DNA from: a virus
Virus record (IMG/VR): IMGVR_UViG_3300033153_003557
Coordinates: 1 to 25,895 of that record
Length of the DNA stretch: 25,895 nt
Direction: 5' to 3' (one strand)
Shown: piece after piece, positions 1 through 25,895 of the stretch
How positions within the stretch are numbered: position 1 is the stretch's first letter
How the letters are laid out: each line of letters begins with the position of its first letter
The notes under the pieces: model-generated
Told to the model about the DNA's origin: nothing
Database searches by the model: none
The model's input: only the letters and a program-made list of their open reading frames with translations
Made by a program: the position numbers and the translations under genes

Positions 1-431
1 TCTTTTTCTGCCTGTGTTAATTCTGGTTGTGGATAGAATTTCAAACCCTTTGTTTCTACTGTAAATTCTATATCGTAATCTTTTGTTTTATCTTTTCGTG
101 GGTCTTCTTTTAAAAGAACTTCAAACTCATAACCACCACTATCCTCTTCAAAACCTTTATCGTAAAAATGACATTCGGTCTTTGCTTTTTTGTATTTAAT
201 CTTATCCTTAACTAACTCTAATACAGGAGTATCTGTTTCTGTATCAATATGCCTGATACTAAAATTACATTCATTACCCCAGCGTTTAATCTTAACTTGA
301 GGCTTGAAGTCTTCTTGCTTTAAATCACCAATTTCAGTTTCAAAATCCTTTTCAAGAGTAATAAAAGTATTCTGTTCAACTTCGTATTTGTCAGTAATAT
401 CTTTTTCTAATTGGTCATTAATTTCTAGCAT
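1..431 (-). CDS. Conserved phage late protein, 5' part only
   Basis: An open frame starts at ATG 431 and runs out of the window with no stop, giving 143 visible residues. The ATG follows directly on the TAG stop of the upstream 923-residue gene (no gap), so translation is probably coupled. The visible part is hydrophilic, begins with an acidic alpha-helical stretch, then has beta-rich sequence including VKIKRWGNECNFSIR (about residues 46-60) and KGLKFYPQPELTQ near the edge. From memory this resembles a hypothetical protein common in environmental phage late regions, but I cannot name a function. Its place at the end of the structural operon suggests a virion or assembly role. The frame is secure; function is unknown. 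Confidence 0.8.
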   Translation of the reverse strand, partial: MLEINDQLEKDITDKYEVEQNTFITLEKDFETEIGDLKQEDFKPQVKIKRWGNECNFSIRHIDTETDTPVLELVKDKIKYKKAKTECHFYDKGFEEDSGGYEFEVLLKEDPRKDKTKDYDIEFTVETKGLKFYPQPELTQAEK

Positions 432-3203
432 CTAACTATAAAATAAATTAATTCCTACTGCACTTGTTGCACAAGGAGTAGTAGCATTATCAGCTATTGC
501 TGAAGTTCCGTAAGCACCTATACCATTTGTAAATCCGATCAAACCTTGACCAAACCATATATTAGCAGCTGCTGAAGCTGGAAGCATAGCCTTAAAGGCT
601 ACAGCATCAGTTCCAACGTTTATTGCTCCTGAGGTATTAGTAAAGTTTATATATTGAGGTATATCTGTTGTGTTATAAGCATAATATCCATAAATAGAAC
701 CTGCTGTAGCTTTGATATTTCCACTAGAGGATAAGTTAGATAAGCGACCTATTATAAGACCACCAATCGTATCTGTGATTATATAAGCTGAGGTTCTAAG
801 TATTGAGGCATCACTCTGAGCGGCTGAAACTACATTTGCGTTAGCTACTAGACTAAAGGTTGAAACTCTTAAATCGCTAGCTTCATCACTCTTTGCTGAA
901 ATATTTAATACTGAAGCATCGTCTTGTACAGCACTAACTGGTTGATCGCCAGCATCGTTCGTAAAGCTTCCACCGCCACTCACTACGTTTACTCTAAAAT
1001 AAGCTGCGTCATCAGACCTTGCACTTACCATAAGATTATTCGCATCTTCTTGTACTGAACTTACTCTATTATTACTAGCATCTCCGTCAAAGGAAGTAGT
1101 TACGCCAAGAGCTGATATACGGCCATAAAACTTATCTATAGAACCATCATCAACTAAGGTAGATGATACTTGCCCAATATGTGCATTTCCTTCTTTTCCT
1201 AAGGCTGAAATAGCCCAAGTACCCGCTTGATTTGCAGAAACAGAACCCATAAAGGCAGTACCCTCTAAGTTACGTGCTGATAATGATTGGTTAGCTGAAA
1301 CACCACCTGAAGAACCAGATACAACATTTATCCTAAACAATGAAGCATCATCTGACTGAACATATAAAGCATTAGTATCATCAACATCATAATCACCCTG
1401 CTGGAGATTAGCATTAACATTAAGATTATCGTGATTAGATTGAAAAGCTGAAATACGAAGTGTATCAGCATCATTACTTTTAGCTGATACTGGTTGGTCA
1501 TCTGCATCATTTGTAAAGCTACCACCACCAGATACAACATTCACTCGGAAGTAAGCTGCATCGTCTGACCTCGCACTTACCATTAATTGACCAGCTGCAG
1601 TCTGATAAGCTTCTACACTATCTGAAATCCAAGTTAAATCTCTTATATCTAAATCCGTAGCTGAAACTGTTACTGTGGCTGGAACTAAAGCTGATACCCT
1701 CATAAGTCCACCATCGTTACTAAAAGCACTTATCCTTAAATCAGATGCCTCGTCAGACTTTGCTGAAACATTATAAGCTGTTTGATCTGATGCTATTACC
1801 ATTCTTTGAGTTCCAGTTCCTACATTTCCAGTACCAGTATTTACTGTCTTATTACCAACTTTTAATAAATTAATATTTGCTGAATTTATATCACTTGTAA
1901 TTGAAGCTGTAATATCTGAGGTTGTTAATATACCACCAGCAAAGACTATCCTATCTACCAATATATTAGCGAGAGTATCTGTTTCAGCATCAAAAGCTAC
2001 ACCAAAAGCCATATAATCAACTGCTGTAGCAACCCAACCATTACCAGTACTACCAGCATAATTAGGTTCTGATATAGCGATTTGTACTGTTTCCCAAATA
2101 CCAGCTGTCCAAGCATCTCCTATACTTATTCTCCATTCATTATAATTAGAACTATCTGTACCAAGTCTAACAAAAAAATAATCACAATCAGTTATATCAG
2201 TAAGATAAACCATTGACTGAATATATCCCAATACCCCAGCAACTTTAAAGAAATTTATTGTTGTGGGTAGAGTTTTTTGAATACCAGCTATCTTAGTATT
2301 AGCAGCGCCATCAACCTTATCAAAACTTAAACTTGCAGTACCAGCTAAATGATTAGAGTTTGTAGCTAGGTTAGTTGTATCATTACCAAGAACTGAAAAA
2401 TCAGCTGTAGCAGTACAAGCATCTACCAAGAATAATGGTTGCATTTTTGTTCTTAAAAATCCACCAACATCTACTGATAAAGAAGAATAATCCCCATCAG
2501 CGCCAGCCACAGGGACACTATAATCATCTGTTTCTTTAACCCCAAGAGCCATTACACCACTATCACCATCAGAATGTGCTGTATCTTCTACATAAGTAAG
2601 ACCTATCGCAGAAACTCTATTTAAAGTTGCATCATCGGATCTTGCTGATACCATTAAATTACCAGCATCAGTATTCTTTGCGCTTATATTTCCAATAAAA
2701 GCTGTTCCTTCTAAATTACGTGCTGACAAAGACTGATTAGCAGATACTCCACCAGATGAACCTGATACCACATTTACCCTAAAGAAAGCAGCATCGTCAC
2801 TACGACAACTAACCATTAAATTAGAGGCATCGTGTTGTTTAGCGCTCACAGTATCTGCATCGGCTGATAAAGGGGTTGTGGTTGCTGTTACACCAAGAGC
2901 AGATACTCTCATAAAAGCAGCATCATCGGAAAATGTTGATACCCTATGAACAGAAGCATCTTCTTGGATTGCTGATACTCTGTTATTAGCTGCATCACCA
3001 TCAAATGATACTGTAGAACCACCCACAGCTGAAACTCTTAAAAGTCCTGCGTCATCTGATTTTAATTGACTATCCCAATTCCACCAGCCACCGCTAGTTT
3101 TATATTGGATACCCCTTGTCATTACAATAGGATCTACTTCCCGATCTGTGTTCCAATTTTGGAGATCGGGGATTGGTATTGGACCATATTTTGGTACTGC
3201 CAT
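432..3203 (-). CDS. Large repetitive fibre-like virion protein
   Basis: A 923-residue protein built in blocks. Residues 1-46 are a unique head. From about 47 to 205 and again from about 440 to 790 it is made of repeats with consensus VSAxSDDAxxLR, mostly 12 residues long with 18-residue variants. Around 207-252 there is a SDGDSGVMALGV...DGDYSSLSVDVGGFL segment of a kind I recall in many phage structural proteins. Residues about 255-425 look like a beta-sandwich, possibly carbohydrate-binding. The last 125 residues (GSIYGYYAYNTT...) resemble a C-terminal domain common on environmental phage virion proteins. The regular beta repeats, Ser/Ala/Asp richness and lack of Cys-rich or catalytic motifs suggest an elongated shaft, for example a tail fibre or capsid fibre. 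Leader is the A/T-type TAAAATATATG. Structural role is likely; the exact virion position is inference. Confidence 0.75.
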   Translation of the reverse strand: MAVPKYGPIPIPDLQNWNTDREVDPIVMTRGIQYKTSGGWWNWDSQLKSDDAGLLRVSAVGGSTVSFDGDAANNRVSAIQEDASVHRVSTFSDDAAFMRVSALGVTATTTPLSADADTVSAKQHDASNLMVSCRSDDAAFFRVNVVSGSSGGVSANQSLSARNLEGTAFIGNISAKNTDAGNLMVSARSDDATLNRVSAIGLTYVEDTAHSDGDSGVMALGVKETDDYSVPVAGADGDYSSLSVDVGGFLRTKMQPLFLVDACTATADFSVLGNDTTNLATNSNHLAGTASLSFDKVDGAANTKIAGIQKTLPTTINFFKVAGVLGYIQSMVYLTDITDCDYFFVRLGTDSSNYNEWRISIGDAWTAGIWETVQIAISEPNYAGSTGNGWVATAVDYMAFGVAFDAETDTLANILVDRIVFAGGILTTSDITASITSDINSANINLLKVGNKTVNTGTGNVGTGTQRMVIASDQTAYNVSAKSDEASDLRISAFSNDGGLMRVSALVPATVTVSATDLDIRDLTWISDSVEAYQTAAGQLMVSARSDDAAYFRVNVVSGGGSFTNDADDQPVSAKSNDADTLRISAFQSNHDNLNVNANLQQGDYDVDDTNALYVQSDDASLFRINVVSGSSGGVSANQSLSARNLEGTAFMGSVSANQAGTWAISALGKEGNAHIGQVSSTLVDDGSIDKFYGRISALGVTTSFDGDASNNRVSSVQEDANNLMVSARSDDAAYFRVNVVSGGGSFTNDAGDQPVSAVQDDASVLNISAKSDEASDLRVSTFSLVANANVVSAAQSDASILRTSAYIITDTIGGLIIGRLSNLSSSGNIKATAGSIYGYYAYNTTDIPQYINFTNTSGAINVGTDAVAFKAMLPASAAANIWFGQGLIGFTNGIGAYGTSAIADNATTPCATSAVGINLFYS

Positions 3204-3208
3204 ATATT

Positions 3209-3658
3209 TTAATTATTTTTTAAATATCTTTTCATAGCATTTCTTGTTCTTTTAGCATTTTTAGCTCTTCCTAAGAAATTAATATATTGAACTATTTTAT
3301 TAAATTTAATTTCATTTCTAGTATTTTCTTCAATACCAAGTAAACCAAACATTTCATTTACTATCTGTTCATAACTTTCCTTTGTATCATTTAAACTTCG
3401 TTCGTTTATCTGAGAAATAATATAATTATCTAAAATATCAACATTTCCCCTTATAGCATCAAAATCATAACCAGTAATATTAAAGTGTTTAACAGTATAA
3501 GGTACTTCATTTAAGTCTTTATAGTGAGAAATTGGTAAATCTATATTACCCTCTCTGGTAGATGTATCAGCACCAGTTGTTTTGTTGGTATCTATTGGTT
3601 TTACTGGTTCTATTGGTTTAGCAAATGGTTGTTCCATATTTTTAAAATAAAAAGCCAT
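3209..3658 (-). CDS. Hypothetical late phage protein
   Basis: A 149-residue protein with no family I recognise. The N-terminal 40 residues are low complexity, rich in Pro, Lys and Thr. The remainder is mixed charged and probably helical (IISQINERSLNDTKESYEQI), ending in a very basic tail, KNAKRTRNAMKRYLKNN. It sits between the glycosyltransferase gene upstream and the large repetitive virion gene 5 bp downstream, in the same operon, so it may be a small virion or assembly protein. A short inverted repeat, CCTCT-A-AGAGG, overlaps its ribosome entry region at 3659-3669. Frame is convincing; function unknown. Confidence 0.65.
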   Translation of the reverse strand: MAFYFKNMEQPFAKPIEPVKPIDTNKTTGADTSTREGNIDLPISHYKDLNEVPYTVKHFNITGYDFDAIRGNVDILDNYIISQINERSLNDTKESYEQIVNEMFGLLGIEENTRNEIKFNKIVQYINFLGRAKNAKRTRNAMKRYLKNN

Positions 3659-3698
3659 ACCTCTAAGAGGCCTGGCTCGTTAATTAATTACTATCGTA

Positions 3699-4823
3699 CT
3701 ATTTTTTAAGTTTCTTCTTAAATTTTTTATTTATATCTTCTAGTGCTTTTACCCAATACTTATAATTACTACTTATATTATATACACTTTTACACTTGTT
3801 ATACAAGGTTAGTGCCAACTTTTCTCTCAGCTCCTTGTTTTTAATAAGCTTTTCCATAGCATTATACCATTCTTCTGGTTCTGTTGCAAATATAACTTCC
3901 TTGTTATTAAAACAATTATATGGTTCTACAGGTGAAGCAATTACAGAATAACGTGCTGAAGCATACTCTAATACCCTTAAATTACTTTTGGCTCGGTTAA
4001 AATCGTTATCACATAAAGGCGCTAAGGCTATATCAAAATTCATCTCTCTATTAGCATAAGCCCAATTTTTTAATTTTGACCAAGGTACTCTATGCACCCT
4101 ATCTTTAATTTCTTTATCTTGAAACAAATCAGCAAATAACCCTGAATAATAGAACGTAGTCTGTGGATAATCTATTAATATTTGAACAATAGCATCTTCA
4201 ATCTGTTTTAAATTCTCCCAATGAGCAGCTGAACCTGACCAACCTATACGTATTTCACCATTTTTCTTGGGAAATATCTTGCTTTTAGAGAAATCTCCGT
4301 CATAAACCTTGTTCCTTTCTTCCCAATCTAAGCTATTAGGGCAAACATAAATATTACTAGGATCGGTATATTTAGAGTAATAATCCTTTAAATTCTGGGT
4401 AGATACTATAAAAGCGTCAAAAACACCTAAAGACTTAATATTCCATACCATATTAGGACTTCCTGGGTGAAAAGAACGATAACCAGGGTTATATGGGCGT
4501 GTAGCTTGAACATTGTCATCTATATCAAGAACAATGGGCTTTTGAAAGAAATCCCTCATACCTCCAGCCTGAGCTATATAGCCAGGTACATCATTCCTAG
4601 AAAAATACATAATGTCAGCATATTTACCACCTTCATTAAGCTTTGCCTCTAGTTTTTCTAATTCTTGATCTTCTTCTACATCTTCTCCCCACGTAAATTT
4701 ATGACAAACAAAGTTTAACGCACCTTGTTTTTTTGCCTCTAATAGCGGTAGGTATTGACGATAATAACCAACCCCACAATCTGCTGCTACTGGTATTCTC
4801 AAGAATACTTTAAGTTTAGCCAT
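3699..4823 (-). CDS. Glycosyltransferase, GT4/GT-B-like
   Basis: A 374-residue protein of the GT-B glycosyltransferase type. The N-terminal half begins LKVFLRIPVAADCGVGYYRQ, matching the pattern where GT4 enzymes start with a strand and a Gly-rich acceptor loop. The C-terminal half has GEIRIGWSGSAAHWENL (about 191-207), a usual start of the nucleotide-sugar domain, then FDIALAPL and KSNLRVLEYASARYSVIASP (about 279-298), the donor-binding segment with the conserved Glu. The tail is Lys-rich. It would transfer a sugar from a nucleotide donor in the cytoplasm. It overlaps the WecB-like gene upstream by 8 bp and is the last gene of the sugar cassette before virion genes resume. Family call is firm; donor and acceptor are unknown. 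Confidence 0.82.
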   Translation of the reverse strand: MAKLKVFLRIPVAADCGVGYYRQYLPLLEAKKQGALNFVCHKFTWGEDVEEDQELEKLEAKLNEGGKYADIMYFSRNDVPGYIAQAGGMRDFFQKPIVLDIDDNVQATRPYNPGYRSFHPGSPNMVWNIKSLGVFDAFIVSTQNLKDYYSKYTDPSNIYVCPNSLDWEERNKVYDGDFSKSKIFPKKNGEIRIGWSGSAAHWENLKQIEDAIVQILIDYPQTTFYYSGLFADLFQDKEIKDRVHRVPWSKLKNWAYANREMNFDIALAPLCDNDFNRAKSNLRVLEYASARYSVIASPVEPYNCFNNKEVIFATEPEEWYNAMEKLIKNKELREKLALTLYNKCKSVYNISSNYKYWVKALEDINKKFKKKLKK

Positions 4824-5796
4824 AATTTTGTAATATTAATTTAATCTTTAATTTAGCTTGTCCATTTCCATATATGGTCTGATCGCCCTTTCCTCTAAAT
4901 GTAGTGTTAAGATGTTCACCTATGGTGTCAGCGTTTACAAGGATATTCCAACCACCAGTTACTGTTTCTGTCCATTCAGTATCATCTCTTAGGGTAAGGC
5001 AAGGTCGTCTAAGAAAGTTAGTTTCTACCTGAATACCACCACTATCAGTAATTATCTTCTCAGCCCAAGCTATCTCCTGTATCATTTTTTTATAGGATAT
5101 TGGCTTATATTTCTTAATAACATCAGGTAATTGAATCTTAAACTCCTTAATCTTAGCTTCTGTACGTGGATGGCAAAAAAACTTAATAGGCATATCTGAT
5201 TGACCCAAAGCCTTAAATATGGCCTGCAATCTCTTCTTATTGTCAGTGTTAAAGTCCCTGTGTAAAGTAAGAACCCTGTATTTATAGAAGTTTTTAGGCT
5301 TTTTAGTAGGAAATGTCTGAAACATTGTATCTAACTGCGTAGCTCCAACCTTATAAACGTTAGTGTGATAATCATTTAATAAACGTTGTTCTGCCTCTTC
5401 TGATGGTGCAAAGTGTAAATCTGCCATTTTGTCAACTAACTTACGTATTCTCTCCTCAATCATAGTATCATTGCCACTACGACAACCTGCCTCTATGTGT
5501 ATAATCTTAACACCCTCGTAGAGCGCTGAAATAGCCCCTGCTAACGTTGAACGACAATCTCCATAGAGAATGACATAATCAGGCTTCTCCTTCCTTAGAA
5601 CACCCTGTAGAGCCTCAATCATACCCCCAAGCTCTGTTTCTCCTAGATCGTAATCAGGCTTCTTTATCTTTAGACCACTAAAAAATATATCCTTCATATT
5701 CTTGTCATAATGCTGTCCAGTCCAAACTAAAGGCTCTCCTAAATCTATATATTTAATTATCTGTGGTTTTGTTCCGATTATTGTTAAATACTTCAT
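4816..5796 (-). CDS. WecB-like UDP-N-acetylglucosamine 2-epimerase
   Basis: A 326-residue member of the non-hydrolysing UDP-GlcNAc 2-epimerase family, which interconverts UDP-GlcNAc and UDP-ManNAc (or C2 epimers of related amino sugars). Visible family motifs: YGDCRSTLAGA (78-88), HIEAGCRSG (100-108), MIEERIRKLVDKMAD (112-126) with the Glu/Arg of the active site, LTLHRDFN with the conserved His near 179, and TDSGGIQVET (250-259) followed by LRDDTEW. It is about 40 residues shorter than typical cellular WecB (about 370), mainly at the N terminus, but keeps the catalytic blocks. It overlaps the upstream fusion gene by 4 bp (ATGA) and the downstream glycosyltransferase by 8 bp, so the three are translationally coupled. 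It probably supplies a sugar donor for the neighbouring transferases. Confidence 0.88.
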   Translation of the reverse strand: MKYLTIIGTKPQIIKYIDLGEPLVWTGQHYDKNMKDIFFSGLKIKKPDYDLGETELGGMIEALQGVLRKEKPDYVILYGDCRSTLAGAISALYEGVKIIHIEAGCRSGNDTMIEERIRKLVDKMADLHFAPSEEAEQRLLNDYHTNVYKVGATQLDTMFQTFPTKKPKNFYKYRVLTLHRDFNTDNKKRLQAIFKALGQSDMPIKFFCHPRTEAKIKEFKIQLPDVIKKYKPISYKKMIQEIAWAEKIITDSGGIQVETNFLRRPCLTLRDDTEWTETVTGGWNILVNADTIGEHLNTTFRGKGDQTIYGNGQAKLKIKLILQNYG

Positions 5797-7991
5797 AGTT
5801 TTACTACATATAAAGCCCTGTTATTGCTCATAGGTATTACTTCTTCAACCTCAAAATAGTCCATATAGTCGTGAACCCAAGTATATTTGACATTAAAGAT
5901 GAAATCTGTGTCTTTCTGCTTTTGAATGATCTTAGGGTGGATAGTTCTACCCTTACCTTCAACAGGAGCTTCTTTAATGGGTTCAATAAGAACAGCACGT
6001 TTAGCAATCTTCTTTAAGGCCTCTACTGTTTGTTTCATCTCCTTAGGTGGAATATGGAGCAAAGTAGCAAAAGTAAAAGCTAAATCATACTTAGTTTCTA
6101 CTGTTTCAGCAAAACTATCAATACTACCTACCTCAAAGTCTTTCTCTGGGTGCTTTTCCTTAGCTTGATCTATGAGTTTCTGCATAAAATCAACTCCCCT
6201 ATAAGGTACATCTGGAAGAATATCGCACCAACGACCTGTTCCACAACCAATATCTATTATGTTTTCGGGTTTTAGCTCCTTAATCTTCTTTACTGCTTTG
6301 AACATATCGTCTGCTTCAATCTGTCCATTCTCTACATCTCCCCATAAATCAGACATTTGTTTCCACCAATCCTCTATATCTACATCTAATAGCTTATAGA
6401 TATTATCTTTAAACTTTTCTACGTTACAAACATCTCTATAATGGGTAGCGCCATCTTCATTAATCCCTAAATCTTTGACGCTTTTAATGGTTTCTAGGAG
6501 ATTAACTTCATTCTTCTTGACAACACTAGCCAATTGTTTCTTAGTTGGTGCTTTCTCACCAACATACTGTTCTACTTTAAAGTTTACAGCATAAGGTATG
6601 TCTATTGTGGTGATAGCGTTGCGACCAGCTGTAATCCACTCTACTACTGATAGAGGAAGTCCATCGTGAGGTGTTAAGCGTAAAATACAAGAAGTCTTAA
6701 CAATAAGCTCTTTTAGTTCTTCTTCGTTTAGTATCCCCCAATTATGTATATTATCCTTATGTCCTACTAAGGTGGGATCACCAAAGAAATGCCAATCTAT
6801 ATCTTTGTGTTTGTCTGCAAACTCCCTAATAAAATTAGAGAAGTAAAACTCTTTATTCACATAAGGATCATAAATAGCAATACTAAACTTCTTAGGTAGT
6901 GATAGGTTCTCTTGTCCTAATATCTTAGGCGGGAACGGAACGATACGAGCCTTAATACCCATTTCAGCTAGTTCTTTTTGAGTTGCTTCCATTTCGCATA
7001 AATGAACATCAACATTATTATCTATCCAGTCTAGGGTTTGTGTTCTTAATTTCTCCTCAGCATTCTTAACACCTAATATATCAGAGCCTATCCAATGTAC
7101 CACTCTTAACGCCCTAGTATTCCATAAGGATTGATCTACATTGCCAAAGAAACCAACGATATAAATCATTTCATAGTTATGTGGTTTAAAAGAAGGGAGT
7201 GGTAAATAATCAGCCCCTAGATACTTAGCTACATTCTTAGCGTGAAAAGCAGCCCCCTGACCTGTAACACAAATCTGTTTCTGTGTAATACCATATTTGT
7301 TTTTAATAAAGTTAAGACGTTCTACCCAATTCCTATTACTATCATCTGAAAGTCCGCCAGGATGAGGCATAGTTGTTTCAAAGAATACCTGTTTAGAATA
7401 GAAGCCTTTAGCTCCGTGGTTCTTTACAGCGTTAATCCAGAAATCCCAATCTTGTAAGGATTTAACTTTCGGATCCCAACCACCCATCTTATCAAACAAT
7501 TCCTTAGTAAGTGGATAAGAGCCATCAATATAGTTAGTTACCTCTAAGAAGTAAGGATCAAAGTCTTCAGCAAGATAAGACATAACTTCGTGTCCTTTCT
7601 CATCTACAAACTTATAACCTCCATATAGAAAGTCGTGGTCAGGGTGTCTTTCAAGGCCTTCAACCCATATACGAGCTACACCAGGATATAACTTAGCGTC
7701 AGCAGGTAGAAATGAGAGATATTTACCTTTAGCGTGTTCAGCGCCAAGATTACGAGCCGTACAAGCTCCTTCATTCTTTTTTAGGTATATAACCTGTAAT
7801 CGGTCATATTTATTGTCTAACTTATCCAGAATTTCTTTAGAGTTGTCAGTAGAACCATCATCAACAATAATCTGTTCAATGTTTGGATAGTCTTGCTCCA
7901 TTATAGAATCTACCATTGCCTCAATAGTATTACCATCATTATAATTTGGTGTAATAAACGATATTAAAGGTTGTTCTTTCTTTTTATACAT
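5793..7991 (-). CDS. Fusion of GT2, GT4-like and SAM methyltransferase
   Basis: A 732-residue, three-domain protein. Residues about 8-225 are a GT2 (GT-A) glycosyltransferase: PLISFITPNYNDG, VDDGSTDNS (43-51), NEGACTARNLGAEHAKG (73-89), LPADA in the DXD position (95-99), and DWDFW (181-185). Residues about 270-535 look like a GT-B transferase: WIGSDILG, then DGLPLSVVEWITAGRNAITT with Glu451 in the donor site. Residues about 545-732 are a class I SAM methyltransferase with IIDIGCGTGRW (578-588) and FATLLHIPP. One chain could thus add two sugars and methylate the product, perhaps capping a glycan. It is followed with a 4-bp overlap by the epimerase gene. Domain calls are strong; order of reactions and acceptor are inference. 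Confidence 0.88.
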   Translation of the reverse strand: MYKKKEQPLISFITPNYNDGNTIEAMVDSIMEQDYPNIEQIIVDDGSTDNSKEILDKLDNKYDRLQVIYLKKNEGACTARNLGAEHAKGKYLSFLPADAKLYPGVARIWVEGLERHPDHDFLYGGYKFVDEKGHEVMSYLAEDFDPYFLEVTNYIDGSYPLTKELFDKMGGWDPKVKSLQDWDFWINAVKNHGAKGFYSKQVFFETTMPHPGGLSDDSNRNWVERLNFIKNKYGITQKQICVTGQGAAFHAKNVAKYLGADYLPLPSFKPHNYEMIYIVGFFGNVDQSLWNTRALRVVHWIGSDILGVKNAEEKLRTQTLDWIDNNVDVHLCEMEATQKELAEMGIKARIVPFPPKILGQENLSLPKKFSIAIYDPYVNKEFYFSNFIREFADKHKDIDWHFFGDPTLVGHKDNIHNWGILNEEELKELIVKTSCILRLTPHDGLPLSVVEWITAGRNAITTIDIPYAVNFKVEQYVGEKAPTKKQLASVVKKNEVNLLETIKSVKDLGINEDGATHYRDVCNVEKFKDNIYKLLDVDIEDWWKQMSDLWGDVENGQIEADDMFKAVKKIKELKPENIIDIGCGTGRWCDILPDVPYRGVDFMQKLIDQAKEKHPEKDFEVGSIDSFAETVETKYDLAFTFATLLHIPPKEMKQTVEALKKIAKRAVLIEPIKEAPVEGKGRTIHPKIIQKQKDTDFIFNVKYTWVHDYMDYFEVEEVIPMSNNRALYVVKL

Positions 7992-7992
7992 A

Positions 7993-8172
7993 TTATTTAT
8001 CTAATTTATTAAACAATCTTTTCTGCCACGATAATTTACTAATTCTTTTTCTTTCTTTCATAATTTCACTAACTATATTATTAATTAACTCCCTTTTATC
8101 ATTATTAAAAGCAAAAATACCCTCCCAATCATAGTATAAACTAAATCTTATTTTATTTCTTTGACTATTCAT
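7993..8172 (-). CDS. Small basic hypothetical protein
   Basis: A 59-residue protein starting at ATG 8172, one base after the stop of the acyltransferase gene. An upstream in-frame start exists at 8292 but lies deep inside the acyltransferase gene and would add a 40-residue stretch that is only its shadow, so the short form is preferred. It begins MNSQRNKIRFSLYYDWEG and ends in a basic helix, KERKRISKLSWQKRLFNKLDK. No family recognised. It is packed between two sugar genes with 1-bp gaps, so it is probably translated, and may be an accessory factor of the cassette. Confidence 0.5.
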   Translation of the reverse strand: MNSQRNKIRFSLYYDWEGIFAFNNDKRELINNIVSEIMKERKRISKLSWQKRLFNKLDK

Positions 8173-8173
8173 A

Positions 8174-8695
8174 TTATTGTCTTTTTTTACTAATGTAGTA
8201 CTGTTCGTACGAAACGACAAAAGCCTGACCAGTAACATCACTAACAAGAATACCAGCAGGATTACCAACCACAGTAACTCCAGGTGGTACATTCTTAGTT
8301 ATTACAGCGCCTGCTCCTATCTGAGCATTTTCCCCTATCTCTACACCACATAGAATAGTAGCGTTAGCACCGATAGTAGCACCACTATGGACTAAGGTTG
8401 TATTATAGGCAGAAGTAGCAATAGATTGATTAGCCCTTGGTTTACGTACATTTATAAAGGTAGCACTAGGACCAACAAAGACGTTATCTTCTAGCTTTAC
8501 ACCACTATATAAGGATACGTTGTTTTGTATCCTACAGTTATCGCCTATCTCTACAAAGTCCTGAATAAAGCAATTCTGTCCTATAGAGCAGTTTTTACCA
8601 ATTTCAACTCTAGGCATTATATGTGACCAACGCCAAACACAAGTATTCTCTCCTATTTCTGCTCCCGTTTCCACGTCTGCGAGTTTATGTATCAT
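8174..8695 (-). CDS. Hexapeptide-repeat acyltransferase (WbpD/WlbB-like)
   Basis: A 173-residue left-handed beta-helix acyltransferase. Hexapeptide repeats of the form [IV]GxNxx run through the protein: AEIGENTCVW, VEIGKNCSIGQNCFI, VEIGDNCRIQNNV, VKLEDNVFVGPSATF, then GATIGANATILCGVEIGENAQIGAGAVITKNVP and VGNPAG near the C terminus. This is the layout of WbpD/WlbB enzymes, which acetylate the 3-amino group of UDP-linked amino sugars using acetyl-CoA. A short insertion (INVRKPRANQ) matches the loop position where these enzymes bind their substrate. It lies in the sugar cassette with a second acyltransferase of the same fold at 9848-10249. The family is clear; the exact sugar is not. Confidence 0.85.
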   Translation of the reverse strand: MIHKLADVETGAEIGENTCVWRWSHIMPRVEIGKNCSIGQNCFIQDFVEIGDNCRIQNNVSLYSGVKLEDNVFVGPSATFINVRKPRANQSIATSAYNTTLVHSGATIGANATILCGVEIGENAQIGAGAVITKNVPPGVTVVGNPAGILVSDVTGQAFVVSYEQYYISKKRQ

Positions 8696-8696
8696 A

Positions 8697-8846
8697 TTAT
8701 TTCATTACTAAATACATTGTTAAGGTATTTAAAATTATTAAGGTTATTGTCATTTTACCTGCTTGTAAGAAGTTTCCTGTAAAGGCATAGGTAACTATTA
8801 TGGCATTGACAAATAAAAGAACTCTAAGCGTTAGGAACTTTTTCAT
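8697..8846 (-). CDS. Small two-helix membrane protein, DUF2061-like
   Basis: A 49-residue ORF from ATG 8846 to TAA 8697 that fills an otherwise empty gap. It overlaps the end of the upstream epimerase gene by 23 bp and ends one base before the next start. The sequence has two hydrophobic helices: LTLRVLLFVNAIIVTYAFTG and, after NFLQAGK, MTITLIILNTLTMYLVM. The arrangement (basic start, R-x-x-x-F, TG between helices, N-T before the end) resembles DUF2061, a short membrane domain, but it lacks the usual C-terminal ER-W motif. Function is not known. A membrane protein inside a cytoplasmic sugar-synthesis cassette could tether the pathway or be unrelated. Confidence 0.6.
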   Translation of the reverse strand: MKKFLTLRVLLFVNAIIVTYAFTGNFLQAGKMTITLIILNTLTMYLVMK

Positions 8847-9789
8847 CTCTTTCTTTTAATTCTTCTACTTTCTTATCCATTATTTCATCAAAAAACATAT
8901 CTTTCATACCAGCTTCAAAAGTCCACTTAGGTTCATAGTTAAGCATCATCTGAGCCTTGCTAATATCAAATACGAATCTCTGTGGATCTACTTCTCTAGC
9001 TTTCACCTTCTCTACGCCACTCTTCCAACCAGTAACTTTACAGACAATCTTTCCAGCATCTTCTGCAGTAAGCTCCTCACCTGTACCAATGTTATAAATT
9101 TGATTCCAACTATCCCAACCAGCTAATAAGGCAAGAACGTTAGATTGAGCTATGTCAGGAATATAACAGAAGTCGTTGCTCTGATCGCCACCATACAACA
9201 TAGGCTTTAGTCCTCTCTGTATTCTAGCCCAATATCCACCAATAAGCCCGTGTCCTCTCTTCTCTTTTCCATAGATATGAGAATATCTAAGGATAATATG
9301 AGGATTTACCTCTTCCACAAAGCTTTCGCCTATTAATTTAGAACAAGCGTATTGTGAGTTACCCATTACCTTAAAATCCTCAGTAATAGGTGGTGTTTGA
9401 ACAATAGGCATATAAACTGAACCAGTAGAAGCGTACACTAGGGGTATATGGTACATTTTGCATACATTAGCCACATTACTTGTACCTACGTGATTAGTTT
9501 CAAAGGTTAGTCTAGGGTTCTTATCTGCCTCAGCAAAACGAGCAATAGCAGCTAAATGAAGTACCCTATGTGGTTTGTGTTCTTCTACAAACTTCTGTAA
9601 TTGTTTAAAATCCCTAATATCATTACCTTCTAAAAGATCGTAGCCTATCACTTGATGGCCTAACTCCTCTAATTGTTTAACAGTTTCCTGTCCTACAAAG
9701 CCTAGATGTCCTGTGATCATAATCCTTCTAGGGAGAGGAAACTCTAACTTAATTGTAGTAATAGGTACTGGTGTTGATGTAGAATTCAT
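8824..9789 (-). CDS. NAD-dependent nucleotide-sugar epimerase/dehydratase
   Basis: A 321-residue extended short-chain dehydrogenase. The Rossmann loop is GHLGFVG (27-33), the catalytic Tyr-Lys pair lies in QYACSKLIGE (Tyr147, Lys151), and YASTGSVY (119-126) carries the conserved Thr/Ser. NADP/NAD-binding and HLAAIARFAEADKNP follow the usual UDP-galactose 4-epimerase/GDP-mannose dehydratase pattern. ATG 9789 is chosen over ATG 9828 because it is preceded by TAAATATAAAATT, the leader type of many genes here, and because the extra residues are not family-like. It would act on a nucleotide-linked hexose in the cytoplasm, as part of the sugar cassette. Exact specificity (4-epimerase, 4,6-dehydratase or reductase) cannot be read by eye. 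Confidence 0.85.
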   Translation of the reverse strand: MNSTSTPVPITTIKLEFPLPRRIMITGHLGFVGQETVKQLEELGHQVIGYDLLEGNDIRDFKQLQKFVEEHKPHRVLHLAAIARFAEADKNPRLTFETNHVGTSNVANVCKMYHIPLVYASTGSVYMPIVQTPPITEDFKVMGNSQYACSKLIGESFVEEVNPHIILRYSHIYGKEKRGHGLIGGYWARIQRGLKPMLYGGDQSNDFCYIPDIAQSNVLALLAGWDSWNQIYNIGTGEELTAEDAGKIVCKVTGWKSGVEKVKAREVDPQRFVFDISKAQMMLNYEPKWTFEAGMKDMFFDEIMDKKVEELKERDEKVPNA

Positions 9790-9847
9790 AATTTTATATT
9801 TATCGTTTATTAGTAAATAGTGGGGCATTTTTGGCTGCCCCTGGCCA

Positions 9848-10249
9848 TTAGAAAAATACCATCTCCTTCCGATTAATGACTATAACTCCAGCAGGAACAT
9901 CTTTAAATACAGTTGTACCAGCACCGATCATAGCGCCCTTACCTATAGTAACGCCACACAGTATTACACAACCTGCGCCTATAGAAACGTCATCCTCTAC
10001 AATGGTTTTTTCCCAATCCTCTTTACCTCTTGGGGGTTTAGCATCGTTAGTAAATACGACAGAAGGGCCGAGAAACACATTTTTTCCCAGTTCCACACCT
10101 TCAGGCAAGAAGCAAAAGGCTTGTATTTTACAGCCATCACCTATTCTAACGTCTTTACCAATCCAAATTGGTGCGTGCAAGGTACAGTTATCAGCTATAG
10201 CACAATCTAAAATGACTGATTTTTCAGGATGCCAGATTTTTGTTTTCAT
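9848..10249 (-). CDS. Hexapeptide acyltransferase, sugar N-acetyltransferase
   Basis: A 133-residue left-handed beta-helix acyltransferase, shorter than the neighbouring one at 8174. Hexapeptide units include IWIGKDVRIGDGCKIQ, VELGKNVFLGPSVVFTND, and VSIGAGCVILCGVTIGKGAMIGAGTTVFKDVPAG. The KPPRGKEDWEKTIVED loop (about 72-87) fits the substrate loop of WbpD/FdtC-type amino-sugar acetyltransferases. Its ATG overlaps the TGA of the aminotransferase gene upstream (ATGA), which is the order expected for a PLP aminotransferase that makes an amino sugar and an acetyltransferase that caps it. Specificity is inferred from that pairing only. Confidence 0.85.
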   Translation of the reverse strand: MKTKIWHPEKSVILDCAIADNCTLHAPIWIGKDVRIGDGCKIQAFCFLPEGVELGKNVFLGPSVVFTNDAKPPRGKEDWEKTIVEDDVSIGAGCVILCGVTIGKGAMIGAGTTVFKDVPAGVIVINRKEMVFF

Positions 10250-11289
10250 TTCTCTTTCCTTTTTATGAGCAATTTTGTTTTTATTATATTATCGCAAATA
10301 TATTTAATATCAGTATCTTTAAGTTCGGGATATAATGGTAAACTAACAAGCCTTTCCCCAAGATATTCAGTTTTCTCTAGGTTATTACTTAAACATCCCT
10401 TAAATGCTGTCATTTTATGTAAAGGTAGGAAGTGAACTGAACATTGAATACCCCTATCAGCCATAATTTGCATAAAAACATTCCTTTCTTCTACTAAAAT
10501 AGGGTATAGATGTATTCCTGTATTCTTTAAGCCTAATAATTCATTGTATTTCTCTACACATCGCTGTCTTTCTATGTGTATTTCTACATATTTATCAAAA
10601 TTAGCTAATAATATAGCGCTTAATATATCACTTGGGTTGCACTTCCAACCCATAAATTCTATATCATACTGCCAATTATTCCCTTCATAACGTTTCCAAC
10701 CATCTTTAGATATGCCGTGATGCCTAGCCTTTTTAAACCATTCAGCAGCTTCATCATTATTAGTGCAGATACAACCGCCCTCTCCCATAGTTAGGTTCTT
10801 AGTGGCATAAAAAGAGTAACAAAAAAAGTGATCTGAATCCTTGCACATATCTTTTTTCATAAGATGAGCGCAATCTTCAACCACGGGTCTATTATGATAA
10901 TTTGTTATAGCTTCTACACCGCATAAATGAACAGGTATAGCTACATCAAATGGTAGTTCTGAATTAGTATCTAAACACATCTTGTCATCTACATCACCCC
11001 ATAAAATAGTACCTCCAGCGTGATATATAGCCTCAGCGGTAGCAGCAAAGGTTAGGGATGGACAATATCCAACAAAACTCTTCCCTTTAAATAGATACTC
11101 TAAAGATAGGTGTAAAGCAGCTGTACAAGAACTCAACATAATACAATGTTTTGCTCCAGTAAAGTCAGCTATCTTCTCTTCTAACTTTTCAGTAACTTTG
11201 CCAGTTGTTATCCAACCAGCCTCAATTGTCTTTTTAACCTCATCTAGCTCTTCTTCGCCTAGATAGGGTTTGCAAAATCGTATTGCCAT
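10246..11289 (-). CDS. DegT/DnrJ/EryC1/StrS sugar aminotransferase
   Basis: A 347-residue PLP-dependent aminotransferase that would convert a keto nucleotide sugar to an amino sugar. Family marks: KPYLGEEELDEVKKTIEAGWITTG at the N terminus (7-30), LSSCTAALHLSL (52-63) for phosphate binding, PVVEDCAH with Asp139 for the PLP ring nitrogen, and SFYATKNLTMGEGG (159-172) with Lys164 as the Schiff-base lysine. A usual member is about 360-390 residues, so it is near full length. It lies 12 bp after the SDR gene and overlaps the acetyltransferase, giving the order dehydratase, aminotransferase, acetyltransferase seen in bacillosamine-, QuiNAc- and Fuc3NAc-type pathways. The family call is firm. Confidence 0.9.
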   Translation of the reverse strand: MAIRFCKPYLGEEELDEVKKTIEAGWITTGKVTEKLEEKIADFTGAKHCIMLSSCTAALHLSLEYLFKGKSFVGYCPSLTFAATAEAIYHAGGTILWGDVDDKMCLDTNSELPFDVAIPVHLCGVEAITNYHNRPVVEDCAHLMKKDMCKDSDHFFCYSFYATKNLTMGEGGCICTNNDEAAEWFKKARHHGISKDGWKRYEGNNWQYDIEFMGWKCNPSDILSAILLANFDKYVEIHIERQRCVEKYNELLGLKNTGIHLYPILVEERNVFMQIMADRGIQCSVHFLPLHKMTAFKGCLSNNLEKTEYLGERLVSLPLYPELKDTDIKYICDNIIKTKLLIKRKEK

Positions 11290-11301
11290 ATTTATCGTTT
11301 T

Positions 11302-12042
11302 TTATTGTCTTTCACTCGTATAATTATGATTAAAGCTTTCAAAAAGCTTCTCCCCCTCTCTTAAACCTATAATCTCAAATGGCCAATTAGGATCAATTGA
11401 ATCAGCTATCTCTTGTACTGTCATTGTTTTTAAATTTGGTGGGTAATAAATACCACTCTCTACATCAGATAGTAAATAATCACATACCTCATCTAATCTA
11501 ATAACAAATCTTGTGGCATAAGGTACTGTAATAGTAAATGGTTTACCAGCCTTTTTTTGTTTCTTAAATACTTCCCAAACACTACCCCTAGAGCCTATAA
11601 AGTTACCAAATCGCCAGACTATTCCCCCTCCTGCGAGTGTAATACTCTCAGCAATCATTTTTGAAGCACCATATATGCAACTAGGTTGAAATGCTTTGTC
11701 AGTAGAAACCATTATTACTTTTTTGCCTCTACCAGCTATCATTACATTCCTTGTGCCAGTTATATTAACATCAGCCACGGTGAACGTGTTATGTGACGTT
11801 GTGTCCATACGTTTCATAGCAGCCGTATGAATAATAACATCAACACCTTCGCAAGCCTCTTTTAAACGTTCTAAATCCCTAATGTCACCCAACCAATAGG
11901 ATATATTAGGATTATTCTCTCTTGCCATTTCAGATTGTTTGTATTCATCTCTTGAATATACTCTTACTTCGTGTTTTTTTGCTAATCGTTTTGTAAGGGC
12001 TTGGCCTAAAGTACCAGTAGCCCCAGTAATTAGATAAATCAT
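11302..12042 (-). CDS. PseB/CapD-like nucleotide-sugar 4,6-dehydratase
   Basis: A 246-residue SDR enzyme. It opens with LITGATGTLGQAL (4-16), has SRDEYKQSEM (30-39), the cofactor/substrate motif used by PseB/FlaA1/CapD proteins, then GDIRDLERL, IHTAAMKRMD (71-80), VSTDKAFQP (112-120), YGASKMIAE (124-132) and near the end IIGLREGEKLFES. These features point to an inverting or retaining UDP-GlcNAc 4,6-dehydratase, first step to many amino sugars. It is about 80 residues shorter than PseB and may lack part of the C-terminal substrate domain. It begins the sugar cassette; its ATG shares one base with the stop of the small zinc protein upstream (TAATG). UDP-GlcNAc as substrate is inference. Confidence 0.82.
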   Translation of the reverse strand: MIYLITGATGTLGQALTKRLAKKHEVRVYSRDEYKQSEMARENNPNISYWLGDIRDLERLKEACEGVDVIIHTAAMKRMDTTSHNTFTVADVNITGTRNVMIAGRGKKVIMVSTDKAFQPSCIYGASKMIAESITLAGGGIVWRFGNFIGSRGSVWEVFKKQKKAGKPFTITVPYATRFVIRLDEVCDYLLSDVESGIYYPPNLKTMTVQEIADSIDPNWPFEIIGLREGEKLFESFNHNYTSERQ

Positions 12043-12191
12043 TATTGATAGTTAGTTTCACAGGCTAAACAACAAAAACCAACACCATCATTAGTCCTAT
12101 AAGTTACAGGAGATGCCATACAACCAGCACATAATGTTTGTGGTTCTACTATGGTCTTCTCTGTTTTAACTACCTTTTTCTTTTTTGCCAT
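12042..12191 (-). CDS. Small zinc-ribbon protein after the capsid gene
   Basis: A 49-residue ORF from ATG 12191 to TAA 12042, coupled to the SDR gene through a TAATG overlap. It starts with a basic run (AKKKKVVKTEK) and has two cysteine pairs, LCAGCMAS and FCCLACE, spaced as a zinc ribbon. No specific family recognised. It lies just after the major capsid gene and its downstream hairpin, at the border between structural and sugar genes, and could be a small regulatory or virion protein. Confidence 0.6.
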   Translation of the reverse strand: MAKKKKVVKTEKTIVEPQTLCAGCMASPVTYRTNDGVGFCCLACETNYQ

Positions 12192-12214
12192 ACTTTTATG
12201 TTAAGTATAAATTG

Positions 12215-12242
12215 CTATTCCCCAAAATAAATTGAGGAATAG
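12215..12242 (-). terminator. Hairpin just after the major capsid gene
   Basis: On the minus strand a 9-bp stem (one G-U pair) closes a 10-nt loop, arms CTATTCCTC and GGGGAATAG. It begins 12 bp after the capsid stop. There is no clean T run after it, only a T-rich stretch, so it may be a partial terminator or RNA-stabilising hairpin that sets the high ratio of capsid to downstream products. The structure is plain; the role is inferred. Confidence 0.45.
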
Positions 12243-12253
12243 AATATCTAAGC

Positions 12254-13336
12254 TTAATAAGCTGTAGGATACTTGTATCGTGTGACACTTCCAGTAGCGG
12301 ATTCGTCAGCAACAACAGTTGTGTCGCCAGAACCAGCCCAGAACCATACACCACAAGAGGCGTTAAGCACTTTACTAATAAAGTTAGCTTTCCAACCATA
12401 AGTGGTTAACTGATTCAATGGATCGCCTTTTTCTGCGCCTTGAGCGATGAAGGTTTTAATACCACCATCTAACTCAGTAACACCGAAATAGCCTTTACCC
12501 ATTACTAGAGTACCATAGACAACAGCAGAAGCAGTTGATAATGAATCTCCAACACCACGAACAGCAGGACCTTGAGTGGTTTCTACGAAACGACAGCCAT
12601 AAATCTTACCAATTTCACCTGTATATAGGTTAGCTTGGCCAGGGGCAGCGTATTGATGGAAGTTAATCCAAGTAGAATCACTCACTAAGTCTTCAGCGGT
12701 TTCAGTATTAATGATGGATACAAAGTCGTTACCCTCGTAAGGTTTAACATTTAATCCTTTCAAACGATAGACACAAGATCTTACATTTGAAACAGATAAA
12801 ACATTATTATAACAACCAGTAGCACCAAGAACTGAACCGTAAATACCATTAGCGCAAGTAGAGATACCAGAAACAGATTCAAAGTAATCACCAATTGTAG
12901 CGGAGTTCTTTACATAATGAATACCAGCACCTGCATTGTAGGTAGCTAATTCACAAGTAATAACACGCTCAATAGTTTCACCAGCCTGTGCGCCTATGCG
13001 TTCAGCAGCCATCTTCATTACGTCAGTAATAGAAGTTAGGTCAACTAAGTCAGAAATTGATGTGTAACCACCAAATTGTCTGATAATAGCTGATACCTTA
13101 GCTGTTGATAAAGCGTTTGCTGTAGAAGTAGTAACACCCTCACTTAGAACGAAACCAGTCGCAAGACGAGTAGATCTGTTCCAAATAATAGTCTTACCTT
13201 CACCCTTAGGCAAAGGTCGCTTTTCACCAAACTGATAATACTTTAATTCTGGATCTAATACGTCTAACATTACTCTGTCGTAAAAACTCTTAATAGTATT
13301 TGTCAACGACGTAGTGTTTGATGTAGATGAAGCCAT
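12254..13336 (-). CDS. Major capsid protein, N4-gp56 family
   Basis: A 360-residue HK97-fold major capsid protein of the N4-gp56 type. Recognisable features: an N-terminal SFYDRVMLDVLDPELKYYQFGEKRPLPKGEGKTIIWNRSTRLA (about 18-60), followed by the LSEGVTTSTANALSTAKVSAIIRQFGGYTSISDLVDLTS segment (69-107) that is characteristic of this family, then ERIGAQAGETIERVITCELAT and a C-terminal VYGTLVMGKGYFGVTELDGGIKTFI. It follows the scaffold gene in the standard order portal, scaffold, capsid. The 74-bp leader holds two copies of AAACGAGT, 14-15 bp apart, and is unusually long for this compact operon, which may mean extra regulation for a highly made product. Family call is strong. Confidence 0.9.
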   Translation of the reverse strand: MASSTSNTTSLTNTIKSFYDRVMLDVLDPELKYYQFGEKRPLPKGEGKTIIWNRSTRLATGFVLSEGVTTSTANALSTAKVSAIIRQFGGYTSISDLVDLTSITDVMKMAAERIGAQAGETIERVITCELATYNAGAGIHYVKNSATIGDYFESVSGISTCANGIYGSVLGATGCYNNVLSVSNVRSCVYRLKGLNVKPYEGNDFVSIINTETAEDLVSDSTWINFHQYAAPGQANLYTGEIGKIYGCRFVETTQGPAVRGVGDSLSTASAVVYGTLVMGKGYFGVTELDGGIKTFIAQGAEKGDPLNQLTTYGWKANFISKVLNASCGVWFWAGSGDTTVVADESATGSVTRYKYPTAY

Positions 13337-13410
13337 ATAATTAAATATTACAAATCTTTGTTAATTATCACCTTTCAACCTTTATATGACTCGTTTTTAA
13401 TGTACTCGTT

Positions 13411-14043
13411 TTATGCTTTCGGTAATAAGTCCTCTAACTCCTTAGCAGTATATAAATACTTACCATCAGGTCCTTTCGCTTGAGGATCAATTGAATCACC
13501 AGAACCAGGTGTTTTAGCCTTAGAAGCAGATTCAACATTTCCCTTCTTCTTTTCAACAATATTATCATAAGCCTCTTGCTTACCAGCTTCTTTAGCTTCG
13601 TTTTGAGAAGTATCATATTTAGCTAGCTTATAAGCATCTGACCAAGCCAAATTAGGGTTTTCCTCTATTTTAGCCTTAATAATAGGTTGGAACTTGAAGA
13701 AGTCAGGATTTTTAGAGATTGTATCGTCTAAATCCCTCTTTCTCTCAGTAGCTTGTAGTCGTTTAGATACAATGTTATTTGCCCGCTCATCAATAAGCTT
13801 GAGAGCGTCTTCGGTATCACCAGCAAAATCCGTAGGAGTTTTAACTGGTTCAACGGGCTTAGACTCCATTGTGTCTACTAACTCTTTATACTGATTCTTT
13901 TCCTTAATAACCTCTTGAAAGCGATCATAGGGAACTGTCTTTTCTTCAGCCTCAGGTTTTATTTCTTCTGACGGAGAAGGGGTAGTTTCCTCTACCTCAG
14001 TTGATTCTTCATTTGATTCCTCAACATTAGTTTCGTCTGACAT
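13411..14043 (-). CDS. Capsid scaffolding protein
   Basis: A 210-residue, highly charged, mostly helical protein. Residues 1-37 are very acidic (EESNEESTEVEETTPS), then VPYDRFQEVIKEKNQYKEL (about 37-55) starts a coiled-coil region, a signature seen in many phage scaffolds upstream of capsid genes. The C-terminal end GKYLYTAKELEDLLPKA fits a capsid-docking helix. It lies between portal and major capsid genes, as scaffolds do. It would fill the procapsid interior and leave or be lost before DNA packaging. No protease domain is visible. Call rests on composition, coiled coil and position. Confidence 0.82.
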   Translation of the reverse strand: MSDETNVEESNEESTEVEETTPSPSEEIKPEAEEKTVPYDRFQEVIKEKNQYKELVDTMESKPVEPVKTPTDFAGDTEDALKLIDERANNIVSKRLQATERKRDLDDTISKNPDFFKFQPIIKAKIEENPNLAWSDAYKLAKYDTSQNEAKEAGKQEAYDNIVEKKKGNVESASKAKTPGSGDSIDPQAKGPDGKYLYTAKELEDLLPKA

Positions 14044-14090
14044 AATTTCATTTTAACGCCTTGTAGTGGCTTTATTAACATTTAATAAGG

Positions 14091-14193
14091 TTAAGTCCTC
14101 TTCTTTAATATATATAAAATTTCGTTAAAGATATAATCTATACTCTTTATCTCTCCAGCCTCAACTGAAGTATCTTCTTTCTTTTGTGCTTTC
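14091..14193 (-). other. Possible small ORF downstream of portal
   Basis: After the portal stop the reading frame offset from portal stays open to a TAA at 14091. The protein-like end (QKKEDTSVEAGEIKSID, then IFNEILYILKKRT) looks helical and charged. The only ATG starts (14363 and 14354) lie 160-170 bp inside the portal gene; a TTG just at the portal end could give about 36 residues. It could be a small gene, a rare frameshift tail on portal, or chance. I see no slippery site or SD box supporting it. Confidence 0.22.
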
Positions 14194-15876
14194 TTAACCA
14201 ATTCCAATTCCAGCTGGCGTTTGCGATCCTGGGTTAACTCCTGAGCCACTAGCCAACCCTCTGACTTGACCAGTATCTTGAGGGCCTGGAGCTTGTCCAG
14301 AACCTTGGGGAGCTGGGATTCCTCCTTGTTGTTTAAAAAGCGTTTCAGCATCTTTAATTTCATAGGTTTCGTATAAATTCTTTAAAACTACTTGTAATGG
14401 CTCTGGGCCTATAAGTTCTGCTAAAGGAGCAACAGTATTCAATAACTCTCTAGCCTCTGCTCTACGAATACTCTTATTCATTGGTTGGTCTGAAGCAGCA
14501 TCAACTGCTAAATCAAAATCACCTATAAGATTGTCTGGTTCTTGAGAAATCCATTTAGCCATACCTTCTCCTACTATTCTAATCTTTGTTGGCTTATCTA
14601 TATACTGTTGATTTAAAGCTAGTAACTGTTCGCCAAATTCCTTTAATGAATCCTCTAAGTTATCTAGTTTATACTTTAATCTACTTGAAGAAGCTTCCTG
14701 TAATAACATAATACCTGTAGCAGTTTCATTCTTAGCCTCTGAACCACTACCCTTAGCGTAATCATTTATACCTGATACTGTTTCCATATCATCTTTTATA
14801 ACAACTTCTTCATTATAAGCGCTTGCAGTAACATCAGGTGTTTCCAAGGCTTCAATACCAGCCATATTATCTGTGTGTATCACGTTTCCTGCCCTACTCT
14901 CAAGGTCTTCCTCATCTACACCAGCGTTCTTATTAACTTTCCACATTCTATTAAGAATAAGGGTAACATTATCCATTCTCTGATTTCTAACATCATTAAG
15001 CTCATATTGTAAGGAAGCTAACTGTTCTATCTCTCCAATACCAGGAAAGCTAGCAATATCTTCAATATCCATTAACTTAATAAATGGCTTTCTTTGATGG
15101 ATATAAGGATTAACTTCAGCTCTAATTAATGTATCTTTGTTAGCTACTACGATTAAACACTCTTTCTCTTCGCCGTCTATCTCATAAAGTCCCCAATATT
15201 CAAGGACTTCTATCTTCTTTACGTCTTTACTCCTAGGCTTAACAAGGCCAAGAATAGCATCTCTTTGCACCTTATATTCATCTTGCTGTACAGTAGTATC
15301 TAGGTTCTTAGGTATTTTATAGTTAGAATTAGTCTTTAGTTCAGTCAGACTACGTTCGCTTCTATGTATAATAAAACGGCAATTCTCAATAGTAGTGCCA
15401 TCTGGATCATAGAAAACATCAAACAAATCAATTAACTCAGCGTTAGGACTATCCATTCCTTTATCATTGAATTGCCAAGTTAGTTTAACCATTCCATAAC
15501 CATAACTCATAGCTTGGCGTAACCAACCCTTTAGTAATGATCTCATATTCATTTTATCCCATTGATAATCCATTAAAGCTGTATTGCTCTTAGCATTCTC
15601 TATATCATTTGGTTCACGAGGGATAGCTTCTAGTTTTACTTTGTTTCCCACTAGACGAGGAATAATTGTTTCAATTACAGAGAAAACATAAGGAATAAAC
15701 AAATCAGCCCTCCCATCATAGTTCTGATGACTATCATCTCTTACGGCTCTATATATACTATACCACTCATTAAACTTAATGAAATTTGGTCTTTGAAACA
15801 TTAAAGAGTTCTTATAAGCGCTATTTACCATAGCTAGAACATCTTTCTCTTTTCTTTTAGGTATGTTTATTGCCAT
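14194..15876 (-). CDS. Portal protein
   Basis: A 560-residue portal protein, which forms the dodecameric ring at the capsid vertex through which DNA is packed and ejected. The N terminus has FNEWYSIYRAVRDDSHQNYDGRADLFIPYVFSVIETIIPRLVG (about 33-76), and KGWLRQAMSYGYGMVKLTW (about 116-134) follows; both resemble portal proteins of environmental podo/siphovirus types. The middle contains LASLQYELNDVRNQRMDNVTL, typical of the portal stem helix, and SGINDYAKGSGSEAKNETATGIMLL of the crown side. The last 50 residues are Gly/Pro/Gln-rich (QQGGIPAPQGSGQAPGPQD) and locally GC-rich, as often at portal C termini. It lies 2 bp after TerL. Family call by pattern and position is firm. Confidence 0.88.
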   Translation of the reverse strand: MAINIPKRKEKDVLAMVNSAYKNSLMFQRPNFIKFNEWYSIYRAVRDDSHQNYDGRADLFIPYVFSVIETIIPRLVGNKVKLEAIPREPNDIENAKSNTALMDYQWDKMNMRSLLKGWLRQAMSYGYGMVKLTWQFNDKGMDSPNAELIDLFDVFYDPDGTTIENCRFIIHRSERSLTELKTNSNYKIPKNLDTTVQQDEYKVQRDAILGLVKPRSKDVKKIEVLEYWGLYEIDGEEKECLIVVANKDTLIRAEVNPYIHQRKPFIKLMDIEDIASFPGIGEIEQLASLQYELNDVRNQRMDNVTLILNRMWKVNKNAGVDEEDLESRAGNVIHTDNMAGIEALETPDVTASAYNEEVVIKDDMETVSGINDYAKGSGSEAKNETATGIMLLQEASSSRLKYKLDNLEDSLKEFGEQLLALNQQYIDKPTKIRIVGEGMAKWISQEPDNLIGDFDLAVDAASDQPMNKSIRRAEARELLNTVAPLAELIGPEPLQVVLKNLYETYEIKDAETLFKQQGGIPAPQGSGQAPGPQDTGQVRGLASGSGVNPGSQTPAGIGIG

Positions 15877-15878
15877 AT

Positions 15879-17099
15879 TTACCAGCCTGTACGGCTATTA
15901 CGAGGTTTGTAAGCTTTTTTAACGCTCGTTTGTCTTGGTCTGTAACTATCTAAGCCATATCTTATTGCATCCATAGGGTTAGACCACTCGTGTATTGTAT
16001 CATCAGGCTTATTAGATATAAAGTTTCCCACCTTATCTTTAGCCCATATATAATTACGATATGCTTTTATTGTTTTTAAACTTCTTTTAGTAACGCTTAT
16101 CCTTTGATCTTGAACAAACTGTATTCCCATATTAACACTACCCTGGCCTTTAATAGCGCCAATTATATTAACTCCATAGTTTCTTATCTCATCTATACTC
16201 TTTGGTTCAGCACTATCAGCTATGGTTAATATTCTTTGCTTTTCGTTCTGACCAAGAAAATCAGCTATACCTTTATTACTCAACTCTTTCTGATAAAGAA
16301 CCTCATCTATAATAAATCCATCATTATATTTGTAAATATCTACTACTACAGTAGGATCAATACTATATCCAAAATCTATTCCTCTTCTCTCCAACCTAGC
16401 TTCGTGTGGTATCTCATCTGTTATCTTCCAATCTTTATATATCCTACCCTCTAAAACACCAAGTAATCCAAGTCCATACACTCTCCACCAATTTTTATTA
16501 TGTTTATGACTTTCAATCTCTTTCTTACTAATCTCATCTAAAGCTTCATTGTGTAAATAAGTAAGTGGACCCAAATAATTCTCTCCTAAAAAATCAATAT
16601 CATCTCTATTAGGAAGCATCTCAGTATAGAACCAAAATTCTTCACTAGGATTCCAATCCATCCATACTATCTTTCTAGTTCTTGTAACTAACTGATCTAC
16701 AATGGGATATGGTAAATTATTAGCCTCATTAAGAAATAATATATCTCTTCTGGGGCCGTGAGCTTTTCCAAATTTGTCAAATGAAATAAACTCTATAAAC
16801 GTGCCTGTAGAAAATGTATAAATGTGCTTTGACTCATTCCACCTATCACTCTCCCAGTATCCGTGAGCCAACATTATATTTTTAAAATCTCTTATTGCGC
16901 CTAACTGTAAATGTGGGAAACTTTCTGCTACTACTGTCATTACTTCATTATTTGTACTCTGTGCGTAATCTATTAACCAAACTAAAATTGATATTGTTTT
17001 ACTTGCGCTTGTTCCACCACTAACAGCTCTAATTCTTTTCTTCAGGTTGAATATCTTTTTTGTCGCTATCGTGTTCTTGAATTTCATCTTCTTTAACAC
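15879..17099 (-). CDS. terL: Terminase large subunit (TerL)
   Basis: A 406-residue packaging motor. The ATPase half has a Walker A-like VSGGTSASKTIS (26-37), RRDILFLNEANNLP (117-130) as Walker B with the catalytic Glu, and VWMDWNPSEEFW (145-156) as the coupling region. The nuclease half has RRGIDFGYSIDPT with Asp242, TIADSAEPKSIDEIR with Asp295 and NPMDAIRYGLDSY with Asp377, the three acidic residues of the RNase H-like fold. The start at 17099 lies inside terS, giving a 71-bp overlap; a second ATG 12 bp later is possible. It acts with TerS and portal to pack DNA into proheads. All key motifs are present. Confidence 0.95.
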   Translation of the reverse strand: MLKKMKFKNTIATKKIFNLKKRIRAVSGGTSASKTISILVWLIDYAQSTNNEVMTVVAESFPHLQLGAIRDFKNIMLAHGYWESDRWNESKHIYTFSTGTFIEFISFDKFGKAHGPRRDILFLNEANNLPYPIVDQLVTRTRKIVWMDWNPSEEFWFYTEMLPNRDDIDFLGENYLGPLTYLHNEALDEISKKEIESHKHNKNWWRVYGLGLLGVLEGRIYKDWKITDEIPHEARLERRGIDFGYSIDPTVVVDIYKYNDGFIIDEVLYQKELSNKGIADFLGQNEKQRILTIADSAEPKSIDEIRNYGVNIIGAIKGQGSVNMGIQFVQDQRISVTKRSLKTIKAYRNYIWAKDKVGNFISNKPDDTIHEWSNPMDAIRYGLDSYRPRQTSVKKAYKPRNSRTGW

Positions 17100-17439
17100 T
17101 TAAACTTCCATATATTGGAATTGGTTTGTTATCGCTAGTTAAATCACTCTTAGGTTTAAAATCCTTATCTCTTCTTTCAAGATACCACCTAGCAATATCC
17201 TTGTCTTCTTTTTCTTCAATATTCTTTTTAATTACTACTTTTGATTTAAGTTTTAGATTATTCTTGTAAAGGTCAAATTCTTCTGCAAGTTTAGGAAAGC
17301 TTTCTCGCCAATTATAATAAGTTTGTTTGCTAATCTTAGCCAATAAACAAACCTCTTTAATTGAACAGTCCATACTTAATGCTTCTTTAATCTTTTTGAC
17401 AGTTTCTTCATCTAATTTGTATGATTTTTCTACCTCCAT
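17029..17439 (-). CDS. terS: Terminase small subunit-like DNA-binding protein
   Basis: A 136-residue protein upstream of and overlapping terL. The N-terminal part contains a helix-turn-helix, EALSMDCSIKEVCLLAKISKQTYYNWRESFP (about 18-49), as in TerS and related helix-turn-helix proteins. A second block, KDIARWYLERRDKDFKPKSDL (about 79-99), is a pattern I recall from small terminase subunits, followed by an acidic tail. TerS recognises the packaging site and regulates TerL. Start ATG 17439 lies 2 bp after the previous stop. Call is supported by position and the two motifs. Confidence 0.8.
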   Translation of the reverse strand: MEVEKSYKLDEETVKKIKEALSMDCSIKEVCLLAKISKQTYYNWRESFPKLAEEFDLYKNNLKLKSKVVIKKNIEEKEDKDIARWYLERRDKDFKPKSDLTSDNKPIPIYGSLSVKEDEIQEHDSDKKDIQPEEKN

Positions 17440-17441
17440 AC

Positions 17442-17654
17442 TTATCTTTTAAAGCTTTCAGACATTCTTTTAACTCTTTCTGATCTACTCTTTCTTAGTT
17501 TCTTTTGACTTTTAAGAAACTTAGAAAACTCCTTGTCTGTCTTAGACATAATAAGTCTGCCTGTGTCTGGTTTGTATTTAGGTTTATTAATACTTGTTCT
17601 AAATTCTTTTAGATCAGCGTTGTAGCGCTTTTGCCTAACTTTTAATTTCACCAT
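17442..17654 (-). CDS. Small basic protein leading the late operon
   Basis: A 70-residue, very Lys/Arg-rich protein with no recognised domain (VKLKVRQKRYNADLKEF at the start, then SQKKLRKSRSERVKRMSESFKR at the end). It is the first gene of the minus-strand operon, preceded by an A/T leader AAATAATATG, and lies 2 bp before terS. The charge suggests nucleic acid binding, perhaps an accessory packaging factor. This is inference from composition and place. Confidence 0.55.
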   Translation of the reverse strand: MVKLKVRQKRYNADLKEFRTSINKPKYKPDTGRLIMSKTDKEFSKFLKSQKKLRKSRSERVKRMSESFKR

Positions 17655-17764
17655 ATTATTTAAAAATAATTAATTAAGAAAAACCACCTAGAGGTAATAA
17701 AAGAAACTCGCCAAACTGTCCTAGCTCATTCTCACATACCACAAAGGCAGTCTTGCTTATCTTT

Positions 17765-17793
17765 ATAGTACACACTTTTAGGTTAAAATACAA
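17765..17793 (-). promoter_or_regulatory. Possible late-operon promoter
   Basis: On the minus strand, TTGTAT (17788-17793) and TACTAT (17765-17770) are 17 bp apart, about 110 bp before the first late gene. The -10 match is only moderate, and an alternative TATAAA hexamer lies 3 bp further on. A true phage late promoter may need a phage activator. It is the best sigma-70-like match I see in this direction within the divergent region. Confidence 0.35.
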
Positions 17794-17833
17794 ATGTTGT
17801 AAGATTAGCCAATAAATAGACCTGTTTTAGGGC

Positions 17834-17861
17834 TTGACAAACAATTCCAGTATGCTATTAT
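17834..17861 (+). promoter_or_regulatory. Strong early promoter, sigma-70 type
   Basis: Consensus -35 TTGACA at 17834-17839 and -10 TATTAT at 17856-17861 with a 16-bp spacer. Transcription would begin near 17868, and go right through the hairpin at 17933-17995 into the early operon at 18013. It lies in the divergent region between late and early genes, where phage control promoters normally sit. Confidence 0.75.
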
Positions 17862-17867
17862 TTAATT

Positions 17868-17995
17868 AGTTTTAAAATATTTACAAACAAATCAACCAAA
17901 CTTATGTCGTCAAAATTTTTAAGAACAAAAATCCCACAATATTTAATAGGTGTTGAGCTTGACGGCATAGACCTGTTAGATGTTGTGGGTTTTTT
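17868..17995 (+). ncRNA. Candidate small RNA or attenuator leader
   Basis: The stretch between the early promoter and the T run at 17990-17995 would give an RNA of about 128 nt ending in an intrinsic terminator. Its 5' half is A-rich and unstructured; its 3' half is a 19-bp stem. Either it is a free small RNA or it is an attenuator whose readthrough controls the early operon. The ends are predicted from promoter and terminator positions only. Confidence 0.5.
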
Positions 17996-18008
17996 GCGTT
18001 TAAGATAA
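17904..18008 (+). CDS. Possible 34-residue leader peptide across the hairpin
   Basis: An ATG at 17904 opens 34 codons ending TAA at 18008, four bases before the first early gene. It passes straight through the 19-bp hairpin, so a ribosome on it would melt the stem and T tract, as in leader-peptide attenuation. The peptide (MSSKFLRTKIPQYLIGVE onward) has no recognised family. The start lacks an SD box and the A/T leader used elsewhere. It could be a chance open frame. Confidence 0.25.
   Translation: MSSKFLRTKIPQYLIGVELDGIDLLDVVGFLRLR
17933..17995 (+). terminator. 19-bp stem-loop with T6 tract
   Basis: Left arm 17933-17951 and right arm 17971-17989 pair over all 19 positions (16 Watson-Crick and 3 G-U, at 17940/17982, 17943/17979, 17947/17975), with a 19-nt loop and TTTTTT at 17990-17995. 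The three G-U pairs would be A-C mismatches on the other strand, so the fold favours plus-strand RNA. A T5 run also follows the stem on the minus side, giving possible weak termination there. Confidence 0.75.
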
Positions 18009-18012
18009 CTAT

Positions 18013-18579
18013 ATGAAAGAAACTTATTACTTCCCACACGATTATAATGCAAGGAATGATGAAAAAATAATAAAATTACAAAATAAATTAGGATTAGAAG
18101 CTGTGGCAATATATTGGTTTTTAATTGAAATGTTATATGAAGCTGGTGGTCAATTAGAATTAGATTATGAACTTCTAACTTTTAATATGCGTTTGGAAAG
18201 CAAGCGCATAGCGTTCGTTAAGCGAATTATAAATGAATTTAATTTATTTCAAATCGCAGAGAAAAAGTTTACAAATCGCAGAGTAATTAACACATTAAAG
18301 TTTAGAAAAACTAAATCTGAAAAAGCTAGAAAGAGTGCTAATATTAAGTGGAATAAGCATTATGCGAACGCAGAGCGAACGCAGAGCGAACGCTATGCTA
18401 TAAAGGAAAGGAAAGGAAAGGAAATATTAAACTATAAAAATCTTAAAAAACCCTATAAGAATTATATGTTAGTAGAGTGTAAAGATAAAACTATAGCTAG
18501 AAGGTATTTTGGTAAGTGGATAGATGATCGAGATGTAAACGTGGTACTAGACTTAGAACACTATAAGGAACTTATATGA
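18013..18579 (+). CDS. DUF4373 protein, replisome-organiser-like
   Basis: A 188-residue protein that opens with ETYYFPHDYNARNDEKIIKL (3-22), the signature of DUF4373 (Lin1244/Lin1753-like) proteins, followed by GLEAVAIYWFLIEMLYEAGG and a winged-helix-like region to about residue 100. In phages and prophages such genes lie in the replication region and resemble DnaD/replisome-organiser initiators. The middle (about 112-140) is charged and low complexity (NAERTQSERYAIKERKGKE) and the C-terminal part has no recognised fold. It is the first early gene, under the promoter at 17834, and it carries repeat DNA that may be an origin. The domain is firm; an initiator role is inferred. Confidence 0.8.
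   Translation: MKETYYFPHDYNARNDEKIIKLQNKLGLEAVAIYWFLIEMLYEAGGQLELDYELLTFNMRLESKRIAFVKRIINEFNLFQIAEKKFTNRRVINTLKFRKTKSEKARKSANIKWNKHYANAERTQSERYAIKERKGKEILNYKNLKKPYKNYMLVECKDKTIARRYFGKWIDDRDVNVVLDLEHYKELI
18255..18386 (+). repeat. Iteron-like CGCAGAG repeats, possible origin
   Basis: Four copies of CGCAGAG lie within the initiator-like gene, at 18255, 18277, 18369 and 18380. The first pair is embedded in CAAATCGCAGAG at 22-bp spacing; the second pair is a 11-bp tandem repeat (GAACGCAGAGC). 11 and 22 bp match one and two helix turns and 11 is not a multiple of three, so the repeat is kept at DNA rather than protein level. An AAAGG pentamer repeat follows at about 18401-18422. Origin function is a hypothesis. 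Confidence 0.45.
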
Positions 18580-18749
18580 ACTTTGTAATAAAAAACAAAT
18601 GTCCTAACTGTAAAACCATAATGGAAGTAAGGGAGCATAGAATAATTACTCCAAAAATGCTTAAACAATCTTATTATTTTTCAGAATGGTGTGTATGTAA
18701 GAATTGTAAGAGAGTACAACATTATGAAGATAAAAAAGTTTGGAACTAA
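18576..18749 (+). CDS. Small zinc-ribbon protein
   Basis: A 57-residue protein whose ATG overlaps the TGA of the DUF4373 gene (ATGA). It has KCPNCKTIM near the start and WCVCKNCKRVQ about 30 residues later, the two knuckles of a zinc ribbon. The last residues are basic and aromatic. Function unknown; the position next to a replication gene suggests a replication or transcription accessory. Confidence 0.65.
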   Translation: MNFVIKNKCPNCKTIMEVREHRIITPKMLKQSYYFSEWCVCKNCKRVQHYEDKKVWN

Positions 18750-18777
18750 CAGACGCTATTAAATATATTAAGAAACT

Positions 18778-18906
18778 ATGAAAGACACCAACAAAATAAA
18801 AGTAGCGTATTATATAAGACGCTATGAGATAGCCCTAAATGACGGAAGAGAAAAAGAAGCTCAAGAATGGCTGGCTAAATTAGATACTATTAAAACAAAA
18901 GTATGA
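18778..18906 (+). CDS. Small helical hypothetical protein
   Basis: A 42-residue ORF with an A/T-type leader (AAGAAACTATG), ending in ATGA with the next gene. It is a single charged helix-rich stretch, VAYYIRRYEIALNDGREKEA followed by QEWLAKLD. No family recognised. Tight packing and overlap on the downstream side support its being real. Confidence 0.5.
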   Translation: MKDTNKIKVAYYIRRYEIALNDGREKEAQEWLAKLDTIKTKV

Positions 18907-19040
18907 AAAAATGTAATTGCACCTACAAACTTTTAAAAAGATTATTTGGATCAGCCAAGGGGATAACTCATTGGCATAACTGTCCCTTGGCTGTTGATAA
19001 CTCAAAACCTAAGAAAAAAAGAGTTAATCTTAGTACTTGA
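18903..19040 (+). CDS. Small Cys/His hypothetical protein
   Basis: A 45-residue ORF that overlaps the previous gene by four bases (ATGA). It has MKKCNCTYKLLKRLFGS at the start and WHNCP in the middle, so it may bind a metal, and a basic end (KPKKKRVNLS). A 10-bp inverted repeat, CAGCCAAGGG and CCCTTGGCTG with a 22-nt loop, lies inside it at 18952-18993. Its TGA stop forms part of the -35 box of the next promoter. Function unknown. Confidence 0.45.
   Translation: MKKCNCTYKLLKRLFGSAKGITHWHNCPLAVDNSKPKKKRVNLST
18952..18993 (+). repeat. 10-bp inverted repeat inside a small gene
   Basis: Perfect arms CAGCCAAGGG (18952-18961) and CCCTTGGCTG (18984-18993) with a 22-nt loop. No T tract follows, so it is not a simple terminator. 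It lies about 45 bp upstream of the RHH promoter and could be a protein-binding dyad or an RNA stem. Confidence 0.45.
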
Positions 19041-19064
19041 CATATCTGACACAGATGATATAAT
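19037..19064 (+). promoter_or_regulatory. Perfect sigma-70 promoter with operator dyad
   Basis: TTGACA (19037-19042) and TATAAT (19059-19064), both fully consensus, are 16 bp apart. The spacer holds a hyphenated dyad, ATCTG-ACA-CAGAT (19044-19056), centred where a repressor would block RNA polymerase. The -35 box contains the stop codon of the preceding gene. It drives the RHH gene at 19091, so autoregulation is likely. Confidence 0.8.
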
Positions 19065-19090
19065 TAAGTCATAAATAAATAAACTAAAAT

Positions 19091-19237
19091 ATGAAAGAAT
19101 TAACAGTTGAAATTAAGAGGGTAAATTTAAAACTTCCGAAATATCTTCATAGAATATTATTAGAAGAAAAAGCAAGAACTTATAAATCTATTAACTTATT
19201 AGTAGAAGAAGCAATTAAAAAGACTTATGCTAAGTAA
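19091..19237 (+). CDS. RHH (Arc/CopG-type) transcription repressor
   Basis: A 48-residue protein matching the ribbon-helix-helix fold: a strand (VEIKRVNLKLPKY), helix A (LHRILLEEKARTYK) and helix B (SINLLVEEAIKKTY). Residues of the strand (about 10-15) would contact the DNA major groove; the family binds as dimers to short dyads. The ATG lies 27 bp after the -10 box of a consensus promoter, and the dyad in that promoter is a natural operator, so it probably represses itself and the rightward genes. The next gene starts inside its last 11 bases, so the two are coupled. Family call is strong; targets are inferred. Confidence 0.8.
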   Translation: MKELTVEIKRVNLKLPKYLHRILLEEKARTYKSINLLVEEAIKKTYAK

Positions 19238-19547
19238 AAATGTAATAAAAACAGAATGTGTATGGTGTGGTAGCAAAAAGTATTTAGAAAAACACCACAT
19301 AGATTATAACAAACCACTTATAGTAATGATACTGTGTAGAAAATGTCATTTAGAATGGCATAGAAAATATCAACCAAAAAATAGACAGGGTAAATGTATA
19401 TTTCTAGCCTTTTCAGGGACAAGAGAGGAAATGCACAAACAATTTAAGATATGGTGTGCTAATAACGATACTGATATGACTAAACGATTAATGGAACACA
19501 TTAAAAATGATCTTGGAGAGGGGAGCGAAGAAATACACAAAGAATAA
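19227..19547 (+). CDS. HNH-like zinc protein with RHH-like C terminus
   Basis: A 106-residue protein that overlaps the RHH gene by 11 bp. Residues 11-45 hold CVWCGSKKYLEKHHIDYN and LCRKCHLEWH: two CxxC pairs and the HH of a minimal HNH/zinc-finger nuclease fold. Residues about 63-93 (SGTREEMHKQFKIWCANN onward, then TDMTKRLMEHI) resemble a ribbon-helix-helix. It may be a DNA nicking or DNA-binding accessory co-expressed with the repressor. The catalytic outline looks short for an active HNH enzyme, so it could be only a DNA-binding finger. Cysteines are plain; the RHH-like part is a weaker call. Confidence 0.6.
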   Translation: MLSKNVIKTECVWCGSKKYLEKHHIDYNKPLIVMILCRKCHLEWHRKYQPKNRQGKCIFLAFSGTREEMHKQFKIWCANNDTDMTKRLMEHIKNDLGEGSEEIHKE

Positions 19548-19567
19548 ATATTTCAACTTCCCCTCTC
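19516..19567 (+). repeat. 9-bp inverted repeat between two genes
   Basis: Arms GAGAGGGGA (19516-19524) and TCCCCTCTC (19559-19567) with a 34-nt loop flank the stop of the HNH/RHH-like gene. The right arm ends one base before the AGGAG ribosome site of the next gene (19569-19573), so folding could affect its translation. No T tract. Confidence 0.45.
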
Positions 19568-19581
19568 TAGGAGATAAATAT

Positions 19582-19848
19582 ATGATTATCAAAGAACACA
19601 TACAACTTGTAGCAGAAAAAGGAAACTCTGGCGATAACACTAAGTTCTTAATAGACTTCTATGAAACAGCTTGTGAGAGTAAAGGCACAGAACCTACTTG
19701 GGATAACATTAAGGCTATGATGTATATCTATAAGCCAGAGAGTGTAGTTAGAAAAAGAAGAGAATATATAGCTAGTACAATAAAACAAAGAGAGGAAGAA
19801 GAGAAATACCATGATTGCTATATGTACGATTGCCCTTCAATGGGTTAG
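19582..19848 (+). CDS. Hypothetical early phage protein
   Basis: An 88-residue protein starting at ATG 19582. This start is preferred to an in-frame ATG at 19507 because it has AGGAG 8 bp before it, one of the few real SD boxes in the window, and the longer form would overlap the previous gene by 41 bp. The sequence (IKEHIQLVAEKGNSGDNTKF, later PTWDNIKAMMYIYKPESVVR) is helical and charged and ends CYMYDCPSMG. No family recognised. A long untranslated structured gap follows. Confidence 0.6.
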   Translation: MIIKEHIQLVAEKGNSGDNTKFLIDFYETACESKGTEPTWDNIKAMMYIYKPESVVRKRREYIASTIKQREEEEKYHDCYMYDCPSMG

Positions 19849-19968
19849 GTACTTCTAAATGTTGAAGCTAAGTGTGAACTGTAAACGAGGTAATAGCTAG
19901 GCGGAGTTCCGACCACCGTACAGCAAAAAGCTAAGTTTAAATAATCACTAGCCTATAAATATAAATAT
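19849..19968 (+). other. Structured noncoding gap
   Basis: 120 bp without a gene. It can fold as CTGTA...TACAG (19879-19883 with 19919-19923), an inner CG and GGT/ACC extension, and a CGG-AGTT-CCG hairpin. A direct repeat AGCTAAGT flanks it (19866 and 19929). I find no tRNA or terminator. It may be a structured RNA element or a cis site; the fold is by hand. Confidence 0.4.
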
Positions 19969-20154
19969 ATGGAATTAAAAAAACTATTAGTAGAAAGAAA
20001 TATTGAATGTCCTAATTGTGGACACGAACTTAAAAATGGAGATGTGATGTATGAAGATGAATATAGAGGAGAAATAATCTGCGCTTATTGTTTAGAAGAC
20101 TACAAAGAGGCAGTTATAGAAGAAGAGGGAGAAGATGGGCGTTTACTAAAATAA
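19969..20154 (+). CDS. Small zinc-ribbon protein
   Basis: A 61-residue acidic protein with A/T leader TATAAATATATG. IECPNCGHELKNGD (13-26) and ICAYCLEDYKEAV (about 37-49) form a two-knuckle zinc ribbon. The tail is strongly acidic (IEEEGEDG). No specific function. One of several such mini zinc proteins in the early operon. Confidence 0.65.
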   Translation: MELKKLLVERNIECPNCGHELKNGDVMYEDEYRGEIICAYCLEDYKEAVIEEEGEDGRLLK

Positions 20155-20158
20155 AAAT

Positions 20159-20275
20159 ATGATTTATTTAGAACAATACAAAAAACAAAAAGCCTGGCAG
20201 AGATTTGAAGATAGACTATGGTATTTTGGAGTAGGCTTTCTTGTTTGTGCTATTACATTTATTTTACTTATATGA
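20159..20275 (+). CDS. Small single-pass membrane protein
   Basis: A 38-residue ORF from ATG 20159, four bases after the previous stop, ending in ATGA with the next gene. The first half is soluble and charged (YLEQYKKQKAWQRFEDRLW), the second a single hydrophobic helix (FGVGFLVCAITFILLI). It could be a small inner-membrane protein. No known family; spacing supports translation. Confidence 0.5.
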   Translation: MIYLEQYKKQKAWQRFEDRLWYFGVGFLVCAITFILLI

Positions 20276-20625
20276 CTTTTTACCACCCCAACACAAGTGA
20301 ATTAGCAGACGCTTTATCAGAAACAGCAGGCTGGATAAAAGAAGAAGACACCACCATAAGCTTAGACTACCTTAAACTCTTCACAGAAGCACAGCAAAGA
20401 CGAATGATATGGCTGATGAATAAATACTGTAAAAGCGACACCAACAAAGTAGCAGTGGGCAAAGACCTTATACAGATGCTAGATAGCCGAAGAAAAGATA
20501 AAAAAATATATATAAACAACAAACTTATGAACAACGAAACTAATTATCCAATGGCTGGCAGGGAAAGGGACTTAGACTATCTTGAGGGAGATGTCAGAAG
20601 TATCAACCCTGAAGCTGACGAATAA
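20272..20625 (+). CDS. Hypothetical early protein, 117 aa
   Basis: The start at ATG 20272 overlaps the TGA of the small membrane gene, and is preferred to an upstream in-frame ATG at 20218 which lies inside that gene. The protein is soluble: NTSELADALSETAGWIKEED near the start and AQQRRMIWLMNKYCKSDTN in the middle, with a charged C-terminal half ending SINPEADE. The early place just before the SSB candidate suggests a replication accessory, but I recognise no family. Confidence 0.6.
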   Translation: MTFYHPNTSELADALSETAGWIKEEDTTISLDYLKLFTEAQQRRMIWLMNKYCKSDTNKVAVGKDLIQMLDSRRKDKKIYINNKLMNNETNYPMAGRERDLDYLEGDVRSINPEADE

Positions 20626-20639
20626 ATTAAACTAAAACT

Positions 20640-21197
20640 ATGACAAATTTTAATGTTACTTCTTTCTTAAATACCACGAGGAAAGAGTACGGACTATCAA
20701 AAGGTGAGTATCTAAAAGCCAAAGAAGGAGATAATCGTATGCGTTTATTATCAGAGCCAGTAGCTCATCAAGGAAGCTATAAAGGACAATCAACCTTTAA
20801 ATTCCTTATGTTTGTACTAGACAGAGCAGACAACCTAATCAAACCTTATTTTATGCCAGTGATGATTATGGAGAATATCAGCCAACTCCAATTAGACAAT
20901 GACTGGGGATTTGATGGCTTTCCTATGCCTTATGACATTAACATCAGAGCCATAGGAGCTGGTACTAAAGAAGTTAAGTATTCTGTTATTGCTTCTCCTA
21001 ATAGAGAACCTATAGCAGAAGATATTTTAGCTGAATTAGCAACTAAGGATATAAAGGCTTTTCAGAAGAAATTAAACGAAGCGAGTGAAAGTACCCAAAA
21101 CGAAGATAAAGCTCAAGAAACAGCTCCTGTACAGCCACAGAGCGATGTAGCACCTCACCCAACAGATGAGAAGGTGATAAATTCTATTCCTTTTTAA
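20640..21197 (+). CDS. Candidate phage single-stranded DNA-binding protein
   Basis: A 185-residue protein that fits phage SSBs by three features: KEGDNRMRLLSEPVAHQG (about 28-45), a beta-rich core through to IRAIGAGTKEVKYSVIASP near residue 120, and a polar Gln/Glu/Asp-rich tail ending INSIPF, which matches the DxIPF-like tip that SSBs use to recruit partners. Phage SSBs coat ssDNA during replication and recombination. It stands next to a NinG-like gene, so a replication/recombination module is likely. The fold is not proven by eye; the tip and position make it probable. Confidence 0.6.
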   Translation: MTNFNVTSFLNTTRKEYGLSKGEYLKAKEGDNRMRLLSEPVAHQGSYKGQSTFKFLMFVLDRADNLIKPYFMPVMIMENISQLQLDNDWGFDGFPMPYDINIRAIGAGTKEVKYSVIASPNREPIAEDILAELATKDIKAFQKKLNEASESTQNEDKAQETAPVQPQSDVAPHPTDEKVINSIPF

Positions 21198-21199
21198 AT

Positions 21200-21556
21200 A
21201 TGAAAAAGCTTGTTAAACTACCAACACTTCGCAAAAAGGCAGATAAAATTCTTCAGGAATGGGGTCGTAGAAAATATAGTAAAAGTGGTTGCTTAATCTG
21301 TGGTAGACAATATAACTGCCTACACCATTATTACAGGAAGGGTGCGTCAACAACATTACGCTATTGGGAAAGCAACTGTATTCCGATTTGTGTCCGATGT
21401 CATTATCTTCATCATCATACCCAAGACCCCAGTATTCATAACGCTATTAATAGGATTATGGGTGCTAAATGGCTAAAAGACCTTGAAAAAAAGAAACAAG
21501 AACAAATAACAAATCTTAGAAAACATTATAACGAAGCAATCAAAAAATATGAATGA
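21200..21556 (+). CDS. NinG/Rap-like HNH protein
   Basis: A 118-residue protein starting 2 bp after the SSB candidate. The order C-x2-C (31/34, GCLICG), HHYYRKGAS (42-50), LRYWESNCIPICVRCHYLHHH with Cys64/Cys67 and His68, then GAKWLKDLE, matches lambda NinG (Rap) and its many phage relatives, which act in recombination and resolve branched DNA. The C-terminal third is a charged helix. It could also be a general HNH endonuclease. The shared neighbourhood with an SSB supports a recombination role. Confidence 0.7.
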   Translation: MKKLVKLPTLRKKADKILQEWGRRKYSKSGCLICGRQYNCLHHYYRKGASTTLRYWESNCIPICVRCHYLHHHTQDPSIHNAINRIMGAKWLKDLEKKKQEQITNLRKHYNEAIKKYE

Positions 21557-21896
21557 ATACTTTTTAGCAATAACGGGTAAGGCCTGTATAGAAAAACCCT
21601 TAGAAGTGGATAAGGAGTTTCCTGTTATCCTTGAGTATGTGAGCATATACGGAAAAGACGAAAGGACTAACAATGACGGCACTACTAAAATTACCTATAA
21701 AGGAAAAAGTACAGGCTGGGTAAAGATAGCTGACGGCAAAGATGTTATTCAAGGCAAACCTAAAAAAGGAAGTCAGAGCCAACGCCTTAGATATGCTTTA
21801 CAGGCATTATGGGAGGAAAAATACTACACTGAATATGTTGATTTTGAAACTTTTTATAAATCAAGAATGACAGAAATAATAGATAAATTAAACTAA
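21549..21896 (+). CDS. Conserved phage protein, early region
   Basis: A 115-residue protein that overlaps the NinG-like gene by 8 bp and is joined to the next by TAATG. Core sequence: EKPLEVDKEFPVILEYVSIY, then DGTTKITYKGKSTGWVKIAD, and GSQSQRLRYALQALWEEKYY. The beta-rich start and helical end resemble small phage proteins I recall next to recombination genes, but I know no biochemical function. Confidence 0.6.
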   Translation: MNEYFLAITGKACIEKPLEVDKEFPVILEYVSIYGKDERTNNDGTTKITYKGKSTGWVKIADGKDVIQGKPKKGSQSQRLRYALQALWEEKYYTEYVDFETFYKSRMTEIIDKLN

Positions 21897-22063
21897 TGGG
21901 AACTAGAACAATAACTTATTACCCCTGCCCTGAATGTGGAGAAGAATATGAAGAGTATGACGCTCCTAGTAGTATGATGTTTGTAGGGATATGTGAGAAG
22001 TGTGGTTGGCAAGACCCTAGAAGATATTATCAAGTAGGTAAAAATAGTATTGAATTAAAATAA
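21896..22063 (+). CDS. Small zinc-ribbon protein
   Basis: A 55-residue acidic protein that begins inside the stop codon of the previous gene (TAATG). YPCPECGEEYEEYD (about 9-22) and GICEKCGWQDPR (31-42) give two CxxC knuckles of a zinc ribbon. It may be an RNA or protein-binding accessory; no named family. Confidence 0.65.
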   Translation: MGTRTITYYPCPECGEEYEEYDAPSSMMFVGICEKCGWQDPRRYYQVGKNSIELK

Positions 22064-22064
22064 T

Positions 22065-22349
22065 ATGTATTACAACAAACAAGGTAAACAAATAGAATTA
22101 ATGGAGTTTGCAAAGCTCTCACAAGACAGAAGCTACAAGAATATTAAACAGACAACTCTTAAAGATGGCAAATGGATTAGCACTGTATGGCTTGGTATAA
22201 ATCATTCTTTTGATAAAAATCTTTTAATATTTGAAACAATGGTATTCCCTAATAAGGGTAATTGGGGGGAAATTGATATGGATAGATACCCTACTTTAAA
22301 AGAAGCTAAAGCTGGACACGAAAAAATGGTTAAAAAATATAAGAGATAA
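22065..22349 (+). CDS. Conserved phage hypothetical protein
   Basis: A 94-residue protein, one base after the previous stop. The core DGKWISTVWLGINHSF and LIFETMVFPNKGNWGEIDMD followed by RYPTLKEAKAGHEKMVKKY belongs to a small phage protein type that I recall from many unrelated phages (TVWLGxxH and IFETMVF). No function is known for it to me. The frame is convincing. Confidence 0.7.
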   Translation: MYYNKQGKQIELMEFAKLSQDRSYKNIKQTTLKDGKWISTVWLGINHSFDKNLLIFETMVFPNKGNWGEIDMDRYPTLKEAKAGHEKMVKKYKR

Positions 22350-22369
22350 TAATAAATTAATATAAACTT

Positions 22370-22921
22370 ATGAAGAAAATTACAAAAGACATAGTCCTAA
22401 ACAATTTAGAGGAATGTAAAAAGTATGTTCAAGAAATTGAGCAAGAAGGAATAAAAGAAGAAAAAGTAGTTGGTATAGCTATTAAGAATAGATTTACTGG
22501 TGAGATTATTTTTCAAAGCACAAAGACTACTTATAAAGAAGCAATAAAAGAAAAGGGTGATGCTGACCTGTGTGATGCTGACCTCCGTGGTGCTGACCTG
22601 TGTGATGCTGACCTCCGTGGTGCTGACCTCCGTGATGCTAACCTCCGTGATGCTAACCTCCGTGGTGCTGACCTCCGTGATGCTAACCTCCGTGGTGCTG
22701 ACCTGTGTGATGCTGACCTCCGTGGTGCTGACCTGTGTGATGCTGACCTGTGTGGTGCTGACCTGTGTGATGCTAACCTGTGTGATGCTGACCTCCGTGA
22801 TGCTAACCTGTGTGATGCTGAATTAATGAACGCCAAGTTTTATGGTAAAGGTGGAACTAAAGTAATCCTTAAAAAGGACTTAGATAACTTTTTACAAGCT
22901 TTAGGGTTTGTTGTGGAATAA
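22370..22921 (+). CDS. Pentapeptide-repeat protein
   Basis: A 183-residue protein. Residues 1-63 are a head that includes VGIAIKNRFTGEIIFQSTKT, of a kind I recall ahead of pentapeptide repeats in phages. Residues 64-148 are 17 perfect A(D/N)LXX pentapeptides (units such as DADLC, DADLR, GADLR, DANLR), which should form a right-handed quadrilateral beta-helix about four coils long. The final 35 residues (AELMNAKFYGKGGTKVI) lead out. Such proteins can mimic DNA and inhibit gyrase or act as interaction rods. Repeat codons are GC-richer than the surroundings. It lies one base before the 3D-domain gene. Fold is certain; function is not. Confidence 0.85.
   Translation: MKKITKDIVLNNLEECKKYVQEIEQEGIKEEKVVGIAIKNRFTGEIIFQSTKTTYKEAIKEKGDADLCDADLRGADLCDADLRGADLRDANLRDANLRGADLRDANLRGADLCDADLRGADLCDADLCGADLCDANLCDADLRDANLCDAELMNAKFYGKGGTKVILKKDLDNFLQALGFVVE
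22559..22813 (+). repeat. 17 tandem 15-bp units coding pentapeptides
   Basis: Each 15-bp unit reads as D/G-A-D/N-L-C/R. All variation is at three places: GAT or GGT, GAC or AAC, and CTGTGT or CTCCGT, the last always changing as a linked pair. Every other base is invariant over the whole array, so it has been homogenised recently by slippage or unequal recombination. G units always carry D, never N, at the third residue. Confidence 0.9.
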
Positions 22922-22922
22922 T

Positions 22923-23378
22923 ATGAAAATCACAGCCTTTATCCTAACCTTACTAGCTATTATATACTCAACTTATAACATTAAATTATATGGAGATAAA
23001 ATTACCACCACCAAAAACATCACTATCTTACAGAAAATGGAGAAAAGTAATAACCAAGGGAAATTACCGAAAGCCGAAAATAAAGAAACCTATGAAGTCT
23101 TGGCAGAAATTACTGCCTACACTCTTTCAGAAGATGAAACAGATGCCACGCCTGAAATCGGTGCTTGTGGTAATATTTCAAGCATTTCTTTTAATGCTAT
23201 TGCTTGCCCTCGTAATTTGTCTTGTGGAACTTACATTCAACTTCTTGGGAAAACTTATCGTTGCTGGGATAGAATGGCTTTAAAGAATGATGGTATGTTT
23301 GATATTTTAATGGACACTAAACAAGAAGCCTTTAAATGGGGTAAAAGAGAAATAGAAATAAGTATAATTAAGAATTAA
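22923..23378 (+). CDS. Membrane-anchored 3D-domain protein
   Basis: A 151-residue protein. Residues 3-18 are a hydrophobic signal anchor (ITAFILTLLAIIYSTY), 19-58 a spacer, and 58-151 a 3D (Asp-Asp-Asp) double-psi beta-barrel domain: EITAYTLSEDETDATPEIGA (62-81), NAIACPRNLSCGTYIQL (91-107), CWDRMALKNDGMFDILM (114-130) with Asp116, Asp123 and Asp127. The domain is that of MltA/RlpA-like peptidoglycan enzymes. It would face the periplasm or cell wall and cut or bind peptidoglycan. ATG 22923 is chosen over an in-frame ATG at 22908 because it has the leader TGGAATAATATG and avoids overlap with the upstream stop. Active-site Asp present; role in lysis or entry unproven. Confidence 0.82.
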   Translation: MKITAFILTLLAIIYSTYNIKLYGDKITTTKNITILQKMEKSNNQGKLPKAENKETYEVLAEITAYTLSEDETDATPEIGACGNISSISFNAIACPRNLSCGTYIQLLGKTYRCWDRMALKNDGMFDILMDTKQEAFKWGKREIEISIIKN

Positions 23379-23388
23379 ATATAAAATT

Positions 23389-23634
23389 ATGACTTGTGAA
23401 AAATGTAAAGGCTCAACAGCTACTAACTGTGAATGGTGTAAAGATGGAATAGTGATTACTCCTATGCCTGAAAATACTAAGGTTTCACTTAGACAGTTAG
23501 ACGAAACTGACTTACAAAAAATAAAAGAAGCTATAATTGCTTTAGCTAATTATGAAGATATAAGGGAAAATGTTATGGACTCAAGTCCAAGATATCCAAG
23601 AGTAGAGATAGTTAAAAATATCTTTAACCCCTAA
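23389..23634 (+). CDS. Small zinc-finger hypothetical protein
   Basis: An 81-residue protein with A/T leader TAAATATAAAATTATG. The first 20 residues hold TCEKCKGSTATNCEWCKDG, two CxxC pairs as in DnaJ-like zinc knots. The rest is helical and charged (VSLRQLDETDLQKIKEAIIA) with no recognised family. It may be a zinc-stabilised adaptor. Confidence 0.6.
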   Translation: MTCEKCKGSTATNCEWCKDGIVITPMPENTKVSLRQLDETDLQKIKEAIIALANYEDIRENVMDSSPRYPRVEIVKNIFNP

Positions 23635-23660
23635 ATAACTAAAACATAGTAATTAAATAT

Positions 23661-23951
23661 ATGGAAATTAAAAAATTAACAAAAATTCAATACGATATTT
23701 TAATTGAATTAGTAGGACATATTGATTATTGTTTTGCTTTTAGACTTTGGGACGATAAATATGACAAAAAAACACTTAGTAAAGAATTTAAGATTTTGAG
23801 AGAGGCTGGGTTTGTATATTTTTGTAGGGGTTTAATAAATGAAGATGGACAGGCTTGTGGCTCTGGATATGGTATAGAATATGACAAGCAAGACGAGGCT
23901 TATAAATTGATTGATGATTTTGAAAAACAAGTTAAAGCTTTAAATAACTAA
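23661..23951 (+). CDS. Hypothetical protein, possible winged helix
   Basis: A 96-residue protein beginning MEIKKLTKIQYDILIELVGH, with YDKKTLSKEFKILREAGFVY and a beta-wing-like FCRGLINEDGQACGSGYGIE. The helix-helix-wing order resembles small winged-helix domains, but no recognition helix is clear and I cannot place it in a family. Leader GTAATTAAATATATG is of the usual local type. Confidence 0.5.
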   Translation: MEIKKLTKIQYDILIELVGHIDYCFAFRLWDDKYDKKTLSKEFKILREAGFVYFCRGLINEDGQACGSGYGIEYDKQDEAYKLIDDFEKQVKALNN

Positions 23952-23993
23952 ACATAGTAAAGAGATAATAATTAATTAAGATAATATAAAATT

Positions 23994-24479
23994 ATGTATT
24001 TACAAAATATTCCAGTAGAGGAAATGAATGAAGTTGCATTAAAGCAAGCCTTATCTCATTGTCTTACTGGATTAAATGGTGAAGGTAAAATACCATTAAA
24101 ACAAATACAATTTATAGTAAACAAGGAATTGGGTGTTAGATTTCATAGTAAAACTATTTATCTACACGATAACGGTGAATTTGTTATTTGGGGAAGAAGT
24201 GAGTATTTTGAATCAAGTGATTTAGTTGTTAAACATTGGTCATTAGACGAAGAAGTTATGGACAGCGATACATTCAGGGAAATAATTAGAATAACTAATG
24301 ATTATAGAAAACGAACTAAAAAATTACTAAAAGAAAAAAACGAATATATTAAGGAATGTGAAAAAGAATTAGAGAAAAGTAAAGATGTTATTATGAATAT
24401 AAAACACTACTCTAGGCAATGTGGCTTTTGGGGAAAAAATAAAAAAGTCATTAAATATGTAATAGATAATTTAAAATAA
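23994..24479 (+). CDS. Hypothetical protein with C-terminal coiled coil
   Basis: A 161-residue protein. The first 85 residues are mixed (VEEMNEVALKQALSHCLTGL, later RSEYFESSDLVVKHWSLDEE). From about 90 to 140 it is a long charged helix with RKRTKKLLKEKNEYIKECEK and KELEKSKDVIMNIKHY, probably coiled coil. No family recognised. The A/T leader ATAATATAAAATTATG supports the start. Confidence 0.55.
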   Translation: MYLQNIPVEEMNEVALKQALSHCLTGLNGEGKIPLKQIQFIVNKELGVRFHSKTIYLHDNGEFVIWGRSEYFESSDLVVKHWSLDEEVMDSDTFREIIRITNDYRKRTKKLLKEKNEYIKECEKELEKSKDVIMNIKHYSRQCGFWGKNKKVIKYVIDNLK

Positions 24480-24579
24480 CCAAGGGAGGGTGGCAAATAG
24501 CCCCCACCCTTTAAGATGAATATATGACAAAATTAGAACAAGTAAAAGCAAACAATTAAGTTTGCGTTAAATATATTGT
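24480..24579 (+). other. Gap with G/C-rich hairpin and mini-ORF
   Basis: A 7-bp stem AGGGTGG/CCACCCT (24487-24493 with 24504-24510) lies just after the previous stop, without a T tract. A mini-ORF ATG 24524 to TAA 24559 would give 11 residues. A 6-bp stem GCAAAC/GTTTGC (24548-24565) is centred on its stop. Possibly a translation-control element for the following gene; no firm function. Confidence 0.35.
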
Positions 24580-24879
24580 ATGGGTGAAGAAACTCAAATG
24601 ACAATAGAAGAGTCTGTTGCAAAAATAAGACAAGACATTAAGGCGATTGCTAAAAATGTCAAAGAGATGAGTAATGAAGCTAAAGCTTCTGAAACTAATG
24701 GCACAGAAGACAAAGGTGAAGTGATAGCAAACTTAATGCTATCTTACAGACACTTAGAAGACGCTTCAATGCGACTAGGCAAGGTTTTACAAGCCAGAGC
24801 TGGTGGAGTTAGCACTTATGATAGTAATGTTGTAGGCGACCCCAGAGAAGACGGGATTAAAGCAGAACCAACTGAATAA
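24580..24879 (+). CDS. Helical-hairpin protein, possible Acb2/Tad1-type
   Basis: A 99-residue protein. Residues 8-38 are a charged helix (IEESVAKIRQDIKAIAKNVK), then a Gly/Asn linker, then the main helix VIANLMLSYRHLEDASMRLG (48-67) with KVLQARAGGVSTYDS after it. The pattern LxxHLEDAxMRLGKxxxA and the GGVSxYD tail resembles, from memory, small phage proteins assigned to the Acb2/Tad1 helical-hairpin domain, whose known members bind and sequester cyclic nucleotide or gcADPR immune signals. If so this is an anti-CBASS or anti-Thoeris sponge. This call is tentative: the match is by pattern only and no ligand residue has been checked. Confidence 0.45.
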   Translation: MGEETQMTIEESVAKIRQDIKAIAKNVKEMSNEAKASETNGTEDKGEVIANLMLSYRHLEDASMRLGKVLQARAGGVSTYDSNVVGDPREDGIKAEPTE

Positions 24880-24896
24880 CAACCTTTCATTCTGCT

Positions 24897-24932
24897 CATT
24901 ATCATTTTATTGATAGCAGTAAATTGATAATG
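24897..24932 (+). repeat. 8-bp inverted repeat in an intergenic gap
   Basis: CATTATCA (24897-24904) and TGATAATG (24925-24932) pair across a 20-nt loop, and an inner TATCA/TGATA alternative exists between 24900 and 24915. It lies in the 85-bp gap after the hairpin-family gene. Could be an operator or weak RNA hairpin; no T tract follows. Confidence 0.35.
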
Positions 24933-24964
24933 GGTAAGAGAAAGCTTATTATTAAAATAGATAT

Positions 24965-25240
24965 ATGAAAAACTGTGCAGAAAAAATATACAGTATTATA
25001 GATAGTTTTTTAGTAGAAGCTGGAGAAAGAAGCATTGAACACCTTAATGAAGACAGACACTTAGCTTATAAGGAGTTAAAGGAATATATTGAGAGTATGC
25101 TAAAAGATATAGTTGGTGAAGAAATGGAATTAAATTGGAAAGATAACATTGTGGGTGAAGCTAATAAACAAGGTTATGAGTTTAAAAGAAAAGAAATAAT
25201 AAACAAAGCCTCCAAGTATGGTTTTAATATAATAGTATAA
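24965..25240 (+). CDS. Hypothetical early protein
   Basis: A 91-residue, charged and largely helical protein: KIYSIIDSFLVEAGERSIEH, then AYKELKEYIESMLKDIVGEE and a Lys-rich EFKRKEIINKASKYGFN end. No family recognised. Leader AATAGATATATG follows local usage; the next gene begins four bases after its stop. Confidence 0.55.
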   Translation: MKNCAEKIYSIIDSFLVEAGERSIEHLNEDRHLAYKELKEYIESMLKDIVGEEMELNWKDNIVGEANKQGYEFKRKEIINKASKYGFNIIV

Positions 25241-25244
25241 AATT

Positions 25245-25394
25245 ATGAAGAAGAATACAGTAGTTTGTCCTCATTGTGGTAGTAAAGATATAAGTAAAAA
25301 TGTAAAAGGTCATCAATTTAAGGGATATTATGGTTGTAGAAAATGTAAAGAAATAACAAAATTATCTCCAATCTCTACATCTTTAGCTTACTAG
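25245..25394 (+). CDS. Small zinc-ribbon protein
   Basis: A 49-residue protein from ATG 25245 to TAG 25394 with VVCPHCGSKDISKN (6-19) and YYGCRKCKEIT (about 28-38), a classical zinc ribbon of the type shared with TFIIS-like and transposase ribbons. Leader TATAAAATTATG. No defined partner. The following 67-bp gap holds G-rich sequence and no gene. Confidence 0.6.
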   Translation: MKKNTVVCPHCGSKDISKNVKGHQFKGYYGCRKCKEITKLSPISTSLAY

Positions 25395-25461
25395 TGGCGA
25401 AGCCTTGAAAGGGTGAAAAAAGAGGGGGATTGGCGATAGTAAATAACTAAGAAATAAATAT

Positions 25462-25626
25462 ATGGAGAAACAATTAACAGATAAATGTAAAAATGGAAAG
25501 TGTAATCACAAAAAATGTATTTGTGGTCATTGTTCTTGGTATCACGCTTCTCGTAAATATGAATGTTGGCAGATTAATCAAGATTTAACTACTTGTAATT
25601 GTAAAAAGTTTACCCCTCAAACCTAA
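25462..25626 (+). CDS. Small cysteine-rich protein
   Basis: A 54-residue protein from ATG 25462 to TAA 25626 with eight or nine cysteines: DKCKNGKCNHKKCICGHC in the first half and YECWQINQDLTTCNCKKF in the second. The number and spacing suggest two metal sites or a metal-binding knot. Leader ATAAATATATG supports translation. No family recognised. Confidence 0.6.
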   Translation: MEKQLTDKCKNGKCNHKKCICGHCSWYHASRKYECWQINQDLTTCNCKKFTPQT

Positions 25627-25642
25627 TAACTAAATTAAATAT

Positions 25643-25798
25643 ATGACTCTAGCAAAAGACTGTAAATGTAAATGTGGTAAGCAAGCTGTTTGCTTTTGGC
25701 CAGTATTTGACCCTGACATACCTAGTTATCCTTATTGTAGGAAATGTGTAGAAGAAGCTAAAGAAAGACTTTTATTGAAGATAAGTAATAATATATAA
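25643..25798 (+). CDS. Small cysteine-rich protein
   Basis: A 51-residue protein with DCKCKCGKQAVCFWP and YPYCRKCVEEAKERLL, another two-knuckle zinc protein. It follows the previous gene by 16 bp with the leader AAATTAAATATATG. Function unknown. The number of such genes in this operon is notable. Confidence 0.6.
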   Translation: MTLAKDCKCKCGKQAVCFWPVFDPDIPSYPYCRKCVEEAKERLLLKISNNI

Positions 25799-25803
25799 AT
25801 AAT

Positions 25804-25895
25804 ATGGAGAAATCTAAATACAAAATCTTTAAGTCAATATACTTTGTTTTTATTATTCCAGGAGCAACTGCTTGGTTTTGGTATAAAGGATTTGA
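25804..25895 (+). CDS. Small membrane protein, cut by window end
   Basis: The 5' part of an ORF starting at ATG 25804, five bases after the previous stop. The 30 visible residues are a basic start (MEKSKYKIFK) and one hydrophobic helix (SIYFVFIIPGATAWFWYKG), so it is probably membrane-inserted. No stop is seen before the edge. Confidence 0.45.
   Translation, partial: MEKSKYKIFKSIYFVFIIPGATAWFWYKGF

Follow-up and report, generated by a model that had tools for sequence, protein, structure and literature searches.

A nucleotide-sugar and glycosyltransferase cassette kept beside the major capsid gene in a lineage of uncultured phages may serve virion glycosylation

The window analysed here (25,895 nucleotides, virus record IMGVR_UViG_3300033153_003557) contains eight intact sugar genes and two mini-genes on the minus strand (3699-12042), which lie between a major capsid gene of the N4-gp56 type and a 149-aa gene that is followed by a fibre-like gene. 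The location of this cassette beside the capsid gene is a lineage trait and not a one-off insertion, and because the whole lineage keeps its sugar gene set right behind the capsid gene, the related phages most likely decorate their particles with a sugar chain of their own making. We consider it rather probable that the cassette is the phage's own glycan module and that it modifies virion proteins with a self-made glycan. Operon position alone is no proof of a virion target, and it is from the evidence below that we infer what the enzymes do, which sugar they make, what accepts it and whether the gain lies in shielding, adsorption or stability.

In a capsid-protein tree the window sits within a 53-member clade of uncultured phages, where all 46 scored members have sugar or transferase genes of the module downstream of the capsid gene, while each of the 27 loci from the neighbouring sister lineage lacks the module (2 state changes in total, versus about 23-27 under shuffled labels). 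A capsid-started test, restricted to loci whose sequence runs 4 kb or more past the capsid gene, found the cassette in 30/30 lineage loci versus 0/28 loci of the neighbouring lineage; an alignment of capsids from every group proved too divergent for scanning. The conserved core consists of the transferases, the 2-epimerase and the aminotransferase. In the same slot relatives keep a back end (hexA, GT2-MT, 2-epimerase and GT374, described below) while the front end is exchanged, being composed of WbpB-, WbpD- and WbpI-like enzymes in most relatives and of a PseB-like dehydratase and another SDR in the window and its sister. The WbpB assignment in relatives is clear (best match WbpB 3oa2, 1.9e-58; next other family, 2.2e-26), and relatives also carry a short 6-dehydrogenase-like gene, many of them with extra GT2 genes. 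Even in distant members (L054, L056, L060 and L076-L078) a GT2/GT-B gene begins 60-100 bp past the capsid stop. Since three contigs (L028, L096 and L099) have a fibre-like gene directly after the capsid gene and end there, losses of the module may exist in phages of this kind. The original prediction of a cassette inside a virion operon is borne out by gene order, and a random host-prophage junction, which would have refuted it, is ruled out because relatives keep the same order. What had been described as an insertion is a property of a deep phage clade. The phage collection contained no DNA near-identical to the window, and our literature search found no paper on phages with a nucleotide-sugar cassette adjoining the capsid gene.

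The predicted open reading frames are present at the coordinates first given, tightly spaced on the minus strand together with the flanking capsid, 149-aa and fibre-like genes, and their families, assigned by Pfam/NCBIfam, PHROG and PDB-sequence profile comparison, are those originally claimed, with Pfam/NCBIfam matches far above chance; two mini-genes had been omitted. The capsid gene (12254-13336; TIGR04387, 1.3e-43; phrog_1357 major head protein, 4.5e-47) is separated from the cassette by the first of these, a 49-aa CxxC...CxxC reading frame recognized by sequence (12042-12191; zinc-finger match sub-threshold only), which overlaps the next start by 1 bp. The cassette is headed by a short SDR (246 aa, 11302-12042; Polysacc_synt_2, 1.6e-51) resembling UDP-HexNAc 4,6-dehydratases of the PseB/FlaA1 type (closest PDB entry FlaA1 2gn4, 7.8e-44) with STDK and YGASK motifs intact. 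It is followed after 12 bp by a DegT/DnrJ/EryC1 PLP aminotransferase (10246-11289; PF01041, 5.4e-58) that is ArnB/PseC-like (PDB ArnB 1mdo; 241 bits with ArnB versus 148 with WbpE among PDB sequences) and whose K164 is invariant across the aligned relatives. A 4-bp overlap leads to hexB (9848-10249), a hexapeptide-repeat sugar acetyltransferase with an 80% identical gene in L015, and a 19-bp gap to an NAD-dependent SDR epimerase/dehydratase-like gene of the GalE/RmlB superfamily (8824-9828; PF01370 Epimerase, 5.1e-36; PDB 4zrm UDP-glucose 4-epimerase, 1.6e-26). This overlaps by 23 bp the second mini-gene, a 49-aa DUF2061 membrane peptide (8697-8846; PF09834, 1.7e-6, above the curated cut-off), which is 1 bp from hexA (8174-8695), a second acetyltransferase (Hexapep 1.8e-29, compared with 1.7e-21 for hexB) that is kept in relatives and best matches the WlbB-type LPS biosynthesis acetyltransferase 3mqg (7.3e-42). 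A gap of 182 bp separates hexA from GT2-MT (5793-7991). A 99-aa reading frame (7993-8292) overlaps hexA, and its upstream portion is unlikely to be a gene. GT2-MT overlaps by 4 bp a non-hydrolysing UDP-sugar 2-epimerase (4816-5796; Epimerase_2, 1.8e-73), originally called WecB-like, which itself overlaps GT374 (3699-4823) by 8 bp. After a further 40 bp comes the 149-aa gene (3209-3658), homologues of which also come after the cassette in relatives. The cassette does lie between the capsid and fibre-like genes, as had been proposed, but is not the direct neighbour of the latter (432-3203), which encodes a repetitive 923-aa protein with only sub-threshold scores in Pfam and PHROG, if any, and has homologues after the cassette in L015 and L020-L023.

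The sugar-making enzymes recall two known types of pathway. By similarity, hexA and the 2-epimerase are WbpD- and WbpI-like, the latter having the UDP-GlcNAc3NAcA 2-epimerase 8sxv as its best PDB match (5.1e-59; 203 bits versus 165 for the next family) and an intact YGD motif in which D80 corresponds to the aspartate of YGDT in 8sxv. This resembles the Wbp pathway to UDP-ManNAc3NAcA (P. aeruginosa; T. thermophilus, PMC10622841), as does the WbpB gene of the relatives. The window differs, however, in that its aminotransferase scores closer to ArnB than to WbpE, the first cassette gene encodes an SDR dehydratase, and WbpA and WbpB are absent both from the cassette and among the other record genes scanned. 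The claim of a complete nucleotide-sugar route is not borne out as it stands; the WbpB-like 3-dehydrogenase and 6-dehydrogenase-like genes of the relatives are missing from the window. The order of dehydratase, DegT aminotransferase and acetyltransferase is that of the front ends for pseudaminic-type (Pse), Leg and bacillosamine sugars (PseB-PseC-acetyltransferase), but the SDR (PseB 7.5e-56; 189 bits versus an equivalog cut-off of 408) and the DegT protein (170 bits versus a PseC cut-off of 424) score far below those equivalogs, and no sialic-acid-like synthase or CMP-transferase was seen. The three activities in this order may operate at C4, whereas hexA and the 2-epimerase resemble enzymes acting at C2/C3, and hence the sugar of the window cannot be named.

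The two transferase proteins (732 and 374 aa) together carry three glycosyltransferase (GT) domains, as predicted, and in addition one methyltransferase domain, located on the larger protein. GT2-MT comprises a GT2 domain (about aa 1-235, 7287-7991; Glycos_transf_2, 5.5e-30), a GT-B/GT4-like domain (about aa 236-478, 6558-7286) and a methyltransferase domain (about aa 556-732, 5796-6326; Methyltransf_25, 1.5e-9). Its AlphaFold model has a pLDDT of 91.1 when built with 26 sequences (41 with 4), and a Foldseek search of the PDB clearly named only the GT2 domain, the middle domain being identified through the Glyco_trans_1_4 match of its homologue L058. The acidic GT2 residue D98 is invariant in 26 homologues, so that, with the SDR, DegT and 2-epimerase motifs, the key residues are kept. 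GT374 is a GT-B, GT4-like enzyme (Glyco_trans_1_2, 5.5e-6; phrog_7162 glycosyltransferase, 6.7e-33). All of these transferases are predicted to be soluble (hydropathy maxima of 0.83 and 1.01, versus a KD19 maximum of 2.0 for the DUF2061 peptide), and the cassette contains no flippase, polymerase, polyprenyl-phosphate/lipid-carrier sugar transferase or membrane-anchored transferase. Whereas the original prediction left the target as virion proteins or the host envelope, these features speak for virion proteins being glycosylated in the cytoplasm rather than for O-antigen conversion.

In the proposed mechanism, the glycan module and the virion proteins would be expressed as parts of a single late operon. 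Starting from the host's UDP-GlcNAc or a closely related precursor, the front-end enzymes would make at least one amino/acetamido sugar, the 2-epimerase would complete at least one sugar donor, and the two soluble GT proteins would build a short cytoplasmic chain that the methyltransferase domain probably methylates as a cap. The chain is likely to be attached to a virion protein, either a tail/fibre protein or the adjacent capsid protein, which as the upstream operon neighbour is a candidate, and particles would leave with a phage-determined glycan. Capsid Ser/Thr or Asn content gives no hint of the acceptor, showing no difference between lineages with and without the cassette.

A precedent for such a protein is A064R of PBCV-1, the GT-GT-methyltransferase for the chlorovirus capsid N-glycan, which extends and methyl-caps that glycan in a virus that brings its own glycosylation machinery (PMC9614988). 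The likeness is one of architecture only, a GT-A domain, a second GT and a C-terminal methyltransferase in one soluble viral protein; the window protein begins with a GT2 rather than an A064R D1-type domain, its middle domain is GT4-like, and it belongs to a tailed prokaryotic virus with the genes inside the virion operon. Of 103 PDB sequences matched by the GT2-MT profile, the best 60 do not include an A064R structure (1LL2), and GT2-MT is best treated as a putative functional analogue, not as a family member. Mycobacteriophages have glycans on capsid and tail-tube proteins and, as in the window, phage-encoded GTs (Freeman 2023, as cited in PMC11256854 and PMC12619734). The passages citing that work mention GTs but no cassette with its own nucleotide-sugar synthesis, and in the mycobacteriophage Maravista the GTs are found towards the 3' end of the genome rather than next to the capsid gene.

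The alternative with the most in its favour, though unlikely, is that, towards the end of infection, the cassette alters the host surface (O-antigen, capsule or S-layer), which would prevent superinfection or release progeny from receptors. Its enzyme families are common to O-antigen pathways (Wbp, Pse, Fnl), GT2 and 2-epimerase genes occur in other phages, and the DUF2061 peptide hints at a membrane step. Gtr serotype-conversion cassettes likewise have a GT2 domain, but the window lacks their GtrA flippase, membrane-anchored GtrB and polytopic Gtr transferase, as well as any GtrC-like component, and its cassette sits with capsid and tail genes, not as a moron, and stays there over deep divergence. 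A mixed target, with one chain on both virion proteins and a host glycoprotein or S-layer, or with sugars feeding host transferases, would suit the large enzyme set and the extra GT2 genes of relatives but is very unlikely. Slightly less probable again is glycosylation of modified bases in the phage genome: we know of no DNA role for a sugar route of the diacetamido type with its own 2-epimerase, and linkage is to capsid rather than replication genes. Phage GTs that glycosylate DNA are known (PMC12619734), but no Pfam base-modification enzyme, of the thymidylate-synthase-like or hydroxymethylase kind for example, was found in 20 other proteins of the window and record, small reading frames being scanned in part. 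Least probable is a host polysaccharide gene block carried without selected function, which the varying front end might suggest, given clade-wide retention in the same order around the capsid gene, with reading frames unbroken and key residues preserved in relatives as distant as about 40% identity.

Few phage systems are known to have glycosylated particles, and the accounts consulted do not describe sugar supply as a virion-operon trait. Throughout the lineage described here, sugar synthesis and transferases stay next to the capsid gene, while the half that makes the sugar is swapped. If virion glycosylation is correct, glycan type would be an evolving virion surface trait, as in chloroviruses, with bearing on adsorption, recognition and particle stability, and the soluble phage-encoded GT-GT-methyltransferases are potential tools. 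A wider proposal, to which we give even chances, is that this is a deep, widespread, uncultured tailed-phage lineage with built-in capsid-linked glycosylation, the counterpart in a prokaryotic virus of the autonomous capsid glycosylation of giant viruses, combining its own diacetamido-sugar biosynthesis and a multi-domain GT-GT-methyltransferase with an ancestral virion glycan whose sugar is exchanged by front-end swap.

A bacterial host is favoured by a replication gene of the Lin1244 type, by a NinG-like gene and by a single 11/12 sigma-70-like site ahead of the early genes, although promoter-like sites overall are no more frequent than chance (57 found versus 58.9 expected). A Nanoarchaeota host, suggested by a single genome match (L046, a contig in a Nanoarchaeota MAG), was rejected, as L046 is itself a virus contig and the MAG is fragmented. 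Separately, the two record ends might be joined through a gene of L015, for which the match is weak (E 0.07).

The virus record is linear and 42,295 bases long (the window covers bases 1-25895), and its minus-strand late block runs in the order putative small terminase, large terminase, portal, scaffold-like gene, major capsid protein (12254-13336), the cassette of sugar genes (3699-12042), a 149-aa gene (3209-3658), a repetitive fibre-like protein (432-3203) and further virion genes. TIGR04387 assigns the capsid protein to the N4-gp56 family (1.3e-43), and an SU10-type adaptor protein is encoded on the same strand in the remainder of the record. The ORFs and coordinates of the original prediction are correct, and its list is extended by two minus-strand ORFs of 49 aa. 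One, a CxxC ORF at 12042-12191, shares one base with the SDR start; the other, at 8697-8846, encodes a DUF2061 membrane peptide and accounts for a 23-bp overlap. GC content is constant across both cassette edges and terminator-like sites in the cassette region (4 found, 6.3 expected) do not exceed chance, which is compatible with co-transcription, though no proof of it. Both record ends (window 3-431; 14616-16496 of L002, a further part of the record) fall within minus-strand genes. The fibre-like protein contains many short imperfect repeats (RVSA/SDDAA motifs), and an early-strand protein at 22370-22921 has pentapeptide repeats (PF00805), its repetitive coding stretch opening long ORFs in other frames.

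Relatives were sought by IMG/VR scans with the capsid protein and with the tri-domain transferase of the cassette, and about a hundred, every one a metagenomic contig, were brought in. Association of the cassette with the capsid lineage was assessed on loci from the capsid-protein scan ranges with at least 4 kb downstream, chosen to avoid transferase-search bias. The cassette is present in all 30 lineage loci (capsid profile score above 195) and in none of the 28 below, although the corresponding P of 3e-17 is not literal because the threshold was set after the score gap was seen and the profile was seeded from cassette-bearing phages. In a capsid tree of 84 rows (IQ-TREE, careful), the 53-member clade of the window holds 46 positives, no negatives and 7 loci unscored as their contigs end, the other side holds 27 negatives and 3 positives of uncertain placement (L093, L094, L097), and two state changes explain the distribution; some positives (e.g., L012, L037, L154) were scored solely from a sugar gene immediately following the capsid gene, where the contig ends. 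The cassette may have been lost or displaced in one sub-branch, in which a fibre-like gene directly follows the capsid gene before the contig ends (L028:5606-6555, L096:6581-7508, L099:5539-6074).

Within this slot the sugar-making front end is exchanged. Locus L003/L015, with a capsid 86% identical to that of the window, carries this cassette with unchanged gene order, while a different gene set lies behind the capsid gene in L005, L007/L016, L018, L019, L024 and others, namely an SSEVYG-motif SDR, in some a short UDP-sugar-dehydrogenase-like gene, DegT, a Gfo/Idh/MocA dehydrogenase, the hexapeptide acetyltransferase hexA, the tri-domain transferase, often extra GT2 genes, the 2-epimerase and the 374-aa transferase, after which many carry the 149-aa homologue and then the fibre. 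This front end looks Wbp-like because WbpB is the PDB entry that its Gfo/Idh profile matches best (3oa2, 1.9e-58, against 2.2e-26 for the next other family). With hexA and the 2-epimerase added, it resembles the Wbp route (PMC10622841), except for a short 6-dehydrogenase and an aminotransferase unlike WbpE. The window and L015 instead have a PseB-like SDR and another SDR. The SDR of the window is nearest to FlaA1/PseB dehydratases and retains STDK and YGASK, but falls under the PseB equivalog cut-off and is ~80 residues shorter than that model. The DegT protein retains the PLP lysine region, and its clade profile is nearest to ArnB (1.5e-70), WbpE being more distant (3e-42). HexA is an acetyltransferase of the WbpD/WlbB type (3mqg, 7.3e-42), and the 2-epimerase is nearest to the UDP-2,3-diacetamido-glucuronate 2-epimerase of T. 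thermophilus (5.1e-59). In L030 (8091-9393), the first SDR and the dehydrogenase-like gene of the cassette are separated by a homologue of the 149-aa gene and a fibre gene.

Pfam identifies GT2 and methyltransferase domains in the tri-domain transferase (732 aa, 5793-7991), and its middle part, with a mostly invariant HDGLP...E...AGR stretch, is assigned to GT-B from the homologue in L058 (Glyco_trans_1_4, 3.8e-6). An AlphaFold model built with 26 homologues covers all 732 residues (pLDDT 91, pTM 0.87). The 374-aa protein (3699-4823) is a GT4-like transferase. Hydropathy gave no membrane segment in any transferase, the DUF2061 peptide alone being strongly hydrophobic. In a more distant group (L054, L056, L058, L060, L076-L086), the capsid gene is immediately succeeded by a GT2/GT-B gene, in many at a distance of 60-100 bp, and next come a second GT2 and the 374-aa transferase; several members have an aminotransferase or SDR gene upstream instead. 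The methylation step seems to be retained while its fusion partner varies, because in L062 (12842-14890) the methyltransferase is fused to the 374-aa transferase and not to the GT2 protein. The corresponding proteins of L059 and L061 are similarly long.

From the families, motifs, gene order and conservation observed in the cassette, we infer enzyme activities, step order, sugar and acceptor. Most likely, the late operon yields sugar donors and transferases along with the capsid. Amino sugars derived from UDP-GlcNAc would be acetylated and one 2-epimerized, the 374-aa transferase would act with both GT domains of the tri-domain protein to assemble a short chain, the fused methyltransferase would cap it, and the chain would be carried by a virion protein. 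A close functional parallel is A064R of PBCV-1, in which two GT domains and one methyltransferase assemble the terminal part of the capsid glycan (PMC9614988); it is an analogue, homology not being demonstrated, and Foldseek against viral models gave giant-virus GT and GT-methyltransferase proteins among the best matches, with low TM-scores. Alternatively, the cassette could serve O-antigen conversion, but this is less probable, as there is no flippase, membrane GT or lipid-carrier transferase. Virion glycosylation by phage GTs is already known, mycobacteriophage capsids and tail tubes being established as glycosylated according to the passages of PMC11256854 and PMC12619734 that cite Freeman (2023). 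As far as found, three features are new: coupling to the capsid gene throughout a lineage, amino-sugar synthesis that is carried on board and swappable, and, for tailed phages, a GT-GT-methyltransferase architecture; the literature found, incomplete in coverage, gave no account of such a capsid-adjoining sugar cassette.

Shine-Dalgarno motifs are almost absent at gene starts on both strands of the window, where A/T-rich leaders precede the starts, and are likewise missing in several close relatives, whereas more distant clade members use them, so the hosts of clade members probably differ. The single genome match, L046 (JAGLZG010000245.1), is a clade phage contig in a Nanoarchaeota MAG, possibly through a binning error, and this placement was not taken as host evidence, because the MAG is fragmented and the match is a virus contig.

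Elsewhere in the head block, the large terminases of the window (15879-17099) and L007 (800-2167) have no similarity recognizable by BLASTP while the adjoining portals are 52% identical, which suggests a terminase swap between the two groups within an otherwise conserved block. In L023 (2578-4294) and L049 (6446-7792), the capsid gene is interrupted, with two fragments and a gap between them that in L023 holds a 166-aa ORF, a pattern expected of an intron or homing element.
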